This document shows, piece after piece, positions 1 to 42,272 of a stretch of DNA of 42,272 bases. Source of the stretch: a virus; IMG/VR virus record IMGVR_UViG_3300020438_003241, positions 1-42,272 of that record. One strand, given 5' to 3'. Below the pieces are notes generated by a model. The model did no database searches. It was not told the DNA's origin and saw nothing but the letters and a program-made list of their open reading frames with translations. The translations under genes and the position numbers were made by a program. Numbering within the stretch: the first letter of the stretch is position 1; each line of letters opens with the position of its first letter.

Positions 1-1338
1 GGCGGTGAATGGGTATCTGTTGTTAGTGGTGCTGATACAGGTTTTATTCCAGTAAACTTTACTGCAAACGGATCTACACAAGCATTTGATGCTAATGTAG
101 GCGATGGAACTGTTAGCATGGTATTTTTAAACGGTGTATTAATGCAGAGAACAAATGACTATACTGAAACAGGAGGTGTAGTAACTTTTGTAGGAACACC
201 TAGCAACGGTGATCAAATTGATATTATCGTTACTGGAGAAATAGTTGCTATTACACTTCCACAATTAGGATTAACAAACCACACATTAATTAGTATTGAC
301 AATGCAGGTAACTTAGAAGCAACTAGTTTAAAAGCACAAAATTTAAGTTCTACGCAGATTCCTTATACAGCTATAAGCGGTGAATTAATTGGTTCGAATG
401 CATTATACTGGACAGGTAATGTATTTGGTGCAGTGGGTACAGGAGGTATACAAGGACCAACTGGAACTACAGCTCAAAGACCAACTCCTGTACAAGGTAT
501 ATTTAGATACAATACCGATGACCAAAAAATGGAGTACTATGATGGTACTAATACTGTATGGAAAAAACTAGCAGTTGAAGGCGGATTTATTAGTAATTTA
601 CTTGAAGATACAACTCCACAACTAGGCGGTAATTTAGATGTTAACGGAAAAAATATTGTAAGCACTAGTAGTGGCAACATTACAATACAGCCAGACGGAA
701 CAGGAAAAGTTGTAATAAGTGGTATTAATTATCCAACAGCAGATGGCAATTTAGATCAAGTACTTGCAACAAATGGTAGTGGACAACTAGCGTTTACTAG
801 TGTTAATGCACTTAGTGGTAGTGGCATTACAAATGTAAATGAAGATACTAGTCCAGAATTAGGTGGCAACTTAGATGTAGTAACACATCAAATTGTCAGT
901 ACTAGTGGTAGAGATATTGAGATTATACCAGATACTACAGGCAATGTAGGTATTGGTCAGACTAATCCACTGGAAAAATTACATGTGGATGGAGCTATCC
1001 GTATAAATGGTGTAAGCACATTAGAAACTGCTGCAACAACTCTAGCAACAACAACACAATCTGCAATAGACACATTTGCAACAACAAAATTTAGAAGTTG
1101 CAAATATGTTATACAAGCTACTGATACAGTTAGTAACGAGTATCAAATTACAGAAGCATTACTAATACACGATGGATCCACTGCATACGTCAGTGTTTAT
1201 GGTATTGTAATGACAGGTAGTGCTGAACTGTTTACACTAGATGCAGATGTAAACGGTGGTAATGTTAGACTACTAACAACCAGTGCTAGTACTAATAGCA
1301 CACAATACAAATTAACAAGAACAAGTACGTTGGTGTAA
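1..1338 (+). CDS. Phage tail fibre-like structural protein (5' truncated by window edge)
   Basis: The reading frame is open from base 1, so the gene starts upstream of the window; 445 residues are visible. The protein is rich in Gly, Thr, Ser and Asn and carries two copies of an EDT(T/S)P(Q/E)LGGNLDV motif (near bases 603-640 and 840-880), typical of marine myovirus fibre proteins. It also has a 'NVGIG...P.EKLHVDG' segment that recurs in other fibres of this window. The last ~85 residues look like a compact C-terminal tip domain. It is probably a virion fibre or adhesin. The next gene begins 2 bases after the stop, so the two are likely co-translated. The exact attachment site on the virion cannot be read from sequence. 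Confidence 0.8.
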   Translation, partial: GGEWVSVVSGADTGFIPVNFTANGSTQAFDANVGDGTVSMVFLNGVLMQRTNDYTETGGVVTFVGTPSNGDQIDIIVTGEIVAITLPQLGLTNHTLISIDNAGNLEATSLKAQNLSSTQIPYTAISGELIGSNALYWTGNVFGAVGTGGIQGPTGTTAQRPTPVQGIFRYNTDDQKMEYYDGTNTVWKKLAVEGGFISNLLEDTTPQLGGNLDVNGKNIVSTSSGNITIQPDGTGKVVISGINYPTADGNLDQVLATNGSGQLAFTSVNALSGSGITNVNEDTSPELGGNLDVVTHQIVSTSGRDIEIIPDTTGNVGIGQTNPLEKLHVDGAIRINGVSTLETAATTLATTTQSAIDTFATTKFRSCKYVIQATDTVSNEYQITEALLIHDGSTAYVSVYGIVMTGSAELFTLDADVNGGNVRLLTTSASTNSTQYKLTRTSTLV

Positions 1339-1339
1339 T

Positions 1340-2182
1340 ATGGCATTAAAAGATTTTATGGTAAAAAGCAATGTCCAAATGATGGGACATCAAACAGTAG
1401 GCGGATATCTAGCAGGCCCGGCTACTTTTGTAATAGACCCAGCCGCTATTGGAGATGATACAGGACTTGTTCAGATCAAAGGTGGGTTACAAGTAGATGG
1501 AACTACTACCACTGTCAATAGTACTACACTAGACGTTACTGATCTCAATATCACTGTAGCCAAAGGTGCTGTAAATGCAGGTGCCGCCAATGGAGCTGGA
1601 CTTACTGTAGACGGAGCTGGAGCAACACTTACATATGATAGTACAAATGATCGTTGGGCAATTAACAAATCTCTTGCTGGTAATGTAATAGGCACAGTGA
1701 GTGATATTAGTAATCATGATACAGATTCACTTAGTCAAGGTACAGCAAATTTATATTACACAAATGCTAGAGCAGATGCTAGAATTACAAATGCAGGAAG
1801 TGCAAACTGGAATACAGCATTTGGATGGGGAAATCATGCAAGTGCAGGTTACTTAACAAGTTTTACAGAAACAGATCCTATAGTAGGTGCTGTTACAGGT
1901 CTTGTTAAAGCAGACGGTAGTGGTAATATATCAGCCGCAGTTGCTGGTACAGATTATCTAGTAACTGAAGCAGATACATTAGATAGTGTAACTGGCAGAG
2001 GTGCAACAACTACAAATGATATCAGTGTAAATACACTAGCAAGCACAATAGCAACAGGTACTGCACCATTTACAGTAGCAAGTACAACAATGGTCAGCAA
2101 CTTAAACGCTGACAAATTAGACGATAAGGAATTTACAGATATTATTGCCGAAGCAACTGCATTGGCAATAGCGTTAGGATAG
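1340..2182 (+). CDS. Phage structural/fibre protein, paralogue of the 18961 gene
   Basis: A 280-residue protein with low-complexity Gly/Ala/Thr/Asp composition. Its segment from about residue 28 to 115 (GPATFVIDPAAIGD, QIKGGLQVDGTTTT, LDVTDLNIT, GAGLTVDGAGAT, NDRWAINKSL) is matched almost motif for motif by the protein starting at 18961. The middle contains 'LYYTNARADARI' and 'GWGNHASAGYLTS', phrases common in marine phage fibre proteins. It lies 1 base after the previous stop and 3 bases before the next start, in a fibre operon. It is likely a virion fibre component or adaptor. No enzymatic motif is visible. Confidence 0.75.
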   Translation: MALKDFMVKSNVQMMGHQTVGGYLAGPATFVIDPAAIGDDTGLVQIKGGLQVDGTTTTVNSTTLDVTDLNITVAKGAVNAGAANGAGLTVDGAGATLTYDSTNDRWAINKSLAGNVIGTVSDISNHDTDSLSQGTANLYYTNARADARITNAGSANWNTAFGWGNHASAGYLTSFTETDPIVGAVTGLVKADGSGNISAAVAGTDYLVTEADTLDSVTGRGATTTNDISVNTLASTIATGTAPFTVASTTMVSNLNADKLDDKEFTDIIAEATALAIALG

Positions 2183-2185
2183 AAT

Positions 2186-2494
2186 ATGGCACAGACATTT
2201 AAAAATTATCAATCAGGTAGTGTTGGAACATCACCAACAACTGTTTACACAGTAGCAGGAGGAACAACTAGTATTGTGATTGGTCTCAATCTTGCTAATA
2301 GAACAGCATCACAAATTACAGCAAGTGCCCAACTAGGAACAACATATATTGTTAAAGATGCACCCATACCAAGTGGAGGTGCATTGAGTGTACTAGATGG
2401 AAAAATTATTGCAGAAGCGTCTGATACTATTATAGTAACCAGTAATACTGCTAGTAGTTGTGATGTTATACTGAGTGTATTAGAGCAGACGTAA
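2186..2494 (+). CDS. Small phage structural protein in the fibre operon
   Basis: A 102-residue protein predicted to be all beta. It begins MAQTFKNYQSG and ends DVILSVLEQT. Size, position and the pattern 'TT(V/L)..V.AG....I...AN' resemble the 109-residue protein at 19673, which likewise follows a paralogue of the preceding gene, so the two look like duplicated small virion or fibre-accessory proteins. Its stop codon TAA shares its last base with the ATG of the next gene, indicating translational coupling. No signal peptide or catalytic motif is seen. A virion role is inferred from context only. Confidence 0.65.
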   Translation: MAQTFKNYQSGSVGTSPTTVYTVAGGTTSIVIGLNLANRTASQITASAQLGTTYIVKDAPIPSGGALSVLDGKIIAEASDTIIVTSNTASSCDVILSVLEQT

Positions 2495-3840
2495 TGGGTA
2501 AATCAAAACAACTAGCAACAATGTTATCAGATGCTCCGGCGGCACTCGACACGCTAGATGAACTTGCCGCGGCATTGGGAGATGACGCAAACTTTGCAAC
2601 TACAGTCACAAATAGTATAGCAACTAAAGCACCTTTAGCTGATCCTCAATTTACAGGAAATGTTGGTATTGGTGCCAATACACCTGTAGACTCGAGTGGT
2701 TTTGGTAAAGCATTAGATGTCAACGGTACTAACGGAGCGGCATTATACCTCAGAGACAACACAGATAGTAAAATGGGTGTTTTTGGGCAGTGGGACGGAG
2801 AACTGTCAATACATTCTAAACAAGCAGATGGTACAATAGGATTTTATATCAATAATGGTAGTAAACTAAAAATAGATTCTAGCGGAAATGTTGGAATAGG
2901 AATGACCCCAGTTGCGTTAACTGATAATCATTTTGTTAGCTCTCTTTCAATTGGTTCTAACGGTCCTTATATTCTTTTAAAAGATGAGAATAACGCAAAT
3001 AAAATGCGATATATCGCAAACAACACTGGCGAGTTTCAAATTGGACAAGTCGACGATGATGGTTCAACAAATAAAACTGAACATTTAAGAATTGTGTCTG
3101 ATGGCAAAGTTGGTATTGGTGAAAGTAGTCCATCAAATATATTGCATATCAAAACCAGTGCTAGTGGCGGACCACAAATAGAATTAGATTCAACTAGTGG
3201 CACAGCAAATAGTGCATTTATCAACTTTGACGGAACAAGTTTGCAATTATCTACACAAAGAGATATGATTGATGGTAGTAAACGTGATACTGCTAAAAGT
3301 TGGGGTGGTATTAATATTGTTGGAGCGGCGGCAGGATCTTACATTCAGTTGCAAACAAGTGAAGGCAACAATAATGCTGTTTCAACAAAAATGGAAATAT
3401 CTAAAGAAGGTTATGTAACAAAACCTAGTACACCAATGTTTTCGTACTTGGGAACAAGAGATCATGCTATTACTACCACTGGTACTCAAACAATGTCGAG
3501 TAGTAATGTGTGGGCTTCAAATGTTAACCATAGTTTTAATAACGGTAGTCATTTTAATGCAAGTACTGGCAGATTTACAGCACCTATAGCTGGCAAATAC
3601 TACTTTAAATTCCAATGTATGGCATCTAGTTTTGGTTCTGGATACCTTTGGTTTTATATGGGTATAAACGGTTCTAATAAATCATATATGCAAATGAATC
3701 AACAGACAAATCGCGTGCCTATGATACACCATATGTACTGTGATCTATCCGCGAATGATTATGTTACTTGCTTATGGACAAATAACTATGTGAGTGGTAC
3801 TATTCATTATCCAGGCTTTAGCGGATCACTAGTAGGGTAA
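2494..3840 (+). CDS. Tail fibre protein with C-terminal C1q/TNF-like domain
   Basis: 448 residues. The N-terminus (MGKSKQLATMLSDAPAALDT, then LDELAAALGDDANFATTV) resembles the helical segment of phage fibre proteins. The middle has two 'GNVGIG' beta-helix-type repeats and an 'LKIDSSGNVGIG' repeat that is also found in the fibres at 4119 and 6400. From about residue 310 (MFSYLGTRDHAITTTGTQT) to the end it matches a C1q-like jelly roll: 'STGRFTAPIAGKYYFKFQC', a hydrophobic beta strand with WFYMGINGS, and a C-terminal 'YPGFSGSLVG' strand. C1q domains trimerise and bind ligands, so this is a plausible receptor-binding tip. Start is coupled to the previous stop (TAATG). Confidence 0.8.
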   Translation: MGKSKQLATMLSDAPAALDTLDELAAALGDDANFATTVTNSIATKAPLADPQFTGNVGIGANTPVDSSGFGKALDVNGTNGAALYLRDNTDSKMGVFGQWDGELSIHSKQADGTIGFYINNGSKLKIDSSGNVGIGMTPVALTDNHFVSSLSIGSNGPYILLKDENNANKMRYIANNTGEFQIGQVDDDGSTNKTEHLRIVSDGKVGIGESSPSNILHIKTSASGGPQIELDSTSGTANSAFINFDGTSLQLSTQRDMIDGSKRDTAKSWGGINIVGAAAGSYIQLQTSEGNNNAVSTKMEISKEGYVTKPSTPMFSYLGTRDHAITTTGTQTMSSSNVWASNVNHSFNNGSHFNASTGRFTAPIAGKYYFKFQCMASSFGSGYLWFYMGINGSNKSYMQMNQQTNRVPMIHHMYCDLSANDYVTCLWTNNYVSGTIHYPGFSGSLVG

Positions 3841-3861
3841 ATAATACAAACGGAGAAACAC

Positions 3862-4119
3862 ATGCCAGATATTACAATTAGTATAACAGATACAGAGAAA
3901 AAAGCACTTGAAACAGTGATGATAGATATCGACGTTTGGACTGATAATGCAGTAACCAATCGTGCTAGAATTGCCAAAGAAGAAATTATTTCACTGCTAG
4001 TAGCTCATTGTAATGCAAATGATATATCGATTGCCACAGGTGAAGATGCACAAGTGACTCAAGCATATGATTTAGGTGTTGTATCTAAAGCAACAACAAC
4101 AGAACCAGAGAGTGAATAA
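3862..4119 (+). CDS. Small conserved-type phage protein of unknown function
   Basis: 85 residues, acidic, starting MPDITISITDTEKKALETVM and predicted largely helical. It lies between two fibre genes behind a good ribosome binding site (CGGAGA about 8 bases before the ATG) and ends with a TAATG overlap into the next fibre gene. The size and position mirror the 85-residue gene at 6116, which also precedes a large fibre, although their sequences are not clearly related. It could be a fibre-assembly chaperone or a small structural protein, but no motif supports a specific function. Confidence 0.6.
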   Translation: MPDITISITDTEKKALETVMIDIDVWTDNAVTNRARIAKEEIISLLVAHCNANDISIATGEDAQVTQAYDLGVVSKATTTEPESE

Positions 4120-6065
4120 TGGCATACATTGGAAAATCCACACCAATCTCGGTTGAAGACACTGTAAGTAAAAGTGCAGGCGGCACATTTGGCGGTGATG
4201 TTGGTGTTACTGGTACACTAACAGCTACTAGTTTTAGTGGTAGCGGATTAGGCTTAACAGATATTATTTTTGATACGACTCCACAACTTGGTGGCAACTT
4301 AGATGCAAATACAAAAAACATAACAAACATTGGTAATGTTGGTATTGGTACAACCGGTACAGATGGTAAACTTAATGTTGTAAGCACAGCTCACAATAAC
4401 GGTGCAATCTTTGATAGCACAGGCACTACTCAACTATGGCTTAGAGATACTGATGCAACAAGCAATCAGCGAAATTGGGGATTTCAAATTAGCGGCGGTG
4501 ATTTTAATATAATTCGTGCAAATGACGACAGAGCTAGTGGATTTGTTACACCAATTTATATGCAACAAGCTCCTAGTAATTCTTTAGCTATAAACAGTAG
4601 TGGTCATGTTGGTTTTGGACATGGATCTCCAAGTGCTCCGATAGATGTTGTCACTAATAGCAATGTTTATGCGGCTGAATTTAGACAGTCAAATACCTCA
4701 AATGGTGATGGCGTAATTATAGAAGTAGGCAGTACAGCGTCAGTAGATTATGCTTTAACGGTAAGGTCCGATGCAGGTAACACTTCTGTGTTGGCGGCTA
4801 AAGCAGACGCTAAAGTTGGTATTGGAACTTTTAGTCCGGACAAAACTTTGACAGTAAGAGGCACTTCTGGAGATGTTGTTCAAGCAAAAATTGTATATGC
4901 CGGCAGTGATGGCAATCGTTCGGGACTTATATTACAAAATACACACACAGGCGGACGTGAATATGGTTTATATGTAGGTAACAATAGTACTGGCGCAGGC
5001 TTAGGAAATAGTTTTGGTGTTATGGATAATACTGCTAGTGCATATAGATTAATTATTGATAGCTCGGGTAATGTTGGTATTGGTACTACTTCAATTCCTT
5101 CTGCCGATAGTGCATACTTAACAGTAGGCACTCAAGATTATGCTATAAGTCATAACGGATTTTCTAAAAACTCATACTTCGATGGATCAAGTTACACGGC
5201 TGTTACCAACTCCGCTGGTAAACTTATTCAAATGGGTGATGATATTGTTTTTTATCATGCACCTACTGTGGCGGCAGGTGCGGCACAAACACTAGATGAA
5301 GTAATGTCTATTAAATCAGCTACATCAGAGCCAATATTAAATGTAACTGGAGCTGGCTATGGCTATACGCATGGTGCAATGGCTTTAAAGAGTGATACTG
5401 GTTATGACGCTCGTGTTAGAGGGCAAGGTATTTTTCTTTTCAATGAAGAGAATGATACAACTTGGTATGCTGGAACTCCTTATCTAAACACAACTGCAGG
5501 TAATAGACCATTTGATTTTAACTTTCAATCAGGTACAACTTCTCTTTCACCAATAACAGCCACTGGAACTGGAACTTATACTGCGACACGGATACACGCT
5601 TCTGGTGTTATTTCTACACCCGCTGGAATAGAACTAGGCAGTGGCGTAGATGCTACAGCGGCAAATACACTAGACGATTATGAAGAAGGCACATTTACTG
5701 CAACTGCTGGCAATAGTGTCACTTTATACGCGAACTATGATCTTTTACATTATACAAAAGTAGGTAGATTGGTTACTATAACTGGTCAAGTAAGAGTAGA
5801 AAATAGCAATGGTAGTGCTGGTTTTAGGATAAGTAATTTTCCATTTACTCACGTTGGTAATACTGAGGGAGAAGGTCATACTTTTGGTGCTGTAAGACTA
5901 TATAACTGGACTATTCCAAGCGGGGGTTATTATATTGGTTGTTTTATGGCTCCAGGTTCAACTACTTGTTATGTTGAGTATGTACAAAATAATAGTTATA
6001 CAGCTGAGCTACCATCAGATGCGGGTGCTTATATAATGTTTGGTTATACATATACAGCGGCATGA
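4119..6065 (+). CDS. Tail fibre protein (MAYIGKSTP family)
   Basis: 648 residues. It starts with MAYIGKSTPISVEDTVSKSA, an N-terminal signature of marine myovirus fibres, followed by 'GGTFGGDVGVTGTLTA' and 'DTTPQLGGNLDANTKNITN'. The shaft has repeated 'GNVGIGT' / 'KVGIGTFSPDKTLTVRG' units characteristic of beta-helical phage fibres. Near residue 505 the phrase 'GIELGSGVDATAANTLDDYEEGTFT' begins a conserved C-terminal module that ends in a beta-rich tip ('LLHYTKVGRLVTITGQVRV', 'FPFTHVG', 'YIMFGYTYTA'). No S74 or C1q domain is present. It is translationally coupled to the preceding 85-residue protein. Role: host-recognition fibre. Confidence 0.85.
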   Translation: MAYIGKSTPISVEDTVSKSAGGTFGGDVGVTGTLTATSFSGSGLGLTDIIFDTTPQLGGNLDANTKNITNIGNVGIGTTGTDGKLNVVSTAHNNGAIFDSTGTTQLWLRDTDATSNQRNWGFQISGGDFNIIRANDDRASGFVTPIYMQQAPSNSLAINSSGHVGFGHGSPSAPIDVVTNSNVYAAEFRQSNTSNGDGVIIEVGSTASVDYALTVRSDAGNTSVLAAKADAKVGIGTFSPDKTLTVRGTSGDVVQAKIVYAGSDGNRSGLILQNTHTGGREYGLYVGNNSTGAGLGNSFGVMDNTASAYRLIIDSSGNVGIGTTSIPSADSAYLTVGTQDYAISHNGFSKNSYFDGSSYTAVTNSAGKLIQMGDDIVFYHAPTVAAGAAQTLDEVMSIKSATSEPILNVTGAGYGYTHGAMALKSDTGYDARVRGQGIFLFNEENDTTWYAGTPYLNTTAGNRPFDFNFQSGTTSLSPITATGTGTYTATRIHASGVISTPAGIELGSGVDATAANTLDDYEEGTFTATAGNSVTLYANYDLLHYTKVGRLVTITGQVRVENSNGSAGFRISNFPFTHVGNTEGEGHTFGAVRLYNWTIPSGGYYIGCFMAPGSTTCYVEYVQNNSYTAELPSDAGAYIMFGYTYTAA

Positions 6066-6074
6066 TAATAAATT

Positions 6075-6096
6075 ACCTTTAGTGGATTCTAAAGGT
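6075..6096 (+). other. Perfect 8-bp stem-loop between fibre genes
   Basis: ACCTTTAG (6075-6082) and CTAAAGGT (6089-6096) are perfect inverted repeats separated by a 6-base loop. The stem ends just upstream of the AGGAG ribosome binding site of the next gene. No T-run follows, so it does not look like a classical intrinsic terminator. It may be an mRNA-stability or processing hairpin, or it may control access to the ribosome binding site. Confidence 0.5.
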
Positions 6097-6115
6097 GGAC
6101 AAAAGGAGAAATAAA

Positions 6116-6373
6116 ATGGCGATTACAAAAGAAATACAACAAGATAAAATTGAAGTAGTAGGCGAGTTTAAACTCATCCAGGTGAGGACTGCTACTATTA
6201 TAAAAGAAGATGGTGCAGAAATTTCAAGAACTTTTTCACGTCATGTTGTAGCACCAGATGCAGACATTTCAGGTGAAAGTGCAGAAGTTCAAGCAATATG
6301 TGGTGTAGTACATACCGATGCAGTAAAGTCAGCGTATGAAGCACACATAATCGCTAACACTCCCGGTGAATAA
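6116..6373 (+). CDS. Small phage protein associated with tail fibre genes
   Basis: 85 residues from the ATG at 6116, chosen because AGGAGAA lies 7 bases upstream; a longer GTG-initiated frame from 6095 would contain that site inside the gene. The protein reads MAITKEIQQDKIEVVGEFK, then VRTATIIKEDGAEISRTFSR and ends IIANTPGE. This layout (IEVV, then DG-EISR-F-R, then a VQAIC segment) is familiar from short proteins beside fibre genes in marine phages, but their function is not established. Its stop codon lies inside the late promoter box of the next gene. Confidence 0.7.
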   Translation: MAITKEIQQDKIEVVGEFKLIQVRTATIIKEDGAEISRTFSRHVVAPDADISGESAEVQAICGVVHTDAVKSAYEAHIIANTPGE

Positions 6374-6376
6374 ATA
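6369..6376 (+). promoter_or_regulatory. T4-like late promoter box (AATAAATA)
   Basis: AATAAATA fits the NATAAATA consensus of T4-type late promoters. It lies 23 bases upstream of the ATG at 6400, with ACAGGAT between them as ribosome binding site. It overlaps the stop codon of the preceding gene. Confidence 0.7.
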
Positions 6377-6399
6377 TGTGTATAGAACAGGATAGTTAA

Positions 6400-8811
6400 A
6401 TGCCATATATTGGACAGGGTTTAGAACAGGGCAGACGGCAGTTATATACATTTACTGCTACAGCCAGTCAGACAACTTTTAGTGCTTCATACACACCAGG
6501 TTTTGTAGACGTTTATCAAAATGGTATCTTACTAACACCTGATGATTATACTGCAACCAACGGCACTAGTATTGTACTAGGCGCCGGTGCGGCTGTTAGC
6601 GATGAAATTACAATTATTGCACAACACACATTCACTTTGGCTGATGTAGTAAGTTCTAGTAGTGGCGGAACCTTTACAGGTGACGTTACAATGGCAGGTA
6701 ACTTAACTGTTCAAGGCACAACTATTACAGTGGATACAAACACTGCACAAACACTTGCATTAGGTGATGCTGATAAAATTAAGTTGGGTGATGACGGTGA
6801 CTTAGAAATATATCACAGTGGAGCAGATAGTTTTATAGATGACACTGGTACAGGTAGCATTTTTATTCGTTCAGGAACAACATATTTGCAAAATGCCGCA
6901 GGTACTAAAACAAGTATACAAACCAATGCTGGTGCAGGACAAACACTTTATTATAATAATACATCTAAATTTCAAACAACTGATAATGGTGCATTAGTTG
7001 GCGATGGACTTGGTACTGAAGTTTTAACTATACTAGCAGATTCAAGTGGTGAAAGTCAATTGAGATTTGCAGACGGAACAACTGGTACTGCGGCATATCA
7101 AGGTAGAGTAGAGTACGAACATACAGCTGGTAAATTAAATCTAGGCGCAGGTGGTGTAACACAAGTTACTATAGATTCATCAGGCAACATGGGACTTGGT
7201 ACTAACAGTCCAACTCCTACTGCATCAAACTATGACAGTGCAAGTTTTCATATTAGTCAAGTAGGCAGTTCAAGTGTAGGAGCTCAAATAAGATTTAGTA
7301 CTGGAGCAACTGGTCACACAGCCAGTGATGGTACATTTATGGCACAGTGGGCTGATAGTAATTTTTATATAACCAATCAGGAAGCAAATGCTGATATTAG
7401 ATTCAATGCTGGTGGTAATAGTGATATGGTTGTGTTTGATGGACAAAATGGTGGTGTTGGGATTAACTTTAGCGATCCAGCCTCAACAGGTGCAAAGTTA
7501 GCAGTGATGGGAATTGCAGGCTCAAATGCTATATTTGTTAAAGGCAATGCAGGGTCAGGCACTAGTTGGGGTATGGGAATTAATGCAGGAAGCACTAGTG
7601 CTGATGCTAGTTTTAGAGTGTATGACAAAGATGGCTCTAATTCTTACCTTTATGTACGAGGTGATGGTAATGTTGGTATTGGTACAGAAAGTCCAGCAGG
7701 AATTCACAGTCTAGCTAAAGTTTTAGAAATATCCGGAGGCGATGGGGGAGACCTTATCATAGGAAATAATGCTTCTTCAAATATCGGAGCAGGTGCTCAT
7801 ATAGGAGCAATAGCTTTTAAAAACATAGATTCAAGTACTGGTAGTGCTCCACACTATGCAGGCATAGTAAGTAGAGCAACAGATACAAGCGGAAACATGG
7901 ATCTTCGTTTTTACACAGGTACAACAAATTTAGAAACTGACACTCCTTCACTTTATATTAATAGCTCAAACAATGTTAGTATTGGTGGACATAGTACTGA
8001 TTATAAGCTACGAGTTAGAGGCGCCGCCAGTAGTGGAGGCAAGGTACTAATTCAAACTGACGGAGCATTTGCTGGTACAGATGAAGCCATGCTTGACTTT
8101 AGGCACTATGATGACAGTGGTAATCCTAGTGGTAGAATAAGTCTAACAGGAACCTCTAACTATACCGGTGATATGATATTTAAAGTTAGAACTGGAGGAA
8201 CATCTGGAGCTGGCGGCGCAGGTTTAACAAGAGTTATGACATTGATATCTGCTGGTAGCGGAAGAGCTGTTTTTAGTCCAACAGGCACCGCAGATGGACA
8301 AGGTGTCACTACATATGCTAATGGCGCAAATGGTCATTATGTTTCTTGTACAGGTACATCTAACTATTGGATAACAAACCATGGTGTATCTTCGGCTACA
8401 GGAACCTTAAGTACATTCTATAATAATTCAACCTATTGTGGTGGTATTGTCGTTACTAGTACAAATGTAACACAGTACCAATCAGCTTCAGATTACAGAT
8501 TAAAAGAAAATGTTGTTCCAATGACAGGAGCAACCGAAAGACTCAAACAGTTAAATCCAGTTACGTTTGATTGGATAAATTCTGGAGAGAGTTCAGAAGG
8601 GTTTTTAGCTCACGAAGTAGGTGAGATAGTACCTATATCTACTAGTGGTACAAAAGACGAAGTGTATGATGAGGCAGGTTCAGATGACAATCCTAATGTT
8701 AACGTGGGTGATCCTAAATATCAAAGCGTAGATCCTGCTAAACTAGTACCACTGTTAGTAAAAACTATACAAGAATTAGAAGCTAGAATAACACAATTAG
8801 AGAGTGCATAA
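6400..8811 (+). CDS. Tail fibre with C-terminal S74 intramolecular chaperone
   Basis: 803 residues. The N-terminus (MPYIGQGLEQGRRQLYTFTA) and the following 'FVDVYQNGILLTPDDYT' domain resemble virion-attachment regions of marine phage fibres. The shaft holds many 'SSGNMGLGT', 'GNVGIGTESP' and 'LRVRGAAS' repeats. The last ~105 residues are a Peptidase_S74 intramolecular chaperone. The SDYRLKENV motif starts at Ser697, the usual autocleavage site, and is followed by 'LNPVTFDW', 'GFLAHEV' and a terminal coiled coil, 'LVPLLVKTIQELEARITQLE'. In this family the chaperone directs trimer folding and is released by self-cleavage. Late promoter upstream at 6369. Confidence 0.9.
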   Translation: MPYIGQGLEQGRRQLYTFTATASQTTFSASYTPGFVDVYQNGILLTPDDYTATNGTSIVLGAGAAVSDEITIIAQHTFTLADVVSSSSGGTFTGDVTMAGNLTVQGTTITVDTNTAQTLALGDADKIKLGDDGDLEIYHSGADSFIDDTGTGSIFIRSGTTYLQNAAGTKTSIQTNAGAGQTLYYNNTSKFQTTDNGALVGDGLGTEVLTILADSSGESQLRFADGTTGTAAYQGRVEYEHTAGKLNLGAGGVTQVTIDSSGNMGLGTNSPTPTASNYDSASFHISQVGSSSVGAQIRFSTGATGHTASDGTFMAQWADSNFYITNQEANADIRFNAGGNSDMVVFDGQNGGVGINFSDPASTGAKLAVMGIAGSNAIFVKGNAGSGTSWGMGINAGSTSADASFRVYDKDGSNSYLYVRGDGNVGIGTESPAGIHSLAKVLEISGGDGGDLIIGNNASSNIGAGAHIGAIAFKNIDSSTGSAPHYAGIVSRATDTSGNMDLRFYTGTTNLETDTPSLYINSSNNVSIGGHSTDYKLRVRGAASSGGKVLIQTDGAFAGTDEAMLDFRHYDDSGNPSGRISLTGTSNYTGDMIFKVRTGGTSGAGGAGLTRVMTLISAGSGRAVFSPTGTADGQGVTTYANGANGHYVSCTGTSNYWITNHGVSSATGTLSTFYNNSTYCGGIVVTSTNVTQYQSASDYRLKENVVPMTGATERLKQLNPVTFDWINSGESSEGFLAHEVGEIVPISTSGTKDEVYDEAGSDDNPNVNVGDPKYQSVDPAKLVPLLVKTIQELEARITQLESA

Positions 8812-8843
8812 TGCCTTACATAGGAAAATCTACACCAAGTTAA
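8811..8843 (+). pseudogene. Ten-codon remnant of a fibre gene start (MPYIGKSTPS)
   Basis: An ATG overlapping the preceding stop (TAATG) opens a 10-codon frame, MPYIGKSTPS, followed by TAA. The peptide equals the N-terminal signature of the fibre family seen at 4119 (MAYIGKSTP). Over the first 27 bases the two genes differ at only 4 positions. No fibre body follows: the frame stops and a new late promoter begins 2 bases later. It reads as the stump of a fibre gene that was replaced or deleted. A translated leader peptide is a less likely alternative. Confidence 0.6.
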
Positions 8844-8844
8844 A

Positions 8845-8852
8845 CATAAATA
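8845..8852 (+). promoter_or_regulatory. T4-like late promoter box (CATAAATA)
   Basis: CATAAATA, 24 bases before the ATG at 8877. The spacer contains ACTAGGAT as ribosome binding site and forms part of an 11-bp palindrome reaching into the start codon. Confidence 0.7.
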
Positions 8853-8878
8853 TGTATATCAGACTAGGATATACATAT
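8850..8878 (+). repeat. 11-bp inverted repeat ending in a start codon
   Basis: ATATGTATATC (8850-8860) and GATATACATAT (8868-8878) are perfectly complementary around the loop AGACTAG. The 3' arm includes the first two bases of the ATG at 8877, and the 5' arm overlaps the late promoter box. A similar palindrome with different arm sequence sits at 18933-18962. Confidence 0.6.
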
Positions 8879-10622
8879 GGCAATAAATTTTCCAACAAAT
8901 CCAGTTAATGGACAAACATTCGTAGCACTAGGCAGAGGTTGGCAGTACAATTCATCTGCTACCGCTTGGGAAGCATTAATTCGTGTTAACACTGCATTTA
9001 GCAGTGATGATATTACTGAAGGTACAACAAATCTCTATCAGAATCCTGAAAACATTCAAGATGAAGTAAACAACTTATTAGTAGCCGGCACAAATATTAC
9101 ACTTACATACAATGATGTAGCCAATAGTCTTACCATTGATAGTACAGGCGGCGGAGGCGGAGCAACAGCTCTTGAAGATTTATCAAACGTAAGTTCAACT
9201 TCACCAAGTACTGGACAAGTTCTCAAGTGGTCAGGATCAGAATGGGCGCCAGCTGCAGATGCAACTGGAGGCGGTGGATCTGGTATTTCACTAACAGATC
9301 TAAGTGTTGGTGCTGAAGGTACTGCAAGTGGTGATGGTGATGTTGCTTACAATAACGTAACAGGTGTGTTTACATACACCCCGCCAGACACGAGTTCATT
9401 TTTAACAAGTGTACCAGCACAATCATTTGCAAGTTTAACAGGTAAGCCAACAACAATAGCAGGATATGGAATTACTGATGCGTTCGATGGCGCATACAAT
9501 AGTTTAACAGGTAAGCCAACATTGTTTAATGGAGCATTTAGCTCATTAACAGGTAAACCTACTACAATCAGTGGTTATGGAATTACAGACGCCGCTACAC
9601 AATATAGTGACAGTAATGTTGATACCCATTTAAATCAAAGTAGTGCTACAACAGGACAAATCCTAGCTTGGAATGGTACAGACTATTCATGGATAGGACA
9701 GTCAAGTGGCGGAACTGATTTATATAATGCAAACGAAAATAGTCCTGCAGGACAACCTAATGCCACTGGAAATAATGCGGTAGCTATAGGTGATAGTGCA
9801 TCAGCAACGGGGAATGATGCCGTAGCAATTGGCGAGACTAGTGTTGCAAGTGGTATACAAAGTATAGCTCTTGGGTATAACGCTAAGGCATCTTTTCAAT
9901 CTATTGCTGGTCCAAACAGTAATGCTTCAGGAGGTAACTCAATAGCATTTGGAATTGGCAGTAATTCAACAACATACGGAGCTACGGGTGATTTCAGTTT
10001 TGCGGCTGGTCTTCAAACAAAGGCGTCAGGAGATTACGCAATAGCAATAGGTAGTGAAGTAATAGCGTCAGCAACGAGGTCAGTTGCTATTGGATATGCT
10101 AGTACTAGTTCACATAATGACTCTATTGCAATTGGTGACACAGTGTCAACTACTGCAACAAATCAAATTGCTTTAGGAAGTTCTGCAGATAGTGTACGAA
10201 TTTCATCTGCATACACACTTCCAACAACAGACGGGACAACAGGACAAGTGCTACAAACTAACGGAGCAGGAGTATTAAGTTTTGCTACTGCTAGCGGAGG
10301 CGGAAGTACTGGTGATATAAGTTTCAGCGGTAGTACATTATCTAGTAGTGGTAACACAATTACACTAGACGATAATGTTACAGTAACTGGTACACTAACC
10401 AGTACTCAAGCAGGTGCTCCGATTCTTACCAGTACGAGTAGTATCACACTACGAGCCAATTCTAGTAGTAGAGTACATGTAGATCAGAGTCCATTGAGAT
10501 TATATAATGTATCAACCACAAACAGAAATGCAATAACAGCCGCTGACGGCGATATGATTTATAATACTACTACATATAAAGCTCAAGTTTTTGCAAATGG
10601 TAGTTGGGTAGACCTGCATTAA
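8877..10622 (+). CDS. Fibre/adhesin with YadA-like head repeats
   Basis: 581 residues. The N-terminus (MAINFPTNPVNGQTFVALGR, W-Y...A.AWEAL) is a common phage-fibre start module. Around residues 185-245 there are three 'SLTGKPT' units, two with 'T.I.GYGITDA', a fibre-shaft repeat. From roughly residue 298 to 440 runs a series of 'AVAIG.SA.A.G', 'SIALGYNAKAS', 'SIAFG', 'AIAIGSE', 'SVAIGYAST', 'SIAIGD', 'QIALGSSA' units. These match the left-handed beta-roll head repeats of YadA/Hia-type trimeric autotransporter adhesins. The C-terminus has 'LRLYNVSTTNRNAITA' and 'GDMIYNTTTYKAQVF', a widespread fibre tip segment. No membrane anchor is present. It is likely a trimeric receptor-binding fibre under late control. 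Confidence 0.85.
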   Translation: MAINFPTNPVNGQTFVALGRGWQYNSSATAWEALIRVNTAFSSDDITEGTTNLYQNPENIQDEVNNLLVAGTNITLTYNDVANSLTIDSTGGGGGATALEDLSNVSSTSPSTGQVLKWSGSEWAPAADATGGGGSGISLTDLSVGAEGTASGDGDVAYNNVTGVFTYTPPDTSSFLTSVPAQSFASLTGKPTTIAGYGITDAFDGAYNSLTGKPTLFNGAFSSLTGKPTTISGYGITDAATQYSDSNVDTHLNQSSATTGQILAWNGTDYSWIGQSSGGTDLYNANENSPAGQPNATGNNAVAIGDSASATGNDAVAIGETSVASGIQSIALGYNAKASFQSIAGPNSNASGGNSIAFGIGSNSTTYGATGDFSFAAGLQTKASGDYAIAIGSEVIASATRSVAIGYASTSSHNDSIAIGDTVSTTATNQIALGSSADSVRISSAYTLPTTDGTTGQVLQTNGAGVLSFATASGGGSTGDISFSGSTLSSSGNTITLDDNVTVTGTLTSTQAGAPILTSTSSITLRANSSSRVHVDQSPLRLYNVSTTNRNAITAADGDMIYNTTTYKAQVFANGSWVDLH

Positions 10623-10628
10623 TATATA

Positions 10629-11564
10629 ATGGAATGTATAATGCATTATAATACTATAGAACCACAAAATAACACTTTTAAAACAATTTTAGTACAAACT
10701 ACATATTTTTGTCAAATGAAATGCTCTAATTGTTATTTAGGTGATATGTTGAACAACAAAAACATTCCTGATGTTGATTTTGATAGACTTTCAGAGGTAT
10801 TAGGGAATTTACCTAATCGTTGCGATATAAGATTATTAGGAGCTGAGCCCACGATGAATCCACAAATATTAGATTTAATCAAATTAATTAGAGAAAAAGG
10901 ACACAGGCCTTCAATGTTAACAAATGGTTTAAAATTGTCAAATGAATTTTTTGTACAAAAGTTGAAGAAAGCAGGACTCAACACATTAGGGATTAGTATG
11001 AATGGCGGTTTATGTAACGAAACATATCAAATTTATGATAATGGTAAGTATGCAAAACAAAAAACTAAAGCATTAGATAATTGTTTAAAAAATAACATAG
11101 TACCTCATATTAATACAATATTAACACCTTTAAATTTACATACTTTAAAACCATTGTTAGAATTTGTAGTTGATAAAGCACTACAATATGATATAAAATT
11201 TAGTCCAATGAAGTTTCCAATAATGCTAAGACCAAAATCAATTGGAAAGATGGGTAATTTTTTAAATGAAAAAACATATAGCTTACAAGAATTAGCTGAG
11301 ATTATTTCAGTGCTTACAAACAAAAAAGTTAATGATATAATGGATTCGAAAAATATAGACGGTTTTAATGAAAAGAACACCAGAGTTTTTACGTTTGACA
11401 CAAAAGCCGGTCAAATGTTATGTAAATTAACTGATTGGACAGTTGACGAAGAAGGAGTTATAGATAGAGGTAGTGAAAGAAGAGGTATCATTACACATGA
11501 CTATAGACTATCTCCAGCGTTTGAATATTATGCAGAACAAGTTGGAACCTATGGAAATAATTGA
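10629..11564 (+). CDS. Radical SAM protein
   Basis: 311 residues from the ATG at 10629. An ATG at 10641 with GGAA 6 bases upstream is an equally good start. Cys28, Cys32 and Cys35 (CQMKCSNC) form the CxxxCxxC site that binds the [4Fe-4S] cluster used to cleave S-adenosylmethionine. 'LLGAEPTMNP' fits the GGE-like SAM-binding strand and 'LTNGLKLS' the next core strand. A single late cysteine (MLCKLTDW) suggests a degenerate or truncated SPASM/twitch domain, with no full second cluster visible. The substrate is unknown. It is the first gene of an 11-gene enzyme island and very AT-rich compared with the fibre genes before it. The next gene overlaps its 3' end by 14 bases. Confidence 0.85.
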   Translation: MECIMHYNTIEPQNNTFKTILVQTTYFCQMKCSNCYLGDMLNNKNIPDVDFDRLSEVLGNLPNRCDIRLLGAEPTMNPQILDLIKLIREKGHRPSMLTNGLKLSNEFFVQKLKKAGLNTLGISMNGGLCNETYQIYDNGKYAKQKTKALDNCLKNNIVPHINTILTPLNLHTLKPLLEFVVDKALQYDIKFSPMKFPIMLRPKSIGKMGNFLNEKTYSLQELAEIISVLTNKKVNDIMDSKNIDGFNEKNTRVFTFDTKAGQMLCKLTDWTVDEEGVIDRGSERRGIITHDYRLSPAFEYYAEQVGTYGNN

Positions 11565-12162
11565 TATTACAGAAGATAAGGAATTAATTAAAAAATTATC
11601 ATTTGAAGCAGTTGATTCAAATAATCCTAATCACAGAAATACAAAAAACTATATTGATTTACACAAACGAGATTTTGTAAAATTTCATATTTTGAAGGAA
11701 AAAAATCAAATAGTTTCATTTGCAGCAATGTATCAACATACTTCGTGGCCTAAAAATATAATTAAAATTGTCGATAGAATGTATACGTTTCAACAATTTA
11801 GAGTAAAAAACGGAAATGGTTTTTCTTCAAAAAAACCAAATATAAAAAACAATGATGATCATGGAGGATTATGTTCTGGTCAACTTATTCCACATCAATT
11901 TGAAATTGCTAAAGAGTTAAATTTGATTCCATTTGTTTCAGTACAATTATTAAGTAGAAGAAATGCAGTAAAAAGATGGTTAGATACTAGAATTGATAAA
12001 AAACTAAAATTTAAATTATTAGATGGAATGTATTATGTATGTGGCGGAGATCCTAAAATAAGTATGTTGTGTTGGCAAAATGTTTTATCTACTGATAAAA
12101 TTGAACTACCTTCAATAAATATTGATATGTATAACCGCACTTTTAAAAGAGGAAAACGATGA
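11551..12162 (+). CDS. GNAT-like protein (paralogue of the 17861 gene)
   Basis: 203 residues from the ATG at 11551; a longer frame from 11473 would overlap the radical SAM gene by 92 bases and is less likely. The layout resembles a GNAT acetyltransferase fold: a polar N-terminal helix, 'FHILKEKNQIVSFAAMYQH' as the central beta hairpin, 'IVDRMYTFQQFR', and a C-terminal 'SRRNAVKRWLDTRID' followed by 'LLDGMYYVCGG' strands. The canonical Q/RxxGxG/A acetyl-CoA loop is not obvious, so the enzymatic assignment is tentative. The same architecture occurs at 17861, and both genes overlap a following AspH-like oxygenase gene by exactly 4 bases (ATGA). The pair probably works together. Confidence 0.55.
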   Translation: MEIIDITEDKELIKKLSFEAVDSNNPNHRNTKNYIDLHKRDFVKFHILKEKNQIVSFAAMYQHTSWPKNIIKIVDRMYTFQQFRVKNGNGFSSKKPNIKNNDDHGGLCSGQLIPHQFEIAKELNLIPFVSVQLLSRRNAVKRWLDTRIDKKLKFKLLDGMYYVCGGDPKISMLCWQNVLSTDKIELPSINIDMYNRTFKRGKR

Positions 12163-12791
12163 GAAATATATTAGAAAAAAGCATGCCAATAAGTTTAGAT
12201 GAATTTATTAGTATTGATAAAGAAAAATACCATGAGGTTGATATTGAAATACAAAAGATGTTTCCTAAATTACCATCGTTGTTAATAGGCAAAAAAGATA
12301 ATGGTGAAAGATACTGGATTAAAAAAGGTGAGGCAAAAGTTGATTGGGAAGTAGTTCCACTGACAGATAGTGTGTATGGTGATTCTGATTTTTATAGTTA
12401 TAGACCGTGGAATAGATTTTCTAAATTTTTTCCTAAGTTAAAAAAATTTATTGAAGATCTTCCAACAAAAGGATTAGGAAGAGCATCAATTCTTAAAGTA
12501 AAAGCCGGACACGAATCTATTCCACATATTGACCCACAATTTCTGCCTGGTGCTGATCCAATTGAAAAGTATGATAGGATTTTGAACATATGTTTTGGTA
12601 CTATCAAACCTTTATATATGTTAGAACCTCAGATGAAAACAAAACATTATTTTAATGGTAGAATAAATTGGTTAGATGTATCAGATTGGCACGGAGTTGA
12701 ATCAGCAAATGTTGATACATACACACTTAAACTTGATGTATTATTAAGTGATAAATTAAGAGAACAAATAAAGAAAAAGTATAATGTCTAA
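12159..12791 (+). CDS. AspH-like 2-oxoglutarate/Fe(II) dioxygenase homologue
   Basis: 210 residues. The double-stranded beta-helix signature of aspartyl/asparaginyl beta-hydroxylase-like proteins is visible. 'IPHIDPQFLP' supplies His123 and Asp125 (HxD), 'YDRILNICFG' is the following core strand, and 'SDWHGVESANVDTYTLKLDV' supplies the distal His178. The Arg that normally binds 2-oxoglutarate 9-10 residues after the distal His is not present (Thr187/Tyr188 instead), so activity or co-substrate may be altered. The start overlaps the GNAT-like gene by 4 bases. Substrate unknown; family members hydroxylate protein side chains or small molecules. Confidence 0.75.
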   Translation: MRNILEKSMPISLDEFISIDKEKYHEVDIEIQKMFPKLPSLLIGKKDNGERYWIKKGEAKVDWEVVPLTDSVYGDSDFYSYRPWNRFSKFFPKLKKFIEDLPTKGLGRASILKVKAGHESIPHIDPQFLPGADPIEKYDRILNICFGTIKPLYMLEPQMKTKHYFNGRINWLDVSDWHGVESANVDTYTLKLDVLLSDKLREQIKKKYNV

Positions 12792-12817
12792 TATAGACTG
12801 TGAAGGCGTAAACATAA

Positions 12818-13975
12818 ATGATATGTAAAATGCCTTGGCATGCAATTTGTTTAAGTGCAATTGGCGATATAAAACCTTGTTGTCTATTTTCCGCTAAAGG
12901 AAGACCTCCTAATACTGAATATCCAACAATTATGGAAAACTGGAATAGTCCGCGTATGCAAGACTTACGTCAAGAATTTCTAAATGGTGAAAAACCAAAA
13001 GACTGCAATAGCTGTTGGGAGAGAGAAGAGCAAGTAGGACATAGTAGAAGAACATGGTTCGATCAAAAGTTTGGAAAATACATTACTGAACCTACAACAG
13101 ACCTAATAGTAAACAATCCACAAATCGTACAGGCAGATATAAACCTATCAAACATATGCAACCTAAAATGCCGTATGTGTGGATCGTGGGCAAGCAATAG
13201 TTGGTTTGAGGAAGAGGTTGCCTTAGCCGTGAAGGACCGTCGATATCAGAAGAATAGTAAGCCACAGAGTATACGCAATGTTTCTGTGGAAGATATTCAG
13301 AATATATTACCGCACATTAGGACTATTAAGAGGATAGACTTCAAAGGTGGCGAACCAATGCTTGCTAAACATCATGATGATTTCCTACAGTGGATGATTG
13401 ATGAAGGTATGACTGATGTACACTTGTTATATACTACAAATGGCACAGTACGAAATCCACGTATTTTAAAACTACTAAGCCAGTTTAAAAAAATAAACCT
13501 AGTATTCAGTATTGAAGGTACAGGAACACGTTATAGTTACATACGTGGTGGCAAATATGATATTGCTCAAATTGAAGAAAATATGAGAAAGTATAATAAG
13601 TTAGAAAACGTTGAGATTAACTTTAATGTTACCCTACAAAATTACAACTTGTTGAACCTATTAGAGTTGTATAAATTGCTACATGAATGGCAATATAAAT
13701 ATGATAGAGTAGATGCAACCAATGCCTTTACTTACAATTCAGTAATCTCACCAGATTACTTGAGTCCCTTAAATGTACCTAATGAAATGCGTGATATTGC
13801 TTTAGATCAGTTACAGGATATAGACGACTTTAAAAATTTATGCAAAAGTTTACGCAATCGTAAATTTGATCAAGATAAGTGGAATACTTTTATTGACTTT
13901 ACAATAGACCTTGATAAACTAAGAAATGACAATATATTAGATCATTGTCTAGAATTTGAGAAATACTTTGACTAA
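12818..13975 (+). CDS. Radical SAM protein with N-terminal SPASM/twitch-like cysteines
   Basis: 385 residues. Cys114, Cys118 and Cys121 (CNLKCRMC) are the radical SAM cluster ligands. 'IDFKGGEPML' is the GGE motif and 'LLYTTNGTVRNP' a following core strand. Before the core, Cys3, Cys11, Cys21/22 and the C63-x2-C66 pair ('DCNSCWERE') form a SPASM/twitch-like auxiliary-cluster region, an order typical of 'twitch-domain' radical SAM proteins in marine phages. The core also has 'FSIEGTGTRYSYIRGG'. Composition is less AT-rich than its neighbours (24 of 60 G+C in 13321-13380, against 12 of 60 in 14221-14280), hinting at a separate origin. GAAGG about 11 bases upstream is a weak ribosome binding site. 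Substrate unknown. Confidence 0.85.
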   Translation: MICKMPWHAICLSAIGDIKPCCLFSAKGRPPNTEYPTIMENWNSPRMQDLRQEFLNGEKPKDCNSCWEREEQVGHSRRTWFDQKFGKYITEPTTDLIVNNPQIVQADINLSNICNLKCRMCGSWASNSWFEEEVALAVKDRRYQKNSKPQSIRNVSVEDIQNILPHIRTIKRIDFKGGEPMLAKHHDDFLQWMIDEGMTDVHLLYTTNGTVRNPRILKLLSQFKKINLVFSIEGTGTRYSYIRGGKYDIAQIEENMRKYNKLENVEINFNVTLQNYNLLNLLELYKLLHEWQYKYDRVDATNAFTYNSVISPDYLSPLNVPNEMRDIALDQLQDIDDFKNLCKSLRNRKFDQDKWNTFIDFTIDLDKLRNDNILDHCLEFEKYFD

Positions 13976-15488
13976 GATAGTAAGCATAGAAGATAATCAC
14001 GCATCTAAAACTGACATTACGTTAATATGTATACCAAAATTAACAGTCAAAGGACCTTTGTTATCCCTTACTCAACTTCAAGCATGTATAAAACAATCTA
14101 ATTTTACTTCTACTTGTTATGATTTTAATATATGGTTTTATAATAAAACAATTGATACTAAGTTAAGTTATATATGGAAAGTTTTGGACAACACTCTGAT
14201 AACTGAAAAAATTAAAAAAATTGAGACAGAATATATAAATTTTTGGAATGTTTTTTTTGATGAAATTGTTAAAAAGGATAATCCAAAAATTTTAGGTTTA
14301 TGTGCATTTTCAAGTTGGTCTTATCCGGGTATTGATATAATTGTTAAAGAAGTTAAAAAAAATTATCCAAACATAAAAATTTTAATAGGAGGTCCGGCAG
14401 TAAGAGATGCACCTCCCGACAAATCATCATACGGTTTAGATAACAATAAAGATTATTTTATAAATTTACAAAACAAAAACTTAATTGATGATTTTATTTG
14501 TGGAGATGCAGAAAAAAGTATTGTAGAATATCTTAGGGGTAATATGAATTATCCTGGAATTAATAATTTTGAACCTCAAGATATTATTAATCAAGAAGAT
14601 ATACCTACTCCGGATTATGAAAATATTGATATGTCAGCTTATAAAGATCCTCATTATTATATTAGAGGATCTAGAGGATGTGTTAGAAAATGTGCATTTT
14701 GTAATGTGCCTTTACTTTGGAAAACATTCAGATGGAGAAGTGGCAAGCATATTGCTGATGAAATTATTAATTTGTATGAAAAATATAATGTAAAAAAGTT
14801 TTATTTAATTGATAGTTTAACCAATGGTAATCAAAAAGAATTTATGAATTTAATGAATTGGATAAGTCAATACAAAAAACTTACAAAAGCTAAATTTTCC
14901 ATTGGTGGTCAATTTATTATGAGAGAAAAAAATCAAGTACCTCTTGAAATGTTTTCGCTTATGAAAGAAGCTGGATATAACGAACCTACAATAGGAATTG
15001 AATCAGGAAGTGAAAAAGTTAGAAAAGAATTAGGAAAATATTTTTCTAATGAAAGTATTGAATTTCATTTAGAAGAAATGAACAAAGTTGGTTTAAAAAT
15101 GGTTCCATTGTTTTTTGTAGGTTTTCCAACTGAAACTGATAATGATTTTGATCAATCAGTCAATATTTTAAGTCTGTTTGCTAAATATCCGAATGTAGTA
15201 AATTTAATACATATGGATCATCCTATGCATGTTATTGAAGGAACTCCTGTTGCAATGGATCATGAAAGATTTGATATTTTAAATGTTACAAACTCATTTA
15301 TATGGGAGAGTAAACACAGTGATTATAAAAAAAGAATAGAAAGGTTTTTTATTTTCCTTGATAAAGCCATTGAATTGAATCTTTATAAGAGACCTAGAGT
15401 ATCCGACAAAGCATACACTATGATTAATGATTATAAAACATATAGCAATTTAGATAAAGGTGTTTTACAAATAATGGATAGTTGGTAA
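13956..15488 (+). CDS. B12-binding-type radical SAM protein
   Basis: Up to 510 residues. No ATG is available near the start. Initiation is at TTG 13956 or, more likely, TTG 13968, which overlaps the previous stop. Residues ~20-200 look like a cobalamin-binding-type Rossmann domain ('ILGLCAFSSWSYPGID', 'ILIGGPAVRDAP', 'FICGDAEKSIVEYL'), although the classical DxHxxG ligand motif is not evident. The radical SAM core follows, with Cys242, Cys246 and Cys249 (CVRKCAFC), 'FYLIDSLTNGN', 'EPTIGIESGSEKVRKEL' and 'VPLFFVGFPTETDNDF'. Members of this class include methyltransferases and ring-forming enzymes acting on unactivated carbons. Substrate unknown. Very AT-rich. Its stop overlaps the next start (TAATG). 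Confidence 0.85.
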   Translation: MRNTLTKIVSIEDNHASKTDITLICIPKLTVKGPLLSLTQLQACIKQSNFTSTCYDFNIWFYNKTIDTKLSYIWKVLDNTLITEKIKKIETEYINFWNVFFDEIVKKDNPKILGLCAFSSWSYPGIDIIVKEVKKNYPNIKILIGGPAVRDAPPDKSSYGLDNNKDYFINLQNKNLIDDFICGDAEKSIVEYLRGNMNYPGINNFEPQDIINQEDIPTPDYENIDMSAYKDPHYYIRGSRGCVRKCAFCNVPLLWKTFRWRSGKHIADEIINLYEKYNVKKFYLIDSLTNGNQKEFMNLMNWISQYKKLTKAKFSIGGQFIMREKNQVPLEMFSLMKEAGYNEPTIGIESGSEKVRKELGKYFSNESIEFHLEEMNKVGLKMVPLFFVGFPTETDNDFDQSVNILSLFAKYPNVVNLIHMDHPMHVIEGTPVAMDHERFDILNVTNSFIWESKHSDYKKRIERFFIFLDKAIELNLYKRPRVSDKAYTMINDYKTYSNLDKGVLQIMDSW

Positions 15489-16003
15489 TGAATTTTGATG
15501 CGTACATTTATGAAATTAAATTAAATTATGATAAACAAAAGTTAATTAACGAAGGCGAGTGTATTGGTTATAATAAAACACGAGCGACAAGGCGTATTTA
15601 TGAAGCCAGAATTGATAACTTTGAATTTTTAAAAAAATATAATGAAATTAATAATGTTTATTCACAAATAAAAAATATATTTAAAAAAGATATTAAAACA
15701 ATATCATTTTATAAATTACCCATTGGTGAAGCAATAAGCCCGCACAAAGATCATTTCAACGCAAAAAATAATGTTGGTTTTGCTATTAACATATTGTTAA
15801 CAGAAGATAACCAAACTCCTTTAAAATTTATTATTGAAGATAAACATTATGATATATTTTATAATTGTATATTGTTTAATGCAGGTAATGTAATGCATTA
15901 TGTACCAAAAGTCAACAAAGAAAGAATCTTAATAAGATATTTTGTCAAAGATATGACATACGAAGAAGGAAAAAGTATATGTCAAAACCAATTACATACT
16001 TGA
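15488..16003 (+). CDS. AspH-like 2-oxoglutarate/Fe(II) oxygenase, short form
   Basis: 171 residues from the ATG at 15488, which overlaps the preceding TAA by one base; an in-frame TTG at 15482 is a less likely start. 'GEAISPHKDHFN' supplies His86 and Asp88, 'VGFAINILLTED' is the next core strand, and 'NAGNVMHYVPKVNKERILIRY' supplies the distal His137 and the co-substrate Arg146. The three metal ligands and the 2-oxoglutarate Arg are all in place, so it should be active. It follows the B12-type radical SAM gene without a gap, suggesting consecutive or paired chemistry. Substrate unknown. Confidence 0.75.
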   Translation: MNFDAYIYEIKLNYDKQKLINEGECIGYNKTRATRRIYEARIDNFEFLKKYNEINNVYSQIKNIFKKDIKTISFYKLPIGEAISPHKDHFNAKNNVGFAINILLTEDNQTPLKFIIEDKHYDIFYNCILFNAGNVMHYVPKVNKERILIRYFVKDMTYEEGKSICQNQLHT

Positions 16004-16004
16004 G

Positions 16005-16012
16005 TATAAATA
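16005..16012 (+). promoter_or_regulatory. T4-like late promoter box (TATAAATA)
   Basis: An exact TATAAATA, identical to the T4 late consensus, 25 bases before the desaturase ATG, with ATAGGGGAT as ribosome binding site. It splits the enzyme island into two transcription units. Confidence 0.75.
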
Positions 16013-16037
16013 CATATAGTTAATTATAGGGGATAAG

Positions 16038-16670
16038 ATGTATATTGTTTATGGATTTATTTGGTATCTTGTTATAGCACATTTTTCAGTATCAGCCGGT
16101 CTTCATCGGTACTTTGCACACAAGGCTTTTAAAGCAAATTGGTTATATGAAATATTTGTGTTATGGTCAACAAACCTAATAGGACTCAGAAGTCCCATTG
16201 GATGGATGGGTGTTCATAGAATGCATCATCATCACTCTGACACAGAACTGGATCCGCACTCTCCATTGACCAAAGGTTTTTGGAAAGTACTTTTTGGCAT
16301 GTTTAAGATAGATCATATTCCGTCAAAATATGTTAGAGATTTATATAAAAATCCTCGCATTCTTTTCTTTCATAAATATTGGCACATTATATGGGGAGTA
16401 CAAATACTAATTGCGTTACTCATTTCTTGGCAGTTTCTTGTTGCTTATACTGTTATACCTAGTATAATGGCACTAATTGGGTTTGGTTCGGTAAATGCAT
16501 TATGTCACATTAATGGGAAATCAAGAAATGTACCAGCTATAAATCTAATAGCAGCAGGCGAAGGTTATCACGCTGAACACCATAAAGGAAAAAACTTAAG
16601 GTTTCATAAATGGGATCATATGGGAGCATTACTAGAATGGGCGATGAGAAAGAAAATAATCGCAAAATAA
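16038..16670 (+). CDS. Membrane fatty-acid desaturase (acyl-CoA delta-9 type), compact
   Basis: 210 residues with several hydrophobic segments (about 1-20, 35-55, 117-155). All three histidine boxes of stearoyl-CoA desaturase-type di-iron enzymes are present: H23RYFAH28, H60RMHHHH and H178AEHH. The enzyme class inserts a cis double bond into membrane acyl chains using O2 and an electron donor in the inner membrane. The protein is shorter than many cellular homologues (about 300 residues), having lost mainly N-terminal sequence before the first box. It stands directly behind its own consensus late promoter. It may adjust host membrane fluidity or lipid composition late in infection, or act on a lipid made by the neighbouring enzymes. 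Confidence 0.9.
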   Translation: MYIVYGFIWYLVIAHFSVSAGLHRYFAHKAFKANWLYEIFVLWSTNLIGLRSPIGWMGVHRMHHHHSDTELDPHSPLTKGFWKVLFGMFKIDHIPSKYVRDLYKNPRILFFHKYWHIIWGVQILIALLISWQFLVAYTVIPSIMALIGFGSVNALCHINGKSRNVPAINLIAAGEGYHAEHHKGKNLRFHKWDHMGALLEWAMRKKIIAK

Positions 16671-17221
16671 ATGACATGAAAGGCTATGATAGCCAAGTAA
16701 ATGCAAAAGATCAATACAATATAAGATCAGACATTGGATTTGGAAGAAAAACATATCCATGGACTTTAGTATCAAAATTTTGTGATATTCCTTTAGACAT
16801 ATATCAAGATATACTAGAAGAAGCAAAGACTGCTTCTTATGAGCCATACTTTGCCTTTAACTTTGCTTATGTTGATCATCCTTGGGCTCACGAAATTGTA
16901 GAAAAATACGATGAAATATATGGATGTTTATTTCTTAAAATAGATGAAGGATCTAATGTTCTGCCTCATTGTGATCCAGTAAGAACAAGTAGTATAATTG
17001 CCCCTATGTGTTACGAAGATGAAGTGTATACACCTTTAGAAATTTATGCAGACGAGACTATCTACACCATTGGTTATTCAGAACGTAAAGCGGCATGGGC
17101 ATGGAACTGTAAACAACCACATGCTGTTTTTAATAAAAACCACAAGGATAGAGTAAATCTTCAATGGAATCTTAATATCCCTTACAAGCAATTTTATGAA
17201 AAATATTTAACCAATGGTTAA
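16637..17221 (+). CDS. AspH-like 2-oxoglutarate/Fe(II) oxygenase
   Basis: 194 residues from the ATG at 16637 (GGGAG about 10 bases upstream), which overlaps the desaturase 3' end by 34 bases. An in-frame ATG at 16676, just after the desaturase stop, is the alternative. Catalytic residues are clear: 'NVLPHCDPVRTSSIIAPM' gives His111 and Asp113, and 'WAWNCKQPHAVFNKNHKDR' gives the distal His162 and the 2-oxoglutarate Arg172. 'DEIYGCLFLKIDEG' is the typical strand before the HxD. Substrate unknown. It overlaps the downstream methyltransferase gene by 8 bases. Confidence 0.75.
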   Translation: MGDEKENNRKINDMKGYDSQVNAKDQYNIRSDIGFGRKTYPWTLVSKFCDIPLDIYQDILEEAKTASYEPYFAFNFAYVDHPWAHEIVEKYDEIYGCLFLKIDEGSNVLPHCDPVRTSSIIAPMCYEDEVYTPLEIYADETIYTIGYSERKAAWAWNCKQPHAVFNKNHKDRVNLQWNLNIPYKQFYEKYLTNG

Positions 17222-17879
17222 AAATCTTAGAAATCAAATATATTTAAAATATAATGTACGTGAGTATTTTGAAAATATAGTTTCCCTAAAAGATAAAGTT
17301 GTAGTCGATTGGGGGTGTAATCATGGAAACATGTTGGAATATCAACCTTGTGATTTTGACTATATTGGATTAGATATTGACAAATATATCATTGAACAAA
17401 ATCGATCTAAATGGCCTCAGCATGAGTGGATTCATATGGATGCTCATAATCATCAGTACCACCCCCATGGTGGTAACGAGTGGGCTGAAATTAGACCTCA
17501 TGATTTAGTTTTAATGTTTAGTATATTTACACACATGGACGTAGATACTATGCATGAATATATTGGTAAAATGGAAGCTCCACTACTAAGTACATTTATT
17601 CCCAGTAATGATAAAGAAAAATTACAAACAGCTTTAGGATATAGACTTACATCTGATCTGTATACACAAGTATTAGACAAACCGTTCTGTTATATCGTTG
17701 CTACACCCGATGATGTATTAATATATGAGAATATTAGATCAATGCCTTTTAAAGATCCAAAAATATGGTATTTTTTAGTAGTTCATCATCCCGACTATAT
17801 GAGACAATATGGTGAAATCATTGATACACCATACGAAACAGGAATTAGAAATACACAGCTATGCTTATCAGTAAAATAG
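17214..17879 (+). CDS. Class I SAM-dependent methyltransferase
   Basis: 221 residues. 'KVVVDWGCNHGNML' (about 28-41) is the glycine-containing motif I that binds S-adenosylmethionine. 'YIGLDIDKYII' places the acidic residue that contacts the ribose (Asp54 region). 'PHDLVLMFSIFTHMDVDTMH' matches motif IV/V with the FTHM pattern often seen in methyltransferases acting on small molecules or glycans. The acceptor cannot be predicted. The first codons overlap the previous gene by 8 bases, and the last 19 bases overlap the GNAT-like gene, so all five genes from 16038 to 18900 are likely one unit. Confidence 0.8.
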   Translation: MVKNLRNQIYLKYNVREYFENIVSLKDKVVVDWGCNHGNMLEYQPCDFDYIGLDIDKYIIEQNRSKWPQHEWIHMDAHNHQYHPHGGNEWAEIRPHDLVLMFSIFTHMDVDTMHEYIGKMEAPLLSTFIPSNDKEKLQTALGYRLTSDLYTQVLDKPFCYIVATPDDVLIYENIRSMPFKDPKIWYFLVVHHPDYMRQYGEIIDTPYETGIRNTQLCLSVK

Positions 17880-18397
17880 ATGATTGGTTGTATACTGAAC
17901 AACCTAGTAACGACACAAGGCCGGCTGAAGTATGGACTAGAAAAACCAAATCAGAAGATTTATCTGATATAGATAAATTATTATACGGATTAAAAGATAC
18001 GCATTGGCTAGCTAAAAACTATACAATGGACCAAATAGAAAAGCTAAAAGTAATTTCTATTATGAAGAGAGAAGGAAAGATTGTAGGATTTTCTGGAATT
18101 CAAACTATAGATATAGGTTCAAGGATATTATCTAGGCTATATCAAGTTCCAGAAAATAGAGTTAGATTTACTAGAGAGTTATTTAGACCTACTATACAAG
18201 CAATGGTTGAACAACAATTATTACTAGAAGGTAACAATAATCAAGTTGTAATATCAAGAGAACCGAGACAGTCGAAATATTTTAAGAGATTTGTCGACGA
18301 ACTAAATAAAAGAAGCACAGCCAAATGGACGCTTAATAATCAGTTATATGAAACTGTACCAGGTTCTTGGCAATATATAGCATGGAGAAATAAATGA
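17861..18397 (+). CDS. GNAT-like protein (paralogue of the 11551 gene)
   Basis: 178 residues. After an N-terminal helical part, 'KVISIMKREGKIVGFSGIQT' is the beta hairpin typical of GNAT folds. It is followed by 'RLYQVPENRVRFTREL', a helix 'PTIQAMVEQQLLL', a strand 'NQVVISREP', and 'YFKRFVDELNKR' before the final beta strands. The order of elements matches the 11551 gene, with low sequence identity. The acetyl-CoA loop is not clear, so acetyltransferase activity is an inference from fold. The following oxygenase gene starts on its last codon (4-base ATGA overlap), as for the other copy. Confidence 0.55.
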   Translation: MLISKIDDWLYTEQPSNDTRPAEVWTRKTKSEDLSDIDKLLYGLKDTHWLAKNYTMDQIEKLKVISIMKREGKIVGFSGIQTIDIGSRILSRLYQVPENRVRFTRELFRPTIQAMVEQQLLLEGNNNQVVISREPRQSKYFKRFVDELNKRSTAKWTLNNQLYETVPGSWQYIAWRNK

Positions 18398-18900
18398 AAC
18401 AATATGGAATTCAGACAGATGTAAACCTTGGTATGGAATTTTTTCAAGAGTATTTTGATAAAACCGAATGGGTAGAATCGTTTGAACATTATGGAGAAAG
18501 AATTCCAGACTGTACTAATGGAAAATTAATGACAAAATTTTATGTTAAGCATATTCCAGCAGAAATGCATGACATAAAGATAAGAAAGTTTGTTCTAAAA
18601 CAATTTAAAAAATATGGAATTAAAACAAAAGACTTTCGATTAGATTTTTTTCTTGTAAAAGCTGGAGGAAGTATGCCTCCTCATGCTGATTTATATTCTG
18701 AAATAGCTTTTTTAATGCCTCTTTCAAAAAACACCGGCTGCTTAGGTATTAAAGACGATAGCGGTGAAATGAGAATTGTGTATAACGATATGTTTATCTT
18801 AAACACCAAAAAAGTTCACTGGGTAGAAGAGCCAACAGAAGATCGACTTTTGTTTAGGTTAGCTGTCCACGATTTTCCATATACAGAAATGATCTTATAA
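18394..18900 (+). CDS. AspH-like 2-oxoglutarate/Fe(II) oxygenase
   Basis: 168 residues. 'DFFLVKAGGSMPPHADLYSE' holds the iron ligands His97 and Asp99. 'IAFLMPLSKNTGCLGIKDD' is the following jelly-roll part. 'NTKKVHWVEEPTEDRLLFRL' has the distal His142 and the 2-oxoglutarate Arg151. The gene ends the 10.6-18.9 kb enzyme island; a new late promoter and structural genes follow after 27 bases. It pairs with the upstream GNAT-like gene through a 4-base overlap. Substrate unknown. Confidence 0.75.
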   Translation: MKQYGIQTDVNLGMEFFQEYFDKTEWVESFEHYGERIPDCTNGKLMTKFYVKHIPAEMHDIKIRKFVLKQFKKYGIKTKDFRLDFFLVKAGGSMPPHADLYSEIAFLMPLSKNTGCLGIKDDSGEMRIVYNDMFILNTKKVHWVEEPTEDRLLFRLAVHDFPYTEMIL

Positions 18901-18927
18901 CGCCATCACCTAACTCACTGTAAAGAG

Positions 18928-18935
18928 AATAAATA
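18928..18935 (+). promoter_or_regulatory. T4-like late promoter box (AATAAATA)
   Basis: AATAAATA, 25 bases before the ATG at 18961, with AATAGGG as ribosome binding site. It marks the return from enzyme genes to structural genes. Confidence 0.7.
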
Positions 18936-18962
18936 CATATAACCAGAATAGGGTATATGTAT
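18933..18962 (+). repeat. Inverted repeat ending in a start codon
   Basis: ATACATATA (18933-18941) pairs with TATATGTAT (18954-18962), extended inward by two G-C pairs after one mismatch. The 3' arm contains the first two bases of the ATG at 18961 and the 5' arm overlaps the late promoter. It has the same layout as 8850-8878, with a different arm sequence. Confidence 0.55.
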
Positions 18963-19644
18963 GGCGACAAGTAAGAATTTTGAACTAGGTAGTTTTGCAA
19001 ATAATGTAGATCACAATCCTGCCAATGGTGATACAACCATTGCTAATAATATTATTTTAACAGGAGAATTAAGAGGCCCGTCAACAATGATATTAGATCC
19101 TGCTGCTATAGGTGATGCAACTGGATTATTACAAATTAAGGGGAACTTACAAGTTGATGGTACAACCACCACTATAAATAGTACCCAATTAGACGTAGAT
19201 GACCTTAATATTACTATAGCTAGTGGTGCGGCTAATGCCGCCGCGGCTGACGGTGCAGGACTCACAGTAGATGGAGCAAATGCAACATTTACATACGATG
19301 CCGCTAATGATCGTTGGACAATGAACAAGTCATTGTTTGCAACCATTGACGGTATGAGTATAGACGATCTAACTGATGTCGACACAACCACAACTGCTCC
19401 TACGAGTGGGCAAACTATTGTATGGGACGGTGCAAAGTTTGTACCAGGTGATAGTTTTAGTCAAAGTGATTTTAATACAGCTTTTGCATCAAAAAACATA
19501 AATGATTTAAATGATGTTGATACAACCGGTATTACCAATGGACAAGTACTAGTTTATGATTCAGCTAATACAAAATTTATAGCCGGTACTGTAAGTGGTG
19601 GTGGCGGAGGCGGAAGCGGGCTGTTTAGCTTGTTAGACTTTTAA
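18961..19644 (+). CDS. Phage structural/fibre protein, paralogue of the 1340 gene
   Basis: 227 residues. 'GPSTMILDPAAIGDATGLLQ', 'IKGNLQVDGTTTTINSTQLD', 'DLNITIASGAA', 'GAGLTVDGANATFTYD' and 'NDRWTMNKSL' line up with the same segments of the protein at 1340. The remainder differs: 'IDDLTDVDTTTTAPTSGQT' and 'INDLNDVDTTGITNGQ' form a repeated fibre motif, and the end is a Gly-rich linker plus LFSLLDF. It is likely a virion fibre or adaptor. It opens the second structural block behind a late promoter. Confidence 0.75.
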   Translation: MATSKNFELGSFANNVDHNPANGDTTIANNIILTGELRGPSTMILDPAAIGDATGLLQIKGNLQVDGTTTTINSTQLDVDDLNITIASGAANAAAADGAGLTVDGANATFTYDAANDRWTMNKSLFATIDGMSIDDLTDVDTTTTAPTSGQTIVWDGAKFVPGDSFSQSDFNTAFASKNINDLNDVDTTGITNGQVLVYDSANTKFIAGTVSGGGGGGSGLFSLLDF

Positions 19645-19650
19645 TAAATA
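19643..19650 (+). promoter_or_regulatory. T4-like late promoter box (AATAAATA)
   Basis: AATAAATA overlapping the preceding stop codon and 22 bases before the ATG at 19673. The downstream leader 'AGTATAACA' and an AAGGAAG ribosome binding site resemble those of the 25096 promoter. Confidence 0.7.
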
Positions 19651-19672
19651 AGTATAACAGACAAGGAAGAAC

Positions 19673-20002
19673 ATGCCTACATTTACCACATATAAGACAG
19701 CGACAATAAACACAACATCAGGTACGACTCTTGTAACTTGTGGTGCTGGACAACATTTTTTACATAGTGCATATGCAACAAATGTTGAAGGCAGTGCAAT
19801 GCCTATTACATTAGAAATAGTACATGCAGATACGACCGTGACACATGTCGCTCACAAACGTAAAATTTTTCCCAATGAAACAGTTGACTTGGCATCTCAA
19901 AACAAAATATACTTACTAACTGGAGATGCATTAAAAGTTAAAGCAGACAGAGCAAATGCTTTTACTGTATCAATAAGTCTATTAGATGAGGCTAACACAT
20001 AA
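19673..20002 (+). CDS. Small phage structural protein
   Basis: 109 residues, predicted beta-rich: MPTFTTYKTATINTTSGTTL, then 'HFLHSAYATNVEGSAMPITL', and ending 'FTVSISLLDEANT'. Position and general pattern match the 102-residue gene at 2186, also just behind a 1340/18961-type gene. Its TAA overlaps the next ATG by one base. It is probably a virion protein; no motif gives more. Confidence 0.65.
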   Translation: MPTFTTYKTATINTTSGTTLVTCGAGQHFLHSAYATNVEGSAMPITLEIVHADTTVTHVAHKRKIFPNETVDLASQNKIYLLTGDALKVKADRANAFTVSISLLDEANT

Positions 20003-20280
20003 TGAGCATTAACGATTCAAGAACAGATAGTACAGGCGGAATATACACAGGAACACAGTACGGTGATAAAACATTTTATGGTTTTAAATTAAACAATCTC
20101 ACAGGAGATTTGACTGTAGAAATTATTGATGCTAACGATACTGATCCTATTGTGCTACCAGATACTATATATTCTGAGGTAATAGGGCCAAATGATTATA
20201 AACAACATTTTTGGAGTATTGATGCTATTGAGTTTGAAATACATACTGATGGTCATCTTAGGATGAAGTTTCTATCATGA
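20002..20280 (+). CDS. Small phage protein in the fibre operon, unknown function
   Basis: 92 residues, acidic and predicted beta-rich: MSINDSRTDSTGGIYTGTQY, then 'FYGFKLNNLTGDLTVEIID' and 'IEFEIHTDGHLRMKFLS'. The start is coupled to the previous gene (TAATG). No recognised domain is seen. Location between structural genes suggests a virion or assembly role. Confidence 0.6.
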   Translation: MSINDSRTDSTGGIYTGTQYGDKTFYGFKLNNLTGDLTVEIIDANDTDPIVLPDTIYSEVIGPNDYKQHFWSIDAIEFEIHTDGHLRMKFLS

Positions 20281-20287
20281 CTGTTGG

Positions 20288-20295
20288 CATAAATA
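20288..20295 (+). promoter_or_regulatory. T4-like late promoter box (CATAAATA)
   Basis: CATAAATA, 31 bases before the ATG at 20327 of the largest fibre gene. ACAGGACG lies about 9 bases before the ATG as ribosome binding site. Confidence 0.65.
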
Positions 20296-20326
20296 TTAGT
20301 AGATACAAAATGACAGGACGCAATAA

Positions 20327-23300
20327 ATGGCAACAATTTTAGACCTTGGAAAACTAAGATTTCATTTTGCAGGCGTATATGACGCCGCAACAGAATATGA
20401 AATGAACGACATCGTCAAATATGGCGGTAATGTCTATGTTTATTCAAATGTAACTAAGACAACAGGTAATATACCAACTAACACAGCATATTGGACCTTA
20501 ATGGTCGAAGGCTTTAAATTTAGACAGGTATATGATCAGGCAACGCAATATCGTGTAGGCGATGGTGTAACACACGGTGGTAAAGTATATATTTGTATAC
20601 TAGACACACAAGGAAATACGCCTCCAAATGCGACATACTGGAGTCAATTTGCAGACGGAATTCAATGGGAAGGTGATTTCTCAACAGTAGTAAATTATCA
20701 GAAAAATGATCTTGTCAAATACGGTTCACAAGTCTATATTGCCAAACAAGATACTTTAAGTAATTTACCAACTAACGCAACATTTTGGGATAAGTTTGTT
20801 GAAGGCGTTAGCCCACAAGGTGTTTATAATGCCGCTACAGCATATACACCAGGAGACTTAGTAGCATATGGTGCAAACATTTATCGTTGTATAGCTAACA
20901 GTACGGGTAATTTACCAACACAAACAGCTTATTTTGAAAACTTTATCAATGGTAACGACTTTCAAGGTGTTTGGTCAAATTCAACTCTTTATTTAGTTGG
21001 ACAAACTATACGTTATGGCGGTAATGTTTATAAAGCTAAGACAGATAATACTGGCTTCCAACCAGATACAAATACGGCACAATGGGATGAGTTTAGTACA
21101 GGTGTAAATTCTAGAGGCACTTGGTCTACAGCAACTGATTATGCCATTAACGATGTTGTTGCTTATGGTGGTAATACATATATTGTTCTAGTTGGACACA
21201 CATCAGGAGTATTTGCAACTGATTTAGCCGCAGGTAAATGGCAAAAATTTAATAGTGGCATACGCTACATGGGTAACTGGACTACAGGTACACAATATCT
21301 TAAAGATGATATTGTTAAGAGTAGTGTTAGTACATATATTTGTCTAGTAGATCACACAGCTGGCGCAGACTTTTTTATAGATTTGAACACAAACAACTAT
21401 TGGGAAGTATTTGTTGTTGGTGCTAGTTATGTGCTTCCAGCTACAACAGGTAATGCAGGTAAGTATCTACAAACTCCAGATGGAGCAACATACAGCTGGC
21501 AATTCTCTAATGCCAATGATAAAATTTATTATGTAGCAGAAGACTCAACCAGTAGTGCTGATGATGTAAATCATGGACAGGCGATTGATTATGCTTTTGC
21601 TAGTTTAAAATATGCATGTACATATATTGCGGCAGATACAGTAAACAGAACACCAGCTACAATCTTTATCAAAGACGGAACATACAGCGAAGTACTTCCA
21701 ATTACTATACCAGCTAATGTTACTATTGTTGGTGATGGTCAGCGTAACTGTATCATTCAACCAGCCGCTGGTAATGGCGATAACGGTGTACCAAACACAG
21801 AAGAAACAATGTTTTATGTAGACAGCGGTGTAATGATTGAAGGTCTACTATTAAAAGGATTAACAGGATTTCAAATTGGAACTCCGTTGGATCTTTCAAC
21901 AGCAACAATCAAAGGTTGTTATTTTAGATTAAAAGCTGGTGCAAATTTACTTAAATCACCTTACATCAAAGAATCAAGTGCATTTAGTTCAGGTGGTGTT
22001 GGTGCTATTGTTGATGGATCAACAGTTGCCGCAGGCACAGCGGGTAGTATGGTGTTTCACACATTTACACAAGTACATGATGGTGGTATTGGTTTTTGGA
22101 TTAAAGACAATGGATTGAGTGAGATTGTTTCTTGCTTTACTTACTACAATGATTATGGATATGTTGCAACAGGAGGCGGTAAAATCCGTGCATTGAACGG
22201 AAACAACAGTTATGGTACTTACGGTGCTGTTAGTGCTGGTTTTGATACAACAGAAGTTCCACTTAGTGGATATATGTACGGTGATACAGTTGAATATACA
22301 GCTAGTACACTTAATACACCAGACGGATTTACAGTTGGCGACACAATAACATATGGTGCAACAGCTACAGTAGCTATTGCAAGTGTATCAAATGAACAAC
22401 AATGTACAGTAGTAACAAGTGGTGCCCATGGATTAGCTGAAGGCGATATGATTGCATTCAGCGGTGTATCACCAAGTGCATGGCAACAACTACTAGGAAG
22501 CCATACTACAGCAAGCATGTACAATAGAACTTGGTATGCAGATGTAGTTAATAGTACTACTTTTAGAATATGTACCAATTCAGACTTAACAAACTACTTT
22601 GATACAAGAAGTGTAGCAGGTTGGGGTATTGTTACCGAAACAATCAGCGATGCTACAAGAGCTAATCCTGTGGTTATAACAATGACAGGACATGGATATT
22701 CAAACGGTGATACAGTGCAAAATATTAGTAGTGTAGTTGGTATGACACAATTAAACGGAAACACTTATTATGCTAACAATGTTACAGCAAACACAGTTCA
22801 ACTTTATACAGATGCAGGATTAACAACAACATTAGATGGTACTGCTTTCAGCACTTATACCAGCGGTGGTACTGCTGAAAGAGTATTAACAGGTACAGCA
22901 TTTGGCGGCGGTAACATAATTGATCACGGGTTGATAACATCTACAGTTGCAAATATTCAGACAAACTTAAATCCAGCTACCAAACATAGACTGGTATTAA
23001 ATGATTACAAAAAAGGTTATACAGGAAAAACAATTAAGGTTCATGTACAAAATGATCATGGTGGAAATACATATCGATTTGATGGACAAGAACTTCCGAC
23101 ACTTAAATTAGATACTAAACACAGAATGTATATCTTTGAACAAAATGATATTACAAATAACGGACACCCACTTTACTTTAGTACTACAGCAGATGGTATA
23201 CATGGGGGTGGTACAGAATTTAATCCTACTAAAGATGCCGCAACTGGACTCACAGGTAATGCTGTGGAATATTACTTAGATGGAGTAAAGCAAGCTGACT

Positions 23301-25084
23301 TAGCCGCATATAATACAGGATTCAATGCTGCAACTAGCAGAGAAGTATGGCTAGTTGGATCTACTAGTGATTTATTTCCAGTTTGTGTTAATCACTCGGG
23401 TATGGGAGGTACAACACCTTATACGTCAAGTGCTGGAACATATAACGGAACAACTGGTATTTTAGTATTGACTATCGGAACACACAGTTTAGTAGCAGGT
23501 GATTTTGTACATATTGACACTGACAGTGTAACATTTACTTGTACTAAAGATGCAAATGCAACAAATCATACATATCCTAGAAGCAGTGATCCTGCAAATA
23601 CAAGTTGGTATGTAAAAGTAATCACAGTTAGTGGAACAACTATTACTGTTAATGTTGGAAAATCACCAACAAATGAAACATATGCTCATACATATGTTAG
23701 TTCAACAGCAAACAATGTTAGTTCAACTACATATAACCCATTAATTAAATACACTGCAGCGACTCAGCATAGTACAACAGTTGCTGACAGTGATACAGTT
23801 TCAGGTATATACACTTATCCTTATGTAAATAATACAACTATTACTGCACAAGACGGTCAAAGTGCTACGCTATTAACTGTAGATGCAAACCAAGGACAGT
23901 TTGGTTTTGCACTAGTATTAGCAGGACTACCAGAAGAACCTAGAGCAGGCGCTAGTATTGAGTTTTTAACTAATACAACATATAACCCAGCAGATAATAC
24001 AGATATTGTACAAACACCCAATTATGGTGCCGATGCATTAACTTATATTATTACGGCAGTGAGTGGATATACGCAAACACAAGACCCAGTACTAAAAGGT
24101 ACTTGCACAGTTACACTAGCTACTGAAAAACAAAACACTAGTGCAACATATTATGGACAAAAATTTAAAATTAGATATAACTATAGCCAAGTACGATTAA
24201 CAGGACATGACTTTCTAAGTATTGGTACAGGTGGCAAAACAACCACTAACTATCCAGGTGAACCAACACAAGCGGCTTCACAAGGTAACGAAGTTACAGA
24301 GACATATCCAGGTCGTGTTTACTATGTAAGTACAGACCAAGATGGTAACTTTAGAGTTGGTAGTTACTTTAGAGTTGATCAAGCTACAGGTAGAGCTACA
24401 TTGGATGCCAGTGCATTTGACCTAGCTGGTCTTACAAGTTTGAGATTGGGTAGTATTGGTGCTCAGTTAGGTGAATCAATTAACGAATTTAGTGCAGACG
24501 GCACACTTAGCGGAAATAGTAATTTAGCAGTACCAACGGAACAAGCTGTCAAAACTTATGTAGATGCAAGGACTGGATCAAACATTACTACAGTTGGTAC
24601 AGTAACAAGTGGTACATTAGGAGATGGAGCTGCAATTAGTACAGTAACAACAAGTTTAGGTAGTGATGCAACAGGAGATGTATACTATAGAAACGCAGGT
24701 GGTAAGTTAACCAGACTAGGTATTGGTAATGCCGCTGAATCATTGACTGTATCCGCTGGCGGAATACCAGAATGGGCAGCAGCTTCAGGTGGATACCAAT
24801 ATGAAGTTAAGAGTGCTGATTTTACAGCGGCAAGCGGAAGTGCATATCTAGTAGATACTTCAGCCGCAGTCACTGTAACATTACCAGCTAGTCCGAGTGC
24901 AGGTGACTTTTTAATGATTATTGACGGCAGTGGTACAGCTGACACATATAATATCACAGTAGCCAGGAACGGTAGTGTAATACACCGACAAGAAAATGAT
25001 TTAGATATTGATTACGGTGAAACTGCACTAGAGCTTGTGTATATGGATGCTACCAACGGTTGGGTAATTACTAATCTACTATAA
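20327..25084 (+). CDS. Giant fibre/tailspike-like protein with seven N-terminal repeats
   Basis: 1585 residues, the largest gene here. Residues ~14-365 contain seven ~48-residue repeats of the form 'G.Y...T.Y...D.V.YGG..Y......G..P....W..F..G', similar to carbohydrate-binding modules of the CBM5/12 (ChiC-like) type. From about residue 395, 'DKIYYVAEDSTSSADDVNHG', 'ATIFIKDGTYSEVLPITIP', 'ANVTIVGDGQRNCIIQP' and 'VMIEGLLLKGLTGF' look like a pectin-lyase-type beta helix. Near residues 1340-1420, 'QDGNFRVGSYFRVDQATGRA' and 'TLSGNSNLAVPTEQAVKTYV' are phrases shared with marine myovirus fibres. The C-terminal ~90 residues ('AVTVTLPASPSAGDFLMI', 'DYGETALELVYMD') look like a small tip domain. Likely role: glycan binding or depolymerising fibre. 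Confidence 0.8.
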   Translation: MATILDLGKLRFHFAGVYDAATEYEMNDIVKYGGNVYVYSNVTKTTGNIPTNTAYWTLMVEGFKFRQVYDQATQYRVGDGVTHGGKVYICILDTQGNTPPNATYWSQFADGIQWEGDFSTVVNYQKNDLVKYGSQVYIAKQDTLSNLPTNATFWDKFVEGVSPQGVYNAATAYTPGDLVAYGANIYRCIANSTGNLPTQTAYFENFINGNDFQGVWSNSTLYLVGQTIRYGGNVYKAKTDNTGFQPDTNTAQWDEFSTGVNSRGTWSTATDYAINDVVAYGGNTYIVLVGHTSGVFATDLAAGKWQKFNSGIRYMGNWTTGTQYLKDDIVKSSVSTYICLVDHTAGADFFIDLNTNNYWEVFVVGASYVLPATTGNAGKYLQTPDGATYSWQFSNANDKIYYVAEDSTSSADDVNHGQAIDYAFASLKYACTYIAADTVNRTPATIFIKDGTYSEVLPITIPANVTIVGDGQRNCIIQPAAGNGDNGVPNTEETMFYVDSGVMIEGLLLKGLTGFQIGTPLDLSTATIKGCYFRLKAGANLLKSPYIKESSAFSSGGVGAIVDGSTVAAGTAGSMVFHTFTQVHDGGIGFWIKDNGLSEIVSCFTYYNDYGYVATGGGKIRALNGNNSYGTYGAVSAGFDTTEVPLSGYMYGDTVEYTASTLNTPDGFTVGDTITYGATATVAIASVSNEQQCTVVTSGAHGLAEGDMIAFSGVSPSAWQQLLGSHTTASMYNRTWYADVVNSTTFRICTNSDLTNYFDTRSVAGWGIVTETISDATRANPVVITMTGHGYSNGDTVQNISSVVGMTQLNGNTYYANNVTANTVQLYTDAGLTTTLDGTAFSTYTSGGTAERVLTGTAFGGGNIIDHGLITSTVANIQTNLNPATKHRLVLNDYKKGYTGKTIKVHVQNDHGGNTYRFDGQELPTLKLDTKHRMYIFEQNDITNNGHPLYFSTTADGIHGGGTEFNPTKDAATGLTGNAVEYYLDGVKQADLAAYNTGFNAATSREVWLVGSTSDLFPVCVNHSGMGGTTPYTSSAGTYNGTTGILVLTIGTHSLVAGDFVHIDTDSVTFTCTKDANATNHTYPRSSDPANTSWYVKVITVSGTTITVNVGKSPTNETYAHTYVSSTANNVSSTTYNPLIKYTAATQHSTTVADSDTVSGIYTYPYVNNTTITAQDGQSATLLTVDANQGQFGFALVLAGLPEEPRAGASIEFLTNTTYNPADNTDIVQTPNYGADALTYIITAVSGYTQTQDPVLKGTCTVTLATEKQNTSATYYGQKFKIRYNYSQVRLTGHDFLSIGTGGKTTTNYPGEPTQAASQGNEVTETYPGRVYYVSTDQDGNFRVGSYFRVDQATGRATLDASAFDLAGLTSLRLGSIGAQLGESINEFSADGTLSGNSNLAVPTEQAVKTYVDARTGSNITTVGTVTSGTLGDGAAISTVTTSLGSDATGDVYYRNAGGKLTRLGIGNAAESLTVSAGGIPEWAAASGGYQYEVKSADFTAASGSAYLVDTSAAVTVTLPASPSAGDFLMIIDGSGTADTYNITVARNGSVIHRQENDLDIDYGETALELVYMDATNGWVITNLL

Positions 25085-25095
25085 GATAAAAAATG

Positions 25096-25103
25096 TATAA
25101 ATA
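25096..25103 (+). promoter_or_regulatory. T4-like late promoter box (TATAAATA)
   Basis: An exact TATAAATA, 27 bases before the ATG at 25131, followed by the 'AGTATAACA' leader also seen at 19651 and by AAGGAAAG as ribosome binding site. Confidence 0.75.
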
Positions 25104-25130
25104 AGTATAACAAAGGATTAAGGAAAGAAA

Positions 25131-26108
25131 ATGGCAAGTATTAAAGATTTTTTCGGAGCGGCAGGAACTGGTACACTGACCCGTACCACCCATGGAACTA
25201 CCGGTCAAGCATATACATGGTCATGCTGTAGTGCGTGTTGTTACTGTATCCCAAGCAGTGCTACTACTTGGGTAGGAGAAATGTGGGGACAAGGCGCTGG
25301 ATCAGGCAACAACTGTTGTTGTGAATGGGGCTGTAGAGGCGGCGGTGGAGCCAATTACGGTAGTCAGCGGATGACTAACTTTAGCTGTGGTAGTGCTAGA
25401 ACTATATGTTATTGTGGATGTACATGTTATTGTCAAACTCCATCTAGTGATGGTGCACCAGGACAGTTTAGTAAAATTACTGACTGCACAGGACCTTTTT
25501 GTACTTGTATAGGTGGCGGACAACCAGGATGTGCTTGTTGTAACTATGGTGGTACACCAAATTATATGCAAGATGTTAACCCAGAAATGGATTTTAATGC
25601 AAGTAGTGGTGGTGGTGGAGCCACTGGTGGAACAGGCGGAAATCAATACACTGGTTGGCAGAACGTCAATACTCCATTTACTCAAGGTGGACAAGATCAA
25701 TTTGGTAGCCCATTTTCAGGCTTCACTGGAGGCGCCTCATCCGGCGGTGGCGGAGGAGACTCAAATGCTACAACCCAATTTCCTACTGGTAATAGTTGTT
25801 GTAGTAGTGGTTGTATGACCAGTGGCACAACTGACTCTAATAATACTTTTGTAAGTAGAAGAGGTGCATTAGGATTTAGTAGATTAGGTGGCCAATGTAA
25901 CGTAAGTTGCATTAGAGGAGGCGGTGGAGCCAGTTATGCTGGTGGTTTCCAAACTGAAAAATGTCACCAAGCTGGTAATTGGGCTTATTGCGGATGTAAC
26001 GGTATGATACCAGGAGGTGGCGCTGGATCCGGCGGAGCCTGTGGAGGCGGGTGCTGTTATGGTGCTTGCGGAGCACCGGGCGTAGTTTTAATAAGTTATG
26101 ATAACTAG
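25131..26108 (+). CDS. Gly/Cys-rich phage adhesin-like protein
   Basis: 325 residues with 33 cysteines (about 10%) and long Gly runs. The start MASIKDFFGAAGTGTLTRTT and the end 'GAPGVVLISYDN' are typical of Gly-rich phage fibre tips, whose polyglycine loops carry receptor specificity. What is unusual is the clustering of cysteines: 'SCCSACCYC', 'NNCCCEWGC', 'TICYCGCTCYC', 'GCACCN', 'NSCCSSGC', 'GGGCCYGAC'. These could form a disulfide-bonded or metal-binding tip. Tail fibre proteins made in the reducing cytoplasm are normally poor in cysteine. It follows the giant fibre gene behind its own late promoter. Thr-rich frames on the opposite strand are by-products of the Gly codons. Confidence 0.8.
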   Translation: MASIKDFFGAAGTGTLTRTTHGTTGQAYTWSCCSACCYCIPSSATTWVGEMWGQGAGSGNNCCCEWGCRGGGGANYGSQRMTNFSCGSARTICYCGCTCYCQTPSSDGAPGQFSKITDCTGPFCTCIGGGQPGCACCNYGGTPNYMQDVNPEMDFNASSGGGGATGGTGGNQYTGWQNVNTPFTQGGQDQFGSPFSGFTGGASSGGGGGDSNATTQFPTGNSCCSSGCMTSGTTDSNNTFVSRRGALGFSRLGGQCNVSCIRGGGGASYAGGFQTEKCHQAGNWAYCGCNGMIPGGGAGSGGACGGGCCYGACGAPGVVLISYDN

Positions 26109-26121
26109 GAGAGAATGACAA

Positions 26122-26829
26122 ATGGCAACAAGTTTTACATATAAAAGCAGAAAAGTTTACTTAAATCCTAGTAACGAAGCTGATGATCTTAAAGATGTAA
26201 CAGGTAGTTATATAGGTCCAAATCAAATACTAATTAATATTTTACCTGAATCAGCTAGAAATAAAAATAACTTTTACGATATTAGTAGAGTACCTGCAGA
26301 TGACGAAGATTTAGATATTAGTAGTGTAGATGATATTGAAGAAACTGCACCACAAGGCGGCACATGGCATATCTTAGATAAGAGTGATGCAAATGATATT
26401 ATTTTTATGGATATGTTGATGGGATGTCGTGGACATACTAATGTATGGCAAATTACTCTAATAAAAGAAATAACATTAGAAGATGGGTCAACGTATAAAA
26501 TGCAGTATAGAAATCCTGTAGATGATGATACAAGACATACTTTTAGTATTGTTAATACTACTGTTGACACAGACGGTACTATTAACTTCGTAAGAACTGA
26601 ACAATGGGCAACTACAGAATCAATTCAAGAACAATGTGAAGAAAAAATGTCTGCACTTCGAAAAATCTATGATAACACAGTAAGTGCAGCGGCTAAAGCT
26701 AAGTATAAAAATTTACTTGAAGTTTACGAGGTAATTGATACCGATTTAGCATTAACACATCCTAGATTGAACGAAATTGAATTCCCAAATCTTGCGACCC
26801 TTGCTCAAGGATCTACATTTCCTGAATAA
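26122..26829 (+). CDS. Phage protein of unknown function, possibly structural
   Basis: 235 residues, acidic, starting MATSFTYKSRKVYLNPSNEA, with AGGAG 10 bases upstream of the ATG. A central region ('WQITLIKEITLEDGSTYKM', 'FSIVNTTVDTDGTINFVRTE') looks beta-rich. The C-terminal third ('QEQCEEKMSALRKIYD', 'AKAKYKNLLEVYEVID') is helical and may form a coiled coil. It is the last gene of the second structural block. No family recognised; a virion or assembly role is inferred from position only. Confidence 0.6.
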   Translation: MATSFTYKSRKVYLNPSNEADDLKDVTGSYIGPNQILINILPESARNKNNFYDISRVPADDEDLDISSVDDIEETAPQGGTWHILDKSDANDIIFMDMLMGCRGHTNVWQITLIKEITLEDGSTYKMQYRNPVDDDTRHTFSIVNTTVDTDGTINFVRTEQWATTESIQEQCEEKMSALRKIYDNTVSAAAKAKYKNLLEVYEVIDTDLALTHPRLNEIEFPNLATLAQGSTFPE

Positions 26830-26835
26830 TAATAG

Positions 26836-26864
26836 TTGACAACTAGTCATATATAGTATATCAT
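26836..26864 (+). promoter_or_regulatory. Sigma70-like promoter (TTGACA-N17-TATCAT)
   Basis: TTGACA at 26836-26841, a 17-base spacer and TATCAT at 26859-26864. It lies 31 bases before the glycosyltransferase ATG and probably serves host-polymerase transcription of the 26.9-30.8 kb genes. Confidence 0.65.
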
Positions 26865-26879
26865 AATATTGAAAAACTA

Positions 26880-26887
26880 TATAAATG
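26880..26887 (+). promoter_or_regulatory. Weak late promoter-like box (TATAAATG)
   Basis: TATAAATG differs from the late consensus only at the last base and lies 7 bases before the ATG at 26895. Because AGG of the presumed ribosome binding site follows it at once, it may be chance. Confidence 0.3.
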
Positions 26888-26894
26888 AGGTCAC

Positions 26895-27866
26895 ATGAAA
26901 AAACACACAGCATTTTTCTTTAACGGAGGTGCTGGAAGAGTACTATGTGCTATTCCAGCTTTAGAACTTTATCACAAAGAGAACCCAGAAGATGATTTTA
27001 TAGTAATACTCGAGTCTTGGTTTGATTTAATTAGAGGACATCCTTTATTACATAAACGTTCATATACAATGGACACGCCAAATTTATTTGAAGAAAAAAT
27101 ACGTGATAGAAGATGTATAGGAACAGAACCTTATCGAGTATGGGAATACTACAATCAAAAATGTAGTTTATCACAAGCATATGATATAGAAATAAATAAC
27201 AAAGGTATCAGAGAGCTAGCTGTACCTAGTATGCATTTTAGTTCAGACGAAGAAGTAAATGCATTTCATCTTGTAAACGATGTTAAAGAGAAAACTAAAA
27301 AAGATAAAGTATTAGTATTACAACCTTTCGGTAGAGGTGCCAAAGAAACCGCAGGCTTTGTTCATGATAGTGGCGGACGTAGCTTAGATATAATGGATAC
27401 AATAGAACTTGTAAAAAAATTACAAAAGAATGATTTTGGTGTAATTATGATGTCAGAATTTGAAATGGATTGGAAATCTAGAGGATGCGTAGATACAGTA
27501 GCAACTCCTAAACTCGAACTCAGGCATTGGGCAAGTGTGATTGAAGCAGCAGATCATTTTTTAGGTATTGATAGTGTAGGTCAACATATGGCAGTAGCTT
27601 GTGGCACTACTAGTACGGTTATATTTGGAAGTACATTTCCTATTAATACAAGTTATTTAAATAATACAAAAGTTGATATTATCGACTTTGACGAAGATAA
27701 AAGACAATATAGTCCCATTAGATTAACATACGATGATGTAATTGAAAGAAATAATGATCGGTGTTTATCTTTTAAAGATCAGTATAGATGTATTGATCGT
27801 ATTGTTAAATCAGTAAAAATAATGACAGGAGTAAAACCTAAGCATGAACAAAAAACTAAAAAGTAA
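26895..27866 (+). CDS. Glycosyltransferase family 9 (heptosyltransferase-like)
   Basis: 323 residues. The N-terminus 'FFFNGGAGRVLCAIPALELY' matches the GT9 opening, where a Gly-rich loop is followed by a helix starting 'IPAL'. The C-terminal nucleotide-sugar half has 'VLVLQPFGRGAKETAG' and 'LRHWASVIEAADHFLGIDSV', then 'GQHMAVACGTTSTVIFGSTFP', the signature region of ADP-heptose:LPS heptosyltransferases. It probably transfers a heptose or other sugar to a host glycan or a virion or DNA acceptor. ADP-heptose synthesis genes (hldD, hldE) are 6 kb downstream, which supports heptose as donor. It overlaps the carbamoyltransferase gene by 23 bases. Confidence 0.75.
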   Translation: MKKHTAFFFNGGAGRVLCAIPALELYHKENPEDDFIVILESWFDLIRGHPLLHKRSYTMDTPNLFEEKIRDRRCIGTEPYRVWEYYNQKCSLSQAYDIEINNKGIRELAVPSMHFSSDEEVNAFHLVNDVKEKTKKDKVLVLQPFGRGAKETAGFVHDSGGRSLDIMDTIELVKKLQKNDFGVIMMSEFEMDWKSRGCVDTVATPKLELRHWASVIEAADHFLGIDSVGQHMAVACGTTSTVIFGSTFPINTSYLNNTKVDIIDFDEDKRQYSPIRLTYDDVIERNNDRCLSFKDQYRCIDRIVKSVKIMTGVKPKHEQKTKK

Positions 27867-29733
27867 AAAAGACACAAACTGGATACTAGGTATAACAAGA
27901 GGGCATAATGGTGGTGTTTGCCTTTTAAAAAATGGTAAAGTAGTATTTTGTACAGAAGAAGAACGCTATACTAGAAAAAAGTATGATGGTGCTCCGTTGC
28001 GTAGCATTATGGAAGTTTTAAAGTATACCAAAAAATTAGATGCAGTTGGGATAGCACATACACAACCTATTACTCCTCATACAGGAGAACACGGTAAATT
28101 AGAATACACCGGAGAAAATGTTTTTGCAGGATTTTTAAGAAAAATTGGACTAATATCAAGCGAAAGATATGATGTTGGTATTGTAGACGAACATCCTCAG
28201 ATTTATGATTATGGATTAGAACATCATAAGTTACATGCTTATACCGCATTTAGTAAAAGCAACTTTGATAAAGCGGCAATACTTGTAGTAGATGGTGCTG
28301 GTAGCTTTTTACCTATTACGGACGGATTAAGTAGTCATAAAGGACAAGGAGCCACCATTGGATGGGAAGTAGAAACTATTTTCGATGGTGATAAGAAAAG
28401 AAAAAATCCTATACATACTAAATTTAAAAGTATAGGTTCCAGAGATCCTATACTCTCTTCAACATTTCACATGACAGCTACTAACTTTATGCGTAGAGAA
28501 GGGACCAATGAACATGAAGCTTTCTTACATGATCATGCAGGAATTGTAAAAACATACGAAGCAGTAACTGACTTTTGTGGTTGGCAAAGTATAGAAGCAG
28601 GTAAGACTATGGGATTATTTCCATACGGAAAACCTAATGAAGATATAAACAAGTTGTTTATGGATGAAAGACAATCCAAATATTGGCCATTGAGTGATAG
28701 GAATATAATTGTTCCTAGTTACCCTAATGGTGCAACTGTCAATCAAAATTTAATAGTAGAATACAGTCATGAAGAAACAGGAGGAGAAGGTAAGAACAAA
28801 TATGATCATCAGTTAGCAAAAGATTTAGCATATGCAGTACAAACAGAAACACAAGAACAAATGCTTAAAGCTATTATCAAAGCATCTGAAATGTGTGATA
28901 GCAAAAATGTTGTATTAACTGGGGGTTATGCTTTAAACTGTGTTGCAAATTATTTCTATCTTGACAAACTTAATGAATTAGGAATAAATTTATATGTTGA
29001 GCCAGTTAGTAATGATGCAGGAACTGCATTAGGAGCGGCAATATATGCACACTTAGAAGAGACAGAAAAATTTATAGAATTAGATAATAACATATACTTA
29101 GGACAACAATATAACTATTCAGAATCTGAAATAAAAAAAGTTTGTGATTTTGATGATGTTGTGTTGACAGATAATGTAACAAATAAAGATGTTGTTAAGT
29201 TACTCAAAGATAGAAATATTGTTACAATATTTCAAGGTGGATGTGAAAATGGTCCTAGAGCATTAGGCAACCGCAGTATACTATACGATCCAACAGATCC
29301 AACCGGAAAAGATCATGTAAACACTATTAAACACAGAGAATTTTTTAGACCGTTTGCAGGTACTATACTTAAAGAACATGTACATGAATGGTTTGATCTC
29401 AAAGGTATAGAAGCTACTCCTCATATGATGTATGCAGTTAAGTGTCAACCTGGAATTGAAGAGAAGATTCCTGCTATTATTCATGTGGATGGCACTTGTA
29501 GAATACAAACTGTAACTGAAGAAGAGAATACTAATTACTATAACTTAATAAAAGAATGGTATAAACAAACAGGTTGCCCGATCATTTTTAATACAAGTTT
29601 TAACTTAGGTGGAGAACCTTTAGTCGAAACATTAGAAGACGCAATGCGAACATTGTCGAATAGTGATATAGAATATTTGTATTTGCCAGAATACAAAAAG
29701 TTAATTTATGTGAAAAACAATGAGCAAGTATAA
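27844..29733 (+). CDS. NodU/CmcH-family O-carbamoyltransferase
   Basis: 629 residues, the full length expected for the family. The N-terminal ASKHA-like domain begins 'WILGITRGHNGGVCLLKNGK' and continues with 'EEERYTRKKYDG', 'EHHKLHAYTAFSKSNFDKA' and 'AILVVDGAGS', the metal/ATP-binding layout of TobZ/NodU. The C-terminal YrdC-like part has 'IVTIFQGGCENGPRALGNRS', 'FFRPFAGTILKE' and 'GCPIIFNTSFNLGGEPLVET', all hallmark motifs. The enzyme transfers a carbamoyl group from carbamoyl phosphate to a hydroxyl, usually on a sugar. With the adjacent GT9 enzyme it may make a carbamoylated glycan on the host surface or virion. Confidence 0.9.
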   Translation: MNKKLKSKKDTNWILGITRGHNGGVCLLKNGKVVFCTEEERYTRKKYDGAPLRSIMEVLKYTKKLDAVGIAHTQPITPHTGEHGKLEYTGENVFAGFLRKIGLISSERYDVGIVDEHPQIYDYGLEHHKLHAYTAFSKSNFDKAAILVVDGAGSFLPITDGLSSHKGQGATIGWEVETIFDGDKKRKNPIHTKFKSIGSRDPILSSTFHMTATNFMRREGTNEHEAFLHDHAGIVKTYEAVTDFCGWQSIEAGKTMGLFPYGKPNEDINKLFMDERQSKYWPLSDRNIIVPSYPNGATVNQNLIVEYSHEETGGEGKNKYDHQLAKDLAYAVQTETQEQMLKAIIKASEMCDSKNVVLTGGYALNCVANYFYLDKLNELGINLYVEPVSNDAGTALGAAIYAHLEETEKFIELDNNIYLGQQYNYSESEIKKVCDFDDVVLTDNVTNKDVVKLLKDRNIVTIFQGGCENGPRALGNRSILYDPTDPTGKDHVNTIKHREFFRPFAGTILKEHVHEWFDLKGIEATPHMMYAVKCQPGIEEKIPAIIHVDGTCRIQTVTEEENTNYYNLIKEWYKQTGCPIIFNTSFNLGGEPLVETLEDAMRTLSNSDIEYLYLPEYKKLIYVKNNEQV

Positions 29734-30808
29734 AAAAGAAGATCAAATAAATGGGTCAATTTGGGTAGATCCTGAAGTTCCAAATTTTAAAGATAGACCA
29801 AATGCTATACATAGAGATAACCCAAATCCTACATATAGAAAACCCCATTGGTATGAATTAAAATTTGATTATGAAACAGAAAAAGGCCCGCCTTGGGATA
29901 AAAATTATATGCCTGAAGTAGATGTTATGGTAGATAGTTGGGTTAATAACTGGTGGAGACAATGGGAAATTGATCGACATACAATGAATGATTTAGACTT
30001 TGCTGAGAAATATCCCGAAGAGTGTGAAGAATGGATCCCAGATGAAAGAATAAATGAGTATAAAAATCATTTTATATATCTATTAGAACAAGATATTGTT
30101 TATACCGATATTGGAGGAATTGAACCAAATAGTAAAGAAGATGATCATATTGATATGATAGGCAGTGATTTGAGGATTAATCAGCCTGAACAAACTGTAA
30201 AAGGTCAAGTTATTACTTTGAGATCTGATTTGACCCCAACTGGAGATAATATTCCAAAAAATAATATATATAACAATGATCCATGGATGTTTGCTTTTGA
30301 CAATGATAGACAAGAATGGAGACATTTTAACATAAGGAGAATACATCACATGTGGAATATAAATTTTAGAAAATGGTATGCCGATCAACATTGGATAATG
30401 GATAAACTTAAAAGGTTTGATTGTATTTTAGACTATAAAGTTGATCAAGAAATTCCTAATAGACCAAACGAATACGAAGATCCTAATTTAATTAGAGGGG
30501 TAAATGTTACTTTAATGCCAGAAAAGATACCACATGAGCCTAAACTCACACTAGCACCACATGAACCTCAAGAAGCAAGATATGACCCAGAATGTAGTGT
30601 AGTATTATGGAATATTGATAAACAAGAGTGGTTAACAATTAAATTAGCACAAATCTATAATATGGAAATACTAGAAGACAAAACACCTCCGCCACCTGAG
30701 GAATCAGATGATTTTGATCCTACAACTGTTGACGGCAATCCAAATAGTGAGAAAAAACCTGAGTTCAAAGATAAAGTTAAATCTCAGGAAACAGACACTC
30801 CTCAATGA
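29720..30808 (+). CDS. Unknown phage protein with an internal repeat
   Basis: 362 residues, very rich in Trp, Asp, Glu, Asn and Pro, with no recognised family. Two segments resemble each other: residues 187-214 ('DPWMFAFDNDRQEWRHFNIR', then RIHHMWNI) and 289-317 ('DPECSVVLWNIDKQEWLTIK', then LAQIYNMEI). They suggest duplicated small beta-alpha units. The C-terminal ~45 residues are Pro/Glu/Asp-rich and probably disordered. It overlaps the carbamoyltransferase gene by 14 bases, so it may serve the same glycan pathway. It runs convergently into the bilin reductase gene, overlapping its 3' end by 32 bases. Confidence 0.6.
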   Translation: MSKYKKEDQINGSIWVDPEVPNFKDRPNAIHRDNPNPTYRKPHWYELKFDYETEKGPPWDKNYMPEVDVMVDSWVNNWWRQWEIDRHTMNDLDFAEKYPEECEEWIPDERINEYKNHFIYLLEQDIVYTDIGGIEPNSKEDDHIDMIGSDLRINQPEQTVKGQVITLRSDLTPTGDNIPKNNIYNNDPWMFAFDNDRQEWRHFNIRRIHHMWNINFRKWYADQHWIMDKLKRFDCILDYKVDQEIPNRPNEYEDPNLIRGVNVTLMPEKIPHEPKLTLAPHEPQEARYDPECSVVLWNIDKQEWLTIKLAQIYNMEILEDKTPPPPEESDDFDPTTVDGNPNSEKKPEFKDKVKSQETDTPQ

Positions 30809-31445
30809 AATGTCTAATATCGACAGGATCTAGTCCTAGTGCTTCCATAGCTTTGGGTGTATGTGGATTTTGTTTTTGATAATGACAGTATCTATTTTGC
30901 TGATCTTTTATTAAACTTTGGTTATATTGAGCTTTTGTATATTTAGGTAGCTCTTCAAAGTACATGTCTAAGTTATCTAATGCCATAGTAACAACCTGAT
31001 CCATTTCGTCTGCTTTTACATTACTTGCGGCAACCATATGTTTACTGAATATTGCTTGAGCCCACGAAGGTAGTTCACGTTGTTTTTTCCATTCTAAATC
31101 TTGTACACAATCTCTAAACAACAAACACATAGGATGATGCCAATCTACTGTAGGAGAATAGTCATGGAAAGCACCAGTAACTTTGTTTTTTCCTGCAATA
31201 ATATCAAACCCATATATAGGTGAATCATTGTCGAAGTTTGGAAACACACATATATGAGTCATATACAAACCCTTTGAGTCTCTAGCATCTACACTATCTA
31301 TATGTGCTCGTCTAAAATGTTCACCTTTGTATACTTTATTAAGCCAATCAAACTCTGGATCATCAAAATTTTCTGTGCCTAAACTAGCACATTTTGCAAT
31401 AATCTTTTGTTCGCAATCGATAAGTTTATCCCATATTTCGCTCAT
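30777..31445 (-). CDS. pcyX: Ferredoxin-dependent bilin reductase (PcyA/PcyX-like)
   Basis: 222 residues, the normal length of the FDBR family, which reduces biliverdin IXalpha to phycobilins using reduced ferredoxin. The region 'FRRAHIDSVDARDSKGL', 'YMTHICVFPNFDNDSPIYGF' and 'DIIAGKNKVTGAFHDYSPT' follows cyanobacterial PcyA closely. His64 and Asp95 correspond to the catalytic PcyA His88 and Asp105. The PcyA-specific Glu76 position is Asp50 here, which argues for a different product regiochemistry, as in phage-type PebS/PcyX enzymes that make phycoerythrobilin. 'KQRELPSWAQAIFSKH' matches the PcyA 'RELPPWGEIFSEY' segment. The start overlaps the ALAS stop by 4 bases (ATGA). No heme oxygenase gene is in this window. 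Confidence 0.88.
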   Translation of the reverse strand: MSEIWDKLIDCEQKIIAKCASLGTENFDDPEFDWLNKVYKGEHFRRAHIDSVDARDSKGLYMTHICVFPNFDNDSPIYGFDIIAGKNKVTGAFHDYSPTVDWHHPMCLLFRDCVQDLEWKKQRELPSWAQAIFSKHMVAASNVKADEMDQVVTMALDNLDMYFEELPKYTKAQYNQSLIKDQQNRYCHYQKQNPHTPKAMEALGLDPVDIRHFIEECLFPEI

Positions 31446-32626
31446 AATACTTCCTCTAATTTTTCTGCAAGATCACTAATCATTGCGTTACTGTGCATTG
31501 GTGTTGGTGCAAATCTCAAACGTTCTGTGCCTTCTGGCACTGTTGGATAGTTAATTGGCTGTACATAAATGTTGTGATCATTCAGTAATGTGTCACTGGC
31601 TTGTTTACAACGCACAGGATCTCCTATTACAACAGGAACGATATGTGTATTATTTTCTATTATGTTTATATCTTTATGTTTAAGTATTTTCTTTAGTCTT
31701 GTTGCACGATTCTGATGTTGTTCACGCAACTCTACTCCATGCTCACTACGCAAATATTTTATACTACTCAATGCACCTGCACATATAACAGGACTCAAAC
31801 TTGTGGTAAAGATAAATCCGCTTGCTACACTTCGTATTGCATCTATAGCAACATCGTCACCTGCAATATATCCACCTTGGCAACCAAATGCTTTGCCCAG
31901 TGTTCCATTTACAAAGTCTACTTGGTCTTGTAGTCCAAGTTTTTCCAAATATCCGGCACCAGTATCTCCATATAGACCAACAGCATGTACCTCATCACAA
32001 TATGTTATAGCTTGATATTCTTCAGCAAGTGCAACTATATCTTTTAGTTTGCTGGTATATCCATCCATGCTGTATACACTTTCAAAAACTATGCAGGCTG
32101 TGCCTTGTACTTGTTCTAGTGCTTGTTCTAAACTATCCATGTCGTTGTGTTCAAACACATGCTTTGGTGCACCACTGTGACGTATACCTTGTATAAGACT
32201 AGCATGATTTTTACTGTCACTTACGAACTCAATGTCTTTTACTATTTTACTAAGTGCTATAAGTGTCCATTCGTTGGCAACATAAGCACTGGAGTATAAC
32301 AAAGACGACGGTTTGTTGTGTAATTTCGACAGTTCGTATTCCAATGCAACATGATAATGACTGGTTCCACCTATGTTTCTAGTACCGCCACTGCCCGCAC
32401 CAGTTTGATCAAGTGCAGTGTGCATAGCATCTAGTACTACTTTGTGTTGACCCATGCCCAAGTAATCATTGCTACACCAGTTAACAATATTTTTAATATT
32501 GTAAGGGCCGTAATAAATTGCTTGTGGATACTCTCCACGCTCTCTGAGTATATCGTTGAATACTCTATAATTACCACTAGCTTTTAGATTGGTTATTACA
32601 CTTTGAAATTTGTTTTTGTTTATCAT
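31442..32626 (-). CDS. hemA: 5-aminolevulinate synthase (Shemin pathway)
   Basis: 394 residues, close to the usual ~400 of bacterial ALAS, a PLP enzyme that condenses glycine and succinyl-CoA to start tetrapyrrole synthesis. Family hallmarks: 'YRVFNDILRERGEYPQA' near the N-terminus, 'NWCSNDYLGMGQH' (49-61), 'GAGSGGTRNIGGTSHYH' (77-92), 'YCDEVHAVGLYGDTGAGYLE' with the PLP Asp211, and 'GTLGKAFGCQGGYIAG' with the Schiff-base Lys245. The opening 'F...I..LKA.G.YRVF' and 'CSNDYLGMGQH' distinguish it from the related KBL and BioF enzymes. It is the second gene of a late operon; its start lies 50 bases inside the preceding small ORF. It feeds the bilin reductase downstream. Confidence 0.92.
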   Translation of the reverse strand: MINKNKFQSVITNLKASGNYRVFNDILRERGEYPQAIYYGPYNIKNIVNWCSNDYLGMGQHKVVLDAMHTALDQTGAGSGGTRNIGGTSHYHVALEYELSKLHNKPSSLLYSSAYVANEWTLIALSKIVKDIEFVSDSKNHASLIQGIRHSGAPKHVFEHNDMDSLEQALEQVQGTACIVFESVYSMDGYTSKLKDIVALAEEYQAITYCDEVHAVGLYGDTGAGYLEKLGLQDQVDFVNGTLGKAFGCQGGYIAGDDVAIDAIRSVASGFIFTTSLSPVICAGALSSIKYLRSEHGVELREQHQNRATRLKKILKHKDINIIENNTHIVPVVIGDPVRCKQASDTLLNDHNIYVQPINYPTVPEGTERLRFAPTPMHSNAMISDLAEKLEEVL

Positions 32627-32777
32627 TTATGTATTGCTTATAACGCTCTCTGTCTATATAAAACGGCTGTATCGGATTCATTGGCACTGGAGAATATATT
32701 ACTGTAATTCCCATTTCATTAAGTTCTTTTTGTGTTTCATTGGCATGATTGATCCATTGCTTTATGTACTTTAACAT
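32577..32777 (-). CDS. Small leading ORF of the ALAS-bilin reductase operon
   Basis: 66 residues from the ATG at 32777 (MLKYIKQWINHANETQKELN, ending NNQSKS). It is hydrophilic, basic at the C-terminus and of unknown function. This start is preferred over an upstream frame because a perfect late promoter (TATAAATA) ends 5 bases before it, so any upstream start would lie outside the transcript. Its 3' end overlaps the ALAS start by 50 bases, so its translation may govern ALAS initiation. Confidence 0.55.
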   Translation of the reverse strand: MLKYIKQWINHANETQKELNEMGITVIYSPVPMNPIQPFYIDRERYKQYINDKQKQISKCNNQSKS

Positions 32778-32782
32778 AATTA

Positions 32783-32790
32783 TATTTATA
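32783..32790 (-). promoter_or_regulatory. T4-like late promoter (TATAAATA) of the bilin operon
   Basis: On the - strand TATAAATA is followed by exactly 5 bases and then ATG (32777). No room remains for a ribosome binding site downstream of the expected transcription start, so the mRNA is likely leaderless. Confidence 0.7.
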
Positions 32791-32798
32791 GTTAATTG

Positions 32799-32827
32799 TT
32801 GACAAGACATTCTTCCTACAGTATAAT
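32799..32827 (+). promoter_or_regulatory. Consensus sigma70 promoter (TTGACA-N17-TATAAT)
   Basis: A perfect -35 (32799-32804) and a perfect -10 (32822-32827) at the optimal 17-base spacing, 21 bases before the hldD ATG, with ATAGGAG as ribosome binding site. It is divergent from the late promoter at 32790. It is probably a strong early promoter. Confidence 0.9.
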
Positions 32828-32848
32828 TAAGAAATATAGGAGTCTTAT

Positions 32849-33721
32849 ATGCATATAGTAACAGGTGCGGCTGGTTTTATTGGTAGCAATATGGTAGCAC
32901 ATTTAAACAAGAATAATATTAGAGACATTGTTTGTGTAGATACTCTAAGTATTAATAAAGTAGCTAACTTAGCAGGACTAGAGTTTATGGACTTTATTAG
33001 TCCAAGTGAATTGTTAAATATGAATCTTAGTGACTGTACACTGTGGCACTTTGGTGCTAATAGTAAAACTAGTAGTAGTGACTGGGATAGTATATATCAA
33101 TCCAATGTTGCATATACAAGAGAGTTAGCTGAAAATTGCGATGATATAGTTTTTGCTAGTAGTGCTAGTGTATACGGTGATAATACTAGTAATAAAGAAT
33201 CTTCAGAAAATGAAGCACCTAAAAACATGTATGCCGCAACCAAAATGATATGTGACAATATGCTTATAAATTATATGGAAACGTCTAAGATACAAAGCTG
33301 GCGTTTCTTTAATGTATATGGTAATAGAGAATCACATAAGGTCTCTGCACAACAGGCTAGTCCTTATACAAACTTTAAATACCAAGCACAAGTCAATGGG
33401 TTTATTGAATTGTTTGATAATAGTCACAATGTGCTTAGAGATTTTATTTGTGTTGACGATGTGGTAAAAATTATGTATGACACACATGCACAAGATGTTA
33501 GCTTTATAAGTAACTTAGGAACAGGTAGTACATATAGCTTTCATCAATGGGGAGAGCTAATAGCAGACAAATACAATGCATCGATAAAATATATTGAAGT
33601 GCCAAACGAACTTCGTAACATATATCAAATGTACACCTGTAGTGATAATAATAATTTGCTAGATAGAATCGGCAACTATAAGTTTATTACACCCGAACAA
33701 TTTGTAGAGGATAATTTGTGA
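32849..33721 (+). CDS. hldD: ADP-L-glycero-D-manno-heptose 6-epimerase
   Basis: 290 residues, an extended SDR. 'IVTGAAGFIGSNMVAHLN' is the NAD(P)-binding GxxGxxG region. Tyr128 and Lys132 (YAATK) are the catalytic pair, with 'FASSASVYG' supplying the Ser. 'WRFFNVYGNRESHK', 'VLRDFICVDDVVKI' and 'FISNLGTGSTYSFHQW' follow HldD/RfaD closely, including the HldD-like 'FHEGA'-type strand (here WHFGANS) and 'STSSSDWD'-like segment. It converts ADP-D-glycero-D-manno-heptose to the L-glycero form, the donor for LPS core synthesis. It overlaps hldE by 4 bases and is the first gene behind the strong sigma70 promoter. Confidence 0.85.
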   Translation: MHIVTGAAGFIGSNMVAHLNKNNIRDIVCVDTLSINKVANLAGLEFMDFISPSELLNMNLSDCTLWHFGANSKTSSSDWDSIYQSNVAYTRELAENCDDIVFASSASVYGDNTSNKESSENEAPKNMYAATKMICDNMLINYMETSKIQSWRFFNVYGNRESHKVSAQQASPYTNFKYQAQVNGFIELFDNSHNVLRDFICVDDVVKIMYDTHAQDVSFISNLGTGSTYSFHQWGELIADKYNASIKYIEVPNELRNIYQMYTCSDNNNLLDRIGNYKFITPEQFVEDNL

Positions 33722-34869
33722 AAGTATTAGTATTTGGTGATGTAATTATTGACAAATATATCTATGGCACAAGCACTAGAATAAGTCCTGAAGCACCTGT
33801 GCCTGTCGTAACATACGGTCATACAGTTGAAACACCAGGAGGAGCCGCTCTTGTATACGAAAATTTAAAAAGTTTAGGTGTCGATGCAACACTATTGCAA
33901 ACTGAACAACTTAGTAGTATTAAGACACGCATTATATGTGACGGGCATTATATTACACGAATAGACGATGATAAACATGCAGATTCAAATGCTGTGCTTA
34001 ATAATGTATTGCGTAGTGATTTCTCTCAGTGGGATTATGTTATTCTCAGCGACTACGACAAAGGTGTGCTAGACAACGCTAAAGAAATTATTGCACACAT
34101 AAACAAATGTGGGTGTAAAATTATTGTAGATCCTAAACGCTACGCCAAAAACTATGAAGGCGCATGGTTAGTAAAACCTAATAACAGCGAATACACCAAG
34201 TTTGAATTTGATCAATGGCAAGGTAATATTATTACTACTGATGCAAGACACAGTGTAAGTGCTACAATAGATAATATTGAGTATACGATTCCAGTTGAAT
34301 CAGTTGAAGTAAGTGATGTTACAGGCGCTGGAGATTGTTTTATAGCAGGATTTGTTTATGCTCTTACTAAAGAATACAGTTATAGAAAATGTTTAGAGAT
34401 AGCGGTTAGTGCAAGTACAGAAAGTGTTAAGCATACTGGCACATATATACTAACTAAAAAAGATGTAGAACGTACCAAAGTGTTTACTAACGGTTGCTTT
34501 GATATTGTGCATCGAGGGCACGTTGAAATGCTTCGTGCTAGTAAACAATTAGGCGACTGGCTAGTAGTAGGTGTTAATACAGACTGTAGTGTCAAACGTC
34601 TTAAAGGTAAAACAAGACCAATTAATAACGAAACTGATAGAAAAATTATGTTAGAAAGTTTGGACTTTGTTGACGAAGTAATACTGTTTGATGAAGATAC
34701 TCCATTGGAACTAATACAACGTGTACGACCGGATATAATTACAAAAGGCGGAGATTATACAGTAGACACAGTTGTTGGTAATAAATTGGCTGATGTTGTA
34801 ATTATACCAACTGTAAAATATTACAGTACAACAAATACAATACAAAGGATTAATAATGACACAACTTGA
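33718..34869 (+). CDS. hldE: Bifunctional heptose-7-phosphate kinase / heptose-1-phosphate adenylyltransferase
   Basis: 383 residues starting at a GTG that overlaps the hldD stop (GTGA). Residues 1-~245 are a PfkB/ribokinase-type kinase: 'VLVFGDVIIDKYIYG', 'RISPEAPVPVV', 'TPGGAALVYENLKSLG' and 'DVTGAGDCFIAGF' with catalytic Asp206. Residues ~255-383 are a nucleotidyltransferase: 'KVFTNGCFDIVHRGHVEML' with HxGH at 265-268, and 'GVNTDCSVKRLKG', 'RPDIITKGGDY'. The domain order equals E. coli HldE (477 residues), with a shortened kinase half. It makes ADP-heptose from heptose 7-phosphate, except for the GmhB phosphatase step. GmhA and GmhB are not in this window. Confidence 0.88.
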   Translation: MKVLVFGDVIIDKYIYGTSTRISPEAPVPVVTYGHTVETPGGAALVYENLKSLGVDATLLQTEQLSSIKTRIICDGHYITRIDDDKHADSNAVLNNVLRSDFSQWDYVILSDYDKGVLDNAKEIIAHINKCGCKIIVDPKRYAKNYEGAWLVKPNNSEYTKFEFDQWQGNIITTDARHSVSATIDNIEYTIPVESVEVSDVTGAGDCFIAGFVYALTKEYSYRKCLEIAVSASTESVKHTGTYILTKKDVERTKVFTNGCFDIVHRGHVEMLRASKQLGDWLVVGVNTDCSVKRLKGKTRPINNETDRKIMLESLDFVDEVILFDEDTPLELIQRVRPDIITKGGDYTVDTVVGNKLADVVIIPTVKYYSTTNTIQRINNDTT

Positions 34870-35227
34870 CGGAGTACAAGAAAAAGGTTGGGGAAGAGAA
34901 CTTATTTGGGCAACCAATGACAAGTACTGTGGTAAACTAATGTTTTTTGATCGCAAAGGTGCAAAGTTTAGTTTACACTTCCATAAAGAAAAGGATGAAA
35001 GTTGGTATGTACTAAAAGGTAGTTTTACACTACATCTAATAGATCTTACAACTGCTGAATCAGTAACACATATTCTAAAAACAGGAGACACTTGGCGTAA
35101 CGAACCTATGTTGCCTCACCAATTAGTAGCTATGGAAAACGATTGCGTTATTATAGAAGTAAGTACACCAGACAGTGTAGAAGATAATTTTAGAATTGCA
35201 AAAGGTGATAGTCAAAATGAAACCTAA
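34856..35227 (+). CDS. Cupin-fold protein (mannose-6-phosphate isomerase-like)
   Basis: 123 residues, one cupin barrel. 'WGRELIWATNDKYCGKLM' opens as in sugar-nucleotide-associated cupins. 'FSLHFHKEKDESWYVLKGSF' carries the metal-binding HxH...E set, and 'TWRNEPMLPHQLVAME' holds the second-motif His. It resembles the C-terminal domain of type II phosphomannose isomerases, which also occurs as a stand-alone protein. It overlaps hldE by 14 bases with AAAGGA before the ATG, so it likely belongs to the heptose pathway, perhaps as a sugar-phosphate isomerase or epimerase. The reaction is not proven. Confidence 0.75.
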   Translation: MTQLDGVQEKGWGRELIWATNDKYCGKLMFFDRKGAKFSLHFHKEKDESWYVLKGSFTLHLIDLTTAESVTHILKTGDTWRNEPMLPHQLVAMENDCVIIEVSTPDSVEDNFRIAKGDSQNET

Positions 35228-35903
35228 TTTATGGATTGTCGGTGATAGTTATGTCATGCCAAATATGAAAACAAAACAATGGATTGATCATACAAAAGGC
35301 TGGCCATACCTATTAGGTAACAGTTTAGATGTTGACACTACTTCGGTGATAGGACAATATGGATGTGCAAATACTTATATATGTTATGAGATAAAGAAAA
35401 ATAGTATTCATATGAAACCAAATGATTATCTAGTTGTAGTTACTACTAGCTATACTAGAAAGTGGTTTTTCTTTGATGAACCTCAATATACCAACGCTAA
35501 AGTTATATTTGATAATATAGATAAAAAACATAAAAAAGCAATTGAGCAATACTATATTTATTTAGATGATAATAATGAAAGTAAGTTTATAGATTTTGAA
35601 AATATGATAGCTTGGTGTCATATATTTGCACAGAGAAAAAATTTACGATTAGCTATTATACCATGTTTTGAATGGAATCATTTACACACATGTTTGGACG
35701 GTTCTTTATATAACATTGATTTACATGAACATGGGGGAAGTGATAAAAAGCAAAAATGGTTAGACGATAACAATAAACAAGACACCAAAGATTGTCATCT
35801 TAGTCCTGAAAATCATATCATATTAACACAACGGTTAACAGATTTTTTTACACATAATAAAGAAATTGATCTATCAAATGGATTTGTTAAAGATTTATTC
35901 TAA
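35217..35903 (+). CDS. SGNH-hydrolase-like protein
   Basis: 228 residues from the ATG at 35217, which overlaps the cupin stop by 11 bases. 'LWIVGDSYVMPN' has the GDS(Y) nucleophile block with Ser11. 'GQYGCANTYICYE' fits the Gly/Asn oxyanion block, 'PNDYLVVVTTSYTRKWFF' the following strand, and 'DCHLSPENHIILTQRL' the DxxH catalytic block near the C-terminus. SGNH enzymes are esterases or lipases, often sugar O-deacetylases. With the hld genes before it, deacylation or modification of a surface glycan is plausible. Its 3' end overlaps the convergent Nudix gene by 4 bases. Confidence 0.65.
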   Translation: MKPNLWIVGDSYVMPNMKTKQWIDHTKGWPYLLGNSLDVDTTSVIGQYGCANTYICYEIKKNSIHMKPNDYLVVVTTSYTRKWFFFDEPQYTNAKVIFDNIDKKHKKAIEQYYIYLDDNNESKFIDFENMIAWCHIFAQRKNLRLAIIPCFEWNHLHTCLDGSLYNIDLHEHGGSDKKQKWLDDNNKQDTKDCHLSPENHIILTQRLTDFFTHNKEIDLSNGFVKDLF

Positions 35904-36358
35904 AAACTATCTAACCAATTTGGCAAGTCTGTTTGATCTCGCTCACGTTCGTATATAGTTACTAGTTTATCTACCAGTTGCTTATTTGATAATACAACCT
36001 TTGCACCTCTATGCAACGGCTTGGGCCAACAGTCTATGCTTACCCAACTATATCCACTGCTTTCGTGATTACAACTGGGTATAAATTCTTCAAATACTGT
36101 AATACAAAATGTGTTATAGGTAAACTTATCGTCGTCACTCAAAAATGTATGCAGTGGATGCACTTTGGCAATGTCTGGCAGTATACCTATTTCTTCTCTA
36201 CATTCTCTGAGCAGTGTCTCAATAGGACGTTCGTTATTCTCAGCTTTACCACCCCAAAAGCTCCAAGTTAGTGGATGACTGCTTCGTTTGCTTCTTTGCT
36301 GTAACATTATTCTGCCTGTGTCTAAAGCGAGAAAACAACAGCCGCTTGCTTGTATCAT
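35900..36358 (-). CDS. Nudix hydrolase
   Basis: 152 residues. The Nudix box is complete: Gly37, Glu43, then R51-E52-x-x-E55-E56-x-G58 ('GGKAENNERPIETLLRECRE', then EIGI). This box binds Mg2+ and cleaves nucleoside diphosphates linked to another group. The layout 'LQQRSKRSSHPLTWSFWGGK' resembles stand-alone NTP- or nucleotide-sugar-type Nudix enzymes. The substrate cannot be assigned. It is the last gene of a - strand late operon that also carries gp15, starting 2 bases after the SGNH gene's stop. Confidence 0.85.
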   Translation of the reverse strand: MIQASGCCFLALDTGRIMLQQRSKRSSHPLTWSFWGGKAENNERPIETLLRECREEIGILPDIAKVHPLHTFLSDDDKFTYNTFCITVFEEFIPSCNHESSGYSWVSIDCWPKPLHRGAKVVLSNKQLVDKLVTIYERERDQTDLPNWLDSF

Positions 36359-36360
36359 AT

Positions 36361-37293
36361 TTACATTACCTTACTTGTAATAAAATTTGCAATCCAATTA
36401 TTTGTGATTGGTCCATAGTGTGCAAATAGTGCGCCTAACTGTTTTAAATTTGGATCTAAGTTTTGAAGGTCTCTACCAAACCAACTATCTAAGAATGTAT
36501 CTAAATTAATTTCTCCGCTGAATACTTTGGTTTCTGCATTCCGCCGTTCTTTAAAATGAAGGTCAAATTCTTCGTTTCCAAAGCTAAACTTGTCTAAGAA
36601 TGTAGATTCTAAGTGTTTGTTTTCTATACTTTGATAATCTCTATGATTAAAAAAATTAAAAGCATAAACGTCGATGTTATTCATATGACTTACCATCTCA
36701 AAATGAGATAGTGAAATACGTTCTAGATAATCAGTAACGTATGCAGGTAACATATAGTTAGAAAATTCTTTTCTTTCTAACGAATAATTATCTTTTCGAC
36801 TTGCATTTATTTGTATTCGTTTCATTTTGTGTGTATATATTGTATCTCTATATAACGAAGTCCATAGTACTACTATTTTCTTAGGTTTATATTTCCTAGA
36901 TAATATCCAAACAAGATTTTGAAATATAAGACTATTACTTGCTCCAGCAACACCCATATTAATTACAGGGTAATTTGTAATTTTAGATAATTGTTCTGTT
37001 ACTGTTTCTGACATTGGTGATCCTACTCCTGTAACATGCGAACAACCTAATACTACTATATAATTAGAAAAATTAAAATCATCATCAAAGTCAAAATTAC
37101 ATCTGAATCCTTTATTGTTAAAAGTATATTTGATACTTTGATTTAACCCACGCCAATTTGTATCTCTTAAAATTTTAGAATTTTGTTCAAGTAATGTTTC
37201 ACTGTCAGTTGCATGAAACTGTGTGCTGGTACTTCGACTATCTTCGTTATTCCCCCAAGGTATGTCGAAGTAAGGTAATGAATTAGGTATCAT
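36361..37293 (-). CDS. SGNH/GDSL-like protein linked to gp15
   Basis: 310 residues from the ATG at 37293, which overlaps the gp15 stop (TAATG); a TTG 18 bases further upstream is less likely. 'NYIVVLGCSHVTGVG' contains the nucleophile-type motif with Ser85. 'PVINMGVAGASNSLIFQNL' matches the G...GxxN block, and 'PKKIVVLWTSLYRD' the next strand. At the C-terminus 'GALFAHYGPITNNWIANFI' matches the final His block, but the usual Asp three residues before the His is missing. The active site may therefore be incomplete, and a structural or binding role is possible. It lies in the neck/tail-completion operon. Confidence 0.65.
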   Translation of the reverse strand: MIPNSLPYFDIPWGNNEDSRSTSTQFHATDSETLLEQNSKILRDTNWRGLNQSIKYTFNNKGFRCNFDFDDDFNFSNYIVVLGCSHVTGVGSPMSETVTEQLSKITNYPVINMGVAGASNSLIFQNLVWILSRKYKPKKIVVLWTSLYRDTIYTHKMKRIQINASRKDNYSLERKEFSNYMLPAYVTDYLERISLSHFEMVSHMNNIDVYAFNFFNHRDYQSIENKHLESTFLDKFSFGNEEFDLHFKERRNAETKVFSGEINLDTFLDSWFGRDLQNLDPNLKQLGALFAHYGPITNNWIANFITSKVM

Positions 37294-38699
37294 TATAGGT
37301 ATATGCGCCAAAATCCGCTATTGTAAGTCCCTTCAAAAGCATTCACCCATTCGGTGCCATTGTACTTTAATCTGTCGTTTGTAGTTGTGTTTGTTGTATG
37401 CTGTACTGTTGATCCATTTACACTTGCATCAAATGTAATATTCCATTGATTCGATCCTTGTGCATACTGTATAATGTCGTGCTTCTTGGCTGCACTGCCC
37501 AACCAGCCTGCACCCCCTGCTACGTCTTCTGTAAGCAGATATCTGTCGCCATCTGTTGCCGCAGATAAAGTTCCGTCGCCTGGTGTATTCGTTTGTGGGT
37601 TTATTGCCGCATCTACTGCAGGTTGTGTATTAGTTGGAAATGTACTACTATCCATTGTGATATCTAGTAAATTAGTATTAACACTATTAACTGTAATATT
37701 TCCTATTATATCGCCTGTAGTTACAGCTGGATTATTAGTTTGCTTTAATCTAAGTTGACTTATGCCATCTCTAAATTCTCCAAATCCTTTAAATACTTCT
37801 ACCCAATTTAATGGATTGCCGTCTGTACCTAAATTTGTATTGCCTCTGTTTAGTAATTGTGCAGTACCTGCACCGCTAGCATCCATTGAAAATGCCATCT
37901 TAAAGTTTTCTAATGTAACAACTTTGTAGCTAGTGAATAGTGGACTATAGTCGCCTCCTGCTCTAAGTGCTGCAAGTCCGGCATCGTTAACATCGTCAAT
38001 ATTGTCAATGATAGTATGAATAATAGATTGTTTTGTAACTTTTGCTGGTGGATTAATTAGTACAGGCATAGTAAATGTCATTGTACTGATATCAATAATA
38101 TCATCAATACCACTAGGAATTGCTCTAACACTCCATGTACTTGCTATTAGTTCAACATAACTAAGCGTACTCCAATCTAGAGAATTATTACTAGTATGTA
38201 TGTTTAGTGTAGGATTAAACAATACTAGTATCTGTTCTAACAACTGTAATTTCTGTTCTGTATTTGATGTCCACACATCTACTTGCATAGTTAAATTGTA
38301 AGGAACAGGTTGATGTCTTTTAATACTGTAAGAATTTCCTTGTTCGTTTGTATATGAACCTGTCGCTTCGTCAAAGCGTTTTTCAATAACTGGCACATTC
38401 TCTTCGTATTGTGCATATGTTCTTCGATCAGGTGTGGTTTCAAGTCCAGTTACATGACAACTAATAAATGGTGTTGTCTGTGTCATATTCTCAGAATTTT
38501 CTCTTACTATGTGTGCCGCCATTCTACTAACGTCACCATAGCGTACAGGTGCAGTTTGATAAACTACATTACCTTCAGCATCGCTGTGCATTGCAACTTG
38601 AAAGCCAGCAAAAATACGAATAAATTGTTGTATATATCTTCGCAACTGTTTGTCGTAGAAATAAGGAACCGCTGTGATTTTGCTAGCTTGGTATGCCAT
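37293..38699 (-). CDS. 15: Proximal tail sheath stabiliser, T4 gp15-like
   Basis: 468 residues. The first ~250 residues follow T4 gp15: 'VPYFYDKQLRRYIQQFIRIF', 'APVRYGDVSRMAAHIV', 'TPFISCHVTGLE', 'KRHQPVPYNLTMQVDVWTSN', 'LEQILVLFNPTLNIHT' and 'MTFTMPVLINPPAK'. gp15 caps the tail tube and sheath and joins the tail to the neck. T4 gp15 is 272 residues. Here a ~200-residue C-terminal extension is added, ending in 'DGDRYLLTEDVAGGAGWLG' and 'RLKYNGTEWVNAFEG', a fold seen in phage fibre or decoration proteins. It is coupled to the upstream neck-like gene by a TAATG overlap. Confidence 0.8.
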   Translation of the reverse strand: MAYQASKITAVPYFYDKQLRRYIQQFIRIFAGFQVAMHSDAEGNVVYQTAPVRYGDVSRMAAHIVRENSENMTQTTPFISCHVTGLETTPDRRTYAQYEENVPVIEKRFDEATGSYTNEQGNSYSIKRHQPVPYNLTMQVDVWTSNTEQKLQLLEQILVLFNPTLNIHTSNNSLDWSTLSYVELIASTWSVRAIPSGIDDIIDISTMTFTMPVLINPPAKVTKQSIIHTIIDNIDDVNDAGLAALRAGGDYSPLFTSYKVVTLENFKMAFSMDASGAGTAQLLNRGNTNLGTDGNPLNWVEVFKGFGEFRDGISQLRLKQTNNPAVTTGDIIGNITVNSVNTNLLDITMDSSTFPTNTQPAVDAAINPQTNTPGDGTLSAATDGDRYLLTEDVAGGAGWLGSAAKKHDIIQYAQGSNQWNITFDASVNGSTVQHTTNTTTNDRLKYNGTEWVNAFEGTYNSGFWRIYL

Positions 38700-39793
38700 T
38701 ATGTATTATCCGCTCTTGTTTTAATTACTTGGCTCATTGGCTGTTGTTCTTTAAATTCTTGATTGTCTACTATTGTAGTACGGTCTGAATTATTAATAAA
38801 TCCACTTGCATTATATGTTCTATCTGTCCATGTTTTGTCGGTAATATTATCATACAGTCTATGCCATTTACTACCTCTTCGAACAAATAATCTATTTGGG
38901 CTAAAGTCATTTCTAATAAAGTACTCGCCTTCGCTAGGACCGCTTGGAAATTGATCTCCAGTACTAATAGATTCGCCGTGATTATAACTTTCATCTTTGT
39001 TAACAATTCCTCCGGCTGTAGCATCATCATACCCAAACAAATGATCTGTTAAACTTGTTCCAGTCGGATCTTCAGCATCTGCGGCAGAAATAATTGCATC
39101 GCTAATATTAAATTCTGTTTTATATGTACTAAGATCATTTTTGAGACTGTTTGCATCATCACTGTCGCCGAGTATATCGTAGTATTCTTGACTGTCCGTA
39201 AGTGGGCTTAGTTTAACACGCCAAATATGTGGATACCAAGTTTGACTAAATCCTTCAGCACCTCTGTTAGCATCGTTAATAACATAATATTTGTTAATAG
39301 CTTTTCTATCGTTACTGAGCAATAGTGCATCTCTAAGATGTGGCAATTCTAATACATCACCAGGCATTAGTTTTCTTCCTACAATGTCAACCATTTCATT
39401 CATATGGAATGTCATATACAACATATCGTTGCTTAAAAACAATCCAAATTGTGTTAGATCAAAATCTGTATCTTGAACATTGTAGACACCACGTAATTCA
39501 TAAATGTCTTGGTCATACTTGCGGTCTCTGTTTTCCATAAACAGCAAGTCTTGTATTTTTGTTTCGTTTATAACGCCGCCTACGTTAACTTCTTCTCCAC
39601 TAAGTGGATCTACTTCTGTTCCACTGAGATAGTTGGGCTGGCTGGGGTCATTCTTATCATTACCTACTGCTGGTCCTATGTATTTGTGTACATGAACTCC
39701 GGTACCTCCGATACTAAACTGCTCACGGATAGAGTTATCCATGTAGTGATAATCGTTAGTTTTGGTCGGTTTATATAAACTTAATCTTGGCAT
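38699..39793 (-). CDS. T4-like neck/tail-completion structural protein (gp14-like candidate)
   Basis: 364 residues from the ATG at 39793 (MPRLSLYKPTKTNDYHYMDN). A frame extending to 39835 is rejected because the late promoter lies between the two starts. 'GGTGVHVHKYIGP', 'QDLLFMENRDRKYDQDIYEL', 'YNVQDTDFDLTQFGLFLSND' and 'RKLMPGDVLELPHLRDALLL' are strongly reminiscent of a virion protein conserved in marine T4-like phages, often placed with the gp14 neck family. Near the C-terminus, 'GEYFIRNDFSPNRLFVRRGS' and 'KWHRLYD' form a small conserved domain. The gp14 assignment is less certain than gp15 for its neighbour, but the order gp14-gp15 agrees with T4. Confidence 0.65.
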   Translation of the reverse strand: MPRLSLYKPTKTNDYHYMDNSIREQFSIGGTGVHVHKYIGPAVGNDKNDPSQPNYLSGTEVDPLSGEEVNVGGVINETKIQDLLFMENRDRKYDQDIYELRGVYNVQDTDFDLTQFGLFLSNDMLYMTFHMNEMVDIVGRKLMPGDVLELPHLRDALLLSNDRKAINKYYVINDANRGAEGFSQTWYPHIWRVKLSPLTDSQEYYDILGDSDDANSLKNDLSTYKTEFNISDAIISAADAEDPTGTSLTDHLFGYDDATAGGIVNKDESYNHGESISTGDQFPSGPSEGEYFIRNDFSPNRLFVRRGSKWHRLYDNITDKTWTDRTYNASGFINNSDRTTIVDNQEFKEQQPMSQVIKTRADNT

Positions 39794-39798
39794 ACAGT

Positions 39799-39806
39799 TA
39801 TTTATC
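39799..39806 (-). promoter_or_regulatory. T4-like late promoter (GATAAATA) of the gp14-gp15 operon
   Basis: On the - strand GATAAATA is followed by 5 bases (ACTGT) and the ATG at 39793. This fixes the start codon and predicts a leaderless or nearly leaderless mRNA. Confidence 0.7.
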
Positions 39807-39820
39807 GTGAATCTACAAGG

Positions 39821-39848
39821 TTGACAAATAAGCAAACGGTGTTATATT
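39821..39848 (+). promoter_or_regulatory. Sigma70-like promoter (TTGACA-N16-TATATT)
   Basis: -35 at 39821-39826 and -10 at 39843-39848, 27 bases before the GTG at 39876. The surrounding sequence TACAAGGTTGACAAATAAG is repeated identically at the 40084 promoter. Confidence 0.75.
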
Positions 39849-39875
39849 AGTAAGAAAACTTCGAAGGGAACACCA

Positions 39876-40073
39876 GTGAAGACAATATTCATATTCTTAC
39901 TATTATCAACTGACATGGATATGACATTAGATGCAACGGCTGTCTACGGTCTACAAACATTAGAACAATGCAACTTTATCTTAGAAACAATTAAAGTAGA
40001 ATTCAATGCAACAGACGGATACTGTTATGATGATAGCACTGGAGATATAAACACAAAGTTTGGAAACTCGTAG
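39876..40073 (+). CDS. Small early protein of unknown function with hydrophobic N-terminus
   Basis: 65 residues starting with GTG behind GAAGGGA. The N-terminus MKTIFIFLLLSTDMDMTLDA has a short hydrophobic stretch (residues 3-10) that is too short for a clear membrane span but may be a weak signal or anchor. The rest is acidic, with two cysteines. It lies alone between two near-identical sigma70 promoters, so it is probably expressed early. No family recognised. Confidence 0.6.
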   Translation: MKTIFIFLLLSTDMDMTLDATAVYGLQTLEQCNFILETIKVEFNATDGYCYDDSTGDINTKFGNS

Positions 40074-40083
40074 ATTTACAAGG

Positions 40084-40111
40084 TTGACAAATAAGTAAAA
40101 AGTGTTATACT
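40084..40111 (+). promoter_or_regulatory. Sigma70-like promoter (TTGACA-N16-TATACT)
   Basis: -35 at 40084-40089 and -10 at 40106-40111, 34 bases before the ATG at 40146, with TTGAGGAGA as ribosome binding site. It is a near copy of the promoter at 39821. Confidence 0.8.
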
Positions 40112-40145
40112 ATTATGTAGACACAGAAACTTTGAGGAGACTCTT

Positions 40146-41384
40146 ATGGCTAGAGTAAACAAAATTACAGGTCGAGCAGTTAAGAAGAAAACACCACTGA
40201 AGCGTATCAGCAAACGTGGACTGCAAGCACCTGGTTTTGAAGGCTGGGAAAATTTAGATGGCGATAAGTTTCATCGGATGAAACGTCACAACAACGACTT
40301 CTGGTATATGAACTACAAGCACAATGAAAATATTGAACATTTGTTTACTTGGATGAAACAAAATGATTACAGTAGATCAGATATCTCAAATGCAAAGAAA
40401 GCTGCTAAACATGAAGGATTAGTAGGTATCTACTGTCGTATGTTGTTAGATGGTTGTCCTGACTATAATCCTAAGGAACAGGAATACTGGCAAGCATGTC
40501 CGGGTACAAGCGGTGACATTGCACCTATGACAGATTACATCAAACCTAAAATTACTGAACTTGTAGAAGCTGGAAAACTTATTGTTGAAGAGAAAAAAGC
40601 TACAACAAAAAATGTATACATACCTAGCATACAAGAACGTTTAGAGGAAGCGGCTGAAGAAAAAACAGGCGAACTAGATGAATGGATTGATAACTGGATG
40701 CGTGATCCTAAAGCTAATCCTCTAAAAGATGTACACCCAATCAAACTGTTTAAGAAAAATCAAATCAATCTTGGACATTTACGTTTTGTAACAAATTGGT
40801 ATAGTGGTAGCTACGAAGAACTGCAAGAATTAGCTAACTTGCCTACACCTAAGAAACGTGACGATATGCAAGCACAACTTGCTGAAGGCTATAGTACATA
40901 TAGCAAATCTCAAATAAAAGAACTTATGGACTTTTACAAGCGACTATATGACGCTATTGATATTATGAAAGCCGAGCAAAAACAAAATCGTGCAGTTCGT
41001 AAACCTAAAGTTAAAAGTGCTCAAGAGCTTGTTAAGAAGCTCAAGTTTAAGCCTAGTGATGGAGACTTTGGCATTGCTAGTATTAATCCAAGTGAGATTA
41101 TTGATGCAACTGCCGTAGTGGTATTTAATACAAAGAATCGTAAGATAGGCATTTACTATGCAGATGATCATGCACAGTTTAAAGTTAAAGGAACTACACT
41201 ACAACACTTTAGCGAAACTCGTAGTGTACAAAAGACAGTTCGTAAGCCAGAAGAAATACTGCCTAACTGGAAAAAAGTTACCAAACACAAACTAAAAACA
41301 CAGTTTGGATATCTCAAAACAACTGAAACTAAAATGAATGGCAGGTTTAATGCCGATACGATTATTCTCAAAGCATTCAAATAA
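40146..41384 (+). CDS. Basic phage protein of unknown function
   Basis: 412 residues, strongly basic, beginning MARVNKITGRAVKKKTPLKR. The middle has charged helical segments ('YIPSIQERLEEAAEEKTGEL', 'DEWIDNWMRDPKANPLKDV') and 'KSQIKELMDFYKRLYDAID'. The C-terminal ~100 residues ('INPSEIIDATAVVVFNTKNR', 'KIGIYYADDHAQFKVKGTTL') look like a beta-rich domain. Basic charge and an early-type promoter fit a nucleic-acid-associated protein of the replication or takeover phase, but no catalytic motif or family is recognised. Its stop codon lies inside the late promoter box of the next gene. Confidence 0.65.
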   Translation: MARVNKITGRAVKKKTPLKRISKRGLQAPGFEGWENLDGDKFHRMKRHNNDFWYMNYKHNENIEHLFTWMKQNDYSRSDISNAKKAAKHEGLVGIYCRMLLDGCPDYNPKEQEYWQACPGTSGDIAPMTDYIKPKITELVEAGKLIVEEKKATTKNVYIPSIQERLEEAAEEKTGELDEWIDNWMRDPKANPLKDVHPIKLFKKNQINLGHLRFVTNWYSGSYEELQELANLPTPKKRDDMQAQLAEGYSTYSKSQIKELMDFYKRLYDAIDIMKAEQKQNRAVRKPKVKSAQELVKKLKFKPSDGDFGIASINPSEIIDATAVVVFNTKNRKIGIYYADDHAQFKVKGTTLQHFSETRSVQKTVRKPEEILPNWKKVTKHKLKTQFGYLKTTETKMNGRFNADTIILKAFK

Positions 41385-41387
41385 ATA
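41380..41387 (+). promoter_or_regulatory. T4-like late promoter (AATAAATA) before the protease-like gene
   Basis: AATAAATA contains the TAA stop of the preceding gene and is separated by 5 bases from the ATG at 41393. It has the same spacing as at 32783, 39799 and 42084. Confidence 0.65.
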
Positions 41388-41392
41388 CATGC

Positions 41393-42088
41393 ATGAAGAT
41401 ATTTGAGGTAATAGCAGAAGCACGGGTTGAACCTGACAAAAAGTTTATGAGTCAGGTTGAGCAAATTCTAGACGACAGTATCGAAGAGTATCAAGACTAC
41501 CTAGACGATAGCAATGATGTTGATGATATAGACGAACTAGAAGAAATACTTAACTCGAACAATCAAAACAATTTACCTATAGAGTTTTTTGCCGTTGACC
41601 AAGAACGTGAAGATCCAAATGAATGGATTAGTGCAGAAGCTGGCATAGATAAAGATGGTAAATTTATGCAAGTGTATTTGTTTACAAAGAATCTTGCAGG
41701 CAAGTATGGTCCAAAAACTTTCAAACAAATTGTAATGCGTATGCTTGCACACGAAACTATCCATTGGAATCAGTATACTAAGATTGGGTTGGATAGAGTT
41801 AACAAAATGAAAAGTGGTCACCAAAAAGGCACTGAGTTAGCAAATAAAACCGGAGATCCTAAAGATTGGATGCGTGAATATTTACGCGATCCGCATGAAC
41901 TTATGGCATACGGCAGTGACCTTGCTAGCGAAATAAAAGATACTGATAATCCAGAACAAGTGTTACGCAATCCAGAACAATATAAAAATGACTTGCCTAG
42001 CTATGCTAGATATAGAACTGTATTTGAGCCTAATAGCAAAGAGTTAAAGCAACTACTCAAGTACACTGCGGATTATTATAACGGATAA
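41393..42088 (+). CDS. Putative zinc metallopeptidase (HExxH)
   Basis: 231 residues. 'MRMLAHETIHWNQYTKIG' contains the zinc-binding HExxH site (His120, Glu121, His124). A downstream 'DPHELMAYGSDLASE' offers Glu169 as a third ligand, as in gluzincin-type peptidases. The N-terminal ~60 residues are very acidic (DDSNDVDDIDELEEIL) and may be a propeptide or a binding tail. The start is supported by the late promoter 5 bases upstream. A late phage protease could process virion precursors or act on the cell envelope; the target is unknown. The next gene, gp13-like, follows after 8 bases. Confidence 0.7.
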   Translation: MKIFEVIAEARVEPDKKFMSQVEQILDDSIEEYQDYLDDSNDVDDIDELEEILNSNNQNNLPIEFFAVDQEREDPNEWISAEAGIDKDGKFMQVYLFTKNLAGKYGPKTFKQIVMRMLAHETIHWNQYTKIGLDRVNKMKSGHQKGTELANKTGDPKDWMREYLRDPHELMAYGSDLASEIKDTDNPEQVLRNPEQYKNDLPSYARYRTVFEPNSKELKQLLKYTADYYNG

Positions 42089-42091
42089 ATA
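42084..42091 (+). promoter_or_regulatory. T4-like late promoter (GATAAATA) of the neck gene
   Basis: GATAAATA includes the TAA stop of the protease-like gene and precedes the ATG at 42097 by 5 bases. Confidence 0.7.
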
Positions 42092-42096
42092 TTAAT

Positions 42097-42272
42097 ATGG
42101 CACAGAGAGATGATTTAACAAAAGAGATAGAACTACGTTTAGGTGGTCAAATGGTTGATGTAGAACTTGATCCCGAACACTATGAACTATCTATCAATAA
42201 AAGTTTTGAAAAATATAGACAACGCAGTGAAAATTCAGTTGAAGAATCTTTTATTCCGTTAACTGTAGCAGT
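42097..42272 (+). CDS. 13: T4-like neck protein, gp13-like (3' truncated by window edge)
   Basis: 58 complete codons are visible: MAQRDDLTKEIELRLGGQMV, 'DVELDPEHYELSINKSFEKY', 'RQRSENSVEESFIPLTVA'. 'LRLG..MVDVELDPEHY....I..S...YRQRS.N..EES' is the opening of a virion neck protein conserved in marine T4-like myoviruses and usually named gp13. In T4, gp13 and gp14 complete the head for tail joining. Here gp13 is on the + strand at 42.1 kb, while gp14/gp15-like genes run the other way at 39.8-37.3 kb. The gene continues beyond the window. Confidence 0.7.
   Translation, partial: MAQRDDLTKEIELRLGGQMVDVELDPEHYELSINKSFEKYRQRSENSVEESFIPLTVA

Follow-up and report, generated by a model that had tools for sequence, protein, structure and literature searches.

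The window (the whole 42,272-nucleotide stretch of IMG/VR record IMGVR_UViG_3300020438_003241) contains 11 enzyme open reading frames, named A to K, all on the plus strand and located between fibre genes. Neighbours overlap nominally at A/B, B/C, D/E, E/F, G/H, H/I, I/J, and J/K, and spacers of 26 nt and 34 nt separate C from D and F from G. B and H likely start later than annotated, at 11551 and 16676, which would shorten the A/B overlap and remove the G/H overlap. The island is AT-rich (GC 25-34% vs 36-41% in the flanking fibre genes). A stretch of 21.5 kb that includes the whole island recurs at 100% identity in a second IMG/VR contig of 37.7 kb, so the island is no assembly join. Both the reading frames and the second contig agree with the initial annotation, which had described 11 contiguous, mostly overlapping enzyme genes between fibre blocks. 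Its enzyme classes were likewise borne out: three radical SAM proteins, four putative oxygenase homologues, two GNAT-like proteins, a SAM-dependent methyltransferase, and a di-iron desaturase.

The radical SAM proteins A, D, and E all exceed the PF04055 cut-off and each contains CX3CX2C. Gene A (10629..11564; PF04055 E 1.1e-13, 52 bits) encodes a MoaA/Tes-like radical SAM core enzyme with one such cluster motif and no auxiliary cluster. Across 27 A sequences CX3CX2C is accompanied by one near-invariant cysteine, and the auxiliary Fe-S cysteines of SPASM/twitch maturases were not found. The closest folds to the AlphaFold2 model of A (pLDDT 84.9) are MoaA and Tes (GDGT-MAS; 7tol, 7tom; TM 0.71-0.73 to Tes, 14% identity). 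Of the solved structures Tes, whose radical SAM chemistry acts on lipid chains, comes nearest to A, and it also ranks among the top-scoring profiles, but A is much shorter and reaches only 56 bits (NF045702 cut-off 450). A is also below the equivalog cut-offs of MoaA (50 of 284 bits) and BlsE (47 of 400 bits). Nearest-fold matches of radical SAM enzymes are a poor guide to substrate. Gene D (12818..13975) has an N-terminal twitch/SPASM-like domain and is a clear member of the NF033640 twitch-domain radical SAM subfamily (304 bits vs a cut-off of 170, residues 2-384; PF04055 45 bits). Gene E (13956..15488; PF04055 54 bits) is probably of the B12-binding type, with a PF02310 match of 24.9 bits (E 1.9e-5) that lies below the 32.1 cut-off. 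Its best NCBIfam profile is that of the PhpK-family B12 radical SAM P-methyltransferases (TIGR04479), but E scores just 96 bits where 600 are required, and phosphonate genes are absent near E.

Gene B (11473..12162) was recognized as a GNAT-fold protein by its AlphaFold2 model (pLDDT 84.6), which Foldseek matched to GNAT structures with a probability of 1.00. Gene J (17861..18397) encodes a GNAT-like paralogue of B (hhalign 97%, E 2.8e-11). The R/Q-x-x-G-x-G/A acetyl-CoA loop is missing in 24 of 26 B/J proteins, including both from the window. Membership of B in the HlyC family finds no support in its sequence: B has no Pfam match, and hhalign to bacterial HlyC gave a probability of 0.1%. By sequence, neither phage B nor J belongs to PF02794.

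All four 2OG-Fe(II) oxygenase-like proteins retain HxD...H, and none of C, F, and H has a Pfam match. Scored against profiles of related phage oxygenases, C (12159..12791; HID(123)...H178) is the weakest (E 1.4e-3), followed by H (16610..17221; HCD(120)...H171; E 2.7e-8), K (18394..18900; HAD(97)...H142...R; E 3.5e-11), and F (15482..16003, TTG start; E 1.9e-17). Gene G (16038..16670) encodes a membrane di-iron fatty-acid desaturase (PF00487 36.6 bits vs a cut-off of 29.7) with three histidine boxes (HX4H, HX2HH, HX2HH). It is 46% identical to the desaturase of Pelagibacter phage Mosig and approximately 30% identical to desaturases adjoining bacterial A. Gene I (17214..17879) matches the SAM-dependent methyltransferase profile PF13489 below its curated cut-off (E 1.4e-4); a gene weakly similar to I is present in another viral A island (L014).

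Late-promoter-like motifs on the plus strand frame and divide the island. ATAAATA at 8846..8853, upstream of the fibre gene preceding the island (8877-10622), is presumed to be a read-through promoter for A-F. TATAAATA at 16005..16012 is found 32 nt before G, and ATAAATA at 18929..18936 precedes the next fibre gene (18961), marking the 3' edge of the island. Seven such motifs occur 25-42 nt upstream of gene starts (mean 0.7 and maximum 4 in 2000 shuffles). Judged by the motif ahead of G, the island is apparently made of two blocks, A-F and G-K, which may be transcribed as two late units.

When A, B, C, E, H, I, and K were used as TBLASTN queries, INPHARED yielded no close relatives, and the comparative evidence was therefore drawn from IMG/VR and GTDB contigs. 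A has more than 40 viral relatives; 33 non-redundant loci carrying it formed the viral set. A 2OG oxygenase lies no more than two genes from A in 31 of 32 assessable loci, and a GNAT-type gene is near A in 28 of 29, while one locus (L016) has A without an oxygenase or GNAT. The oxygenase slot is occupied by differing families (TauD-type, AspH-like, and C). In the reciprocal search from B (24 loci), an oxygenase and A precede B wherever the contig reaches upstream. A and B also diverged in step (distance correlation r=0.75, p=0.0002, from related sequences that are not independent observations), while A distances do not follow those of a flanking structural gene (r=-0.06). In a common set of 13 loci, B and TauD distances also track a flanking gene (r 0.45-0.49).

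One relative (L005) shows that A-B-C-E-F is a conserved sub-block. It carries these five genes in unchanged order, with genes for a clamp, a clamp loader, and a DNA polymerase as neighbours, and it lacks D and the G-K block. Its C is 54% identical with the motif kept, its E is 74% identical, and F is 68% identical to one half of a fused double protein. Elsewhere the methyltransferase and additional oxygenases are present or missing from locus to locus, and the conserved partners of A exclude D, I, and several oxygenases. Independent scatter of the island genes without preferred partners is thus contradicted for A, the 2OG oxygenase, and the GNAT-fold gene, which stay together across phages, contexts, and some bacteria. 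The remaining genes do scatter in part: L005 does without D, methyltransferase and extra oxygenase genes vary, and G-K has its own motif. The evidence for the single pathway proposed in the initial annotation extends to a core system with swappable additions rather than to one 11-step pathway.

The description of the island as embedded in a tail-fibre locus holds for the window and for many pelagimyophage-type contigs; at one pelagimyophage-type locus (L042) the module includes A, TauD, and B. Other A modules are located beside clamp/polymerase, uvsX/helicase, ribonucleotide reductase, and ssDNA-binding genes, so a fibre neighbour is not obligatory. The sheath-completion protein of the window is closest to those of the jumbo phages Phosso, PA5oct, and Atu_ph07 (approximately 35%). 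Radical SAM genes are also found among the tail-fibre genes of marine T4-like pelagimyophages, whose host-recognition clusters are hypervariable and acquire radical SAM cassettes (PMC7029224). That work names the cassettes only; it describes neither the A-2OG-GNAT core nor the cases of it beyond the cluster and in bacteria. The cultured Pelagibacter phage Mosig EXVC030M (MT647606) likewise has an enzyme island adjoining tail fibres, with AspH-like, desaturase, TauD, methyltransferase, GNAT, and a further AspH-like gene. The Mosig island differs in its additional aminotransferase, FMN reductase, and peroxiredoxin, has no sufficiently close A homologue, and has weak or undetectable counterparts of I, J, and K. 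No description of the system was found in the open-access literature searched. In marine phages, it is customary to report radical SAM genes and oxygenase genes one at a time, as auxiliary metabolic genes.

A is not a phage-only family: narrow search patterns found no match in GTDB, but broader ones recovered bacterial homologues. These are rare (2 of 385 alphaproteobacterial and 5 of 291 Bdellovibrio-phylum genomes, sampled from the bacterial matches). Two loci from bacterial MAGs (L187, L189) were left out of the bacterial count because their contigs are phage-like (thyX, fibre-like genes). Next to bacterial A lie genes for oxygenases and for GNAT or HlyC acyltransferases; fatty-acid desaturases are neighbours at six loci and giant RTX proteins at five (PF00353 up to 4.2e-119). 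A near-complete module was found in one Bdellovibrionales locus, and phage A forms one clade (100/100) beside it. Gene orders include A - rSAM - TauD - 2OG - B (L071/L188), 2OG - desaturase - A (L176, L178, L185), and A - ECH - desaturase (L177); in L175 A occurs with oxygenases and a desaturase. In Labrenzia alba CECT 7551 (L077) the order is GNAT - 2OG - A - RTX. All six desaturase loci belong to Bdellovibrionota, and a desaturase adjoining A was seen only there and in the window. HlyC genes directly adjoin A in two loci, as A - TauD - HlyC (L074, PF02794 2.6e-27) and A - HlyC (L075, PF02794 2.9e-33), and several other transferase partners are ordinary GNAT proteins (PF00583). An enoyl-CoA hydratase and a phosphopantetheinyl transferase are each neighbours at single loci, and L184 and L190 have none of the partners by profile. 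Small Tat-signal-like proteins were noticed near some Bdellovibrio loci; by eye they are mutually unrelated, and none has a Pfam match above cut-off.

That A is linked, in phages and a few bacteria, to at least one 2OG oxygenase and to a GNAT-fold protein is well supported. For the chemistry and target of this core we infer the following: A would remove hydrogen at an unactivated carbon, located in an acyl chain or in a side chain that carries one, the oxygenases and desaturase G would introduce oxygen or a double bond, and E and I would be methylation steps. B and J, in nearly all members of which the usual CoA loop is missing, may then pass the finished group to an amine. The model for this transfer is HlyC acting on RTX proteins, which shares a GNAT-fold transferase logic with phage B and J, though these are not PF02794 proteins. 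To our knowledge, known HlyC systems require neither a radical SAM enzyme nor an oxygenase. The phage target would be a late-made virion surface protein (e.g. a tail fibre) or a host-envelope component. The reading tentatively favoured here, at somewhat less than even confidence, is a tailoring and transfer system captured from bacteria, directed at an acyl chain or an acylated surface protein and arranged in two late units.

It is possible, if rather doubtful, that only the A-2OG-B triad (in the window with C, E, and F) is a system and that D and G-K, late genes with no relation to it and no common pathway, gathered in a hypervariable fibre locus. The promoter-like motif of G, the absence of D and G-K from L005, the cassette gain described for pelagimyophages (PMC7029224), and the Mosig desaturase island without a close A are consistent with such mosaic cargo. 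Linkage between the halves is, however, supported by the desaturase, which adjoins A in the six Bdellovibrionota loci, and by J, a paralogue of B with relatives in five other A islands (L012, L014, L028, L029, L040).

Unlikely as a whole is a modular acyl machine of bacterial origin, built from A, a 2OG oxygenase, and a GNAT-fold acyltransferase with the desaturase and B12 radical SAM optional, that would attach unusual acyl-type groups to proteins on the virion surface. It would be a phage counterpart of HlyC-type RTX maturation, oxygenase swaps between phages altering the decoration. It is also unlikely that the enzymes make a soluble metabolite, N-acylated or derived from an amino acid (a signal, an inhibitor, or something nutrient-related), with a GNAT-fold protein resembling an N-acyl amino acid synthase. 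In favour of this, the auxiliary cluster usual in radical SAM enzymes that modify peptides is missing from A, the island has no space for a precursor peptide, antibiotic enzymes of the BlsE and PhpK types appear among the weak top profiles for A and E, and modules also occur away from fibre genes. Bacterial HlyC and RTX neighbours nevertheless suggest protein targets, and carrier, ligase, and export genes are not conserved with the core. A RiPP with a local precursor peptide was rejected, as there is no precursor gene and the gaps in the island are only 6-60 nt.

Modification of the host envelope or glycans, e.g. superinfection exclusion through altered LPS, is improbable. The window does have GT9-like glycosyltransferase, NodU-like carbamoyltransferase, epimerase, and HldE-like genes 8-16 kb further downstream, and ArnB-like and other sugar genes are close to several modules, but sugar genes are never conserved partners of A and the bacterial A loci are outside LPS clusters. 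Hypermodification of phage DNA or tRNA is very improbable: some modules are beside clamp, polymerase, uvsX, and ssDNA-binding genes, but most are elsewhere, the oxygenases are TauD/AspH-like, and desaturase, HlyC, and RTX neighbours do not fit base chemistry.

A triad that moves as a unit turns unexplained phage genes into a testable system, accessible through the cultured alphaproteobacterium Labrenzia alba CECT 7551 (L077) and, for a comparable island, through the cultured pelagiphage Mosig. The bacterial neighbours (desaturases, HlyC, RTX giants) indicate where the substrate may be sought, and because the oxygenase slot varies by family, the products would differ among phages. Should a virion protein be the target, phage fibres would be subject to post-translational chemistry of a lipid-like or radical-based kind; should it be a metabolite, the product would be a small molecule made by a phage.

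Eleven open reading frames (A to K) run head to tail at 10629-18900 of the 42,272-base virus record, with fibre genes on both sides, which bears out the enzyme island described in the initial annotation. Identity to a second, independent viral contig is complete across 21.5 kb, and the AT content of the island is higher than that of the adjoining fibre genes. The fibre gene immediately 5' of A (8877-10622) has YadA-head-like repeats with seven [SA]hAhG-type motifs. The radical SAM proteins A, D and E and the fatty-acid desaturase G score above the Pfam cut-off, and I matches a methyltransferase weakly. The Pfam scan found no match for B, C, F, H and J; K has none in PHROGs or NCBIfam, the sole databases scanned with it. 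D is a clear member of NF033640, and A and E score far under every named equivalog. Foldseek comparison of the AlphaFold2 model of B (pLDDT 84.6) places this protein in GNAT, and J is its homologue. Profiles of related-phage oxygenases match F, K and H, and C weakly; all four retain the HxD...H motif.

The proposal that the eleven genes form one pathway is not borne out for the island as a whole; what is shown is a conserved core system with bacterial counterparts. An alignment search with A yielded 44 viral loci (33 including the window once near-identical loci were dropped). Their gene maps show A, then a 2-oxoglutarate (2OG) oxygenase from one of several families, then B or J. The oxygenase lies at most two genes from A in 31 of 32 assessable viral loci. 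A GNAT-type gene is found near A in 28 of 29, a count that takes in L010 and L018 (opposite strand) and the Mosig-type L050. The reciprocal search from B agrees in 24/24 loci wherever the contig extends far enough upstream. In one A clade the oxygenase slot is TauD-type, but AspH-like in L048. The exception to this triad is L016, where A has neither oxygenase nor GNAT. At L016:863-2960 it is paired with another radical SAM gene, the two being inserted between matches to the L005 clamp and clamp loader. As to order in related phages, the marine viral contig L005 keeps A-B-C-E-F as in the window (identity 65, 51, 54, 74 and 68%), but lacks D and the G-K block. Its F homologue (L005:3331-4374) is a double protein: of the two fused oxygenase domains, one shares 28% identity with window F and the other 68%. 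Beyond these genes, L005 encodes a kinase, nucleotidyltransferase, sulfotransferase-like protein, clamp, clamp loader and DNA polymerase (named by reading translations).

Fibre loci are the context of about half of the viral A loci. The others include clamp/polymerase genes (L005, L016), uvsX/helicase/thyX (L014, L030), ribonucleotide reductase (L025) and an ssDNA-binding protein (L027). Distances of A and B are correlated (r=0.75) whereas those of A and flanking structural genes are not, which argues that the triad moves as one unit; related sequences, though, do not count as independent observations.

ATAAATA occurs 25-42 nt upstream of seven gene starts in the window (expected 0.7; maximum 4 in 2000 shuffles) and marks fibre genes. 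One of the seven, the late-promoter-like TATAAATA at 16005, lies 32 nt upstream of G. A starts 6 nt past the end of a fibre gene; A-F are therefore presumably transcribed by read-through from the promoter of that gene, and G-K from one of their own. ATAAATA resembles T4-type late promoters; on that basis the island would be expressed late. In L010, L011 and L018, TATAAATA lies 37-53 nt upstream of A itself.

A broader GTDB scan found full-length bacterial A homologues (25-40% identity). They are sporadic: among Alphaproteobacteria 2 of 385 carry one, and in the Bdellovibrio phylum 5 of 291 genomes do. Key neighbours were confirmed by Pfam. The Bdellovibrionales loci L071/L188 contain A, a second radical SAM, TauD, AspH-like and B. 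Six loci (L175, L176, L177, L178, L185, L086) have a desaturase a few genes from A, most with AspH-like oxygenases, and among them enoyl-CoA hydratase and phosphopantetheinyl transferase each occur once; window G is ~30% identical to desaturases adjoining bacterial A. Other arrangements are A-TauD-HlyC (L074/L186); an RTX protein after either A-HlyC (L075) or A-GNAT (L072); and, in L077, L078 and L087, GNAT-2OG-A with RTX giants next in line, 1,400 residues or more in length and >2,600 in two. Possible secreted substrates are small proteins close to bacterial A modules (L175:4711-5226, L176:5419-5856, L177:70-489), whose N-termini are Tat-like or signal-like. Two bacterial-MAG contigs of phage appearance (L187, L189; thyX, fibre-like genes) also carry A and oxygenases. 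In the tree of A, phage sequences form a single clade (100/100) within bacterial diversity, adjoining a module-bearing Bdellovibrionales locus. The simplest reading, though the root is uncertain, is that phages captured a bacterial system.

The bacterial neighbours have a single theme in common, that of acyl chemistry together with giant secreted proteins (desaturases, enoyl-CoA hydratase, phosphopantetheinyl transferase, HlyC, RTX proteins). HlyC acylates RTX proteins, with acyl-ACP as the fatty acyl donor and lysines as acceptors; by sequence, B has no HlyC membership. The nearest solved structure to A is Tes, an enzyme of lipid chains, and the canonical CoA loop is missing in 24 of 26 B/J proteins, as expected if the donor is other than acetyl-CoA. 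Together, these neighbours, the likeness to Tes and the missing loop favour a scheme whose order, donor and acceptor we infer: an acyl chain or acylated residue would be tailored first, and the tailored group would then pass to an amine, with a large surface protein as the likeliest site. The composition of the modules, their linkage, their contexts and the tree are direct results.

Elsewhere in the window, a 5-aminolevulinate synthase (TIGR01821, 545 bits, cut-off 339) overlaps by 4 nt a PcyA/PcyX-like ferredoxin-dependent bilin reductase (PF05996, E 2.2e-19) at 30777-32626 (minus strand). The pair is the alaS-pcyX part of a described phage tetrapyrrole cassette (PMC11480375); heme oxygenase had no match among the window genes scanned. 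Surface-sugar-type genes occupy 26895-35227 (GT9-like glycosyltransferase, NodU-like carbamoyltransferase, NAD-dependent epimerase, HldE-like PfkB-cytidylyltransferase fusion, cupin). The tail-sheath completion protein (37293-38699, minus strand) is closest to those of the jumbo phages Phosso, PA5oct and Atu_ph07 (~35%), so the lineage is probably other than a plain T4-like pelagimyophage.

The pelagimyophage host-recognition cluster is hypervariable, and radical SAM cassettes are mentioned in it (Zaragoza-Solas et al. 2020, PMC7029224). The cultured Pelagibacter phage Mosig has a comparable enzyme island adjoining its fibres. Its locus (EXVC030M 53714-66310) encodes AspH-like, desaturase, aminotransferase, FMN reductase, peroxiredoxin, TauD, methylase, GNAT and AspH-like proteins running into tail fibres, and also three genes annotated as MoaA. 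A search covering the open-access literature found nothing closer to this gene combination than those cassettes and the Mosig island. The core system is noteworthy because it is recurrent, has no description found in that literature, and is testable in cultured organisms.
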